Shown here piece by piece: positions 1 to 64,000 of a DNA stretch of 64,000 nt. Origin of the DNA: Trissonchulus latispiculum (lineage: Eukaryota; Nematoda; Enoplea; Enoplida; Ironidae); the NCBI GenBank assembly GCA_030248195.1, contig JASAND010015750.1, positions 62,001-126,000 of the forward strand. Direction: 5' to 3'. A program made the position numbers and the translations under genes. How positions within the stretch are numbered: the first letter of the stretch is position 1; each line of letters begins with the position of its first letter. Below the pieces are notes generated by a model. That model made no database searches. It was not told where the DNA came from and saw nothing but the letters and a program-made list of their open reading frames with translations.

Positions 1-399
1 GCGGGTCTATACTGTCGACACCGGTTCGAACGGTGAGAAGGTCTTGTCTAACCTGGCTGAGGTTCTGATCAAGCTCAGTCCGTAGGGTGGCAACGTCCTT
101 CAATAGATCAGTGACGTTGTGGTTGAGGCTGTTTAGGTTAGTGCGATCCTGATGAATTTGGTAGGCTTGGTTTCTGATTTGCTCCTGGAGTTCTTCAGGG
201 GTTAGCAGTCGTCTCGGCAATCCTTGGCTTGAGGACTCGGGGGCGGCAGATGAGCTTGCAGCCGTTGAAAGTGGCGGCGTACCAGTTGCACCGGTGGTAG
301 CTTGAGTGGCTTGGGCAGCTGCGAAGGCTTTTCGGGTTTGAGGAGGGCTCCGTTGGGTTATGCAGTGAGAATCCTGACGATGCCACCGCTGCCACCAAA
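1..399 (-). CDS. Partial LTR-retroelement gag, N-terminal part
   Basis: An open frame runs on the minus strand to the left edge of the window, so the protein continues outside. Read from about 385 downwards it has an Ala/Thr/Ser/Pro-rich stretch followed by a heptad-like segment around LLTPEELQEQIRNQ that looks coiled-coil. No ATG is visible in frame; just upstream on the minus strand lies TTTGGTGGCAGCGGTGG, of the kind seen in retroelement leaders and primer sites. A low-complexity N-terminus with a coiled coil behind such a leader fits a Ty3/gypsy-like gag. The assignment rests on context, as no zinc knuckle or capsid motif is inside the window. Confidence 0.45.
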
Positions 400-3097
400 T
401 CTAACGTGGCGAAGTGGTGTCTGAGGTAGCGTAGAGTTAGACAGAGTATATTAATACGTCAAGGTACCTCACTTAAGAGGGAGAAATGCACGAAATGACA
501 GGAGTATAAGCAGTTATAACTGATAGTAACCTCACTTAAGAGGAGTAATGCAAATCAGTACAGGCATCCTCACTTAAGAGGGAGGGACATAAGAGATGAT
601 TGTAGCATAATGAAGTTGCTAGAAGAGCAAGGTGTATTGATATTAGACGTAAGTTCAGTGATTGTAAGAGACGAAAAGAAGCCCCGATGAAAGAAATTTA
701 GGGTTTTTATAGGAAAAATTTTGGGGTGAAAAGTAGGTTGCGAAAAGACAAAAACGGATGTTAATGTTAACTGAGGCATAACAAACGTGTAAAAAATGTA
801 GGGTGTGGGGTGAAATTAAAAGAATAATTTATGAAACCAAAGTCGACAGTTTAGATGCAAAATACGTAATTACTTGAGATGACAACTTTAAAAGGAGTTT
901 TAAACTGTAGATTAAAACAAGTTTAAATTTGGAATGCTACATCATTTTCTTCTATCTTTATTAATCTGAGTATTTTGACTTTGTTGTAGATAGGATTTTT
1001 CTTGTTTTGTCTGCTATTCTTTTTTCATTGTTAGCTTAAGCTATATGTTATCTTGTAAAATATGCAGTTTAATGCCATGTGTAAAATTCATTTAACTTTG
1101 TACTGTTATAAATGCCATATAAAAACCTTTGTATTGTTGTAAAGAATAACTGTAGTATGATAATCTTTGCTACTGATGTATAGAATAACTTTGTTGAACT
1201 GTAGTACTTTTGTAGTATTTAGTCAATTTTGAACTGTTGTATAGTATAAACTGTGGTATTTAGCCCTGTATAGATATTGAAGTTATTGTATTGTCTGGCC
1301 AGTATAAACATATTTGTAAGTGTATTTGGTTTTGTGTTTAATTGAGGGGTTTTGTGTGATTGTTATGGTTTTTTATTCATAGTGGCTAAAGGGTACTACT
1401 ATTTTCATTTGTGGGTATCGTTACTCGATTATTTCTTTCGAATATTTCTCTTTTCTGATTCTCTAAATTGAAATACTACTTCGCTTTAAAATGCTATCAA
1501 TTTTGTTGTAATATTGAAGTATAATCCCCTATTTTTGGTTCTAAGCTTATACTACTAAATTACCATTAGCTACCACTTTTCTATTATCTTTCTGAAAACT
1601 TTTGCTTTTCCTTTGGTAAGCCACTTGGTTTACTACTTGAAGTTCTTTTTTGTTATCATGGGTAGTAAATGCGCCAGGACTTCTTATGGTTGCTTACTGG
1701 TCGCCCATGTCATATGCTTGAAAGTACTTTTCTCTTAAATTTTACCATCTTAAAATTCTCAGCATTTATGGCAGCACTCTCTTCTACTTGGAAATTGTAT
1801 CAGACGCTAAAATCTTTCTCCGGGGGATAATGTTAAATATCGCGCTATTCGAAGTGTATTTCTTTTAAACAAATGATGAAGCTTTCTTACTGTTGTGTGT
1901 GAACCATCAGTTTTGCATGATGAGTCATCAAACCTGTCTAGACAGTAATCATTCTGATGTAATCAGTTGATGTCTATTTTTGGTTGCGACTAGTTGCCTG
2001 CGGGCTGTGTATACTTATACCGTATTAGCAGTGTGCTCTATTATTGTTATGCCCTCCAATAAATTGTAAGTTAAACCATTAAATCAATAATGCCTTACTA
2101 CTTTTAATTAGGGAAGGTTTAGTTATTTAGGTAGGGTTCTATTTTGCGAGCTGTTGCACCCTTAGGCTTTACCTGCAATCGATTCGCCTCTAAACTATCG
2201 GTTAGATACCGGACAGTCAGCCGGTAGTTATTACATTGATATCTGCTGAAGTGGCTGGGAGAGTTGACTTATCGGCAGGCACTGCACCTTCGCCCTCTGC
2301 TCAGGCCAAATTAGGCCGCAACGACTCCCGACGCTGCCACTAGTGTGACGTCAGGAATCCTATTGGATGCGTTGACGATGCAAGAATAACAACGGACTCC
2401 AGAGACTTCTACATGCGCTTTCATAGTGCCGTATAATGTAAATTAGCTAGTTCCGTGTAATATGCAAATTAGATATCCGAATTTGATCCAGACGGAAATA
2501 GTATTGAACATGACAGTTCCCCCTAGTTCCCCCTTGCGAATCGAAAAAATAGAATTTCGCGAAATTGAAAACTTTTGCGATTTTGAACTCAGCGAGGTCG
2601 AAAACATACCCACACCAAATTTTAGCTAAATTGGTCAAGTTTTAAGAGTTTTGAGTGGTGGGGGCAATCCAGACCAGAGCCGTTATGAGTACACAGTATG
2701 TATCTAATTCGGCAGACGGACACTAAACTCTGAGTTGGTGTTTAAACTAATGGGGAAGACTTCTTGCAAAAGGTACCTGATTGCGTAGACACACACACCT
2801 GTTCAATATTACTGTATTGGATCAAATTTTTGTTATTGAATATTGCGTCAGCACATTAATCTTTCTTTAATTCTTTTATAATCTGGTTATTATAATGTTT
2901 GGAATAGCATTGCACCTATGTCTCAAGTTTTCTAGATCTTTGGTAAAAATTCGAAGGTGTTCCTATTTCAGAAACTGCTAGTCTCTTCTCTTGTTTTTTA
3001 TAAGCAAGGATCACTATAGGTTTCTAAATAATTTGTTTGCTTTGGGGTAGTTTAGTTACTTCTTGTTTTTGTTTATTGTTGAAAAGCGGTCTTTTTT
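400..3097. other. AT-rich non-coding stretch
   Basis: No convincing coding frame. Three copies of a CCTCACTTAAGAGG-like word lie between 463 and 585; the palindromic CTTAAG core recurs in the MITE at 60.56-61.81 kb. This part may be the LTR/leader of the gag at the left edge. The rest is AT-rich with short open frames that resemble nothing known. Confidence 0.5.
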
Positions 3098-3102
3098 ATT
3101 TT

Positions 3103-3204
3103 TGTAAGGCCGGGCTTAAGATGATAAATGTATATTGCAATCGTAACTGGCAGTCTTATGTACAGAAATAACACGTTCTTTATTTTAGCTTACAAAACTC
3201 TTCA
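3103..3204 (-). repeat. 3' LTR of the gypsy element
   Basis: Nearly identical to 10043-10145. On minus it starts TGAAGAG and ends CCTTACA, the usual TG..CA form. Differences from the other copy are a few substitutions and a 1-bp indel. Confidence 0.8.
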
Positions 3205-3921
3205 TCAGCAAACCCAAATCATCAATCTAATCAAGAACTGCTATCTAGGCTGTCTAGGCCAACCCTCTTCAGTCGTCGAACGCACCCCTCCTACTTTTAT
3301 CTTTTTGTTCTTATAGTCATTACAATTCCTCCCTTTCCAAAAGAAACAAGCCAACAATACCAGAGAAAACAATAAAATAAACACACAAGCAATCAATTCA
3401 ACAGAGTGTACTAAATAATCAATGGTTAACCCAAAACACAACAATTTTACTTAGCAACAATAAAATACTGAATGTGCACATTCCTCACAATACAATCTGA
3501 CCGGTACACTAATGTATTAAGTTTGGTGACTGAAAAATTATAATCTCAGCTGAACCTTGCGGCCCCACTACTTTATATTTTCGTGGTACCGGCTAAGCCG
3601 CAGCTAAGGAATGGCTGTGAGGAACATTTTGGGGAAAATGTTGTAAACTTTAGTCTAGCATACTCGAAAACAACGAGGAGCCGGCAGCGTCAAAATGCAA
3701 CACAGAAGGGATCAAAATGTGGAAAAATTAAATTCGACATTTCGGAGTTTCACAACTGCACTGGCTTCATTAGGATTACTGTATATTTTCATCTTAACAA
3801 ACGCCATGCAGTTGTTTCCGAGTAACACTAGAACAGTTAGAGGTAGCATGAAGTCATAGGAAAGAAAGAAGATAGGATATGGATCGGCCGAATGGGAAGA
3901 GAAAAGGAAAGGCTACTACAA
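3205..3921. other. Non-coding 3' region of the gypsy element
   Basis: Between the integrase stop and the 3' LTR. It has no env-like frame. A purine-rich tract on the minus strand (about 3327-3342) may be the polypurine tract. Confidence 0.5.
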
Positions 3922-4730
3922 CTATTCGTGATACTCATGAAAAACTCTGAGATTATTTGCATGGGCGCAGAAACGTTCCTTAGAATTCAGGTCTTCTAAA
4001 AGATAGGTTACAGGCGAAATTCTCTTCATGACTCGAAAGGGAAACTTCCAGCGACTGTCAAACTTATGACTGCGACAAAGATTTCGCAATAGGACCAACT
4101 GCTTATTCCTAAATGTGGTAGGCACCCTGGCCGCGTCATAGTGCCTCTTCTGGGCTACACTGGCCTGTTGCTGCTTATTTTCCGCCCTTAGGTGCAAGTT
4201 GGTTAAGCCCTGCCGGAAAGTACTAAGGTAGTTCCTTTTACTACTTCTAGGACTGGGTTCTTCCTGGAAAAAGAAGTCGCTTGGCAGCCGAGGCAATCTC
4301 CCGTAAATCATCTGGAAAGGGCTAATTCCAGAAGAGCTGTGCACACTGGTGTTATACGCCGATCTTGTAAAGGGTAAAAATTGATCCCACTTTTCAGGAG
4401 ACCCTTGTACACTAATGGAAAGTTGCTCAGACAGTGTTCTGTTTAGCCTTTCCACCAATCCGTTAGCCTGAGGATGAAAAGGAGTAGAAAACATCTGTTT
4501 GATGCCTAGCATTCTAGTCACCCTGTCAAGAAGTTTGGACATGAACGCTTTACCCCTATCGGACTGTAGTATCACTGGGCAACCATGCTGAAGAACAACA
4601 CAGTCAACCAAAGCTTTTGCTACCGTTGCTGCATCAGCCCTTCTACAAGGAACTGTGACTGCCCATTTCGTGAAGTAGTAAATAAAGATGTGAAAGGTTG
4701 AAATCAGGATCTGAAAGATGTGAAGAAAAG

Positions 4731-4808
4731 TGTCCAGGGCGGGGATCGAACCGCCGAGCTTTGGTTTAAGAAGTAGAACGCTCTACCACTGCGCCACATC
4801 CCCGGACA
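4731..4808 (-). tRNA. tRNA-like sequence in TRIM LTR (copy 1)
   Basis: On minus it has a full A box (TGGCGCAGTGG, 4786-4796) and B box (GGTTCGATCCC, 4742-4752) and is followed by TTTT, a polymerase III stop. The T stem pairs only with a 6-base loop and the anticodon stem is poor, so the molecule is tRNA-derived rather than a clear functional tRNA. An outer TGTCC/GGACA stem closes the unit. No anticodon is assigned. Confidence 0.55.
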
Positions 4809-5223
4809 AGAAGACTAGATTATTACGCTGATTTCAACATTTCTGAGTTGCTGATATTTAACATACTCCCCTTGCTAATTGAAATTCGGCCTCGAATTTC
4901 CAGGAATTGCAGGTCAGGCCCTCAATCAAGCACCGTTGTGGTCTAAGGGCGGCTCCCCGGCTGCCTCCTAACCCGAGGCCATATCATACTTCATTCTTCT
5001 ATAAAGCCGGGAGCCTTTCAATCAAATCACACAAGAACCATATAACCATATATATTAACCCTTAGCACCACGAGGACCACCATAAACCAAACCAACTACA
5101 GGACCTGCAATTCCACCATTCCCAGGCATCTTAAACGACTTCATCTCCTCAGAGCGGTACGGACACGGCACGGTCGCCAAATGTGAAAGGTTGAAATCAG
5201 GATCTGAAAGATGTGAAGAAAAG

Positions 5224-5301
5224 TGTCCAGGGCGGGGATCGAACCGCCGAGCTTTGGTTTAAGAAGTAGAACGCTCTACCACTGCGCCACATCCCCGGAC
5301 A
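5224..5301 (-). tRNA. tRNA-like sequence in TRIM LTR (copy 2)
   Basis: Same sequence as the copy 493 bp to the left, within the second LTR, with the same A and B boxes and T-run. Confidence 0.55.
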
Positions 5302-5527
5302 AGAAGACTAGATAATTACGCTGATTTCAACCTTTCTGAGTTGCTGATATTTAACAAAGACAATGATGAACCGGTTACCTACTCTAGTTCGCGGGAGTGG
5401 TCCTAATACGTCAACACCCACCCTCTCAAAGGGTTTTGTGGCCACGATATGCTCTAATGGGGCCCTACTTTTTGATTTCGTTTTGGAAACCTGGCACGAG
5501 GGACATTGCTGTCACCAACTTTTAACA

Positions 5528-6769
5528 TCACGAGCCATGCCTGGCCAAAAAAAATCGTGGTGAAAGCCTAGCCAACGTTCTCGCAATTCCAAAATGCCCT
5601 GCTAGCGGACTGCCATGGGCACTCAAAAGTAGCTGCCTTCTTAATGGCTTGGGAACGCAAATTCTACGGTTCTTCAACCTTCTGGTATACTTGCAAAGCA
5701 CACCGCTGTCAACGCAAAAAGCAGCAGACTCGGATGCATTCGGGTGCTCCCGTAGTTGCTGCAGATGTTGCGCGCAGTATGGATCTGCTTCCTGATGCCT
5801 GAATAAATCCTGCACTGAGACTTCGTGTGGAAACTCAGAGATTGTCACAGCTGCAGACAAAGGATGCCGAGACAGAAAGTCTGCATTGCTGTTTTCACTA
5901 CCCCGGCGATATACCACATCCGAAATGTTATACTGAGCCAAATCCATGGACCATCGAGCCAATCTACCTTTTGGATTTCTAATACTCCTAATCCACTGCA
6001 ATGGGTTATGGTCTGTAACGATCTTAAACTCGTGGCCGTACAAATACGGGCGAAACTTCTCTTCAATGGCCCAATGCATTGCTAACGCTTCCTTTTCAAT
6101 AGTGGAGTAATTTCTTTCGTTTGGGCGTAGGGTTTGGCTGGCGTAATAAATTACCACTTCCGCCCCGTTGCGCTCCTGAGACAAGACAGCTCCGAGTCCT
6201 TCATTAGACGCATCCGAATAAACGATGAAGGGTTGTGCAAAATCTGGACGACTCAACAACGGTTTACTTGTAAGGATTTTCTGAATTTCCAGAAAAGCCT
6301 TCTGGCACTCATCAGACCATTTGAATGATGCCTCTTTCTTAAGCAATCTGGCAATAGGAGCGGAGATGTGAGAAAGCCTAGGGATGAAGTGTCTATAGTA
6401 AGACGCTAATCCAAGAAAACTGCGTGCCTCTTTACTGCTCTTAGGTGGCTGCAAAGCTGAAACTGCTTCTACCTTCCCTGGGTCTGGTCGGATACCGTCA
6501 GCGCAAACCAAATGTCCTAAGTACGTGACTTCTAGTTGGCAAAAAGAGCACTTTTTGCCTTTCAACTTAAGGTTAGCTTGACGCAACCGATCAAGGACCT
6601 CTTGAAGGCGAATCAAGTGTTCTTCAAACGTACTATGTCGTCGATGTAGACCAAACACGTCTTGCCTGTGAGACCTGTTAGAACGAACTGCATCATCCTC
6701 TGAAAAGTTGCAGCGGCATTGCACAATCCGAAAGGCATTACGTTGAACTGGTAAAGACCATTTTGACAA
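5528..6769 (-). pseudogene. Gypsy RT C-terminus, RNase H and integrase zinc-binding region
   Basis: A 413-codon frame continues the polymerase downstream of the YIDD motif after a frame change. It shows the RT thumb (TYLGHLVCADGIRPDPGK), the connection, RNase H (YSDASNEGLGAVLSQE, the ALAMHWAIEEKFRPYLYG region, TDHNPLQW) and the start of the integrase HHCC domain (SAHGSPLAGHFGIARTL). The frame differs from that of the protease-RT part, so a 1-base change near the YIDD box breaks pol. Confidence 0.92.
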
Positions 6770-8190
6770 ACAAAAGCAGTCTTTTCCTTATCCTTTTCAG
6801 CCATTGGAATCTGCCAATAGCCCGCGCACAGATCCAGGCTGGTGAAATACTTAGCTGACCCTAAGGTGTCAAGAGACTCGTCCACACGAGGAATAGGATG
6901 CGAGTCCTTCACAGTCACCGTATTTAAGCGCCGGAATTCAACACAAAACCGGTCGCTTCCATCCTTTTTCTTCACAATAACGATGGGAGACGCCCAAGGA
7001 CTGAAGCTAGGACTAATAACACCACGTTCCAGCATGCTCTGTATATTTTCCTCAATGACCTTTCGCCTTGATTCTGGTTCTCGGTAATGTTGCTGTTTTA
7101 TGGGATGACACTGAGATGTTTCAATCCGATGCTCAATGACATTCGTCAAACCTGTGCCATGGTCGCTCGTTGAGAAACGATCTGAATACTCCTTGAGCAG
7201 ACTTACCAACTGCTCAAACTGTTTTCGTGACAAATGAGCTTTGGCGGCGTCAAGCTTAATACCAACAGGTAACTGCGAATTGGAGGAAGTGGAAGGTTGT
7301 GAAACGATAGCGCCCACTGTGTGAGAGGGGTCTTCAGATTCACACAATGGCCATACCCCCAAATGGCTAGAGGCGACTGCAACTAAAGTATTACGACAAA
7401 TGAAAATTTTACGATCCGTAGGATTCGCCAAACACAGGGGAATCTGACGCCGCCGCGCGACTACAGAGCGGTCAACCAAATACGGCCTTTCCTGCTGGCT
7501 GAAGTTGGGAGCGTTGGGTTCAATAAGCAAACTGTTGGAGGGGCCAAAGACCTGTCTCATAACTATCCCAGAAACCATGGTTTCGGACTGTGGGGGCAAC
7601 ACAGTGTCAGCCTGCACGTGTACAGGACTAAAACTATCATGACCGACAGGAGTCATGACACCACTGCTTTTCTCTTTTGGATACCGAAAACGAGCAAGTA
7701 ATTTAGACCCCTTCTTAATGACGCCGTCATCAAAATCAACACAAATTTTCTCTGCATCGAGAAAAGACGCACCTAGAATGCAGTCAACAGTAGAGTTTTC
7801 GACGACAAGAAAGGATACTTGAAAGGTCTCGCCTGAAAGTGCCACGCGGGATTTACATTGACCAATTACATTTAAATGACTGCCGGTGACGCTTCTAGAA
7901 GAAATGGGGATGAGTGGTTTCTGATTAAATTTACTCCAAAATGCTTTGCTAATCAAATTAGGACCTGAACCAGTATCAATCAACGCTTTGGTAGATAAAC
8001 CACTCACATGAGCATTTACAAAAACGGGAGAAGTAAATACAAGAGAAGAAGAAGATGAACATGGCATAGACTCAGGAACAAAATCATGAACAAAATCAAC
8101 GTCAGAACAATTAACTAAAGTACCTACGGTATCAAACACAGAGAAAAAATTTGAACGACGATTCTGTACAGAAAAATCAAAGGAACTCAT
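6613..8190 (-). pseudogene. Gypsy aspartic protease and reverse transcriptase
   Basis: A 525-codon frame. The retropepsin is at residues about 55-165 with the active-site DTGS (ALIDTGSGPNLISK). RT starts near residue 350 with the fingers (IVIVKKKDGSDRFCVEFRRLN), the palm (FTSLDLCAGYWQIPM) and the catalytic YIDD (CLVYIDD). The frame closes soon after YIDD, while the homologous sequence continues in another frame, which marks a frameshift. Gag lies just upstream with a short overlap. Confidence 0.93.
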
Positions 8191-9788
8191 CCTCGATCCA
8201 TCCCGGGCAGGAACGAGGCGAGCTAGTTTCCCTGTCCACCTCTACCAGGGCAGCGACAGCTGGCGGCCCTGGAGCGAAAAACTCCACGACGTCCGTAGCT
8301 GCCACGCTGGCCGCTGAAAAAACTAGCCGAAGATTTTGCAGACACTGTGCGGCAAAATGATCAGCGCCACCGCACTGGTAACAGACTTGTCCGGGGGGTG
8401 AACTAGGGTAGACAGTCTTTGCGGAAGTTTCGCTAGCTGTTAGAGAAGCTAACTGGCTCGACAGCGACTGAACCTGACGACTCAAGTTCTGCACCTGGTT
8501 TTCAAGAGAACAAAATTTCAGGGCAGAATCATTTGACGAACATGCATTTACTACAGCAGCTACCGGCTCTTGCTGCCTCTGAAACTTTTCTAGGGTCGAC
8601 ATAATTTTGTTATTCTGCTCCTGCATCTTTTTGAGTTGCTGCTCAACCATTGACACCGCAGCAGTTTGCTCAGTGTTAGGAAACAGTTTTCTAGAGTACT
8701 CTTCCTTTCGTGCCAGCTCAAGCGCTTTCGAAATTGTCTGAGGGTTTTGTTTTAGCAGTATTTTTCGTATATATGGCAAGGACTAGAGTTGTGCCCGGGC
8801 CTTGAATCGGGCCTCGGGCACCGGGCCGGCCCGGGCCCGGTTGTTGAAGCGGTAGGCACGGCCCGGGCCCGGGCCCGGGCGGCCGCGCAGGCCCGGCCCG
8901 AGCCGGGCCTGCCGGGCCTGGGAGGCCCGGCCAGGCCCGGCCGGGCCCGGTGAGGCCCGGTCAAATTTTTACTATCCATTTTCTAATTTTTTTCCACAAT
9001 TTCTACACTAGAAAGTCCAATTTAAGCTTACGCGAGTTGTCTAAGTTGTAATAAATAGCACTAGCTATTGTTTGGCACTGTTTTCTGTATGCCGGGCCTT
9101 CACCGGGCCGACCGGGCCTACACCGGGCCGCCGGGCCCACCGGGCCTACCGGGCCTTGAATCGGGCCTCCGGGCCCGGGCCGGGCTCGGCCCGGCCCGAG
9201 GCCCGGCCCGGTTGGTTCAGCAGGCCCGGGCCCGGGCCCGGCCCGGGAAATTTGTTAACGGCACAACTCTAGCAAGGACTGATTCTGCAGAAGCAGGAAC
9301 AGCTCCTTGTCAACTGCCAAGCCTTCTAAATCAGGTCATGCTAACTCAAGAAGATGCTGCAAGCGATCTACAAACTCAGTAACTGTTTCTGCTTCCTTTT
9401 GTTGACACGCATGCAGTTCACACCATTTTAGACAAGCCTCATTAGGAGGACAAATCTTCAGAACAAAACTATTTTGAACTGCGTCCAGCGAAACTTTCTC
9501 CTCAGCAGAAAGCCGGTCAAAAATTCTCGACGCCATGCCTTCCAAAAACGCAGGGAGAATACGCGAAGCGTCACCCGGTGCCCAAGTCTGTGCAGTTGCA
9601 TAACGACGGTAGCTTTTGAATCAATCTCTAACGTTTTGATCAATTGCACATGTAAATTTTGAAGGAGGGGGAATAGAATTTAACTGCAAAAACTGGCGAC
9701 CTCTGATTCCACGAACATCGTCTTCTGACTCTGAGTCACGCGCAGACTGAGGTGACGCTTGGCGCCTTCCCCTACCTCTGCGAGGCAT
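8177..9788 (-). pseudogene. Gypsy gag, split by a hAT MITE
   Basis: The start is the ATG at 9788 (MPRRGRGRRQAS). The capsid-like region includes FLEGMASRIFDRLSAEEK. The C-terminal part (8779-8177) has a coiled-coil tract and one CCHC zinc knuckle, CYQCGGADHFAAQC. Stops near 9621 and 9336 and the insertion at 8784-9271 disable it. The N-terminal part is Arg/Ser-rich and acidic. The protein would coat element RNA in cytoplasmic particles. Confidence 0.85.
8784..9271. mobile_element. hAT-type MITE with CCGGGCC-rich arms
   Basis: The 488-bp insert begins TAGAGTTGTGCC and ends GGCACAACTCTA, a perfect 12-bp inverted repeat. It is flanked by perfect 8-bp repeats GCAAGGAC (8776-8783, 9272-9279), the hAT target length. 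The arms are arrays of CCCGGGCC-like words separated by an AT-rich centre. It has no transposase. The open frames in it, rich in Gly, Pro and Arg, come from this repeat and are not genes. Confidence 0.93.
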
Positions 9789-10020
9789 GTGCACAATACA
9801 GTACTTTAAGGTTACTCACGTTTCGGTGCAGTCATGCACAAGGGTTCTATTTAGTGCTTCTTCCCAGAAGATAGTTCGGGTTCAGAGGAGATCTTCTTAA
9901 ATTAATCACCAAAGGTTCTTCGATCAATTGTAACAGACAGCTCGATAAAGGCAGAATCAATAGTAATAATGATCAGCGCAAATCAGGAAATGTCATAGGG
10001 CTGGCTGGTGGGAAAACCGC

Positions 10021-10038
10021 TTCCCGGCCGATGCACCA
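10021..10038 (-). promoter_or_regulatory. Primer binding site (tRNA-Gly)
   Basis: On minus the 18 bases TGGTGCATCGGCCGGGAA are complementary to the usual metazoan tRNA-Gly 3' end including CCA. They lie 4 bases inside the 5' LTR, where reverse transcription of the gypsy element starts. Confidence 0.85.
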
Positions 10039-10042
10039 AAAA

Positions 10043-10145
10043 TGTAAGGCCCGGCTTAAGATGATAAATGTATATTGCAAGCGTAACTGGCAGTCTTATG
10101 TACAGAAATAACACGTTCTTTGTTTTAGCTTACAAAAGCTCTTCA
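10043..10145 (-). repeat. 5' LTR of the gypsy element
   Basis: Partner of 3103-3204, followed on the outer side by the target repeat ATTTT. Confidence 0.8.
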
Positions 10146-10150
10146 ATTTT

Positions 10151-11020
10151 GATATGATGTGACTACAGTATTATCAGTCTTAGTTACAGCTGCATATATT
10201 AATTCAATTTATAAGAGATTAACGAAATTCAATTCATAAATAAATAAAGCATTAACATTTTCTGAAATAGGAATAATTTTGATTGGTTTAAGATAAATGG
10301 TTGAATATGATAGTTGATTGAATAATAATTTGGCATAAGTATTAACAACTTGATTCTAAAAGGATTAAAAAGGTTACTGTGTTGACTCAACAATTAACAA
10401 ACAAATTGACTCACTATGTACTGACCTCACTGACCTGAAACATCTTCTACTTCTTCTTCTTATAATTTGTCTGCGATTGCTTTGATATTAATTGCTAATA
10501 AACCGTGCTGATTATCAAGGTCATATAAGTTGTCACACAGAAGGTCTGAGCATTTGCCAGAGAAGTAAATATATATGTGGAAGTCAAACTGGATGCTGAG
10601 AATTTTTTCTTCTTGTACGAACACCTGAAAATGCTTCCTTCGATCTGTAAAGCGGCTCTAACTGTAAAGATCCAAGGAAAACGCCGCCTTTATACAAAAA
10701 TAATCGTGTTACTATTATAGGCGACAATTTTCTTTTGCCGTAAAGATTAACATTCACATTGAATTTCGGTTTGACTGAAACAGAAAACGTCAAATTGGAT
10801 TTGACTCAATTCAGTTCAGTCAAACTGGATTTTTATGACTTCAAACAATGGGAGATTCAATTTGAAGGTCAAATCCAGTTTGACTGAAATGAATCGTCAG
10901 ACAAATCAGATTTGTCTGAAAATCCAACCAATATATATGACTTCCACATATATACCAGATTCCCGAAAGGTAGTTTGCTAAAACCAGAGATATCTTAGCG
11001 ACCTGGCTAGGGGTGTGCTC
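10151..11020. other. AT-rich non-coding stretch with palindromes
   Basis: No gene seen. Inverted repeats of a GTGGAAGTCA word flank 10567-10950. Inside are several CAAATC/GATTTG words, including a 23-base palindrome at 10897-10919. The whole may be a small MITE, but no target repeat is clear. Confidence 0.4.
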
Positions 11021-11029
11021 GTGAGATTA

Positions 11030-11330
11030 ATAGTTGCCGTTTACGATTGCTTGCTATGCATCAATTGTGGGAGTTGGCGCGGTGGTTTCTCACACGATGG
11101 CTGACGGCATGGAGCGACCTATTACGACTACTATTACGAACGATGCAAAAACTCGCCTTTCTCAGATTGAAAATGAAGGTCTAGCCATGATTTTGGACCG
11201 ACAAAGTTTCATTCGTATCTGTACGGACTATTTTTTAACCTGTTAACAGATCATAAGCCCCTTGTCCACATTTTTGATCCGAAAGCTGCCAGCTCGTTAG
11301 TCTTGGGTTGCTTACAACGTCGGACTTTGT
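11030..11330 (+). pseudogene. Gypsy RNase H fragment
   Basis: The plus strand encodes ASIVGVGAVVSHTMADGMER, then LSQIENEGLAMI and TDHKPLVHIFDPKAASSL, the Ty3/gypsy RNase H pattern with the TDHKPL box. The frame changes near 11200. The piece is short, carries no neighbours of its own element and lies opposite in direction to the element to its left. Confidence 0.75.
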
Positions 11331-12208
11331 AACTTAGAACCTCCTAGATATTATGTGAAAGCTTCTCGAATTATCAGCTTCGTAAACCCTGCCTGTGAAA
11401 AAGCCTGAAAAAAGTTTGGGAAAGTTTAAACAAGTGTTAAGAGAGCTAAGAAAAGTTCGACTGGCGACAGTTGACAGCCACAGGAAAGTTTAGAATCGTT
11501 TGGATGAAGTTTGGCTGCCACCCTGTGTTAAGGATATGATGGGGAGAAAGATTGAACAACGTTTTGGAAAAAGTGGGGCAACTTTGGCAACCTCCGAAAA
11601 GTTTGACCATATCCCTCCAGTTTGTAAAGTCAGCACTGCAACAAAGGCTAACAGGTTCCTATGCAATTTATATAATTAGCAGCAAACTAATATAATTAGT
11701 CTCCCACTGACCGTTATCATGGCAACCACCTCTACCAAAATTTCCACCCAAAAATAGCCTGAAAAGTGGTCCGAATTGTCCTCACACATACTACTTATGT
11801 GCGATAAATCATAAAACTTATTAAAAGCTTGAAAGCTTAATTTTTAGAAAAAACCGCACATATTCGCTAAAAACATACAGCAAAACACATTTCCGATTTT
11901 GAAAACATCGCTTAAGAAAAATGGCCATATAGCTTTGAATTTTGTGAAAAATGAACGCGGGTCTGGACGGGGCAACGAAACTGTTGACGGGCCGGGCCTA
12001 GCGGGTCGAAGCATTTTGCGTTCCAGGCCGAAAGCGACAAATATTTTTCACGGGCAGGGTGAAAATACGGCCCGTGCAGTGCCCGTGCTTGGTAGCAGGA
12101 ATGCAAACTTGTTAAAACTACGAATGGTTTCTCGTTTTTACGAATGTACTGATTTGGAAAGCAAATTGCTTCCAGTTCCCAATTGCTTTTGTAATAAACA
12201 TGTTTTAA
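11331..12208. other. Non-coding stretch
   Basis: No reliable gene. A GC-rich patch (about 11955-12110) with GGGCCGGGCC words resembles the arms of the MITE at 8784-9271 and may be a remnant of a related element. Confidence 0.4.
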
Positions 12209-13266
12209 TCACCGTGAAAGACTGAAACATAGAAAAATAAGATTAAAAATTCTGATTCTTGAAAGAATAGTTGCCACTTGCGTTATTTTACAAAGCTGAC
12301 TATAACAAACTTCTCCAAGCAAAATGATTGATGCCATAAAATATCCAGACAGTGTCAACTTCACATTTGACCATAAGCGGGCCAAACCAAGGGGTTCGGG
12401 AGCTGTAACTGAAACTAAATTTTTGGGATCAGGTATGAGACCGTACTTGCTTAGAAGATAGTCCACATGACCAAATCGACGAATATCCAACAGAATCCGG
12501 TTAACAAAGTTTTTAAACTCTATGCTATGTTTTGCGATTATTGCATGGTAAGCTCCGTTTGGTCTGAGCAAACCCGTATCTTTGAAGGTGGTCACATCAT
12601 ATTTTAAAGTTACATAGTCAACGTAGTGGCTTTCAATCAAGGTGAAAACGTGTGTGTTCCATTTTATCAGTTCTAAAAGCTTGTTTCCGTTTTCCTCCAC
12701 TTGCAGTGGATGTCTATCTAGCGCTCTTCTGTGCTGAGCATAAAGAGGATTACCCAATAGTATTTCCTCCGTGTAAGCATTGTCTATGTTGGGTACAAGC
12801 CATGTAAAGCCACCTTCCAACCCTTTCCACAAATCATCGTAGTTGATCCAAGGAAGTAATTCACGTTTTGTGATCACGTGAGTGTTGTAAGCCGCAGCTA
12901 CATAAATGCCTACGAATAAGGACAGAAATATTTTAAAAAATGTACCAAATGAGGAAAGATATTTCGATAGGACCTTCAGCAAAAAGTAACCAAAAAATAT
13001 TGTCACCAAAATGCGCCAGGATAAAACCGACCATAAATTTAGCACTTGGATAGGCTTGGACTGCCAAAAAGAATTTACAGCATAATAGAGATCAATGCCA
13101 GCAACAGTATTTGTAAAATCCACAGCCAGACTGCGGTTGAAGGTACTGTGGAGGTAGGGCAATGATATATCTATACGACCATCCAATATGTCTTTAATAA
13201 GACCTGTTGATTTTCCGGTGACAGGAGAGAATATTCCATATTCTCCATCATTTGGTTTTGAAAATC
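12209..13266 (-). CDS. Ionotropic-receptor-like channel, main exon
   Basis: The frame begins at a likely splice acceptor (GTTTTCAG, plus 13267-13274) rather than at the internal ATG at 13186. It reads DGEYG, then GLIKDILDGRIDISL and AVDFT, the second half of ligand-binding lobe S1 of iGluR/IR proteins. A transmembrane helix follows (M1, about residues 55-72 counted from that ATG), then an M3-like helix (about 85-104, SLFVGIYVAAAYNTHV), a long S2 region and M4 (about 279-297), with the stop shortly after. The canonical M3 SYTANLAAF box is not kept, as is common in divergent IR chemoreceptors. Earlier exons must lie to the right, beyond the transposon nest. Confidence 0.75.
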
Positions 13267-13799
13267 TGAAAACCTAGGGGACACTTATTGCAAAGTTTAT
13301 ATTGCAGTTTAAAAACTAAAGGTGCAGTTAAATGGATATGCTTAGGTAGCTAGCTACAGTATTGGTGGCAAAGAGAGCTCTGTGCGTTTTCTCTTTGAAA
13401 AACCGCTTTAACCATGACCCCGAGTACCCAACTAAATATATTGTAATAATAATTAATAACTTTATTAATACTAATGATTATGATAATAATAATAATAATA
13501 CAGAAAATTTGAAAGGTTATAAATGTTTTAGGCAAGATTTTTCTTTCACCAAACAAGATAAAATCGTCATGATTTGGCTCATTTTCGAATTGCGATACGA
13601 TGCTGCTACAGGTGCATCAGGAAAAGGACTTTTAGTTTTCGCAAGAATTAGTTTGTTCCAAATTTTAAATGCATATCTATTTTAGATTTCTTTCAGAAAC
13701 GCAAGCCTAAACACTTTACAATAAATTCTTGAACTAAGTCAAACTGAAGTAGAGATCACAGTGAAATTGATTGCATCGATCCCCGTTTTGGAGGACTTC
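13267..13799. other. Intronic/non-coding stretch
   Basis: Probably intron of the receptor-like gene. It contains an AAT/ATA-rich simple-sequence tract at 13435-13505 and no gene. Confidence 0.4.
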
Positions 13800-14771
13800 A
13801 ATGCGTACTGCTGACGCAATCCGCAGTTCAAACTTTAAAATCATTGGTCAGACTTTTTAAAACTGAAATACGAGTAAAGTTTGTAAATCAGACTGACTAT
13901 GGGTACGTTCGTAATTATCTTAAAATTTGGAAGCTGCAGTAGGTAAACTAAGATCTGATACCTAACTGTTTAGTGAAACCTTTCTAGTGATTTGACGAAA
14001 ATAATTGCCACCAAGCCACTAAACTTGTAATAGACAACTGAGAAAATACCTCCAAAGAGTATGAAAGCATTTGCAAGTCAAAAGCTGTCTGTCGAGCTCA
14101 CTGTTCCCAACACACCAGAACAGAATGAAACTGCCAAAAGGATGAACCGATCATTGGTCGAATCAGTGAGAAGTATGACGAATCCTGCACACGTCAGCAA
14201 GTATTTTGGTACGAAGCTATATCTACAGCTCAGTACTTCAAGAATCGATCACCTATTGCAGCAGTGGCCAGGAACATACCATTTAAAGACGTTAATGGTA
14301 CAAATCCCAGTGTGTGGAATGTCCAGGTTTTTGCTTGCACAACTTATGCTCATATCTCCAAAGGTCACCGGCGGAAGTTTGACTCTAAAGCCAAAGTCTG
14401 CAAGTTGGTTGGTTACATTAGAAGCAAAGAATACCGGCTGTATGATACAGAGCGCAAGAAAGTGTTCACTCGTAGGGTTGTCACCTTTGACGAAGCTGTT
14501 CCTAGTCTTCAAACTAAAAGAGATGACGCGGTTGACTATCACAGCCAGCCCGATAGCTAACAGAACCCAAAATTCGGACATCAGGACCAGCAAGAAGAAG
14601 TAGAACCCCATCGTCTAGAAGTTGTGGACAACGATGCCGCTGATGCCCCGGCGGTTTGGAGATCCAACAGATCCAGGAGACCAGTTTCAGAATGGAAACA
14701 AGATAAGCCAGAGTGGAAGGTTTGTGACAGACTGAAAGAAAAATCTGCTCCATTCGACTGCCTGAGTGCTA
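13800..14771 (+). pseudogene. Ty1/copia pol, integrase part
   Basis: The plus strand shows copia integrase pieces: FKTEIRVKFVNQTDYG (degraded DNGGE site), then VPNTPEQNETAKRMNRSLVE with the catalytic Glu region mutated, the WNVQVFACTTYAHI box and DSKAKVCKLVGY. Several frame changes occur. The sequence breaks at ..LSAKI at 14771, where the helicase-bearing gypsy element begins, and continues at 31372. The 5' part with gag, protease and LTR is missing. Confidence 0.88.
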
Positions 14772-14775
14772 AAAT

Positions 14776-14960
14776 AGTAACTGACGCAAGAAACTGGTTT
14801 AATGACAGAACAAGACTAAGCAGTTAGACAATTAATAACAGTCTTTTATAAGCGAAAAGTAATTTGCATATTTGATAAACGAAAACAAGAACTAGTTAGA
14901 ACCGGTTCAAATGCACGAAGCCAGAGTTAGCACACAACAGGAACAACAGTTAGCGTTACA
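14776..14960 (-). repeat. 3' LTR of the helicase element
   Basis: 185 bp, minus-strand TGTAACGCTAACTG to GTTACT. It contains TATAAAA on minus (14844-14850), the likely polymerase II promoter box. It differs from the 5' LTR only by an extra ACA. Confidence 0.95.
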
Positions 14961-14970
14961 CTTCCCCCCT
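14961..14970 (-). promoter_or_regulatory. Polypurine tract
   Basis: Minus-strand AGGGGGGAAG directly before the TG of the 3' LTR, the plus-strand primer of reverse transcription. Confidence 0.85.
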
Positions 14971-15040
14971 ACGGAGGACTGGTCCCTAGTCCACAAACAA
15001 CGGGCGACGACCCTAGCCACCTGCAAGAGCCGGTGAGCCC

Positions 15041-16231
15041 TCAGTGGGTGCCAATTTCCACCTCATCGATCTGGTCAAAATCAGGCAGGTGGGATCGCTT
15101 GTTGATATATGGCTTGTTCTTGTAGGTGTCGTATGATGTTTGACGGTAGGACGTTGGGCTGAGGACGTAAGGATAATAAGCCAGGGTAGGGACAACGGTC
15201 TCCCAGATCTTCCAGAGTTCAAGAAGGCCACGATGATTTAAATGGAAATCATCGGACTCCTGTAGTGCATCACCAATAGAACCGATCGCATTCGGCTGGA
15301 AAGGCAAATAATCGACAGGATCGATAACCTTCACCACTGGACTGGTGATCCTGGCTGCCTTGGCCTTAATGAATGCGTTGAAGGCGGCCACCCGATGGAC
15401 CCGATTGGTAGGATAGGGCAAAGACAGCAGAAACACCTGATGAGGGTGGGAACGGATGGCTTACTCCATCCGCTTCCACTGTAGGTGCCACCTAGATGTT
15501 TCCTTCCGAGCGACATTTACGCCACACAGGAACACTACAATCATGTAGTCAGATAGGTGGAGCCTTCGGGCCTTGCATTTGGACAAGATTGTGGATGGGA
15601 TTCCGCCACTGACCGCCACCACTGATCCGCCCCCGATCTTTTTGACGAACTTCCCTTGGCTATCCGCCAGGAGCAACACCGATCCCCAAGGCCGCTGTGT
15701 GGGTATAATTAAGCGATTGAACATGGCATCCGCCGTAAACTGAATATTGAGCTGGCCTTCCTTCCATTCCTGTCGGATAGTGTCCAGCAGGGCTCCATAC
15801 CGATTTTTACCAGGGTACTCTTCGGGGCTGAGGGTGGTGGCCGCAGCTAGCCTGAGACCACACCCCCAATTGAAATCTGATTGACCCAAGCTGACAAAGT
15901 TGGACCCATCATTGCTGTTCCGAAAAGCATCCACAAGTTTGGGCTCCCCCATCATTCGACAGACCAAAAGGGACTTGTAGATGTCAGGCGCCATTCGATA
16001 CCATACCTCCGACGGCTCGAATCCAAGCTCGGCTACCCGAGCTTGTAGGTTTCCCGGGTCCTGGTGTGCGAATTCCCACAGGAGCCGATCCGCCCATTGA
16101 TGGCATCCGTGCTGTCGTAGACAACTGTACCAAAACGAGTGTTCCAAAGAGGTAAATCGGCAGCCCGCCAATTCAAAACGTCGTTGATGGTGTCGATGAA
16201 GAATATGGTCCTTGCCGACATACACAGGCAT
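15041..16231 (-). CDS. NADAR (YbiA-like) plus SGNH-hydrolase-like protein in env position
   Basis: The first in-frame ATG is at 16231, 21 bases past the integrase stop; the stop lies inside TGATTGTTTCAG, a possible splice acceptor, so a spliced mRNA is likely. Residues about 1-155 match NADAR: FELAGCRFTSLEHSF (conserved Glu), a Trp/Met/Lys helix region, and SDFNWGCGL followed by GKNRYGALL. NADAR proteins cleave N-glycosidic bonds; some remove ADP-ribose from guanine. From about residue 178 there is an SGNH-like fold: block I LLLADSQGKF, block II SGGIP, block III FLCGVN, block V DDFHLN. SGNH enzymes are esterases or lipases. A single TAA at 15463-15461 interrupts the SGNH part in frame. The length without it is 396 residues. 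Confidence 0.85.
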
Positions 16232-16251
16232 ATTCGGATGACCTGAAACAA

Positions 16252-16531
16252 TCACAGAAAAAGTTTTACATCATCGTTTTTGGCTCTTCGCGGTAACCGT
16301 TTCTTTAGCTGTTTGTTCGATTCCATTGAAGGCGGATCCTCGCGACTAAAGTACGGTCTAAGACGATTAAAATGTACTGTTTGCTCGCCTTTTTCGCCCT
16401 TAACAGTAACGTTAGGAAGACTTAAGGACGTGATTTCATATGGTCCACTCCAGTAAAAAGTTAGTTTTGGAGATCGTCCAACAGCGGTTACAGGGGTGTG
16501 GACTAAAACCAACTGTCCTTTCTCATAGTTA
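16252..16531 (-). pseudogene. Integrase C-terminus of the helicase element
   Basis: The frame reads LVLVHTPVTAVGRSPKL, FYWSGPYEI and VHFNRLRPY, the beta-barrel tail of Ty3/gypsy integrase, and stops at 16252. Its upstream half is at 22654 and beyond. The foldback element separates the two; deleting it with one TTA copy would restore the frame. Confidence 0.9.
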
Positions 16532-16539
16532 TGGGTCTG

Positions 16540-17030
16540 TCACGCTAAACTCCACCGCGAGTGCAGAAGGTTTCCGGAAAGTTGACAATTTGTCTAGAAA
16601 TATTTCGAGACAAGTTAACAACTTTCGAGACATTTTGTCGTGAAACATTTTGACTTTCGAGACATTTACAAAATATTTCTAGAAACATTACGCAATTGTC
16701 TAGAAAGTTTTATTAGCATTTCGAGACTTTTGGAAATATTTCGAGACTTTTGAAAATATTTCTAGACTTTTGAAAATATTTCGAGACTTTTGAAAATATT
16801 TCTGGACTTTTGAAAATATTTCAAGTAAATGGCAACAAAGACGTCTCGAAAGATTGAAATGTCTGGAAAAATTGTCTAGAAACATGAAAATGTCTCGAAA
16901 TGTGAAAAATGTCTAGAAAGATTGTCTAGAAACATGAAAATGTCTCGAAATATGAACAATGTCAAGAAACATGAAATGTCTCGAAATGTGAAAAATGTCT
17001 AGAAACACTGTCTAGAAACATGAAAATGTC
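16540..17030. repeat. Subterminal TTTCKAGAC array, left outer
   Basis: Short words TTTCGAGAC and TTTCTAGAC and their inverses (GTCTCGAAA, GTCTAGAAA) recur about every 15-25 bp, switching strand near 16830. Similar arrays occupy 17240-17460, 21590-21900 and 22190-22600. They may be transposase binding sites. Confidence 0.75.
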
Positions 17031-18559
17031 TAATTTGAACGTGAGAACTTCGCAAAACAAACTTTTCTGTTTGTGCGTATACTGTATACGTATACGTATA
17101 CATACGTATACCCAACAAATTCTTCGTGTTTTCTTTGGTAAATGGGGGTAATGTAAAGGGGGCGCTAAATGTTAAAAATAAGGTAAAATAACTGCCGATA
17201 TTTCGCGTATACTGCTATACTATGGGTGTGTCAGCTTTAACTCTACGGTGAGCGCAGAAGGTTTCCAGAAAGTTCAGAAAAAACGACTCGAAGGTTGTCA
17301 GCAAATGTCTCGAAAGCTGAAAATTGAAAATCAAAATTGTCTCAAAAAATTTCAAACTTTCTAGAAATGTTTGAAAACTGTCTCGAAACATGAGGGCAAA
17401 TTTTGCAGTTTCTAGAAAATTTTCCAAATTTCTAGAAACATTTCAATTTTTAGTTTCAGTTATTTACAGAATGAGAAAATTGCGAAAAATAGCTTTTTTG
17501 AGCCGAAAATTGAGTTTTTGTGTCCAATTTTTGAATCTATTATAAGGAGCCCAGAGACGAGATGGACGCCAAAGAAATACTTAACAGACGTAGAGTGCAG
17601 CTATCTATACGTCATTTTTGTATCTTTTGTCAATCGTTCAGAATAAGAGAAAGAGACTGTAGCTCCTGTTTTTCATGGTCCAAAAACATCCGATTTTCTA
17701 AAATTGTGACATTGAAAAAATTCACCAATAGTCCATCGTTCAATTGCATTGCACCAAAGTAACTCGGTGCACTCTACAATATGTCCTCAACTTGTGTACA
17801 AAGTTGTAGCGCTGTTTCTTTCATACAGCGAAAAATTTCTTGAACATTAACTTTTTAGCCTAACTTTTTCAGTTTCCTACGTTTAGCACATGTTGAGGTC
17901 ACCTTTAAAGGGCTCTACAGAACAATCGAAGCAATATTACGCAAAACGAACTTTTCTACTTTTGCGGACCCATTGGGAGTACAAAACATGTAAAAATGAG
18001 CTAAATCGGAGATGGTAGAAAAGTCGGCCAAAAATCGATCCCCCTCCTGAAAAAGGGGGGGGGGCTACGAACGGGCTCGACGTCGTCAGAGACAGCTACT
18101 TTTTCGCCCAATGTTTGGTAACATATCAAAGCCATCAAGTTTGGGGTGGGCAACAATATATACCATATACACCGCTTTTGGCAGGACGCCAAAGTACAAA
18201 TTTTAATGCGAAAAATGGGTTTTTCAAAAAGCTGTTTGTGGCTCCGGTCGGTGGATTAACGATTTGACTAATTCTGGTACTTTTTGCCACGAATATTTAC
18301 TGTTACTAAGTACTGAATATTAAATGTGTTCTGGCTTGATCGTCGCTTCATTCTTCATAAATAACAGGCAAAGTTTCAAATTTTTGCAAAAAGTCGCAAG
18401 GTGACCGTGCGCCATTTTTGATCTGATAAAATTGACAGCCCTAGCCTACCCCTGCTTTTTACCAGTTATTAGGTTCTTACAGGAGCAAGCTGTGACTAAG
18501 TTTCGAGGGTGTTGGTTTTCCAGTTAGTGTACTAGCTCATTTTTAGGTCTGAAATAGAC

Positions 18560-20630
18560 TACATTTTTAGGTCTGAAAGGAATCTCTCTGGAACAAGACT
18601 TTATGTTCCCCTGGACTCCACACATTTTAAAAATTTAATTTTATCAGTTTCCAAAGTTTCGAATCCCCATCAGCCTCTAATGTGCCCATTGGCTGGTAAA
18701 GCGTAAGAGATCTAACATAATAGGGTCCTCACGCAACTTTAATACGTTTCAAGCTTTGCCATTAAATTGTTGAAGAAGGAGACGTTTTGTTAAATTTGTC
18801 CGAAATACATCTTACTAATGCAAAAACGTCACTGCAGGAAATGAGATACGCTTTTCTAAAGAGTAATTCATTAATATGAGATGTTCCCCTTCTATTTGCA
18901 TTGAATTGTCTTGTGTTGTCATGGCAGCAATTTTGATTAACCTTTGGCCTCAGTCCAGAATGTCTCCACTCAAGTTCTCAGACGAAGGTTTATATTACAT
19001 ATAAATACCTCTGCGTAGGCTGTCCTAATACTTTGTGCCACTTACTCATTGCTTGCTTGCGACAGCAGACACATTTAACAGCTGTCAAATTTTCCAGTCT
19101 TGTCGTCGTCAGTGCGAAGGTCATAATGTCAGATAAATGGGACAAGAGACAAAACAGACTAACGGAATGAAAGTAATGAAGGAAGTTTGAAATGAAAAAT
19201 TTTCTATTATATGTCAATAAAACTGAAACGAAACTAGGGACGTTTTTTTAAAGTTTTTAACTCTTGACAAAAAGGCCTTACACAGTTTGCATGTTTTTGA
19301 TTGGAGCTGATTTTAATTTTACTCAGAATATATCAAGTAAACAATATGCCTCGCAATAGTCAAATCATCAGTACTAATTTCACTGTAAAAAATTACCTAG
19401 CTGTTATCTATTCTTTCATGATCACTGTTGTCATTCAAGAAAAACAGATAGTTATCAGATATATTTTTAGTTTTGACATTAGTACTCCAACAGAAATTGC
19501 TGACCTGCACTCATTAAATGTTTAATATAGAATAGTTAATATAGTTACCAATTTTGATAGTTTTTGCCGTTTAATGATAGCAGTGGCAATGAGTAACATG
19601 AGCAAAAGTTCCCTTAATGGTTAGAATAGCTGTGAAACGGCACTCAAAATAATATCTGCACTCGATTTTAACTGATAGGGGGAGGGGGGCAGAGATGGAT
19701 GCGGGTTTAAAATTTCATTCATTTCCGGGGCCAGAGCCGGGCTGCTTTCCCAAATATGAATCCAAACACGGATTCCATACAACCTTTGTCTCGCCCTGAC
19801 CGCCCTGTACAAGGAACGGTGCCTAACTTTTGCAAAGATACTCATCAAATATAGTGCTTCGTTCAGTAGTGGCATCTGGGATGGGATCCCATGAGATGGG
19901 ATTAAAAACACATCCCATTTGAGATCAGTGGGATTTCTTGGGATCATTCTGCCCCATAATGCCTTCAAACAGCGTTTCCAAATTTCGAAAAAGTGCAATA
20001 TTGCGTGTAAAATAATCCTTAGATCTATGTATAGTTTTCCGTGAGATACAATCAAAGTGCGAAAAATTGGGTGTTGTAGGTCTATACGGGTGGAGGCTAA
20101 CTAACTAACTAGCTAATGAGCTGTGGTTTACCAAATGAACCCAACTTTGTTCCAATTAATACTCCAAGTATCGGTCTTAACTTATGTAAAATGACGTGAT
20201 TTCGTTAATCCCTGCGTTCGCAGTGCTAGATTACATTATCGAAATTGTCGCTGAAATTTGGTGCCATTTCGAAGATGTGAGCCAATTACTCCAAATTACT
20301 GTGGCAGAATCGGCTGAAACTTTGCGCATGACAGGCCAGTGAGTGTACCAAGATATGCAGAGAGCTAGGTCACTTAGCCTCGTTCCAATGTTTAGAAATG
20401 CTAGATTGATTTCTCGAAGTATGGATGGCTATCGCTCCAAAAAGCTCTAAGACAGTTGTAGTGCATACTGAACGAAGGAAGCGTCATATCGAAAAACGGA
20501 TTTCATATTCGGATTCAGCTTGTCAAATAACCCCTATATTATAGGGCCTATAACCACCTTTTCGGCGAAATCGGAGACAAAATTTTTTTGATCCCATTTT
20601 TACTGCGCTTATCTAGCTTTTCAGGCCTAA
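18560..20630. other. Central region of the foldback element
   Basis: About 2 kb between the inverted arms. Its open frames are short and resemble no transposase; no gene is seen. Confidence 0.5.
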
Positions 20631-22189
20631 AAATAAGGGTTATTTCTTAACGAAAAGTTTCCTAGCTCACTAACCAGAAAGCCTAAGTCCTCAAATCCTA
20701 CAGACAGTTTGCCCCTATTAGAGCCTAATATTCGCTAAAAAGCTGGGGTAGGCTAGGGGCTGTCGCTTTTATTAGATCGAAAACGGCGCACGGTCACATC
20801 GCAACTTTTCGCAAAATTTCAAAATTTGAGCTGTTATAGCTGAAGAAGGAAGCAACGCTCGAAAGCCGGAATACTTTTAATATTTAGCACTAGTAACAGA
20901 TAACATTTATGGCTGAAAGTTTCAGAATTGGTCAAACCGTTAATCCGCCAGAGCTGAAAAAACCTTTTTGAAAAATCCCACTTTCCCACCAAAATTTGTA
21001 CTTTGGCGTCTTGCCAAAAACGGTGTATATGAGATATATAGTTGCCCACCCTAAACATTTTTACTTTTATATGTTGGCTAATGTTGGGGGGAAAAGTAGC
21101 TCTCTCCGACGATGTCGTGCCAACCCCTTCGTAGCCTCCCCCCTTAAATAGAATTTAAATTTAGTCTGGACGGCATCGGGGCTGAACCACCGAGACTGGC
21201 ATTGGGACCCAAGCCCAGGTGCATCCCTAGCAAACTTCAGCAATTCGGGTTAATTTCAATATTTCAGCAACACATCCCGATACGCTATTAGGTAAAGTAG
21301 TTTGGAAGCTTTAAATAACAGTAAATTTTTAATTATTGACATTTTTTAATAAATTTAACAGCATAGTTATCGTATAGCATTTCTCTTGATTTTAATCGAA
21401 CAATTCCGATGACGTTCTCTTGATGATCCCGTCTTTCTGTACAAATCCCAATAGCCGCTCTATTTCCAAGATATCTGGTATAAGGAAACTAGTTAACCAC
21501 CACCCCTTTTTCCCCCGACAAACCCTTAACAGAGTTGACTAAAAGCTACTGGTGACTTTCTCTATTTCCGGAGTGAAATATTTCGAGACATTATATTTTT
21601 CGAGTCTTTTTATGTTGCGATGACGAATTGTGTACAAACGTTTTCATTTTACGAGACATTTTTTAAAATTATAGAAACATTTTTATATGTCTCGAAATAT
21701 TTGAATTTGTCTCGAAATAATTTCATTTGTCTTGAAATATTTCCATTTGTCTCGAAATATTTTAGGAAGTCTCGTAACACAATTCTGCAAAATCTAGACA
21801 AATTCGCGCTATGTATCAAAAGTTTTTTGAAAAGTCTCGAAAGTTGAAAGTCTTTCGAGACAGAAAGTGTCGAAAGTTAGAAAATATTTCGAGACGCCAA
21901 CTTTCCCGAAACCGGCACTCGCTGTGGAGTTAAAGCAGGCACACCCATAAATTAAAAAGTGCTCAAAAGATTAAGTTTTAGGTGTACCATGTATCAAGTA
22001 AGAAAATAGATGGGGTCGATTGGGAAATTCACCCTCCCCCTCCACTAAAAAAACCCAGCACAATACATGAGCTTAATCACAACCGGTGAAGGTGTCTATA
22101 TATACATGGATAAACAGTAAGCATAAAGCATCAGGCATCTAAACTGGCAAAAGATCCGAAACTTAGCAAAGATTTGAAAGTTACCAGCT

Positions 22190-22600
22190 GTCTCGAAAGT
22201 TAGTAAATGTCTATAAAGTTAATAACTTGAAACTTCAACGAAGTCTAGAAACTTCTCAACATTTGTCTCGAAAGTTGTTACCGATGTCTCGAAAGTTTGC
22301 AATTGTCTCGAAATATTTCTAGACTTTTGACAAACTTCCCGGAAAGTTGAAAATGTTTCAAGACATATTTCTATATTTCTAGAAAGTTGACATTTTGTCT
22401 GGAAATATTACTTAACTTTCTAGAAAGTTTGAAAATATTTCGAGAAAAATTTCAATATTTCTAGAAAGTTGAATTTTTGTCTCGAAATATTACATAACTT
22501 TCTAGAAAGTTTGAGAATATTTCTAGACAAATTTTTGGCAAATGTTCCAACTTTCGAGACATATTTCTAGACAAATGCCAAACTTTCAAGTCTTTTTTCC
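22190..22600. repeat. Subterminal TTTCKAGAC array, right outer
   Basis: Mirror copy of the array at 16540-17030, with the same words in inverted order. Confidence 0.75.
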
Positions 22601-22653
22601 CTACTTTCCGGAAACCTTCTGCACTCGTGGTGGAGTTTAACGTGACAGACCCA

Positions 22654-23999
22654 TTAAAGGGCATGTAGATACGCTTATCGTACTGCTTTTTCTGTGCTTC
22701 CTGAGCCTTTGCGATTTCCGCTTTCGCTGCTTGGCGTGCTTTATAGGCACGATATACCACCATCTGTTTATAGTTATCAGTATCAATAATTTTCTCTCGA
22801 GGTGGCTGGAGTACTAAATTTATAGGAAGACTCGGTGTGCGCCCGAACGTTAGCAAGAATGGTGTTTCTTTAGTACTAGCGTGCTTTGCCGTATTATAGG
22901 CAAAGACAACTGCTGGTATGTATTCATCCCAATCTGTATGAGACTCATTCACATACATCTTAACCATTCTTTCGAATGTCTTATTCCACCTCTCTACCAA
23001 TCCCTGACTGTGCGGATGGTAAGAGGAAGACGCAGTCTTGTCGGTGCCGCAGTATTTTAACAATTGTTTAATCAATTGTGACTCAAGATTTGAACCACGG
23101 TCACTGCGAATTACTGATGGAGCTCCATGTCGGTATATGATGCATTGCATCATAGACCGAGCTATTGTAACAGCTTTCGCATCTGGCAGAGGTTCGGCTT
23201 CTACATACTTGGTTAAACTGTCAGAAAAAACAACAACATATTTGTTGCCGTGAATGGTTGTTGGGAAGGGTCCCATAAGGTCAACAACAATTTGTTCAAA
23301 TGGCCCGCTTGGTTCTATTGGCTTTAATGGTGCTCGCCCATGACAAACAGGATCCTTCCCGGTTTGGCATAAGTGGCAAGAGCGGCAGTACTGCCACACT
23401 CTCTGCCTCATATTTGGCCAATAAAAACAAGTTCTTGCTCGATGCAAAGTTTTCTCAAAACCCAGGTGGCCCCCGTGTGGTGAATCGTGTAATTCATACA
23501 TAATATCCACCACCATTTCATCAGGGATAACCACTTTATGGCCTGAGCCTGAGTCAACTTGGCAGAGCACTCCATTTTCCATGGTAAATGCATCAGCTGC
23601 CTTAACAGATTCACTGTTTAGGTCAGTCAAATCTCCCTCCTCAAGAAACTTGATGAGGGATCCCCACCGAGAATTCAGCTGTCTAGATCTAAGGGGAATT
23701 GGTTCCAACTTTTTGTTGTCGGCTGCCCCACAGAATCCTACTTGCACCGCCTTGTCATTAATAGGTTCTACTTCTGGAATCCTGGACAGATAGTCTGCAT
23801 TTCCATTTGCGGAACCTTTCTTGTACTCCGTTAAAAAGGTGTACTCTTGGAGGGACGTATACCACCTAGCTGCTTTATCAGTAGTATATCGGCCATCCAT
23901 GATGTACTTCAAGGGCTTATGATCCGTCAGCAAGGTAAAATGGTGGCCATAAAGGTAGGGTCTAAAGTGCTTAACTGTGCAGATAATGCCTAAGGCCTC
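22654..23999 (-). pseudogene. RNase H and integrase core of the helicase element
   Basis: Starting after a 1-base loss near 24000, the frame reads the RNase H end (TDHKPLKYIMDGRY, GNADYLSR), then the integrase zinc domain (HDSPHGGHLGFEKTLH with CRSCHLCQTGK) and the catalytic core: first Asp in VVDLMGPFP, second in IRSDRGSNLES, Glu in GLVERWNKT. The frame ends at 22654 where the foldback element begins; the following codons up to 22461 are foldback sequence. The integrase would insert element DNA into the genome. Confidence 0.93.
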
Positions 24000-24712
24000 C
24001 TCTCCGTTGTGGAATAACGTCTTTCAGCAGAAGTGAGGGAACGGCTGAAATACGCAATTGGATGTTCACTGCCATTGACCTCTTGCGACAGGACTCCTCC
24101 AATACCCACCTTACTGGCATCCGTTTGGACAATGAATCGCCTAGCAAAGTTTGGGTAGGCCAATATTGGATCTTTCAGCAGTCTCTGCTTCAGACCGTTG
24201 AATGCTTCTTGGCAATCGCTAGTCCAGGTAAAGCGACTTCCCTTTTTCAGCAAGCTAGTCGATGGGGCCGCTATGCAAGAATAATTTCGGATAAATTTTC
24301 GATAATATCCGGCCATCCCTAAAAAATGCTGCAATTGCTTCACAGTCTTTGGGACCGGGCAAGTGCTTATGGATTCTATCAGCTTCGGATTAGTACGGAT
24401 TCCATGAGGTGTAATTATATGCCCCAAGAATTCCACCTGATTCTTTGCAAAATGGCATTTCGGCAGTTTGAGTTTCAGGTTATGATCACACAATCGACCA
24501 AATACCTGCTCCAAATCCCCTGAATGTTCTTCGAATGTTTCGGACACAACTAAAATATCGTCTAGGTACACAAAACAGTTTTTCCACTGCATGCCTGACA
24601 GAACCATGTTCATAAGCCTTTGGAATGTCGAAGGAGCATTACACAATCCAAACGGCATAACCTTGAATTGGTATAGACCATCAGGTGTGATAAAAGCAGT
24701 TTTTGCTTTATG
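24000..24712 (-). pseudogene. RT palm/thumb and RNase H start of the helicase element
   Basis: The frame contains MPFGLCNAPSTFQRLM, the catalytic YLDD in CFVYLDDILVV, the thumb (FLGHIITPHGIRTNPK) and the RNase H Asp (VQTDASKVGIGGVLSQE). It ends in a frameshift at YSTTER, where one base is missing relative to the following RNase H frame. The upstream RT half is separated by the G-rich insert. Confidence 0.93.
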
Positions 24713-25131
24713 CGTCTATCGAAAGATTTTGAGTAAACATTTTTATGGAGATTCGGTGGAACAAAAATGTGGGGGGGAAAACGCAAATTTTTTTTCCGAA
24801 AATGAGCTGACTTGGTGGGGGTTTTGGTGTGGGGGTTTTGTGTTTAAAGTTTTCCGGGGGAAAGACTGGGGTATATGGGGAAAATTGTAATCGAACTAAA
24901 ATATAAAAATACCTTGTTATAAACAACAAAATATTTAGGGGGGTGGGTGGGGGGGGGGGGGGGGTGGTTATGTGTTTTCTTGGAGGGGATAGGGGCGCGG
25001 GGGCGGGGCGGGGGCCGGGCGGGGGGTCGGGGGGGGGGGGGGGGAAGGGGGGGGTCGGCGGGGCGGACCGCAGGGGTTATTTTTTTTGGGTTTATTTTGT
25101 GGGTGGGGGCGGGGGGGGCGGGGGGTTTGTG
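24713..25131. other. G-rich insert in RT, possible assembly artefact
   Basis: A 419-bp stretch interrupts RT between the PLAESD motif and the next conserved block. TTAT occurs at both junctions. The right two thirds consist of very long G runs on plus with little else, and no inverted ends are present. It could be a real G-run insertion or noisy consensus sequence. Confidence 0.6.
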
Positions 25132-25646
25132 TTATCAGACTCTGCCAGAGGTATCTGCCAGTAGCCTGACCTCAGAGTCAAACTTGTAAAAAACTTTTTC
25201 TTACTCAACTGATCTAGGATGTCATCTATCCTTGGCAGAGGAAAGGTGTCCTTTACAGTAACATCATTCAGTTTCCTGTAATCTACGCAAAACCGTAAAC
25301 TGCCGTCCTTCTTTTTTACTAGGACGACTGGAAAAGCCAAGGGGCTCGTGGAAGGTTCAATGACGTTGTCTTGAAGCATGTTTCGAACATGCTCTCCTAA
25401 GACTGCCTTTTGGGCAAAGGGGAGCCGCCGCATCGGTAGCTTAATCGGTTTGGCATTCGCCGTGTCTATGCCATGTTCTACCGTTTTAGTTTGAGTGATG
25501 TCTCTATTCGATTCTGCAAATAGAGGCTTGAATCGTTTTAACAATTGAATTAACTCAGTTTGTTGCTTACCACTAAGCGTGGAGTTACCCATTATGATAT
25601 TTTGGCTAAATGTAATCTGTGGGTTTGTCATCTTCACCAACAGCAT
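25132..25646 (-). pseudogene. RT N-terminal half of the helicase element
   Basis: The frame overlaps the end of the gag-helicase-protease frame by 41 bases and lies one base forward of it, so pol needs a +1 shift or another device. It shows VEHGIDTANAKPIKLPMRRL, a strand VVLVKKKDGSLRFCVDYRKL and the palm block around FFTSLTLRSGYWQIPLAESD. In the palm the usual catalytic Asp of the SLDL block reads Thr (SLTL), which may be a mutation or a base error. Confidence 0.92.
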
Positions 25647-28600
25647 TCACTTCGCCTGCTTCCTCGAGCCCTTCAGCTTCCTCTGCGAGCCCGACCGTCG
25701 TACCTTGATAGAGTTTTAATGGCATCCAGTCTGTATTTAACATCCGGATCTTTACCTGACCATTCCGCAGCTTATGATAGGATCGTTCCAATGTCACCGA
25801 TGTTTTCCCAATCGAATTCGCCGGTTCGATTATAATATTTGCTTTTCTAGGAGAAAACTCCTGCCCAACTCGACAGCGGACGAAAGCTCCGGAGCGAGGG
25901 GGTATTACAACATCATCCATGACATTGACAGAAAGCATTTTGTCCTCGGCCAACCCCGTCTTGCAATCCAAGCCAAGGTGGCCGAGCACTAAGTTGGGAA
26001 TTTCCCACTTCTCAAGGACATCAATGCCAATTATAGCATTGTACCTGCAGTCATCCGGGACTAGTCTCATTCGATGTACCGTAGCATTCTTACCAACTTC
26101 AATTTCTGCTTCTATTGTCCCCAGTGTCTGTAGTCGCTCACCATATACGCCAGCAATGTCGGCACTTGGGGCTACTGGTTCCAGATTGACGACTGACTTT
26201 TTGACCAAAGACATATTCGCCCCAGTATCCAGAAGCACATCGCTGACTTCCTTTCCGTTGATCCTTGCCGTGACCACCAATTTAGAGTTGGATGAAGCCA
26301 CTGTTTCTGGATGGCTTCGCTTTCTACCCGAAGGTAGAGAGGGGCTCCATTTTGGCCACGGATTTTCGCTCCGTATACACTTCAGTTTGATGAAGTAATT
26401 TCGGAGTTTGCGAAAAATGTTCGCATCACCGCTTAGGCACAACTTATGGAAGTCTGCAATTACGATTAGCGCACGACGAGCTCTTGTGAGCAGGACGTTG
26501 AGCCTACGATAATCTTTGAGAAAACCCTGTTCGCCATCAGAGTTTGCTCTCGTGAGACTTACTATTATAAAGTCCTTTTCTTGGCCCTGATAAGCGTCAA
26601 CCGTATTGACCGTGACACTGGCGAAACCAGTATCTGCCAGTTTTTCCTTAATCAGTCTCTTCTGAGCCCTATACGGTGTGATCACGCCTATCGCTGATTT
26701 TTCAATTCCTCCTATCTGGATCAAGGCCTTGGCAGATGCAACCACTACCTTTGCTTCGGTTTCATTGAAAATGCTGGTGCTACCCGTTTCCTTGTGGCTT
26801 TCTGAATCAATATCCAAAGCCATCACTGGTTTTCCAGTCGGCAAATTTGGGTAGCTTGGATGTTGAGCGCAATGTTCCAATTTTCCACCGTAGAATTCCT
26901 TATTACTAAAATCGGCTATTTCTGGTGGCATCCGGTATTGTTGCTTCAGCATCAGTGGCTCAACGCCATTTTTAGCTACGTGTTCCAACAGTGAGATAGC
27001 CAATCCCTTGTCTTGAGCTCCCCGACTCAACACAGTAGGACGCAGCTGCTTGTGATCTCCGACTAAAACGCATTGCGGAGACCTGGAATTGGTCATAGGG
27101 ATTAAACCCTCGGGCACAGTTAGTTGCCCCGTTTCGTCGATGAGCAGGGTTTGGAAATTCCAATTTTCTCCACTGAGCAACCTCCGACCTGCTCCTGCAG
27201 CCGTACAGCAAATCACTTTGCTCTTTTGGATGACTTCTCTCGTTTTGTTGTTTCTCATTTTCCAATATTTCTTCAAATCACTTTCTTTAATGGAATTTTC
27301 CAAGAAAGCGTGATGGAGGTTTCGAAATTCTTCATCTGCTTCCGCTGCTTTGTATTCGGCGCTAAGGTGCTTCACCGACTGGTCAATCCATGGAACAAAG
27401 GCGGTAGGAAAAAGGCGGACCACCTGCTCCTCAGGCAATCCAGCCTCTTTCGCTGCCTGATAGATCCGCTTTGCTAGGTGTGTTGTCGCTACATTAGATG
27501 GAGCACACGCCATAATTTTCTGATTGACTGACATACTCGTCAACCATTTAGCAATTATTACTGCTGCAGCTGTCGTCGTTTTACCAGTTCCAGGTGGTCC
27601 TTGAATGAGCGTTAACGCTCGGTTGAGGGAGGTCTCAACTGCTGTTGTTTGAGACTTATTCAATCTTTTGACGGCCAGTTCTGGACACTCTTGCTGTTCT
27701 TCCAGTTCCAAATCAGGATCTTCCCATTCTCTTGTATTCAGCACACACTGTAGATATGCTGGCTTCCACGCCTGTGGGTTAGTTAGGCAGTTGAGACTAC
27801 GATTTTGGGAGCCTGATGAGCCTGAATCTGGATCTTTCTCCGCCAGAACCCTGCAAAGGGTCAGCACGCTTTGTTTATCCTGAGCGTCAGCTGACATGTC
27901 CAGAATTTCCAACTTGACCCACTGAGGATCTTTTCTATCTCTTTCCACCAACATACCCCACACCTGAGGTCCATATCGTTTTGTTGGTGAAATTAGCAAG
28001 TAGTCTCCTACCTCTGCTTCTCCATACTGCAAGGTAGCAAACTTTCGAGCCTTTTTAACATCCCATTTTACTGGGACCTCGGCCTGCGACTTCTTCGCTC
28101 CCGGTACCATGCCATCAAAGTACTCGATTTCCAGCAGTTTCTGATAATTAGTGACGAATTCTTCGACTGAAACTTTAGGAGCTTTTTCCTCTTCTTTTTC
28201 CTTTTTTGCTCCTCCACTGCGAGACATTATCTGATCTGTCCTCTTTTTGATTCCCGGATGTTGCTCTGGATCGGGATACAGCTTCTGGAGCAACAATTTA
28301 GCAGCTTCCTGTGAATCTGGAATCGATGAAGCGTCGAAATGCCGTTCCAGGAATCCGTAGTAGCAGTCGAAGTCGACACGATTGAGCACTTCCATTAGGA
28401 TCTTCACGTACAATCCATATTTGGCTTCCTTCTGATTTGCTCCGGCACTTACCATTGACTTTCCAAAAAGATCTATGTTAGCTAAAAAGAACTGAGGATG
28501 CCAGGATCTCCGTTCCATAAGCTTCATTGTTATCGCCGTTGCCAAGGATCCAGCACCACGAATATTTTCCTTCTGCCAGATCTGTTTAAACGATTTTAGC

Positions 28601-29239
28601 TGCACGCAGTCATTAACTAAGGCAGCTGGATTGGGTGGGCTTCTGCTAGACGGCGTCTCGCCCAAAGGACAACACAATGCTACTTCTTCCCCGCTGTCGT
28701 CGTCCCAACTGCTGTACTTCTGCCTGGACCTCGGGTTGTATCCGCCTTTGGACTTGTTTGATTGCTTTTCCTGGTCACCTATGCGGCTGTCGTTTCTCCG
28801 CCGGAACCCTTTTTTATGCCAGCACCATTCCGTATCGTGGTTATCCATTCGGCATATCGTGCACCACCTATCTCTTCCTGGATTCTTGTTGGTCTGCCTT
28901 TTGTCCCGTTGGTTTCTGTAGTCCTGACCACTCGCCTGTCCGCGAAAGCCACGACTACTCTTACCTTGCCGGAACATCTTATCCAGCTTTTGCTCTAACC
29001 GGTCCATCCGTTCGGTTACAGGATCGGACCTATCATCCCCCAGTGTATTCATGGCATCCGCGGTACTCGAATCATCAGCTTTCTTGGGAGATCTGCGCAT
29101 GGAAGTCTTTATATCTGGCAATGTGGTGACAACCCTAGGGCTTTCCCCTAAAGCTGACACCCCTACTTCTCTAGACTTCATTGCCTCCCTAAACAAAAGT
29201 TTTTCATGTTGAGCCCGTTCGGCTTGCTCCACTGCAGGG
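25606..29239 (-). CDS. Gag nucleocapsid, UPF1-like SF1 helicase and aspartic protease polyprotein
   Basis: One uninterrupted frame. Counting from an ATG at 29313 (inside an inserted repeat, so not the true start): CCHC knuckle 151-164; an uncharacterised helical region 235-365; a UPF1/SMUBP2-like domain from ~380; Walker A GPPGTGKTT 572-580; Walker B LLIDETGQ 723-730; motif III VGDHKQLRP 751-759; QQYRMPPEI 791-799; motif V VDAYQGQEKD 905-914; motif VI RRLNVLLTRARRA 936-948; retropepsin LLDTGANMS 1027-1035. All SF1 motifs look intact. UPF1-family enzymes unwind RNA or DNA with ATP; here the enzyme would be made with gag and could be packed in particles. The helicase covers about 28176-26404. 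The gag start is at 30963, before the insert. Confidence 0.93.
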
Positions 29240-30834
29240 TTTTTTTGCGTCCAGAAGTGCGTCTGGACGCAAAGTTTCTTATCTAGACGCAATGAAATTT
29301 TAACGGGACGCAAGCTAGACGCAACATTATTTCGGGAGAAAATTCAGTTTTGTAAGAGTGAAAACTTTTAATGTTTCCATTAACAATTTTTCCTTATTTT
29401 CCAAAAATTTTCTCGGTTTCTGGGGGGCTCCGCCCCCCAGACCCCCTGGTGTTTTCCACTATGGCATCGAATGCCCATGTACTGTATTATATTATAACAA
29501 CACAACAAGTACTCATGTAGTCATGTGTCAGTACTTGTTGAGTTGTTATATATTCACCCGTATCCATACGTAATAGATCAAACCCCAGCATTAATAAAAT
29601 TTGTAGCCGCAGCCGAATATCCAAATTTTGGGATCATTCAATGTTTCTAGGAATAGTTTTCTTAAAAACATTTTCGCAAGAATGCACAAACGGTAATGTC
29701 AAAAAATGCAAGCTACATTGTTCTAAACTTTTCAACTGCAAAAAGCTTATCAATAAGCATTTTGCGTCTTGCGAAGAATTCAACCATAATCTATCGTAAT
29801 CCTCGTTAAACTTACAAAGGCTTAGCTGTTTATCCCTTAAAAAACTGGTACACACTGTTTGTTTCTTGATATGATTTCATTCAATATTCAAGAATTTAAA
29901 GATTCAGTATACACAATTGCATTAGCAAAGTTTTTAAACTCAATTTTTTTATTTTAAAAATATTTTTTACCTCATGGATTAATCCCGAAATTAACAATAT
30001 TTGTAACGAAATTTGCAGAATATCCAATTAATTTGGTTGATTTAAAGCATATAATTCTTCTAAAAACGTTTTCCACAAAGCATACACAAATAGCAATTTG
30101 AAATATATATTGCATTGCAATACTACCATTTTTCTAAAATTTTCAACAATATGACAACAAGTTGTCTGTCTATGAAAAATTTACGATAAATTTAACTTTA
30201 ATCAATCGTAACCAACGTTAAGGCTTCACTGTGTTTGGTTTGAATAATACTGCACTAAGTAAGCATCGCATACATATTTTTTGTTTATTGATATATACTG
30301 ACTTTATTCAAAATTCAAAAATTTACAGATGCAATTTACACAAGAAATGCATTAGCGCTAGATGCTTTGGTTAAATTTAACAGATGCCAAATTAATCTTT
30401 TTAAACGTTTCCATTGAACGAATAAATTCGTAATTTGCAAAAAATTCTCCAGCTTCTGGGGGGCTCCGCCCCCCAGACCCCCCGTGCTTATTTCCAATAA
30501 CCTTTTCAGGGATCAGTATAAGTTTTCAAAACAGGATTTATGTTTCAATACATGCTACCTTTCTTCTCAATGATATTAATTTACGTAATAACTGTTTCAT
30601 TAATTTTTTATACAATAAACATCGGAATGTACCACTAGTATCAAAAATTAGCCACCATATGCGCTTAAGATGTAATAGATGCCAAATTAATCTTTTTAAA
30701 CATTTCCATTTACTGTAATTGGAAAAAATTTCTTCAACTTCTGGGGGGCTCCGCCCCCCAGACCTCCCAGAATAATAAAGTTTATTATCATTACATTGTT
30801 CGGGGCCAGGTTCGAATCCCGTGGCTACCGTTTT
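29240..30834. mobile_element. Repeat inserted in gag, with GCGTCC start and GC-rich hairpins
   Basis: The left edge (AGGGTTTTTTTGCGTCCAG, with a GCGTCCAGA/TCTGGACGC hairpin) matches 62940 onwards closely for about 200 bp, so this is a dispersed repeat. Inside, about 500-bp homologous units recur, and the hairpin CTGGGGGGCTCCGCCCCCCA occurs at about 29419, 30457 and 30741. The right part has GGTTCGAATCC, a tRNA B-box-like word, near 30812. Exact borders and target repeat are not clear. It separates the gag start from the rest of gag. Confidence 0.7.
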
Positions 30835-30963
30835 CACTTTAAGCAAGTCTTTATTCTCGCTCCGCAGAGCTTCATTTTCCTTTTCTACTGTCTGCAACCT
30901 TCTCTCTAGCTGTCTCAATGAACGCTGCAGTTCGTCCATTTTAGCTTCGTCCTCTTGGGACAT
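30835..30963 (-). CDS. Gag N-terminus of the helicase element
   Basis: The ATG at 30963 opens MSQEDEAKMDELQRSLRQLE, a coiled coil continuing to about SENKDLLK at 30835, where the inserted repeat begins. The leader from the primer site is about 215 bases. The coiled coil is the probable gag assembly segment; the frame after the insert resumes with VEQAERAQHEKLLF. Codons beyond 30835 are insert sequence. Confidence 0.75.
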
Positions 30964-31176
30964 TGATTATTGCTTTTTTGTTCAAACGAACTTCCAATCT
31001 AGTCAGTAATTTGACTAAACCAGAAAAATAAAAGACAGCAACAGTTACTTACCAGTTGCATGCAGGTATAGCAGGACAGAATTACTTTTTTACCCAAAAT
31101 GGGTTTGCTTGTTTTAGTCTGAAAGCGGCCTTCCGCAACTCCCAAACTAAAGCAAACAACACTGAATAGTCTAAAC

Positions 31177-31190
31177 GGCTGGAACCTCCA
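31177..31190 (-). promoter_or_regulatory. Primer binding site (tRNA-Gln-like)
   Basis: Minus-strand TGGAGGTTCCAGCC begins with the last base of the 5' LTR. Its first 11 bases complement the common metazoan tRNA-Gln 3' end with CCA. Confidence 0.7.
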
Positions 31191-31371
31191 GTAACTGACG
31201 CAAGAAACTGGTTTAATGACAGAACAAGACTAAGCAGTTAGACAATTAATAACAGTCTTTTATAAGCGAAAAGTAATTTGCATATTTGATAAACGAAAAC
31301 AAGAACTAGTTAGAACCGGTTCAAATGCACGAAGCCAGAGTTAGCACACAACAGGAACAGTTAGCGTTACA
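31190..31371 (-). repeat. 5' LTR of the helicase element
   Basis: 182 bp. TATAAAA on minus at 31258-31264 is the likely promoter. No base substitution separates it from the 3' LTR. Confidence 0.95.
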
Positions 31372-33790
31372 AAATTGAGGAACCTCTTACAATTACAGAA
31401 ACTCTAAGCAGCGAACATGTCGAGAAATGGAAGGCTGCTTCACCGAGCGAAATTGATTCCCTAAAGGAGAACCAAACATGGATCCTGGTCCCGTTGCAGA
31501 AGGACGTCTGCCAACAAAGTGCAAGTGGATCTTTAAGGTGCTGGTATCCTTTTGTGCAGTGCTTTTGTCGTGACTTTTCGAAACGCCATAACTTTCGCAA
31601 TTTTGGGAGTTGGAAAGAGCTGTATACATCGTTTTAAAGCTTATAATCTGTACATTAACATGAGCTTAAGAAACTAGCATAACTGGCAAAAAATAGCAAA
31701 ACATTGCCGACATGCTGACATCTGACATACTGAATATAGACCAAAAATTTTTGAACATCGATTTCTCAAAACTGTAGAATCGGCCAAAATTTCTTCTTGT
31801 GCCATGATATGAAGAACATGTGGGCCGAGGGACATTTTTTTGGATTTGGCTCAGCAAGTCTCAATACTCCAGAAAATCCGGCAAATGCGCGATGACACGA
31901 AATTTCGCAACTTTCTATTCAGTTTTCTCACAACTGGAGCTGTTTTAGCTCAAACCAAGAAAAATGTCCCTCCGCAATAGGGCGAATTTTCATTCAGCCA
32001 AAAATCACGCGAATCCATTGGGTAGCTTTTGAGAAATCAATGTTCAAAACAAAATAATCGCAATTTTGCCAAAATGGTTTTTCGGCGAATTCTCCAGCTT
32101 AAAGCAACGAACTCCAGCGAATAGGTATTGATAAAATGCGCAATTGGACGGTGTATCGATTGAGTATAAATCATCCAAAATTGTCTGTAAGAGTTGGCAG
32201 TAATTTTGAAAAAACCGATTTCTTCAAAAATGGCCATTTTTTGACCCTAAAAGTAGTTTTTGGCTTGTACTGTCTTAACCACTAGAGGCAGCTCAAAAGT
32301 TGTAAAAGCAAAAATGTTCATTTTGGTGCCCTCTTTCCAGCCATAACAACCAATCCGGTGTAGCGATTATGTACTGAGAGAATAAGGGCGAAAACCAAAA
32401 CTTTCTTATCTTTGCACCTAAAAATCCGGGACTGGTCCTAGAATGATAAAGAGCACGAAAATAATGTATTTGGAAAGTTTCATCCACTTTCATGAAGAAT
32501 TGAAACTTGTAGGGTCGAATTTACACAAAGCGATACCAGCACCTTAAGGTAAAGGATAAACCAGATGATAAAGTTGAAAAATTCAAAGCACGTTTGGTAG
32601 CCAAAGGATATTCCCAAAGCTACGGAGTGGACTACGAAGAGTGGATTCGCCTAAGTGGTCTGTGCGAACATTACTGGCGATTGGTATTCAGGAAAGAAAG
32701 CACAACCACCAAATGGATGTAGCCGCTGCATTCTTGTATGGTACCTTGGACGACGATAGATCAGCCAGAAGGCTTTGCTGAAGAGAGATAAAAGATAACG
32801 ACTGTAAGCTACAGAAATGTCTCTGCGTTTTAAAGCTGGCCCCAAGACAATGGAATCTCACCGTGCATGATCACCTCTGCAATGTTTGTTTCTTCAAACG
32901 TGTGCCAGACGCCTGCATGTATGCCAAGAAAGTGGGAGATGACACCGCAATCATTGCACTGGACGTGGAAGATTTACTCATCTTCATACAAAATCAAGGC
33001 CTTCTATAAGAAACAAAAGACCTGCTCAGTGGAAGAATGAAGGACCTTGGAAAAGTCCATTTCTACTTGGGAATTGAAATCATTCATGAAATGGCTAAAG
33101 AAACCCTAAAGATGAGCCAACAAAGATATCTCCAGAAGCTGCTAGAAAGACATAAAATGTGCGACTGCAAGCCAGCCACAGTTCCGATGGAGTCAGGATT
33201 AAAGCTAAAGAAACAGGATCCCAATGCAGAAACTGTCACAGAAGCTAAAAGATTCAGTTTCAGTCAGACGTCGGTGCATTACTCTACGCTGCAGTGGGAG
33301 TAGTATGCCATTTCACTTCAAGTCCAGGAAAAAATTATTAGGTTGCATTGAAGCATATCCTTCGCTATGTCCGGGCAACTATGAACTTGGGCATTGTTTA
33401 CAAAAGGGATAGTGACCTGGGAATGACTTTAACCGGTTTTTGTGATTTCGATTTGGCCAGAGATTGGAAGGATCGAACGTCTACGACGGGATGTCTATTC
33501 AAGCTGGCGCGTGGTCCCATCAGCTGGCTCAGCAAAAAGAGTCAACTGTATCTCTGCCTTCAGCAGAAGCTGAGTATAGTCATAGTGCCCTCAGTGCCGC
33601 TACCAAAGAGATGGTATGGCTTCGCTGTCTTCTTAAAAACTAAGTTATCAGCAAATATTGCCTGCGGTAATATGTGAGGATAATTAGAGTTGCATTACCT
33701 TAGTTGGTGTCGCATGCTAGAACAAAACACATCGACATCAAGCACCAAACAAGGAGTTGGCTCTCACGTATTGTTCCACGTCAGATATGG
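31372..33790 (+). pseudogene. Ty1/copia pol, RT and RNase H part
   Basis: Continuation of the copia pol cut at 14771. It reads EEPLTITETLSSEHVEKWK and ILVPL, then, after the TTAA-flanked insert, KFKARLVAKGYSQSYGVDYE, a damaged palm region around 32700-33000, MKDLGKVHFYLGIEI, RYLQKLLERHKM, and RNase H (LKHILRYVRATMNLGIVY, STTGCLFKLARGPISWLSKK). At least four frame changes and stops occur. Its strand is opposite to the nested gypsy element. Confidence 0.9.
31537..32543. mobile_element. TTAA-flanked (piggyBac-type) non-autonomous element
   Basis: The ends GGTGCTGGTATC and GATACCAGCACC form an inverted repeat with 18 of 20 bases matching, flanked by TTAA on both sides (31533-31536, 32544-32547). 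Removing the 1007-bp insert with one TTAA joins the copia frame exactly. No transposase. A diverged relative starts at 38338. Confidence 0.92.
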
Positions 33791-34207
33791 AAACTGATAT
33801 TTTAACGACGGCATCACCAAAAACTAAATTTTGTGCCTTAAAATCCAGATTAGGAGATTAAGACATAAACGACTAAGTGGGCGTATTAAGTTAGTAGTCG
33901 AATTATGTATTGAACAAGATTAACTCCAGTATATTGAGAAAATACGTACAATTGCAACTGCATTATATCGGGTGACAGTAAAACTGCATCTACTGTTATG
34001 TCTGTCCTTTTTGAGATCTCGCTAAAACACTATCCTATAAGAAGTAGTTGGAAACATTAGTTAGGTGACGTTGAGGCCGCGAAGCTTCACCGGCCGGGCG
34101 CAGGCCGGTGCCCGTAGGCCGGCCGCAGGCAGGCCAGCCGGCCAGCTACCGGCCTGGGGCAGTTCGCAGTTCAGCTATCAAGACTGATAAGATATTGATT
34201 TTCGACG

Positions 34208-34252
<45 letters not shown>

Positions 34253-34273
34253 AAGAATATAGGTGTATGCGTA
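33791..34273. other. Non-coding stretch with (TA)n
   Basis: Possibly the copia 3' end and LTR. It includes a GC-rich CCGGCC patch (34088-34165) and a pure TA microsatellite (about 34211-34248). Confidence 0.45.
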
Positions 34274-34334
34274 CACTTGTAAGGGAAGCAGGCATAGGAA
34301 AGATTGATAAGCCTGCAATGGGAGTTTAGCTGAT

Positions 34335-34406
34335 GGTCCCGTGGTGTAGTGGTTAGCATGTCTGACTCTAGAGCAGAAGGGCCGTGGTTCGATCCCCGGC
34401 GGGACC
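34335..34406 (+). tRNA. tRNA-like, CTA anticodon (copy 1)
   Basis: A 72-base unit with a perfect 7-bp acceptor (GGTCCCG/CGGGACC), D arm GTGT..GCAT, A box and B box (GGTTCGATCCC). The anticodon loop at 32-38 is CTCTAGA, giving CTA, which would read UAG. The body resembles tRNA-Gln, from which CTA is one base away from CTG. The T stem has two mismatches and pair 31-39 fails, so function is doubtful. Confidence 0.6.
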
Positions 34407-34833
34407 AATTCTTTACTTTCAATGGTGAGTGAAAAGCTGAACCTCCCTCTTCCCTTCTCTCTTCTAGGTCCTGGCTTCGTGGGTACAAGGGTACTTGACG
34501 CCTCCCGTTCGGGCTTGTCCTTGGTTTCTTCTTGATCCACCAGCCCTGGTAGAGCGCTACATGTGGCGAGGCTGCCTCAGGACCCGGATTTGACTCCTGT
34601 CTCCGGTCCCCCAGTAGTTGCTTCTGGTTGGTAGGATCTAAAGGGGTCTGGAACGTGTGTCGGGTCGGGGGAGCACGGATCCCTTGGGCTCAGAATGCCC
34701 TGCGCTAGATGCGCTCTCGGTTTGATTCCGAGTTGAGTAAGCCGCGGGACGCGTCTTAATTGAAACCCGGGGGAGATGTAAGGGAAGCAGGCATAGGAAA
34801 GATTGATAAGCCTGCAATGGGAGCTTAGCTGAT

Positions 34834-34905
34834 GGTCCCGTGGTGTAGTGGTTAGCATGTCTGACTCTAGAGCAGAAGGGCCGTGGTTCGATCCCCGGCG
34901 GGACC
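34834..34905 (+). tRNA. tRNA-like, CTA anticodon (copy 2)
   Basis: Identical unit in the second LTR, 499 bp downstream. Confidence 0.6.
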
Positions 34906-35065
34906 AATTCTTTACTTTCAATGGTGAGTGAAAAGCTGAACCTCCCTCTTCCCTTCTCTCTTCTAGGTCCTGGTTTCGTGGGTACAAGGGTACTTGACGC
35001 CTCCCGTTCGGGCTTGTCCTTGGTTTCTTCTTGATCCACCAGCCCTGGCAGAAGCGCTACACACT

Positions 35066-35396
35066 GACTGTACAGGTCACTAAAACAAGGCTTTTTTAAC
35101 AAATTTTAAGTTAATGTGCAGCTCCAGTTTTCAAACCACTGCCTTGCTTTACTCATTCAGTTTTTGTCGTATAGTACTGTCGGTGCTGGAGCAGGAAGAT
35201 GATGAAGAAGTAGAGTGTAGGGTTTGAAATTATATCTGAGGCAAGCTCGGGTTTTTTTCAAAGGCAGAGAGCCCGAGAGTGTTTTGATTATTATCGTTGG
35301 CCGGTAGCCGTTGGCCGGTCGGTGACCAAAAGTCGTCGGTAAGGGCCGGCCGGCCTCAAACACTAGAGGTGACATAATCTATAGCAGTGTACACAG
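35066..35396. other. Short non-coding stretch
   Basis: GGCCGG-rich words near 35290-35360 match the GC patch at 34088 in inverted form, so the TRIM may sit inside an older GGCC-rich element. Confidence 0.35.
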
Positions 35397-37366
35397 TAGT
35401 GTTGTTTTGATAAATCAAAAATCAAAAATCAAAACTTGAATCAAAACTAATTTTGGGTTTTGATTTTATCAAAAATCAAATCAAAAATCAAAACTCAGAC
35501 TGCAAAAAATCAAAAATCTAATCAAAAATCAAAACGCGAAGGCAAATTTATCAAAAATCAAAAATCTAAACCCAAAAAATCAAAACCTAGTGTTGATTCA
35601 AGGCCAAAATCAAAACTAGGTTTTGATTCAAGGATAATCAAAACCCAGTTTTGATTCAGCGTTGAATCAAAACCTAGTTTTGATTCAGCGCTGAATCAAA
35701 ACCTAGTTTTGATTCAGCGATATTTAATATATACTTAAATATAATATATTTAAACAGACTTCTTCCGTACCGCTATTTATATCGATTTCTGCCACTGTGT
35801 TTGTGTGTGCGCAAGTCTGCGCTGAGTTGTAATTTTGTCATGTGGTTGACCTTGTCTCAGAGTTGACGAGAAGTATTCGTTTTGCCATAGATCCTTCATT
35901 CCACGATATTGACGGAGTTTATGCGGTGGCTGCATTCTCGATCCAAGCTGCTGCTGGTCCGTCAATGTTGAGAACCCGCTTTAGTTCTCCAGGCCAAACA
36001 AGAGTTGAATAGGACTTTCCCTCAACCGCGCGCGTTTACTTTTTTGTGCAGTCGACGTGTTTTTCCTACGCCGCTCAGCATAGTTGCAAAAATTCAAAAT
36101 ATCCAATTTTGTGCAGTATATAAATTTCTTCTAAAAATTTCTGAGTGTTCCAAAAAGGAAGTTTATTATAACATCTGATGGCTGAAGTTACTGTCGCTGT
36201 AGTTAATACGCTAAAGCATAGGTCAGGTAATAATTTTCTTTCAAAGCGATAACGTATTGACTTTATGTAATTAAAACGAAAATCCAATCATTTTAAATTT
36301 TTTGATATGTATTACTACTGCATCTTTGGTATACAAAACATGTTCAACGTATTTCTCGAAGTGTGTGACTCTTCGAAAAAACCGTGTTTGTTGTCGGAAA
36401 AGGATTTGTTGTGACCTCTGTTACTGCTTCTAAAGTCGATATTTTAAAAAAAGGAGACATTTCGGAGAGAATTTAGAAGTTTATGTATTTAGAACTGAAA
36501 CTTGAATGCAAAATCAGAAGCTGATTTTAACTTCAGCAATTGTTTTAACAAAGTTTATTTGCTGCTTGTATTGCTTCATATTTATAATAAATTCATTGTG
36601 GTTGGAATTTACAATATTTCCAACAAAAACTAATCCGCATCAAAGTCTGACTGTGGCTAAAAATAGCCACAGCTATTTGGTACAGAGGCATGGAATGATA
36701 TAACAGGTGTCCCACGAATAATTCTAATTCTGACTGCAAAAATCTGAAAAATTGCAGTATTTCTAAAGTTTCCTAAGCAAGTTTTAGTAAACCAAATTAG
36801 CTTCATTGTGTCCATTTAAATAAGAGGAGAAAGTGCCAGCAACATTTTGATAAAAGAGCTCAACTCAAAGAATGAATAAAAGGAGTGAATTTCACAAAAT
36901 TTGTAAAACAGTAAAATTCCTAATTATTAAACAGCTATATGATTTGTAATTTGACTTTGCACATAAAATTGATTTCGTACATGCAAACCTGGTTTTCAAG
37001 AAATCCAGTACCCGGTCTGAAATTAATTCCTGTGGGTCTGACAATATGGACCCGGATCCAACTCTGCTTTATCGTCCTACTGGGAAAGTAAAGTGACAGG
37101 GGCCACAAGTAATCTGGCAGTGGCCATACGTCTCATAAAACTGTGGATCCAAAAAACTGTACTAAAAATCAAAAATCAAAATTATTTGAGTTTTGATTTA
37201 TCAAAAATCAAATCAAAACTGTAGAAGTTTTGATAAATAATCAAAAATCAAATCAAAACTCCGCCAGTTTTGATAAAAAATCAAAAATCAAATCAAAACT
37301 GCGGCGGTTTTGATAAAAAATCAAAAATCAAATCAAAACTAAAACGTGCGAATCAAAACAACACTA
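35397..37366. mobile_element. hAT-type non-autonomous element with ATCAAAA arrays
   Basis: It starts TAGTGTTGTTTTGAT and ends ATCAAAACAACACTA, a perfect 15-bp inverted repeat, with perfect 8-bp GTACACAG repeats (35389-35396, 37367-37374). The outer 300 and 200 bp are arrays of ATCAAAA and its inverse. The centre has no recognisable transposase. Confidence 0.95.
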
Positions 37367-37575
37367 GTACACAGCTTACTCTATATCCATTTTAGCAATC
37401 TCGACAAAAAGAAGCATAATCTCCGCAACCCAACCACAGGATTCACGACAACGCCGAGTCACTGGACTTTGAAGGATACACTTATTTGCATCGTTCAGAA
37501 ATGGTATTGCTCCGACCTTCAAGACTGTTCTATTTATCATAGTTGACTGGCACACATTAAGTCGGAGAAAATGTA

Positions 37576-37742
37576 TCAGTGCATTTGATTTCTGATTTCA
37601 ATATAAAGTTGAAGAATTTGACAAACATAGAATGATTGAATACCAGAAATCATGATAAAGCCGTTTGGATTAACCAATCTTATTGCCACCAAATCATAAT
37701 GGATTCTAACTAGGTCGGCATTTTCAAGCGGGAAAAGTTTGC
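37576..37742 (-). CDS. Candidate exon of the receptor-like gene
   Basis: After a possible acceptor (CAACTCAG) the frame reads GKLFPLENADLVRIHYDLVA and GIQSFYVCQILQLY. The spacing of a GI..LLQ..-like segment resembles ligand-binding lobe S1 of ionotropic receptors, which is the part missing before the exon at 13266. No clear donor is seen. Offered as a weak candidate. Confidence 0.22.
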
Positions 37743-37957
37743 CTGAGTTGAATTTTGCGCCACCTGATACCATTGACAAAATTCTTGTCTGAGACGAGGA
37801 AACAGGTCTTTGTTTGTTCATTTTCCTGATGGAAACTAAAGTGATATATTGCTTGCTAAAATTCGCTTCAAGTTCATTGCGACCATTTTCTTGAAGAAAA
37901 CATCAGAATGTGGCTAGTTTTAATATATTTTTCAAGCAAAATATGGAGTACATAACC

Positions 37958-39798
37958 CAGAGTTGGAAGGTGGACGCGGGTACCCGCGGGTACCCGCGGG
38001 TCCAGTGGACATGGACAGAAGGTTTGTCCACGTGGACAAACGTGGACAAATGTGGACAAAATTTTCGTCACCCGTTTTTTTATAAAAAGCGTTAAAATTC
38101 AACCTTAGCTTTATATAATCGTTTTTATGTTGGCTATTTTTAGTTTTCCATCGTTATATTTTATTGTGCTGACACCATTTTATGCGACTTTTTAGCTTTG
38201 CTGACCCCATTTATTTTTAAATCGCTTTGCTACTATAGCCTACTCCCTGCAGGCGTTGGTGTGATACTATATTACGTACTTGATGTTTGCTGGGAAAAAG
38301 AAATAATGAACGTATTTTTTCATAATAATTAAAATAAGGTGCTGGTTCGGGTTCGCGTGTTTTTTGGCTTTAAAACCGCAATTGACGTTGAAAGGCATAC
38401 AACTTTGCTCTTGAGTGTATTTTTCGATTCGTTACAATTTTTTAAATAAAATTCAGTGCAGTGCGTTATGGTGATTTTTTTAAAACGCTATAACTTTCGC
38501 AATTTTGGGAGTTAGAAAGAGTTTTGTACATCGTTTTAAAGTTTATAATCAGGAAATTCAAATGAGTTTACGAAACTACCAGAATTAGCAAAAAATAGCA
38601 AAACTTTTCTCAAAACTGTAGAATCGGCCAAAAGTTCTTTTTGTGCCATGATATAAAGGACATGTGGGCCGAGGGACATTTTTTGGATTTGATTCAGCGG
38701 GTCTTAATTGTCGAGAAAATCCGGTAACACGAAATTTCGCTATTTCGGATCGAGTTTTCTTGCTACTCGTTTCGTTTTAGCCAAAAGCAAGAAAAGCGTC
38801 CCACCGCAGAAGTGCGAATTTTCACTCTGCCAAAAATCTCTGGAATCCGTCGAGTAGTGTTTGCGAAATCGATGTTTTAAACAAAATAATCGAAGCTTTG
38901 TCAAAATGGCTTTCGGCCAAATCTCCTGCTCAAAACTATGAACTCCAGCTAATAAGCATTGATGGATTGTGCAATTGGAGTGTGTATCGATTGGGTATAA
39001 ATGGATCAAAATTGTCCATAAGATTTGGCAGTAATTTTGAAAAAACTATTTCCTCGAAAATGGTCATTTTTTACCTAAAAATAGTTTTTTGCTGAAATTG
39101 ACTTAACCACTGGAGTTAGCTCAAAGGTTCTAAAAGCAAAAATGTTCATTTCGGTGTCCTCTTTCAGCAATAACAACCAATCCGGTGTATCGACAACGTG
39201 CTGAGAGAATAGTGGCAAAAACCTTCATCACCTCTTTTTTTATCTCTACCAATTTTGAGTGTACAAATATCTTCTTACTCTGGAAAAGTGCAGGTTTTCT
39301 GACCAGATTTTTAGGAATTTTTGAAAATTCTCAACGTCTGAAAGACCCAGCTCTCCAGATCTCCAGCCATTAGACATTTCGCAAGATTTTGATGTTCGAT
39401 ATTGACGTTCAGTATTTTGGACGAAATAATTCATTGTGTGCAAAGCGAAAAGCGATACATGTTGTTTCTTTCTCCGGAACAGACGAAAACAATGTACTAC
39501 ATATGGAATTAAATGCTACAAAAATCCAAGATAACGTGTTTATACTGCAAAAAAGTAAATTTCCAGAAAACACACCCACTTAAAAGCACACTAAAAAGCA
39601 AAAGTGTATTTTTTAAAAAATTCTGGCTTTATAGAGTTAAAACTAGGATTACAAAAAGAAAACTTGTTTTGAAACGTGGGCACTGGTGGACAAAATTTAA
39701 AATCGTGGACATGCGGGCATGTGCGGGCGGACGTGGACAATACCTGCGTGGACAAACGTGGACGTGGGCACTGAAAATCTTGTCCACTTCCAACTCTG
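37958..39798. mobile_element. hAT-type non-autonomous element with GTGGAC arrays
   Basis: Ends CAGAGTTGG and CCAACTCTG, with the similarity continuing to about 18 bp, and perfect 8-bp ACATAACC repeats (37950-37957, 39799-39806). Both subterminal regions repeat GTGGACAAA-like and CGGGTACC words. Inside, from 38338, lies a diverged relative of the TTAA element at 31537-32543 (shared ACTTTCGCAATTTTGGGAGT). No transposase. Confidence 0.93.
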
Positions 39799-39816
39799 AC
39801 ATAACCTACAGCAGCG

Positions 39817-40105
39817 TCAGCTTTGCAGGCCTTGAAAATTTGTGAAAGTAAATGCTTTTTCTATACGACCCACATCAGTTGGATCTAATCCGGATAGGAG
39901 CAGTGCCAACCTGAATATTTTAAAGTTTGACTGGAGGATGGTTGGCGCCACGCCAAGTACGTAATTGTCTTTGCAAATTACCCGAGCCCCGAGGCGTGTA
40001 CCAAGGACTGTCGTACCTCCATCACTGCCTGTGTGATGAGCGCACCGCGGCAGGTACACCGGAAGGCGGTGACCCCTTAACGTAGCTATATTTGGGTCTG
40101 GCTGG
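39817..40105 (-). CDS. Uncertain open frame, possible receptor exon
   Basis: The frame reads IATLRGHRLPVYLPRCAHH, RLGARVICKDNYVLGVAP and LLLSGLDPTDVG. The LRGHRLPV stretch is like the start of S1 in IR proteins, but the rest is not diagnostic and the ends lack clear splice sites. Confidence 0.2.
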
Positions 40106-40172
40106 CACCAGAATCGGTTGTTTTAAAATCAAAGTCTTCTGGTCTCTCTGAACCATTATATAGCGGTAGATA

Positions 40173-41659
40173 CAGCCACGTCGGAATTTTAGGGGAAAGA
40201 AAAAGAAAGAAAAAGAGAAGAATTCTTTAATTAAAGAAAAAGAAAAAGAAATTTGGCTTCAATTTTCTTTAATTTAAAGAAAAAGGCAAGGAAAAGTGGC
40301 TTCTCTTTGCCTTAGCTTCGTAGTCTCTTTCTGCTTTACTGAAAGCAAGAGTGCATAATTGCACTATATATTAGAAGAAGAGTAAGCCACTAGAGGGTTC
40401 CTCTTCTTGGCATTGCGTAACGGTGCTCCGACCACAATACGCGAATGTTCCCCCGTTTGGGGGGGTCGACAAGCATACCCCCTCCCCGTTTGGTGGGGGG
40501 GTATGCAAAAGGGGTCCCCGTTTGGTGGGGGGGGGGGTAGGCAGAAGGGGGTCCCCGTTTGGGGGGGGGGTCGCCAAGTCAGGCTGAAATTGGCTGAATC
40601 TGATTGGCTGTTGGCGACCCCCCCCAAACGGGGACCCCTTTTTGCATCCCCCCCCACCAACCGGGGACCCCTTTTGCAGACCCCCCCCACCAAACGGGGA
40701 CCCCTTTTGCATACCCCCCCCCCACCAAACGGGGACCCCTTTTAAAATAGAACAAAAACTACCGTAATCCTCGCCAAGTCAGGCTGAAATTGGCTGAATC
40801 TGATTGGCTGTTGGCGACCCCCCCCCCCCAAACGGGGACCCCTTTTTGCATACCCCCCACCAAACGGGGACCTCTTATGCCTACCCCCCCCAACAAACGT
40901 AATCCGCGTACCGTACCGTAATCCTCGCCAAGTCAGGCTGAAATTGGCTGAATCTGATTGGCTGTTGGCGACCCCCCCCCCAAACGGGGACCCCTTTTTG
41001 CATACCCCCCCACCAAACGGGGACCCCTTTTGCATACCCCCCCCCCACCAAACGGGGACCCCTTTTAAAATAGAACAAAAACTACCGTAATCCTCTGCTC
41101 TAGCCCCCCCACCAAACGGGGAGGGGGTCTCTGCAATCTGATTGGCTGTTGGCTACCCCCCCCCACCAAACGGGGACCTTTTTTCTGCTACCCCCCCCCC
41201 ACCAAACGGAGGGGAGGTATGCTTTGTCGAAGAGAGCTACCGCTCCCCCACCAAACGTGGGAACATTCGCGTATTGTGGTCGGAGCACCGTTATGCAATG
41301 CCAAGAAGAGGAGCCCTCTAGTGGCTTACTCTTCTTCTTATATATAGTGCAATTATGCACTCTTGCTGAAAGTAAGACTCAAAGTGAGATTGACAGCTGC
41401 TACCCTTGTAACATATGCGTTTATAACATATACCACATATATTAAACCAGATAGGAGTCCTTTCTCGAGAGGTCAAAGGTTGGGCCGCTTACGCAAGATT
41501 GACTGACAGCTGAAACCTGAGCTTAATGACTCTTTCTTCTTTAAATAAAGAAAAAGGAAAAGAAAATGGAGTCTAAATTTCTTCTTTCGCAAGAAAAAGA
41601 AAAAGAAAAGGGAAAGAAAATTTAAAGAAAACTTTTCCCCTAAAATAACGACGTGGCTG
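40173..41659. mobile_element. TA-flanked (Tc1/mariner-type) MITE
   Basis: Inverted ends CAGCCACGTCG with about 30 bp of similarity (continuing to TTTTAGGGGAAA), flanked by TA at 40171 and 41660. The arms contain AAAGAAAAAG-rich tracts. The element carries another inverted-repeat element at 40346-41365. Confidence 0.85.
40346..41365. mobile_element. Long-inverted-repeat element with G-run minisatellite
   Basis: About 130-bp inverted repeats start CAAGAGTGCATAATTGCAC and are flanked by CTGAAAG on both sides (40339-40345, 41366-41372). Between them are roughly 35-bp units of CCCCGTTTGGTGGGGG type, G-rich on plus up to about 40575 and C-rich afterwards. Open frames rich in Gly, Pro and Arg here come from the repeat. 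A partial relative lies at 62330-62936. Confidence 0.88.
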
Positions 41660-42102
41660 TAACACATACAAGACAATATCGCAATAATAGTCAATATAAT
41701 GGACATTGGCTGATTCATTATTGCTTGCATTATTGCACTGCTTGCTTCACTGTTGTCGCAGGTGGCGTTGTGCTGGATTTTAGGCAGTCTTCAGCTAGGG
41801 GTCTTGCGCTTAGGCTCCCATCCTTACTCTTGGAATACTTTCGTTAATAAAAGAATTGGTAAGAGGCAGACCAACTGGTACAGAGGGGACCCATTCTTAC
41901 GCCATAAAACAGTATAGCTTAACTACAAAACTAAATAGCTCCCGTTGAATATCTTAACTGCGCATAGATAACTTAGCACGGGCTGTCCTGTTAAGATCAG
42001 TTAAGCTCGAAACAGTTGTGGGCTACCGTAATCTTGTACTGGGAGTCGTTAAATGAGAAAGAAGAAGAAAGTCATGTAAAACCGAACGTCCGAAAAATTC
42101 GA

Positions 42103-42174
42103 ACCTCCGGTGGGACTCGAACGCACGACATTTTGCACACTAGGCAAACGCTCTGCCGACTGAGCTAAGGAGGC
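42103..42174 (-). tRNA. tRNA-Thr (AGT) candidate
   Basis: A 72-base cloverleaf: acceptor GCCTCCT/CGGAGGT with one mismatch and a G-T pair, perfect D stem GCTC/GAGC, perfect anticodon stem TTTGC/GCAAA with loop CTAGTGT (anticodon AGT), and a T arm with TTCGAGT and one mismatch. A and B boxes are present. The mismatches leave open that it is a tRNA-derived copy. Confidence 0.65.
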
Positions 42175-42179
42175 ACAGT

Positions 42180-43039
42180 CTCATCAAGCTTTGCCGGAAT
42201 TCGTGTACCAACGTACATGACTTTCATACGACGACTTTCATTGACGTACGTGAACCCACGCAAAGTAGAAACAAAGTGGAACCCCTGCTTTACGCTTAAT
42301 ATAGCAATACGTACCATTTTAACAGCTTAAATACAGCTTTTGAATCCGCAACATTAAATTTTTTAATATTGGAAGAAAAGAAAGCCGATTTAGCAATTGA
42401 CGAAGCTAGTATTCTATTCCCGATTTTTGGATTCTAATGTTGGCGGCCGTCCGTTGTTGAAAGTTGACCATGCGAGATTGTTGCTGAGGATCAGTGGATC
42501 AAGAATCTGGTTCCTCAGAGATCACCATGGTCCCAAAGATTGGCCTGATTAGGAAGAAGCTGGAGCCAAGGGAGAAATCAGACACTGTGATCAGGATCCA
42601 AACTAGCTGCCAGGATCTGTGGTCAGGATCCAAAGGAGGAACCAGGATCTGTGGTTTTTGTGTGGAGATCACTGATGCAGGGAAAGGTAGTTTTTGCATA
42701 TATAAGATCAAAGGGAACAAGTCCGGATATGGGATCATTGTAGCACAAAAACTCGAAATTTCGAGGAGCTTATGAAAACGTAGCAACTAGTCGTTGCTAA
42801 TCACCCAAGTAAATGTAGTGTTTGCATAACATTCATTTGACTAGCATGCGTTTACTTTCCCCTGAGTTACGTGATTCAGGGAATCTTCTTGAAAGAGGTT
42901 GTCTTGACATTCATCTCAGTCCAGTTGGGCATTCTTTACTCAAAACTCCTGCAATCCAGTTGCTTTCTAATGAACATAATATGTCCTTAACAACAGCCTA
43001 TGGGGAATGCAAGCACCCAGACCATGCTGAAAACGAGTG
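42180..43039. other. Non-coding stretch with GGATC words
   Basis: Between 42480 and 42730 the words CAGGATC and GGATC repeat about ten times. Both strands stay open by chance there. No gene recognised. Confidence 0.4.
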
Positions 43040-43268
43040 GGCTGAGACTTCTCGCTGAAAAGTGAAAACAGAATTGTTTCAGTAGTATAAACTCAAACTG
43101 AAACTTAGCTTCAGCTTGTACATGTTTCGGTTTTGTTGTATATGAGATTCCATCCTACGTTGTAATTATTCTGCAAAAGAATGATGTGTAGTCACCATAT
43201 AATATGCAGTATAAAAGGGGCATGATTTCAGTTAGTAAATTCAGTTTGATGGTAACAAGGGTAGTTAC
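43040..43268 (+). repeat. Probable 5' LTR of a gypsy fragment
   Basis: TATAAAAGGGG at 43210-43220 is a good promoter box. The region ends near GTTACAAC, followed by TGGCGACGAGG, a primer-site-like word, and then gag. No second LTR is in the window. Confidence 0.55.
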
Positions 43269-43273
43269 AACAC

Positions 43274-43640
43274 GTGGCGACGAGGTGGCTTCTGATGATT
43301 CCAGCGCTTGCCTTTGCCCCTTTGCCATGTATCCCGGGCGATCCACCTGTGCCTTGGAAAACATGGACTAAATCGATGTCCAACTATCTTCCAGCCATTG
43401 GTGCCATGCTGCCGAATTTTGGGAACCAACGACGAGTGGCCCTGTTTCTGAGTCTGCTAGGAACAGAAGGCCAACGTGTGTTCTACACTTTGCCTGGTTC
43501 TGATAATCCAGAACTAACCTTGGATGATGCAATCGCAATGGCAGCTCATCACTTCGATGAACAGACGAATGTTGTGGGATCACGATTTCGGTTCAAACAC
43601 CTTGCTCAGGGTAGTGGTGAATCTGTTGATCAGAATTTGA
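43274..43640 (+). pseudogene. Ty3/gypsy gag fragment
   Basis: The frame reads PGDPPVPWKTWTKSMSNYL, RRVALFLSLLGTEGQRVFYT and HHFDEQTNVVGSRFRFKHLA, a typical invertebrate gypsy capsid start. It breaks off near 43640 into unrelated sequence, so only the first ~120 codons remain. Confidence 0.82.
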
Positions 43641-44168
43641 AAGTCAGCCTGGCCACCCCTTCTGCTCATAGCGTAATAAATTTTGATTGGCTGTTGACGT
43701 TCTGCTTGTGCGAAAAGGTAAACTGAATTCAACTCTGCGTTGTGCTTGTACTTGTGCTTGTGCTTGTGCGCTAGTGTGAATCGGCCTTAAATTTCAAATT
43801 TTAGAAACAACAAAACGTTCATTGTGGTACAATATTAGTTTAATTCGCACAAAATACAAAAGAAGGTCAATCATAAAAACGCAAAACTAATTTCTTGTAA
43901 TTATGATAGCCAGTGTCATGTCTTATGTACTTTAAATATTCTTTCTTCTGCTTTCTTCCACGGGTGCATGACAACCTTGAAAAAATGATAAGCGACATAA
44001 AGAACAGTATGTGGGAAACTAGTGTAATTGAATTACTTTCAGTTACTGCTTTGATAACAGAGATTATGCCTAGTGCCCTACTTTTATCATTGTGTACTCT
44101 AGGAGTAGTTGCTACCAAATTGAAATGCTGCTAACAAGCTATGGCATCATTTGAACAAGTTCTACCTT

Positions 44169-44749
44169 TTATTTTCCTGAGAAACTGGGTGCGGACTCGG
44201 GAACGTTTACATTATCCTGTCCATTGGAGCCGCCAGGGCTTCCACCTGATTCACCAGGATTTCCTGATCCACCTTCCGACGGATTTCCACCCGAGTTGTC
44301 TGATGGACTACCAGCGTCATTGCTCTGGTCATCGGAAGCAGCTGGTGTTGTTTCAGCAGCTGAAGTGGTATCGGCGGCTGACGTTGTCTCTGCGGCTGAT
44401 GTCGTTTCCGCAGCGGATGTCGTCTCTCCTCCAGATGTAGTGGACTCTGCTCCTGAGGTAGTGGAGTCACCCCCGGAGGTCGTAGATTCCCCTCCAGAAG
44501 TTGTCGATTCCCCTCCGGAAGTTGTCGATTCTCCTCCGGAAGTCGTCGATTCCCCTCCTGATGTTGTTGACTCTCCGCCAGATGTTGTCGAGTCGCCGCC
44601 GGATGTTGTTGATTCACCGCTAGACGTGGTTGATTCAGCTCCGGATGTGGTTGACTCTCCACTAGAAGTGGTTGATTCGGCTCCTGAACTCGTTGATTCA
44701 TCAGACGATGTGGTTTCCGAAGCATCCGATGCGGCCGTTGTGGTTGCAG
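44169..44749 (-). CDS. Exon 8: Thr/Ser-rich tail
   Basis: Begins at acceptor CTGTTTTTAG. About 15 repeats of (G/S)(G/A)(E/D)STTS, then TSAAE repeats and an Asn/Gly/Ser-rich end. Many Ser/Thr sites suit O-glycosylation. AATAAA overlaps the stop codon. Confidence 0.8.
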
Positions 44750-47700
44750 CTAAAAACAGCATGAAAATTCTCACATTCCTGATAGTAGGGCTAGAGACAA
44801 CGGTTAACGAGATTGAAGGTTCAGGCGCGGCTCGACCCTGCAGTGAAAATGCTTTGTTTATTGTTGGTCAGGCTTGGCCAGATTAATGAAACAATATTTT
44901 ACTTCAGCTCTTCCCTGCCCGATTTCTGTCCTTCTGTCACTGTTCGGCTAAAAAGCCAACATCCCTTGAGAGGCAAATACCAGTTTAAAGGCTAAATTTA
45001 AACTATTATGGATACGTAATTTACGTAATTACTCTGATCATGGTAATCATAAAAGGTCATGCCAAAAAAATGACGGTAAGCATTCTTTAATTCATTCTAA
45101 ATTCTTATTCAAAATTTGGTAAACTTACGTGCATCCACTTCAGCACTTGTTATAGTGGTTGTCTTTCCAGTTGACGTCGTGATTGTGACTCTACCAGTTT
45201 CAACTCGTTTTTCAATGCTTTCAATGTACTGTGACGATGAGCTGCTCATTTTCATCACAATTATAGAACCTGGCATGAATGCAAAGAAGGTGGTAAAACA
45301 TGTAAAGTATAAAATCAACGAGGTTTCACCCCACTTTCGATTAACTTTCAATAGATTACGATAGAAATCTATTGACTGGCTTCCAAATGATAGATCTATG
45401 AAATACTACAAATGCACACACAGAAACTGACAGGCTTCAATTTTAAATGGTCAAGAATCACAGCATCACAGAATTTAGCATTGCTTACTTGAAGTTATTT
45501 CCACAGACTCAACAGTCTCGGAGCTAAGTTTGAAGACCGAGATCAGACTCTGGGTAATGTGCTCTTCTTCCTTTTTAGTCTGTTTCAGCACTGATTCCGA
45601 AGTCGTCATTGTGACTGTAATTTGTTCAGATGATGAAGACCCTAAAATATGGATTATATTAGATCAGGTTCAGATCACCATTATCATTCATCCTAAAATG
45701 TAAGATACGTTTCATAAAAAAGGGTAATCCAATATTATTACGGCTCGTTGTATTTTGTTATTGTTTAGTGGATTCTTGCTCAATATTTAAGATATGTACA
45801 ATCCAAAGATTCCTCAAAACCATATACATACAACCAAGCGATGTTGTCGTATATCTTATGTGTCCAGTCCGTCTGTATACCTTTCTTTACTTCCGTAATC
45901 GTAGCTTGCTGGCCATTTGAGCTGGTGAAAGTGATCTGGCCAGTTTCTACTCGTTTCTCCATTCCACTGATTATTTTGCTGGAAGATCCTTCTTTAACCA
46001 CAAGCAAAATAGTGTTTGCTAAAATAAGTAGAATCCATTATTTAAAATTCACTACTTATGTTTGCTGTCTTACCTCAGTGAAGGAACGGAGTGTTTATCT
46101 GATTATACTAAAAGTGCATACGGAATTATATTAACTCTCAAGAAGCTGAAAATTTTGATTTTAGTGCCTTTGTAGTTTTGCTAAACGGCCTTCGATTACC
46201 AACTTTGCCAAAACCCAGAAACCTACATGAAGTCACTTCAACGGTTTCTATGACTTCTTCCCGCACTCTCAGCACCCAGAGCAGTTCTTGTTTAATTACT
46301 TCCACTTCTTCTTCGGTTTGCTCCAGTTGGCATTCGCAAACAAGCGTTATTTCTTCGTCTTCTGAAATCAAATTTTCGTTATAACTTCCAAACCCTTAAA
46401 TTATGTTAAATTCCATTGTTAGTGTATCCGAAACCGGAAAATTGGTGTGATCTGAGTAATGAAATGAGAGAGTCAGTTCGACGAAGAGGTTTTGGGTTAA
46501 ATAAAATGCTTTACTCCTGCTAGTCTTTAGATGTGCCGAATCGGATTGAATCTCAAAAATTATAAAAAGTTCAACTATGAACCATTTCCAACAAATTCTA
46601 AAATTTTTTAGTTTTATTTTGTATGGTAAATCTTCCCCCTCCACTACGTACATGTTCGAGCGGTATTTACTCATTCAGCATCTAAGCTTCAATGTTTGGT
46701 GTAGTTTCGTACCTTCAAGATAGGGCTTTGTAGTAGTCGGCTCTGAAGTGGTAGCTGCACTGGTGGACTCAGATGTTCCGGAAGTAGTACTTTCCGAGGT
46801 TCCCGATGTCGTACTTTCAGAAGAAGCACCTGAAGTGGTGCTTTCCGACGACGCTCCGGATGTTGTGCTTTCTGATGATGCTCCTGACGTTGTGCTTTCA
46901 GAGGGTCCAGAAGTAGTGGACTCTTCTTCACACTGTTCCTCTCCTTCTCCACCTTCAGAACCACCGCTGGAGGATGATGATTGTTCTGTCTTTGTTTCTG
47001 TCGTGGTGACTGTTTTAGATCCGTCAGATGATGTGCTGGTCTTGGTGGATGTCGTTTTTGACGATGAACTAGACGAACTGGAAGAGCTGCTGGAAGAGCT
47101 GCTGGAACTGGAACATTTCTTACTGCTGCTACTGCTGCTACTGCTGCTGCTTTCACTTGCTAAAATACCAAAAATGTTTTACAGATAGTAGAAACATATC
47201 TGAATAAAGTTTAAGTTATTTTTATTTAAAAGTTGCTTTTGATCATTAATCCTGATCTGAAACTGACATTTATATAACAATAAATAATGGTATTATTTAT
47301 ACATACTTTTCTTCACTTCCACAGAGGATACTTTGACGGTGGTTTTGCTTACGGAAGTGTAAACAAACTCCGAGATCTTCTCTTGCAAAGTTTCAGCGGC
47401 TTCTTCGCTCATTACGATGACGAAAGTTGAAGCTAGAATGAAAAAACAGAAACAGTAATGTACTTGGAGCTAAAATTTGGTTTGTTTCCAAACGAAACAT
47501 CACAAAAGTTTTAAATTATGAGAAATTCGGTTTTGTTGGATTCGCTAGTATTAACCACTTGCTCCGTGCTCGCTTCCACAATCCACTCATCAAAACTAGT
47601 CAACAACCCAGCATCCACCCCGAAGGACCGTAGAAAGAAACAAGGCTGAGCCCAAGGGCAAGGCAACCTGTCGCGCTTCAGCTCAGCCAAATGCTAATGG

Positions 47701-50700
47701 ACCAAAGGAACCAAAAAGAGAAATTAGACCCTGAAGGTGTAGTCCGGCACAGGCACAGAGTACTACTGAAACTGTTGTCTTTCCAACTAACTAACTAACT
47801 CAGTGCTAAAAGGTTTAAAACTTCACCAATCGAGCTAAAATTTGGAATGTGTATGTTTTCGACCACGCTGAGGCCAAACAGAGTTGGACGCGTGCCGTAA
47901 TTTGTGGCTCACACCCGCCCCGGAGCCCGCAATCAAATTTTTGGCCCGAACAGGACCGGCCCGCGGCCCGCACACAACATTTTTGGCCCGCAAAAGCCAG
48001 CACTATTTTTAAGATCTTCTGAAGTTGATATGTGTTGATATGATAAGTGTATTCAAAGTTGATTAAAGGGGAGTCCACTTTTGGGGTCATTTTTTTCGAC
48101 TTTCTCCGATCTCGCTAATTTTCACTTATTTTATTGTACAAATGGTATATTTCAACGAGTTTTAAAATTAAAGTCGTAACTTTTACGGTTGTCAAGTAAT
48201 TTTACCTCAAAGTTGAGATTTCATGTATTAAAAATAGGAAATTTTAAAAGTTGGCATTTTTTCGCGTGCGCCAATAAATCTCCCGACAAACGTTGATACA
48301 AAAAGGAAAACTTACACATAGAAATAACGCTAAAATGTTAAACTACGGTACCCTGGAATTAGAATTTTAATTTGGACCTTTAAAATTTTTTAATCAATTT
48401 TTAAATGATTAAAATTTGACTTGATGCTCAAGTCGTGTTAAATTTTAATCCTTCGAAAATTAATTAAAAAATTTTAAAGGTCTAAATTAAAATTCTAATT
48501 CTAGGGTACCGCAGTTTAACATTTTAGCGTTATTTTAATGTATAATTTGTCCAGATTCATCAATGTTTGTCGGGAGTCCAACTCTAAGTCCAAATACCAC
48601 AGAATTTTTCGATTGATTGCTATCAGCATGAGAATGCTATCTTCCTACTACACATACAACTTAAGGTGGTGATTCCTTTTGGGCACATACTGTTGATTGA
48701 CGGTACAAATCAAGATGAAATTTGATGAAACTTTTCAAAATAAGTTCTTTTAGCATTCTAACACCCTCCGCGCAATCCCGCTTCAAATATTCGACGTCTC
48801 CGTTCAGTGTGGTTTTTGTCAATTTTGGAGAGTAAGGCGTTTGCTGCACAGCTATGATTATATTCATTCGAAAGATCTGGTTGAGCTCTACATTTTTGCT
48901 TTTTGAAGTGCCTTTCTAGCTTTTTGCTAGCGTGAAATCTAGTAGATTTTCCGATTTTGGCGTTGAAAACTTAAATCAAATAATCCGCCATTTCTTGAGC
49001 TACGTCAGCCGTAAAATACGGGTGTCAATTTGAAGGTCTCTTCGAGACCGATTATCCGTGACATTATATAATGTTCTAACTGCTATTATAGAAAATGTAG
49101 TTTATGCAAAAACATGACCAAATTTTTTCCAACAATTGTGGAGCATTTACTGTGCAAGCTAGATGGCTGCCACTTACTGGACGTGTTCTACGCTAAAATA
49201 CCCAGGGACCCTTTTCAGTTGTCCCGATTGCTGCTTTCTATAGCTAAAGTGATCGCTTACCAAAGTTCGGAAAAGTATGCTAACTTCAGGTTGCGCATAC
49301 ATACATTTTAGCTAATTTCTTAATAACGAGAGCGGTTGCATAATAGTTAAAAAGGGGTCTCCAGCTATTTGATAGTGGAATCGATTGATATGGCCGACGC
49401 CTCACGAAAAAATTACTTTCGTCTGCAAAAAATCTGGACAATTAAATTACTTCGAAAATGCAGTAAAATAATTTCCGAGAACTAAAGTTAGTTTAATTGT
49501 ATTCGTTAGAAAGAGCAAATGTTAAGCTGCATTTTGATATAAAAATGTCTTTTAACTCCAGTAAAGTTTGAGTAATAACGGTTCAAAGTTGATGTCTCCA
49601 AAAGGAATCACCACCTTAAGCGAAATGATCAGGACCTTTGTACACAGTAATTGTATTCTGGTAGAGTCTTGTCTCAATCTAAACGCTGCATCTTTATACT
49701 GCTTTAATGCTTTAACCTCCATAATAACCACTAAAGTACGTAGTTCGTACATAGCAAAGTATAAGTATGTAACTTTAAAATAAGCTAGATGGCTGCCACT
49801 TACTGGACGTGTTCTACACTAAAATACCCAGGGACCCTTCTTAGTTGTCCCGATTGCTGCTTTCTATAGCTAAAGTGATCGCTTACCAAAGTTCGGAAAA
49901 GTAGGCTAACTTCAGGTTGCGCATACATACATTTTAGCTAATTTTGTAATAACGAGAGTGGTTTCATAATAGTTAAAAAGGGGCCTCCAGCTATTTGATA
50001 GTGGAATCGAATGATATGGCCGACGCCTCACGAAAAAATTACTTTCGTCTGCAAAAAATCTGGAAAATTAAATTACTTCGAAAATGCAGTAAAATAATTT
50101 CCGAGAACTAAAGTTAGTTTAATTGTATTCGTTAGAAAGAGCAAATGTTATTAAGCTGCATTTTGATATAAAAATGTCTTTTAACTCCAGTAAAGTTTGA
50201 GTAATAACGGTTCAAAGTTGATGTCTCCAAAAGGAATCACCACCTTAAGCGAAATGATCAGGACCTTTGTACACAGTAATTGTATTCTGGTAGAGGCTTG
50301 TCTCAATCTAAACGCTGCATCTTTATACTGCTTTACTGCTTTAACCTCCATAATAACCACTAAAGTACATAGTTCGTACATAGCAAAGTATAAGTATGTA
50401 ACTTTAAAATAAGCTAGATGGCTGCCACTTACTGGACGTGTTCTACACTAAAATACCCAGGGACCCTTCTTAGTTGTCCCGATTGCTGCTTTCTATAGCT
50501 AAAGTGATCGCTTACCAAAGTTCGGAAAAGTAGGCTAACTTCAGGTTGCGCATACATACATTTTAGCTAATTTTGTAATAACGAGAGTGGTTTCATAATA
50601 GTTAAAAAGGGGTCTCCAGCTATTTGATAGTGGAATCGAATGATATGGCCGACGCCTCACGAAAAAAATTACTTTCGTCTGCAAAAAATCTGGAAAATTA

Positions 50701-51520
50701 AATTACTTCGAAAATGCAGTAAAATAATTTCCGAGAACTAAAGTTAGTTTAATTGTATTCGTTAGAAAGAGCAAATGTTAAGCTGCATTTTGATATAAAA
50801 ATGGCTTTTAACTCCAGTAAAGTTTGAGAAATAACGGTTCAAAGTTGATGTCTCCAAAAGGAATCACCACCTTAAGCGAAATGATCAGGACCTTTGTACA
50901 CAGTAATTGTATTCTGGTAGAGTCTTGTCTCAATCTAAACGCTGCATCTTTATATACTGGTTTAATGCTTTAACCTCCATACTAACCACTAAAGTACGTA
51001 GTTCGTACATAGCAAAGTATAAGTATGTAACTTTAAAATAAAACTTACTGGTTTCAACGGTTACACTCTTGATTTCTTTTTTACTGATGCTGAGCTGTTG
51101 AGTGATCTGCTTCGTAATCTCCTTTTCCTCCTTCTTTGACTGTTGCAGAACGGCGGCAGTCAGTTTGCAGGTGGCTGTGGCTTCTTCATTCTTCTTCTGC
51201 TTCTTTTCCTTTCCCTTTCCTTTCCCTTTTCCACTCTTTTCATCGCTTCCACCGCCGCTCTTTTCTTCGCTTTTGCCACCGCTTTTATCTTTGCTTTTGT
51301 CGTCTTTGCTCTTATCCTTTTTGCTTTTATCTTCCTTGCTTTTATCCTTTTTGCTTTTGTCTTCCTTGCTTCCTCCGCCGCTTTTATCCTTGCCACTGCC
51401 TTCTCCACTTCCCCCACTTCCTCCACTACCGCTACCGCCCGATCTGGCCACTCGAACGCCCCGCGCCTCGCATAACGCAATGACACACAACGTAGCCAAT
51501 AATAGCAGTGCGATTTTCAT
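44169..51520 (-). CDS. Secreted modular protein gene, eight exons, all phase-1 introns
   Basis: Exons (minus): 51520-51049, 47432-47307, 47159-46713, 46361-46227, 46018-45881, 45641-45489, 45269-45129, 44749-44169. All borders are AG/GT, all seven introns are phase 1, every inner exon is a multiple of 3, and the joined frame is 730 codons plus stop. The product has a signal peptide (MKIALLLLATLCVIALCEA), a Gly/Ser/Lys/Asp-rich tract, a ~45-residue module, and then one such module per exon, plus Ser-rich exon 3 and a long Thr/Ser/Gly-rich tail (GGESTTS repeats). Modules look like strand-helix-strand (ITVTM..., VESVEITS). Exons 5 and 7 form a subtype with EKRVETG. It is probably an extracellular, mucin-like or matrix protein; the family is not recognised. 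Confidence 0.8.
45129..45269 (-). CDS. Exon 7: module, EKRVETG subtype
   Basis: 47 codons. SIIVMKM, then SIEKRVETGRVTITTSTG, then TITSAEVDA; donor GTAAGT. Close to exon 5. Confidence 0.75.
45489..45641 (-). CDS. Exon 6: module
   Basis: 51 codons. EQITVTMTTSESVLKQTKKE, then VESVEITS; donor GTAAGC. Close to the module at the end of exon 1 (VLQQSKKEEKEITKQ). Confidence 0.78.
45881..46018 (-). CDS. Exon 5: module, EKRVETG subtype
   Basis: 46 codons. NTILLVVKEG, then GMEKRVETGQITFTSSNG, then ATITEVKK; donor GTATAC. Confidence 0.75.
46227..46361 (-). CDS. Exon 4: module
   Basis: 45 codons. DEEITLVCECQLEQTEEEVE, then VIETVEVTS; donor GTAGGT. It carries two Cys. Confidence 0.75.
46713..47159 (-). 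CDS. Exon 3: Ser-rich linker
   Basis: 149 codons. Runs of Ser with KKC, then Thr/Lys-rich, a Gly/Glu tract with one Cys, and repeats of SESTTSGAS. Acceptor TATTTTAG, donor GTACGA. Confidence 0.78.
47307..47432 (-). CDS. Exon 2: module
   Basis: 42 codons. STFVIVMSEEAAETLQEKIS, then VKVSSVEVKK; acceptor ATTCTAG, donor GTATGT. Confidence 0.75.
47433..49155. other. Part of intron 1
   Basis: Contains a CCCGC-rich patch (47880-48000) and a long imperfect inverted repeat (48290-48576) with CTCCCGACAAACGTTGAT ends, probably a MITE. No gene. Confidence 0.5.
49156..51039. repeat. Three tandem ~628-bp units in intron 1
   Basis: Units at 49156-49781, 49782-50410 and 50411-51039, each starting AAGCTAGATGGCTGCCAC. 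They are very similar, with point changes and small indels. The last unit ends about 10 bp from the exon 1 border, so the donor-side intron sequence was duplicated. Confidence 0.92.
51049..51520 (-). CDS. Exon 1: signal peptide, charged Ser/Lys tract, module
   Basis: 157 codons. The signal peptide is at residues 1-19. Residues ~28-105 repeat KDKS, KEDKS and GGS. The module with CKLTAAVLQQSKKEEKEITK and SVTVETS follows. Donor GTAAGT at 51048. Confidence 0.8.
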
Positions 51521-53830
51521 GACAATAGCCTTCTCAGAGTACAGAACTAATGAAACACGTGCACTAAAGTTTTAGAAAACTGTTACGTCGAAATAGTGAT
51601 CGTTTCGGCAGTCGTTTGTTTAAACTGAGACAGAGGCTGCTAAGTCCGGCTGCAAATCTGCAAGATCCGTGAAGGTTTTCAAACCAGATCATTACGTTGA
51701 TTAAAAATTAAAAAATGTCAAAAAGTTTAGTTGACAACATGTAATATATATGTGCCTTTCATCAAGCCGTATACTACCTGTGTACGTCACCCGATTCTGT
51801 GTCACCAGTGTTGATGCTGAATGAAGGATTTTGCTGTACACACGTATACCGGTATTCATAACTTGACAACTGTGGATTATGTTGATCTAGTAATTAATTG
51901 TCACATACATACTCAGAACAACCTGTAACAAACAAAACTGAATAGGAATACAACGTCAATGTTGCATTTCCGTTAAATTTTGATGATCAAGGAGGACTGT
52001 GATGAATATTATAAAGGTTAGATCTATGCACAAGCTGGCAATAATAGTCTTAAGGTGTAAAGTGGGGGCGCCTCACTCACTCCACCTTATAAGGGTGTCA
52101 TGCTGCACACAAAAATGGAAAGATTGATTCTGTCAATATTGACTGTAAAATCTATTTGATTTAGGTATTTTTTGTTCTGTTCGTTCATAGCACAGCAATA
52201 GCGTTCCCACTTAGTCAAGATCTTATATAACCTTGAGATGTTAAGATCTTTCTCAACCTTTACTCAAAAACGACTCCATGATGTTGGGACATGCGAACGC
52301 TTTGTGAAGACGCTGCCAGTAATGTTTAAATAGCCGGCTAGCCGGCTAACGTTGAGATGGAGTGAAATCTTTCTAGACCCGTCCGGCAGCGATGGAACCG
52401 GGTCACCGGGTCACCGGGTCAGTTCGGGTCACTTTTTGAACCAGGTCACCGGGTCAAGAGCTTTTCGACTGACCCGGTTTTCTGAATTTACCTCAAGTTG
52501 TAGAATTTTTTGGTTTACCAAGCTATTTTTGGCCGCCAATTTGTTAAAACCCTTAAAACACTACCTTTTCTACCCTCCATATGTGTACAAAAGCTGACGC
52601 CTTCCCCAGCGAAGTTCCAAAACTTTTGCAAGAGGTACGGAAATGGTCTGTAAAATAGTAAATAACAATTGTAAGTTTTCCGGTTAAAAGTTGAAAATCG
52701 CTTTAAAAATAATTTTCCGGCACTAAACTAGCCAAAACTGCTTTTAACCCCCGAAACTTGCTTTGACTAGGTTCAACGAAACATAATCTAATGTTCAGAT
52801 ACACATATACTGCCCTCAACTGGGCGGAATTGTGCCCCTTTCAGGGGTTACTTGTTTGACTCTGTTTCCCCTGTAGGTCCTAAAAACTCGTATGGTTGGT
52901 ACTAGTGGAAAATTCAAAGTTTATTTAATACTTGTTTTGGCCTGAGCTGGATGAACTGGGGGAGAGAAAATCATTTACAGTATCACACTCGGATACAGTG
53001 TTATTTGTAGCGAACAAATCAAAGGACAATCATGTGTAATGGAATTAATAAAATAAAGCGCTAAAAGTAACCAAAACTGGTCTTAAAATACTCCAAAATA
53101 ATCAATCTGCAAGGAAGGATTCTTATGCCATGGATCTGTGAAGAAGAGCGAAGATCATCAACATGGAATGTATTTATTAAATAATGTCCAAGCAATAATT
53201 GTATAAATTATCCTATGTTTGTTTAGCTAGAGTTGATAGTATTCAGTAGAAATCAAGAAATTTATCAATAGGGTCCAAGGTTAATACTCAATTAGGACAT
53301 AAATTTTAGTCTTAATTATGATTTTAAGCTCAATTAAGTTCTACTAATGCGTGTCTTATTAACAATACTAATTCAGGAAATGTGTAAAAGGAGTATTCCG
53401 GTCATAATCCCTTTAATAGATGGAGTTGTTACTCCCACACGAAGATGAAATCGACATGTAAACTAAACTTAGACGAATTAATGAGTGTCATCCATATTTA
53501 GCAAAAAAAATATACGATTTATTCGAGTCAAAAATACGATTTAACAGCAACATTAATACGAAAATTGATCGTATAAACAGATTGTATATACGATATTTTT
53601 AACAGTCATTTTTGACACAGTTCCTTATTAGGTATGAAATAGCTAAGTACGTAGTTAGGTAGGGTTAATTAGTAATAATCAGGTGTTACTTTGGTAATAA
53701 TTAGTTAGTTTTGATATTTTTGGTTAAAAAATGACTTGGGCTAATATGAAAGAGAATTTGATTCTGATTCTAAAAATCCAAACCCGACTTTTCAACTCCC
53801 AATAATAAGAAAGTTATAAGAGAAAATGTT
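51521..53830. other. Upstream/intergenic stretch
   Basis: No gene seen. At 52373-52465 the word CACCGGGTC repeats after CAGCGATGGAAC, like one end of a hAT element with a subterminal array; the other end was not found. Confidence 0.45.
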
Positions 53831-54579
53831 TTTATAAGATTACTTTTTGTGTCGTAATCTTATCACTCCAAAAAGGAGTGTACTAAAATTGGTTTCCCCT
53901 TGCCTAAAAGTTAAGGCAAACCTTTTTCCTTTTTCATTGTCTGGGAGGTTGTCTACCTCCCAGACTACACCTCAGTCAGGTGTTGTTTTCCTTTTCTCTT
54001 TCTCTACTAGACCACTTTCTCCAAAGGCCTAGCAGTTGTCCTCGCTTGAACTTTTGGCCGAGGACAAGGCCAACAAAGAAAAGGAAAAAATAGTAGGATT
54101 AGCCCAAGTCATTGGACTTAGAGGGGGCTTATCTCCCTTAGTAATGATAATAATATTAATGTAAGTAGTTAGGTATAAGTTGATAAGTACGTAGATTATT
54201 GTGATATAAAATTTAAACTATAGAAAATTGTGTATCTTGTGTAATAATTCGATGAAGTTGCAAAAATTCACGAAAATTCCCCTTTGGTTATGTTTATGTG
54301 TTAAAGAAAGTTTCGCAAAGTTTCGCCAAGTTTCGGCACTGGAAATATATCAAAAATGGGTCAGTTGGGGGGCAATAATTTCAAAATCTCATTAATTTCG
54401 ACCTCTAATGGCCAGCTGGCTCAGCCCGCCGCTGCGCCTCACATACAAAAGGTGGCAAGCTTCTAGAAAGTTCTAGAACCTTCTAGAAGCTTTGCCTTAA
54501 AAACAAAGCAAAACTCCGCCCAACTTTCGCTAATGACCTGTCACCGAGCTGTCAGCTGAACTGTCAGCTCGGTCCCAAA

Positions 54580-55560
54580 ATTTTTATTTCAAATCAGTGT
54601 TCGTTGAGTTGCAGCCGAAGTAGGTTGCTTTTCCCCTTCCCTTGGTGCGTTCCCTAGTGCAGTTGCTACCTGCATAGGGAATTCAGCGCACCCTCCCAGG
54701 TTAGGACGAGGGACTTTTTCTCTGAACCGCACTGGTCAGAGAAAAAGAAGTTGAGTTTTTTTACACGAACACTACCTTCGTTTCAGGGGCCTTTTGGGTT
54801 TGTTATACCCGGCCATACCAGCATTTTTCGGCCCTTTGTGGCCCTATTTTTGGAGGCCTATGGGCCAACTTTTCCCTTACTTTGGAGGCCCTCGGGCCAA
54901 TTTTTTAATGTGCATTTTTTGGGCCTTCGGGCCAAAATTCTACATATTTTATGAGGCCAGTGGGCCGTATTTTTCACGTAATTTTGGGCCACAAAGCCCC
55001 ATATTTTTATCCAGTATATTTTGGGCCTAAGGCCATATTTTAGTGATGATAGCATGTGTGGGCCTTTAAAAATTTAAATTTTTATTTCAAATCAGTGTTC
55101 GTTGAGTTGCAGCCGAAGTAGGTTGCTTTTTCCCCCTTCCCTCGGTGCGTTCCCTAGTGCAGTTGCTACCTGCATAGGGAATTTAGCGCACCCTCCCAGG
55201 TTAGGACGCGTAGGGACTTTTTCTCTGACCCACACTGGTCAGAGAAAAAGAAATTGAGTTTTTCACACGAACACTACGTTTTTAGGGGCCAAATGGGTGT
55301 GTTGTGCCCGGCCAAATTTTCAATAATACTTAGGCATTTTGGCCAAATTTTTTCTTTTATTATGAAGGCCTTCGGCCATTTTTTATATGCAACTTTGGGG
55401 GTCTTTTAGGCCATGTTTTTTCACATTTACTGAGGCCAATGGGCCATATGTTATACACATTTTGTGGGCCGAAGAACTCCATTTTTTACCTGTATTTTGG
55501 GCCTGAGGCCATATTTTTAGTTATGATAGCATGCGTGGGCCTTGAGCCACTTTTACTTTA
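54580..55560. repeat. Tandem ~498-bp duplication
   Basis: Two copies (54580-55077, 55078-55560) share about 250 well-kept bases, including nested hairpins GGTGCG..CGCACC and CTTTTTCTCTGA..TCAGAGAAAAAG. The second halves are looser GGGCC..TTTTT repeats. Confidence 0.8.
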
Positions 55561-56864
55561 TTTTATTTCATTTTATCTTCTTCCTTAATATTATTTTATT
55601 ATTTCAATAAAAGGGACAGCTCATGTAAACCCCTCCTGTTCGATGGAGGTCTTGAGAATTGCCCCTGTTTCTGTTTTTCTGTTTTTATTACCGACACTCT
55701 CTGTATATCGAGGTTTGTTGACCTCCACCTCCAATTATTCCATTCATTTATTTTGTTATTTTTTTAGTTGCACTTTCTGGTCAAGCCACGACCAACCTTT
55801 TTATCAATTTTTATCAAGGCCCTTTTGGCCTAAAATTGGGGGTTTTTTAATAGTAGAACATGGGATATTTAAGTGGGGACCCAACCCCTAAGTTTGAGTT
55901 TAAGGGTCCCTTTGCTGCGATCCTATTTTTAATAAGTTAGTTAATGGCAATACTCACCCCACAGCCGGCAACTAGGAGTTGCCGGCCATATTGTTTTAAT
56001 CTCGGGCTTTGTTAAGCCTTAAAATCACTGTTTGTAATTTGCATTGTTTGTCGTAGGTCGGTAACCAAAAATAATAGGTTATCAAAAGCGTATGAGCAGG
56101 GTTTTAAAACAGAATGCCAAAATAATCCCTTGTTCTTTTTACGTAATTAATAATCAAGCGTTTCACGGGGAATGACCGGCTTCCCCAATAATTAATTTAA
56201 TTGTTGTTGGTAGTTTTGTCTAATAATAGTAGTTTTGTTTAGTAATGATTGCTTGGCAATCATTACTCACACGGCTTGCCCAAAATTTCAAAGTTCCCAA
56301 AATTGCCAAAATTCTGAGCTATAAACTGAGTTTTAGATACCTAAAACTCGTAGCAAATTCTCGTTTAAATTCATTAATTTAGTATGTTTAAAATAATAGC
56401 TAGGAGCGTAAGTCACTTAATATTAATCAGAGTCAGATTTCATTTAGATTGTTTTTAATTATGTCTGTTTCTAGGATTAGTTAGATAATTACTTACCTAA
56501 GAAATTGTGTTTTTGTGTATATATGAATTGTATGAATGGCATTGTATATTGACCTTTATGACGGTATGCGCGTTGACTCGCGGAAACTCCTTCTGTTCGA
56601 TGAAGGTTGTGAGCATCGCTGGAGTGATCGAGACTCAGATATTAAGCAGGAATGAAGTGTATGTGTGAGTTGTATGAATGATTGCATTTCTGTTAATATG
56701 AGTGTATTCTAGTCTAAACGTTGCATAAGTGAGGCATAAGTGGTTATTAGTTAGGTGTTGCATATATGTTGCATGATTGTGTTTAATTAGCAAATAGGGT
56801 TACGTAGTTCAATATTAGAGTACTGTAAAGGTAAGTTTGTTGCCTCGCCAAAGGAGAAATTAAA

Positions 56865-57290
56865 CTAAACAAAAGGGGAGGCGGGGGCGGGGGCCCACCC
56901 CGCCTCCCCGCCCCCCTACACAAAACACCCGCGGCGCGCATCTTGGCCCCGCGGGTTGGGGGGCGCGCAAAAAAAACACCGCGGACAAAGAGAGAAAAGA
57001 CACAAATCTACAGTGCAAACGAAACAAACATCCATAACTATTCAGTACACAGAAACTAAACGCACCTCACAAAACAAAAGAAAAAAGGGAAAGACCCACA
57101 CCCACAGAGAGGAAAACCCCCCCAAAAACGAAAAAAACCCCCCCGGAGGGGAAAAGGGAGAGCCGCCGCCGGAAAAAGCGGGGAACGGGGCCCCATGCGG
57201 GGACCCGCAGAAAGGAGGGTCCCCACAAGAACCAATATACCATCCAAAAAACGCACTTCCTAACCAAAGAAAATCAGAAAATATTAGAGT
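56865..57290. other. GC-run segment, possible assembly noise
   Basis: Long G and C runs, then an A/C-rich stretch, very unlike the flanks. ATATTAGAGTAC occurs on both sides (56813 and 57280). Its composition is like the insert at 24713-25131. Confidence 0.5.
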
Positions 57291-57989
57291 ACCTAGGATC
57301 TTTGTATGAATGTTTCATGTAATGTAATTGTCAGTTGTATTCGAGCAAGTGACCGTCTAAATGGTTAATGATTTTCTGTGTGCATGATCCGTATGAAGTG
57401 CCAGAATTATACTAGAGTTCCTATAGTACGCAGGAAAAAATAGTAATAAGTAATGTAGTTTTAGGTTGCAAGTCTTGTATGCATGTCTGGAAATTTGTGA
57501 ATACATGGTTACGTAGGAAATCTAGGTTTAGGCTCAGTTTAGTAAATATGCAAATGAGGTTAGGGCTATAGGATCTAGAGTCACGGGGACTCCGTATTAG
57601 GTTCTCATCTGTCTGAATCTGGATATCCTCGATTCGTCCGCGTAAGCCACTCTTCGTCAAGAGTGCGGATGAATCGCAAGAATGGAATCCGTCTAATGGT
57701 CAGTCTCATTGCCAAATTAATACAAATTAAGCTGTAGTGAACGTAGTTTCCAGTTATATTTGCTATATCTTTGTTTCTAAGGTCAGAACACGCCGTTATT
57801 GCCATTTTTAATTAAGTTAGCCCTGTCTGATATATGTTTCATTCCTCAATAATCGATATTATACCTAGGATAAGTAAATTAACCATTAGTTACATAAATA
57901 TTATGGATAGGGCACCAGAACCATCTTCTGATAAAGGTTAAAATCACCAGTTTTTTGAATTGACTTAGCTTTCAATATTCGATACTCGC

Positions 57990-58330
57990 AAAATAGGGAG
58001 TTGTTACCTTCCCTTGGTAGAACCTAGTAAAGAACAGAGGTTCTACGTTAAATTATGACGTTTTCGCTAAATTTGTGCGTTAACTCTCTTTTAACTTGCT
58101 AGTGTTTGCTAAGAACAGGAAGTTGTTACCTTCCTTACTTAAACTCGTGAAGCTAAAAGTTCTACATCCAAGTATTATGTTTTCGCTAAACTCACGTACA
58201 AATCGCTTTTAATTAAGTAACACGTATCAAAGATAGGAAGTTGTTACCTTCCTTGCTAGGACTCGGAAAACAAAGGTCCTAGATTTGATCATTTTTGCCA
58301 AATTAATGTTTCTCGTATCACCTGAGTGAA
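57990..58330 (+). repeat. Three ~119-bp units, each with two hairpins
   Basis: Each unit has GGAAG-TTGTTAC-CTTCC (57996, 58117, 58235) followed by a second stem that differs in sequence: GTAGAACCT/AGGTTCTAC in unit 1, AACT/AGTT in unit 2, CTAGGAC/GTCCTAG in unit 3. Both arms change together. Confidence 0.75.
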
Positions 58331-60559
58331 TGGGTACCTATCTGCTGTTAAAAGGGCTCAAAAGTGCATCAATTTCGAGTAATAGGTTTTAATCGTACGG
58401 AAGTAGACCGTACAAAAGGAAAATCAAGTTGAAATCATAGTTCCACATTGAAAGTGCAATTTCTTGCACAAGAATGCAAGAAATTGTCTTTAAAAAACTA
58501 ACGGTTTGCTTAAAACCGACTTTAAGTATCGTGATCTTACTCAAATCGCTCAGAATTTGTGTTAATCCACTTAAATCTCAGACTTTCACAACAATTTCGA
58601 CTTGTACGAGTTTATTTCAAGTTCAGAAAGCCAAAATGTGAGTAATGGTTGCTGGGTTCGAATCCCGCACCTATGACTTGTATTAATGGGTTTTAACCCA
58701 TTTGATTCAGGTGCGGAACTTCACGTCGATCCTGCCGGAATCATCGCTTAGACTGTCCGCACTTGGAGTCTCAGTGCTATCATAGTTGGTAGATAATTAA
58801 TTTGGTTGTCAGTCCGGAGAAGGACATACGCAGTGAACAATTTGTGGATCAGAATCAGTTGCCTAAGGTACATTGGGAATCAGATCAGACTATTTTGAGA
58901 AGGTTAAGGCAGGGACGGTTACAAGGACAGCACCGGAATCGATAGTGGGACCTAAAACCTAACAAAGCGAACTTGTCATCGTTTTCAACTACTCTAAATT
59001 GACTCTCTCTCTTTCAAATCAAAAGATGAATCTTTTTGAGCTAATCATCAGTCTTATCGAAGGGGTTGTCAGCCCCTGCCCTTGGGTTTAACTAGTTTCG
59101 TGGTTTATCCTCAAGTCAGTCAGAAGTAGAAGAATTAACGAAGAGATTAAATTAAACTACACCTGTTCTAACCCCCATAAACGGACCAGGAAACCCCCCA
59201 ACCGGACCCCCCTCGTGTTTGACCCTTGGTTACCGTATAACATCCGAAAGTGCTATTGTTACTAGCATTTCGGGCTCACCCACAGACCGGAACCACTGTA
59301 CTACTAACTCCTTTAATCTAGTTAATTTAAATTGTTCAGTAACTTTCTTTATTGATATTATATGGTCCTTGGTAAGGAGGACGGAAAAGAGTCTTAACTT
59401 AACAGCACGAACACAAGCATATAGGGACTGCACGATAGAGTTTAGTAATAGGTCTAATACTTTGTTAGTTGGTTAGTTAGAAAGGAAAGAAAGAGGAATA
59501 TAGCAGAACTGAGTTTAGTGATCGGAACCTTGTCCCTATCAACCTTTAATAACTCGAGTAAATCAAATACTGGCAACTCTGGCAAACTACTGTTGTTTGT
59601 CTAATTGTTCATACAGCATACAGTTTGTGACTTGTATCTTGTTTTACTCCCTATACGCACTGTAGTAATCACTTTTATAGTCTGTTGTTCTCATTATCAC
59701 TGTTATTATTATTATAATTATCACTATTAAATTGTTGTGTCCTAATACCGAACCCATCTACTAGGACATAAGGATCAGGTCAAGCTTTGTGGATTCATAG
59801 CCCCAGCACAAGTAAGTGACTAAATTGAACCCTTGGTCCCGACAAAGACATCATCATCATCATTCTAGAATCTTGATTTGGCAATCAAGATTCTCAATCA
59901 GTGTTCTTTGATACAGACCTGATTCGTCTAGCTAGAAACGGCAAGTGTCGACCCCGCTTGCTATTGATAACTCTTGGATCCCTGCCCTCTTTAAACGAAC
60001 TCACGCCTAGACCCCATCCAGGTTAACCGCAAGGAATCTTTGGTTTTGGACAAATCACCTTCCGAGGATCCTGTGCCTAAGTTTATCCTCACCGATAAAC
60101 GAGTCAACCTTCCGTGTACTCGAAGTGGTTGATACCCAGAATCAGTCGTGATAGACTGTTGTGAAATTTGGAACCCCGATCCCACTCACTTCATTACACA
60201 TGTTTTGCATAAAGCAGGACACATCATGCTTGACAGCTATGTACATAATGTAGCTATAATGCTGACAACTGATTCTCGGCTAAAGATTAGTTTTGGACAA
60301 ACTGTTTTAATAGATATAGTAAACCTATTAGATCAAATAGACAGAGGTAGTGCTTTTAGATCAAATTAACAAACGCGACGATATTGCTGACTTTGCTGAC
60401 ACGCAACATAATCTTACTATGGTCTTCAATCGCACTAATGAGGAGAATGTATGCATATTCTCCTGTGCATTTGAATGTTTATTAACAATTGCTGCCCGCC
60501 CTAAACTGCACAGCTATAAGCTGACAAGAAATATAGTTTTATTACGTAAACAATTACTA

Positions 60560-61807
60560 CCGTATTCTCGCGCTTAAGGGAACATGTTCTCTTAAGTGAA
60601 ATAAGGGCTAAAATGGAAATTTTTCTGATTTCACTTAAGAGAACATCTCAGTGCGTGTGTCCTACTTACACCTATCCTACTTACGCCTAACGTTTGATGT
60701 TTCCGCCTAGAGATAACAAAACTCAAGATCCTACTTACGCCTAAAGCTCAAAACTGAAATTCCTACTTACGCCTAAAATATTTCCTTGCAAAACTCCAAT
60801 TCCTACTTACACCTAAAATGATAGCTCTACCGTAATCCACTTGTATATTCTTACCGTACACACTTTGTACTATGTACCATAGTAATAGTAGTAGTAGTAC
60901 AGTGTACAATAGTACAATGTACTAACGGGTAGAAATAATAAATGTATAAAATCTTTATTTAAAATTCAATGTAATGTTTTGACAAATAATCTTTTGTCAG
61001 CTATACATTTAACTTAAAACTAGGGAAATTGCACATGCATTCAAAAACATAACGTCTCTATGCATTTATGGTCTCATTTTATCATTGGAGAATATAACAG
61101 GGGCTGTTCAGTATAAGCTAATGTTGTCAGCATAAGATTTAAGCTTATACTGAACTAACTAAATGCTAAATCAACATTAGTGTTCTATGATTCAGAAAAA
61201 CCCCTGGATACAACGTTTCAGCAAGTTACCTAAATACTTAAAATTTTTAAAACTTAAGATTGCATGATCAGTTAGGTACCTAATAGTTGGGAAGCTTCTA
61301 TGAAAAATTTGAGCTAAATTGGTTAAGTTTTGCTGAAATTAGCTTCAAGAAAATGAACTCCTCATCCAAACTGTTTGCTAGATCCTGAAAAATTATGTCC
61401 TTTAGAAACATTTCGGGTGTGCTGAAATATTTCAATTAGTTTGTTAATTTTCTGGAAAAAATTTAAATTTATTTCTAATAATAAAGAAAATTGAAATGTG
61501 GAGGGCTAAAATGGAAATTTTTCTGATTTCACTTAAGAGAACATCTCAGTGAATGTCCAGTACCACTAAGAGGCATTCGTATTTTACTTTTTATATTATA
61601 ATTAATTGCTATTGTCAGATTTTGTGGTATATTTGGTATGGATGGCTATTTCATCTTAGAAGAAACCAGAATTTTCAGGAAATTCAACTTTCAAAAGCAA
61701 TTTTTCAATTAATGATTCAGCACTTTTCTGATTTCACTTAAGAGAACACGTTCACTTAAGAGAACATGTTCTCTTAAGTGAGTGTTCCCTTAAGGGCGAG
61801 AATACGG
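60560..61807. mobile_element. TA-flanked MITE with CTTAAG palindromes
   Basis: Ends CCGTATTCTCGC and its inverse continue for about 25 bp (CTTAAGGGAACA). TA lies on both sides (60558, 61808). A 48-bp segment is repeated at 60608 and 61504. Five TCCTACTTACGCCTAA-like words lie at 60660-60820. No transposase. Confidence 0.85.
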
Positions 61808-61809
61808 TA

Positions 61810-62329
61810 AATGCAGAGTAATGGCCTTTTGATTGTGGGTGGCGATGGAAATGGTGGGTGAAACAGGTCCCACCATGTAAATTGTTACACCTCTTAACCC
61901 AATTATGTAATACCAAATCAATTATTAATCAATAATTGAAGTTATACTGCCTTCACAGCCAGCACTAACTACAGATAATGTTATTATCAATTTTTGTGTT
62001 GCTATGTTACGCCCTTCCCCAACCTGCGGGTCAGAGCTGAGCCACAAACGCCAGTGCCAGCCGGCACTGCATTTAACACACGCATAACCCCTGCTGGTAC
62101 TTATCTGAGATTCCAAGGGGCGGCCATCTTTGGGTGGAGCTGCCGCGGTGGGCTTATTGCACAGGCAGCAACAGGCACATCGCCTGCATCGTCAAACGCC
62201 TCGGTTAATTGCAAAGCAATTATTCGGTGTCAGTCCCCCCTCCCAAGTCAAAGTGAACGCAAAACTGACACCACTCCTAGGCCTGGAGTGGGGCGAACTA
62301 AAAAAAAAGAGTGGGAGTGAGAAGCATGT
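61810..62329. other. Intergenic stretch
   Basis: A plus-strand frame of 108 codons (61994-62320) is open, but its product resembles nothing known. Nothing else seen. Confidence 0.35.
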
Positions 62330-62936
62330 TAGCAACAGTGCATAATTACACTATTATTAAGAAGAAGAGTAAGCCACTAGAGGGCTTCTCCTCACTGCAT
62401 TGCGTAACGGTGCTCCGCCCAGAATACGCGAATGTTCCCCCGTTTGTTCCCCAAATCGACATTGCACACACCCCCCCCCCCGTCCGTTTGGTGGGTGGGG
62501 GGGTAGCAGAAAAGAGGTCCCCGTTTGGTGGGGGGGGGGTAGCCAACAGCCAATCAGATTGCAGAAACCCCCCCTCCGCTGGGGGGTAGAGCAGAGGATT
62601 ACGGTAGTTTTTGTTCTATTCGAAAATGGATCCCCGTTTGGGGGTGGGGGGCCGCTGAAAGAGGTCCCCGTTTGGGGGAGTCACAAAAAGTGGTCCCCGT
62701 TTGGGGGGGGTCGCCAACAGCCAATCAGAATGAGCAAAACTTAGCCTGCTTGAGCGACCCTCCCCCAAACGTGGACCACTTTTGGCTACCCCCCCCCCAC
62801 CAAACGGGGACCACTTTCGACTACCGCCCCACCAAACGGAGGGGGTATACCTGTCGACCCCCCCCCAAACGGGGGAACATTCGCGTATTGTGGTCGGAGT
62901 ACCGTTACGCAATGCCAAGAAGAGGAACCCTCTAAT
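62330..62936. mobile_element. Partial copy of the G-run inverted-repeat element
   Basis: Both inverted ends of the 40346-41365 family are present (GTGCATAATT.. and ..AAGAAGAGGAACCCTCTAA), with shorter G/C-run units between. The right end is cut at 62936, where the GCGTCC repeat starts. Confidence 0.8.
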
Positions 62937-63420
62937 CAGGGTTTTTTTGCGTCCAGATGTGCGTCTGGACGCAAAGTTTCTTATCTGGACGCAATGAAAT
63001 TTTAGCGGGACGCAAGCTAGACGCAACATTATTTCGGGAGAAAATTCACTTTTGTAAGAGTAAAAACTTTAAATGTTTCCAGTACCAATTGTTCCGTTTT
63101 TTCCAAAACTTTCTTCGGGTCCTGGGTACTCGTGAATTTCAAATCAATAAATACATAGAGATTACTAGGTGCATTTATATACATTTGTATATATTTATAC
63201 ATTTATAGTGTTCTCATGCAACAGGTCAGGCAGGATCAAGATTAGTACTAAAGTAAAATAACGAAATTATCAAAATTTGTAACTGTAGCAGAAGCATAAT
63301 ATCCAAATTTTTTGGTTCTTCTAAAAAACGTTTTTCGCAAAAAATACACAAATGGCAATTTGAAATAATGCAAGATTACCATTTTTCTAAAATTTTCAAA
63401 TACAAAAGGCCTATGTAGGG
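62937..63420. repeat. Copy of the GCGTCC repeat
   Basis: Matches 29240 onwards: AGGGTTTTTTTGCGTCCAG, a hairpin, then about 130 well-kept bases and a looser match to the ATATCCAAATTTT part. The GC-rich hairpin of the other copy is lost here. Confidence 0.75.
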
Positions 63421-63713
63421 AAGTGGCCCAAATATGGGCAAATCCGATTAACCACATATAGAGATAGGATGAAAAAGTTGCCTATGAACACCGGGTTCCT
63501 AATATGGGCCAAGTGGTCCAAATATGGGCACACGCTTTATCATAGCGGCAAGATCAAAGGATCAGACAAAACGTCAAAACTGACGATTTCAAGTGCAAAG
63601 TTACTTGTTTTGATTGTCACTGCCTAGTAACTGATAATTAACAATTATACTTCTTGCTAACTAATAATCATTAACTATTAATAACTATAATCCATGTACT
63701 GTTAATAACTAGT

Positions 63714-63922
63714 AAACTAGCCTAATTTCTGATAAAGTAGCAACTTATCTGACCCACTTCCATTGGCTCAGATCACTTTGTCTGCGCCTGATGTTCCCTG
63801 GCGCAGGAGGGGATCCATAGCTTCTGCGCCAGGGGATATCAGGCGCAGACAAAGTGATCTGAGCCAACGGAAGTGGATCAGATAGAGATAAGTTGCTACT
63901 TTTTCAGAAATTAGGCTAGTTT
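63714..63922. repeat. Near-perfect 209-bp foldback hairpin (MITE)
   Basis: AAACTAGCCTAATTTCTGA at the left pairs with its inverse at the right. The arms are about 95 bases with few mismatches, and the centre includes CCCTGGCGCAG/CTGCGCCAGGG. A transcript would form a long hairpin. Confidence 0.85.
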
Positions 63923-64000
63923 GCCGGTGACTAACATTTCTTAAACGCAATGCACAGGTTGATCAGAGGGGAATGTTGATGTACCCTCTTTGGTAAAGTA

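What the first reader, a model, noticed from the sequence alone, without database searches (positions are those of the whole stretch)
25606..29239. UPF1-like SF1 helicase inside a Ty3/gypsy gag-protease frame
Seen: one open frame runs from a CCHC knuckle through all SF1 helicase motifs (GPPGTGKT, DETGQ, GDHKQL, QYRM, VDAYQGQE, LTRARR) to a DTGA protease. Known: Ty3/gypsy elements normally have nothing between nucleocapsid and protease. Inference: a host UPF1/SMUBP2-like gene was captured and kept under selection, since every motif and the long frame survive. It may counter RNA surveillance or help unwind element RNA.
Basis: partly seen in the sequence, partly recalled or inferred. Interest (0 to 1): 0.96.

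Follow-up and report, generated by a model that had tools for sequence, protein, structure and literature searches.

The report
Retrotransposon carrying its own UPF1-like helicase
A diverse family of retrovirus-like jumping genes in this genome carries, inside the gene for its coat protein, a helicase related to the RNA-surveillance enzyme UPF1; in the copies compared the helicase is more strongly conserved than the element's own protease, and it likely travels in the element's particles and would help to copy its RNA.

Summary
On the minus strand, one 1245-codon frame runs from a gag zinc knuckle through a full UPF1-type SF1 helicase to an aspartic protease. It lies in a bounded Ty3/gypsy element (31371-14776) with near-identical LTRs, a 4-bp target duplication and a polypurine tract, inserted in a Copia-like element. 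It is neither a single copy nor a misjoin: of 29 distinct helicase loci examined in the same genome, 28 have protease downstream and 25 also capsid upstream. In 5 of 5 subfamily pairs the helicase core has the lowest dN of the ORF; its distances follow those of CA, PR and RT; the 29 helicases form one clade beside UPF1. Simplest reading: acquired once, long ago, and kept. The host also has UPF1-type CH-domain exons, which the element ORFs lack. Further features: a NADAR-like/SGNH-like ORF after integrase, an [A/G]UU-stop +1 frameshift-like site in 14 of 16 copies, and two related Gypsy elements with other cargo just after the knuckle. Mechanism (inferred): a Gag-dosage helicase packaged with the genomic RNA that aids reverse transcription, as reported for host UPF1 in HIV-1. 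No function was tested.

The parts
31190..31371 (-). 5' LTR (182 nt; TGTAAC...GTTACT)
   Evidence: Self-comparison and global alignment with the 3' LTR: 182 of 182 aligned bases identical, one 3-nt indel
31372..31375 (-). Target-site duplication ATTT, upstream copy
   Evidence: Flanks printed; joining the flanks gives an open Copia-like frame (likeness by eye)
31176..31190 (-). Primer-binding-site-like TGGAGGTTCCAGCCG beside the 5' LTR (its T is the last LTR base; tRNA not identified)
   Evidence: Sequence
30778..30963 (-). Gag N-terminus (coiled coil), from the ATG to the point where this copy is interrupted
   Evidence: Matches L012
29236..30777 (.). Insertion that stands in place of the capsid part of gag in this copy
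   Evidence: Comparison with L012; repeat shared with 62937-63126
25606..29343 (-). Open frame Gag(C-terminal part)-helicase-protease, 1245 codons
28822..28863 (-). Nucleocapsid CCHC zinc knuckle
   Evidence: Residues 161-174
28144..28626 (-). N-terminal extension of the helicase module (low-confidence helical prediction; no known family)
27694..28143 (-). Domain 1B-like beta region flanked by helices (structure prediction only; no sequence similarity to UPF1 1B detected)
26389..27693 (-). UPF1-type SF1 helicase core, motifs I-VI
25654..26298 (-). Retroviral-type aspartic protease (LLDTGA)
   Evidence: Pfam RVP
25605..25611 (-). ATT-TAG-C at the end of ORF1: candidate +1 frameshift site
   Evidence: [A/G]TT-T(AG|GA)-[C/T] in 14 of 16 copies whose RT is in the +1 frame
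25092..25646 (-). RT, first part, +1 frame relative to ORF1
   Evidence: Pfam RVT_1; frames
23990..24715 (-). RT second part and start of RNase H
22654..24023 (-). RNase H end and integrase, up to the nested transposon
   Evidence: edge
16532..22653 (.). Nested TIR transposon (TGGGTCTGTCACG..., TAA duplicated) inside integrase
16279..16531 (-). Integrase C-terminal end (VHFNRLRPY)
   Evidence: Reading; weak Pfam hits only (Integrase_p58_C 0.01)
15041..16270 (-). ORF3: NADAR-like domain, then SGNH-like region (one in-frame TAA at 15461-15463 in this copy; open in other copies)
14961..14970 (-). Polypurine tract AGGGGGGAAG before the 3' LTR
14776..14960 (-). 3' LTR (185 nt)
14772..14775 (-). Target-site duplication ATTT, downstream copy

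Best explanation
This is a family of Ty3/gypsy retrotransposons whose Gag polyprotein carries, between the nucleocapsid zinc knuckle and the protease, a UPF1-type SF1 helicase kept under purifying selection, which is predicted to be packaged with the element's RNA and likely helps reverse transcription by unwinding or clearing that RNA. Shown by sequence: the arrangement, its recurrence, its conservation, one clade, and distances that follow CA, PR and RT. Inferred: because the helicase lies upstream of a likely +1 frameshift, it would be made at Gag dosage rather than Pol dosage in the subfamilies with split frames, and the adjoining zinc knuckle would bring it to the genomic RNA. The protease would then free it or leave it on NC. 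Lacking the CH (UPF2-binding) domain, it would be a motor without the link to mRNA decay. The NADAR-like/SGNH-like ORF would be a second accessory enzyme set (a predicted ADP-ribose-type N-glycosidase and an esterase) whose role is open.
For: Open Gag-helicase-PR frame. 29 distinct loci, 28 with PR downstream, 25 with capsid sequence upstream too. Helicase core dN 0.17-0.31 against PR 0.30-0.53 and gag 0.60-0.84 in 5 of 5 subfamily pairs with synonymous sites near saturation. Columns identical in 5 subfamilies: core 202 of 435, PR 62 of 215, gag-NC 24 of 188. 76 of 101 UPF1-invariant columns kept against 37 of 197 variable ones. Single clade 100/99; Mantel r 0.98 with PR, 0.98 with CA, 0.91 with RTa, 0.73 with RTb-RH. 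Frameshift-like site in 14 of 16 copies. No similarity to the UPF1 CH domain in 8 open ORFs (lowest E 6.1), while the core matches all 8. Precedent: host UPF1 is incorporated into HIV-1 particles through NC, UPF1 knockdown or ATPase mutants reduce entry and reverse transcription, and UPF2 is excluded from the UPF1/HIV-1 RNP (PMC5127034, passages).
Against: No biochemistry, expression or particle data. Published element helicases were proposed instead to be silencing suppressors or antiviral. In three of seven distant members a core motif was not found by the patterns used (VI in L038, II in L043, I in L044). The youngest pair (window and L012) shows 8 nonsynonymous against 3 synonymous changes over the five regions counted, though 0 against 2 in the core. 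The dN comparison used stop-free frames only (8 of 29 loci), and its five pairs share sequences. UPF1 domain 1B is not recognisable by sequence. The helicase model is of moderate confidence (pLDDT 62.5) and used UPF1 rows. In the second branch RT is in the same frame, so Gag dosage does not follow there. Two derivatives that lack most or all of RT also keep the helicase, so its use may not be tied to RT in cis. Loci were found through helicase or UPF1 similarity, so the share of related elements without it is unknown.
Confidence: 0.5

Rival explanations
1. The helicase is a counter-defence factor: a UPF1 look-alike without the CH domain that binds element RNA and keeps host UPF1/NMD or similar surveillance from degrading it.
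For: UPF1-type core; no CH domain detected; an RNA with a stop before pol would look like an NMD target (inference from anatomy).
Against: The catalytic core is the best-kept part, whereas a passive decoy would need binding only. No binding data.
Confidence: 0.2
2. The helicase suppresses small-RNA silencing by unwinding dsRNA, as proposed for virus-derived SF1 helicases in insect LINE and Copia elements.
For: The proposal, and weak silencing suppression in a plant assay, are described in PMC6338049 and PMC5563155 (passages).
Against: A different helicase lineage: UPF1-type, not viral SF1 (AAA_12 3.9e-55 against Viral_helicase1 0.00069); in Gag rather than Pol.
Confidence: 0.15
3. The interval between NC and protease is a tolerant slot that takes up many cargo modules; the helicase is one of several and its benefit may be to spread or particle function other than reverse transcription.
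For: L049 has a NADAR domain (7.9e-23) plus a glycoprotein-like region (by eye), and L050 a Monjiviricetes fusion glycoprotein (9.6e-11), after the CCHC knuckle in long open frames; Burro has env there (PMC6431247).
Against: In the helicase loci seen the cargo is not swapped and is highly conserved. Only 3 related elements without a helicase hit were sampled, by 4-kb stretches that do not reach the protease, and the third (L051) showed gag only.
Confidence: 0.13
4. Recent transduction of host UPF1, a misjoin, or a domesticated host gene made from one copy.
For: The window alone holds one copy; many broken parts in this copy.
Against: Many copies in several subfamilies; 35-39% identity to the UPF1s compared, although the host has its own CH-domain exons 63-78% identical to a Lineus UPF1; the flanks rejoin to an open Copia-like frame.
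Confidence: 0.02

Closest known systems
UPF1/NAM7 SF1B RNA helicases
   Same: All core motifs; best sequence match (NAM7 224 bits) and best fold match of the model (2xzl_A); domain 1B-like insertion predicted.
   Different: No CH domain detected; separate clade on a stem of 0.93 changes per column; embedded in a Gag polyprotein.
Virus-derived SF1 helicases in insect TRAS/Jockey LINEs and two Copia-type ORFs (PMC5563155, PMC6338049; passages read)
   Same: SF1 helicase acquired by retroelements and kept with its motifs.
   Different: Those stem from virga-like RNA viruses and sit in ORF1 or ORF2 of LINEs or beside Copia RNase H or integrase; here UPF1-type, in a Gypsy Gag frame, in a standing LTR family.
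Burro giant Gypsy elements of planarians (PMC6431247; passages read)
   Same: Foreign domains and an env-like region in frame between Gag CCHC knuckles and protease.
   Different: Different cargo (MATH/TRAF, SUMO, BCL-2, env); no UPF1-type helicase is named in the passages read.
Bdelloid rotifer LTR elements with GDSL/SGNH ORF3 (PMC5408684; passages read)
   Same: SGNH-type esterase ORF after pol.
   Different: Here an SGNH-like region behind a NADAR-like domain, with weak family scores.
Ectocarpus Gypsy elements with NADAR at the N-terminus of Pol, and oyster Tx1 ORF1 (PMC12477816; passages read)
   Same: NADAR domain in a Gypsy element.
   Different: Here a NADAR-like domain lies in an ORF after integrase, and in L049 a NADAR follows the NC knuckle.
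Orchid Ty3/Gypsy elements with an m6A demethylase domain (PMC9289625; title and start of abstract in a listing only)
   Same: RNA-directed enzyme domain acquired by Gypsy elements.
   Different: Another enzyme; position in the element not looked up.

Membership tests
Ty3/gypsy LTR retrotransposon | LTRs with short target duplication, polypurine tract | tested here: met
Ty3/gypsy LTR retrotransposon | Domain order CA-NC-PR-RT-RH-IN | tested here: met
UPF1 family helicase | SF1 motifs I-VI of the UPF1 type | tested here: met
   (window and the 7 other open ORFs; one motif not found in each of L038, L043, L044)
UPF1 family helicase | CH (UPF2-binding, PF09416) domain | tested here: not met
   No Pfam hit in P0001 at E up to 1; no blastp hit below E 6 in 8 open ORFs
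UPF1 family helicase | Lies within the clade of cellular UPF1 proteins | tested here: inconclusive
   With 29 element helicases a sister group, UPF1 clade 97/88, outgroup branch only 86/37; union with animal UPF1 rejected (p 0.009), with non-kinetoplastid UPF1 not (p 0.25); with one element row undecided (p 0.434)
UPF1 family helicase | 5'-3' ATP-driven unwinding | not testable with these tools
   Needs purified protein
Virus-derived SF1 helicase of insect retroelements | Viral_helicase1 (PF01443) is the best family | tested here: not met
   0.00069 and below the curated cut-off, against AAA_12 3.9e-55
Gypsy element with cargo between NC and PR (Burro-like) | Foreign domain in frame between CCHC and PR | tested here: met
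   864 residues between CCHC and DTGA, against 365 nt in the other Gypsy of the window
NADAR domain protein (ORF3) | Pfam NADAR above curated cut-off | tested here: inconclusive
   27.2 bits, cut-off 35.1, aligned over most of the profile; 26 and 21.7 bits in L047 and L048; TIGR02464 9.2e-06, below its cut-off
SGNH/GDSL esterase (ORF3) | Catalytic Ser, Asn and Asp-x-x-His blocks | tested here: inconclusive
   ADS, GVN and DxxH-like blocks read by eye (motifs recalled); Pfam SGNH 0.008 in the window piece, below cut-off; no SGNH hit at 0.01 in the open ORFs of L047 and L048

The most novel reading that the evidence does not exclude
A lineage of LTR retroelements with its own particle-borne replicative helicase: a UPF1-type motor taken in once, made at Gag dosage upstream of a stop-codon +1 frameshift, and paired with a NADAR-SGNH enzyme gene, while related elements use the same NC-protease slot for NADAR or fusion glycoproteins. 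If so, this retroelement clade has built in what HIV-1 borrows from its host, and the slot is a general docking site for captured genes.
Probability: 0.35. Interest if true: 0.93.

Novelty: new variant of a known kind. Interest (0 to 1): 0.83.

Why it matters
Retroviruses and LTR retrotransposons are generally held to rely on host helicases (recalled), and UPF1 in HIV-1 particles is one reported case. A family that carries a UPF1-type helicase inside Gag, across subfamilies with saturated synonymous sites, and keeps it better than its protease, makes the question of what a helicase does for reverse transcription directly testable. It also points to the NC-protease interval as a cargo slot for captured genes, and to a candidate stop-codon +1 frameshift signal in retroelements.

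Tried and rejected
Rejected: recent transduction of the host's UPF1, a misjoin, and a single-copy oddity. Rejected: SMUBP2/Sen1/viral-SF1 as best fit. Rejected: reading the long intact frame of this copy as evidence of selection. Rejected: my early guess that gag was cut by a SINE at about 30840; L012 shows that the sequence there is gag, and the break is near 30778.

Led nowhere: protein searches with the protease region (0 of 1469 candidates at E 0.001) and with residues 150-560 (0 of 3046); IMG/VR scans with P0001 and integrase; A1 in IMG/VR gave 8 distant SF1 helicase loci, of which 7 served as outgroups (L007 left out); GTDB genomes gave 2 bacterial helicases, also outgroups. The structure of the NADAR ORF from one sequence failed (pLDDT 37). 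The N-terminal extension matched nothing convincing. Third-position GC of the helicase (0.45-0.47) is like that of PR and RT (0.45-0.49), which fits long residence but proves nothing. The tRNA for the primer site and the host species were not identified. The UPF1 search of the genome listed 41 helicase hits, none of which I recognised as the host's own UPF1; that showed up only with the CH-domain query, and its helicase exons were not looked at.

Literature: 10 searches of open-licence PMC papers; in their listings I saw no UPF1-type helicase in a Gag or Gypsy frame. Listings showed 4-20 papers each, read AAA_12 as 'aaa12' and was of no use, and subscription papers and Repbase were not searched. 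The Gao 2003 recoding paper is not held, so the comparison with prfB and antizyme sites is recalled.

Rows dropped before counts: seven duplicate loci (L031-L036, L046). Matches without a fetched locus were not examined. Module counts and trees used the best tblastn segment per module, with stops turned to X for the trees. Of the 92 candidates scored in the integrase search (97 matches) I looked into three without a helicase hit, by 4-kb stretches; contigs at 57-99% integrase identity that are absent from the helicase list were not checked for a helicase.
Full report
Observation. The finding lies on the minus strand. One stop-free frame, 29343-25606, 1245 codons, holds a CCHC knuckle (residues 161-174), an SF1 helicase (Pfam AAA_11 5.6e-42, AAA_12 3.9e-55) and a protease (RVP 3.1e-05; DTGA at 1039). 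The distance from knuckle to protease motif is 864 residues. In the other Gypsy element of the window (about 3103-10145) it is 365 nucleotides. The first ~36 residues belong to a repeat also found at 62937-63126.

The element. Self-comparison finds two LTRs, 31371-31190 and 14960-14776, with 182 of 182 aligned bases identical and one 3-nt indel. They are flanked by ATTT on both sides, with a polypurine tract AGGGGGGAAG before the 3' LTR and a TGG... primer-site-like stretch beside the 5' LTR. Joining the flanks at the duplication gives a continuous frame that reads like Copia Pol (likeness by eye). The element is therefore a discrete insertion and the locus is not a misjoin. Between the LTRs lie, in order, gag, helicase, protease, RT, RNase H, integrase and a third ORF. 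This copy is broken: nearly all of its capsid is missing and an insertion stands there, RT is interrupted by a C-rich stretch, pol has a frame change near 24000, integrase holds a 6.1-kb TIR transposon (16532-22653, TAA duplicated), and ORF3 has one stop.

The third ORF. 16270-15041 begins with a NADAR-like domain (5.5e-06, 27.2 bits, under the cut-off of 35.1) and continues as an SGNH-like region (0.008, under cut-off). In two other copies it is open over 411 and 408 codons (L047, L048); Pfam finds NADAR there (26 and 21.7 bits) but no SGNH at 0.01. A genome search scored 143 of 714 candidates with 145 matches, a good part of them with open frames of about 400-430 residues, one of them just downstream of integrase in the element of L037 (C16919).

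The family. A search of the window's own genome (733.8 Mb, 21,732 contigs) with the 1245-residue protein returned 47 matches among 37 scored of 2239 candidates. Twenty got loci; 8 of these 20 rows have no stop inside the match. I then fetched nine further helicase loci listed by a UPF1 search, giving 29 distinct loci. CA sequence lies upstream on the same strand in 25 (the window copy counts with a 41-residue remnant), PR downstream in 28, both in 25. Missing CA: L014, L039, L040, L043; missing PR: L043. The core is free of stops in 25 of 29. L037 has CA-helicase-PR-RT-RH-IN in a single frame, 2392 residues within the stretch, and L042 shows the full order through NADAR and SGNH, with stops in the core and in integrase. 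All loci were found by helicase or UPF1 similarity, so these counts do not tell how many related elements lack the helicase.

Selection. For five between-subfamily pairs, synonymous sites are near saturation (pS 0.66-0.92) while helicase-core dN is 0.172, 0.298, 0.271, 0.273, 0.311, against PR 0.303, 0.528, 0.458, 0.472, 0.433 and gag 0.604, 0.841, 0.618, 0.718, 0.707. The core is lowest of the five regions in 5 of 5; the pairs share sequences, and only stop-free frames were used. Among the recent copies L020-L022 the whole-ORF dN/dS is 0.17-0.25 and the core 0.16-0.25, on few changes. Window against L012 shows 8 nonsynonymous and 3 synonymous changes over the five regions (0 and 2 in the core), too few to weigh. 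Columns identical in five subfamilies: core 202 of 435, PR 62 of 215, 1B 37 of 150, N-extension 30 of 161, gag-NC 24 of 188. Against UPF1, 76 of 101 invariant columns are kept and 37 of 197 variable ones (Fisher p 1.6e-21).

Origin. By sequence the nearest solved relatives are NAM7 (224 bits) and UPF1, then an SETX-type helicase (164), SEN1 (152), DNA2 (142) and SMUBP-2 (140). The core is 35-39% identical to the 25 UPF1s compared. A model of the module (pLDDT 62.5, built with UPF1 rows, so biased to them) ranks UPF1 first (2xzl_A). In a tree of 64 rows the 29 element helicases form one clade (100/99), the 25 UPF1s another (97/88), and the two are sisters when rooted on ten distant helicases, whose own branch has weak support (86/37). 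Grouping with animal UPF1 is rejected (p 0.009); grouping with non-kinetoplastid UPF1 is not (p 0.25). With a single element row the question was undecided, and the stem is long, so the source is open. The host has UPF1 CH-domain exons, 63-78% identical to Lineus UPF1, on three contigs. The open element ORFs show no CH domain, and their 1B region has no sequence similarity to that of UPF1. Helicase distances follow those of PR (r 0.98, n 26), CA (0.98, n 24), RTa (0.91, n 25) and RTb-RH (0.73, n 21), each at the floor p of 0.0005 of 2000 permutations; near-copies help these values. One old acquisition and joint descent is the simplest account.

Expression. Of 26 copies with both PR and RT matched, RT is in the +1 frame in 16, in frame 0 in 9 and in +2 in 1. 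Of the 16, 14 have [A/G]TT-T(AG|GA)-[C/T] at the end of ORF1, placed 142 or 145 nt before the RT match; the other two (L027, L030) have a different spacing and other frame breaks. The 14 fall into nine lineages of the helicase tree. I read this as a programmed +1 frameshift at a stop codon; the likeness to bacterial prfB and antizyme sites is recalled. In the second branch (L037-L041, L044) RT is in the same frame. So in the first branch the helicase would be made with Gag, not only with Pol.

Cargo slot. An integrase search scored 92 candidates (97 matches). Contigs known to carry the helicase have an integrase 44-100% identical to the query; others at 57-99% were not checked for a helicase, and many at 37-45% have frames of about 2160-3180 residues. 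In three of the latter sampled by 4-kb stretches, L049 has NADAR (7.9e-23) and a glycoprotein-like region (by eye), and L050 a Monjiviricetes fusion glycoprotein (9.6e-11), after the CCHC knuckle; L051 showed gag only. Protease lies beyond these stretches, so its place is inferred from the long frames reported. Burro elements of planarians are a published precedent for cargo between Gag and PR (PMC6431247, passages).

Mechanism. Host UPF1 is reported to enter HIV-1 particles through NC; UPF1 knockdown or ATPase mutants reduce entry and reverse transcription, and UPF2 is kept out of the UPF1/HIV-1 RNP (PMC5127034, passages). The anatomy here, helicase next to NC, no CH domain, Gag frame, best-kept catalytic core, fits an element that carries such a motor itself. 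This is inference. Rivals are decoy or surveillance evasion, silencing suppression (PMC5563155, PMC6338049, passages), and general cargo use.

Known or new. Accessory domains in LTR elements are known, including SF1 helicases of viral origin in LINEs and Copia ORFs, GDSL esterases in rotifer elements (PMC5408684, passages) and NADAR in Ectocarpus Gypsy elements (PMC12477816, passages). A UPF1-type helicase in a Gag frame did not show in the listings of ten searches of the open library (listed in Tried and rejected). Of the 120 protein matches listed those with a name are mostly UPF1/NAM7 proteins; the three best, read in full, carry no gag, and none of the 120 is named as a retroelement. I file it as a new variant of a known kind.

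Noticed in passing
25605-25611 and L012-L029: [A/G]TT-T(AG|GA)-[C/T] at the end of ORF1 in 14 of 16 copies with RT in the +1 frame: candidate stop-codon +1 frameshift.
   Followed up: partly
L049 (C11562:13700-17700) and L050 (C8717:11600-15600): Related Gypsy elements carry NADAR plus a glycoprotein-like region (by eye), or a Monjiviricetes fusion glycoprotein, after the CCHC knuckle in one long frame.
   Followed up: partly
L013 (C13847) and L018 (C7936): Derivatives that keep CA, helicase, PR and ORF3 sequence but lack most or all of RT to IN; in L018 PR and NADAR-SGNH lie in one 771-residue frame.
   Followed up: no
16532-22653: 6.1-kb TIR transposon (TGGGTCTGTCACG..., TAA duplicated) nested in the integrase.
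   Followed up: no
24716-25115: C-rich, low-complexity stretch inside RT; may be a sequencing or assembly artefact.
   Followed up: no
about 3103-10145: A second Gypsy element with about 103-nt repeats at its ends and only 365 nt between CCHC and the protease motif.
   Followed up: partly
14034-14775 and about 31376-31500: Copia-like element halves flanking the insertion; joined flanks read as one frame.
   Followed up: partly
12209-13273: Glutamate-receptor-like (ionotropic) gene fragment on the minus strand, just under the Pfam cut-off.
   Followed up: no
49156-51077: Three copies of a ~627-bp tandem unit, most of it 96-99% alike.
   Followed up: no
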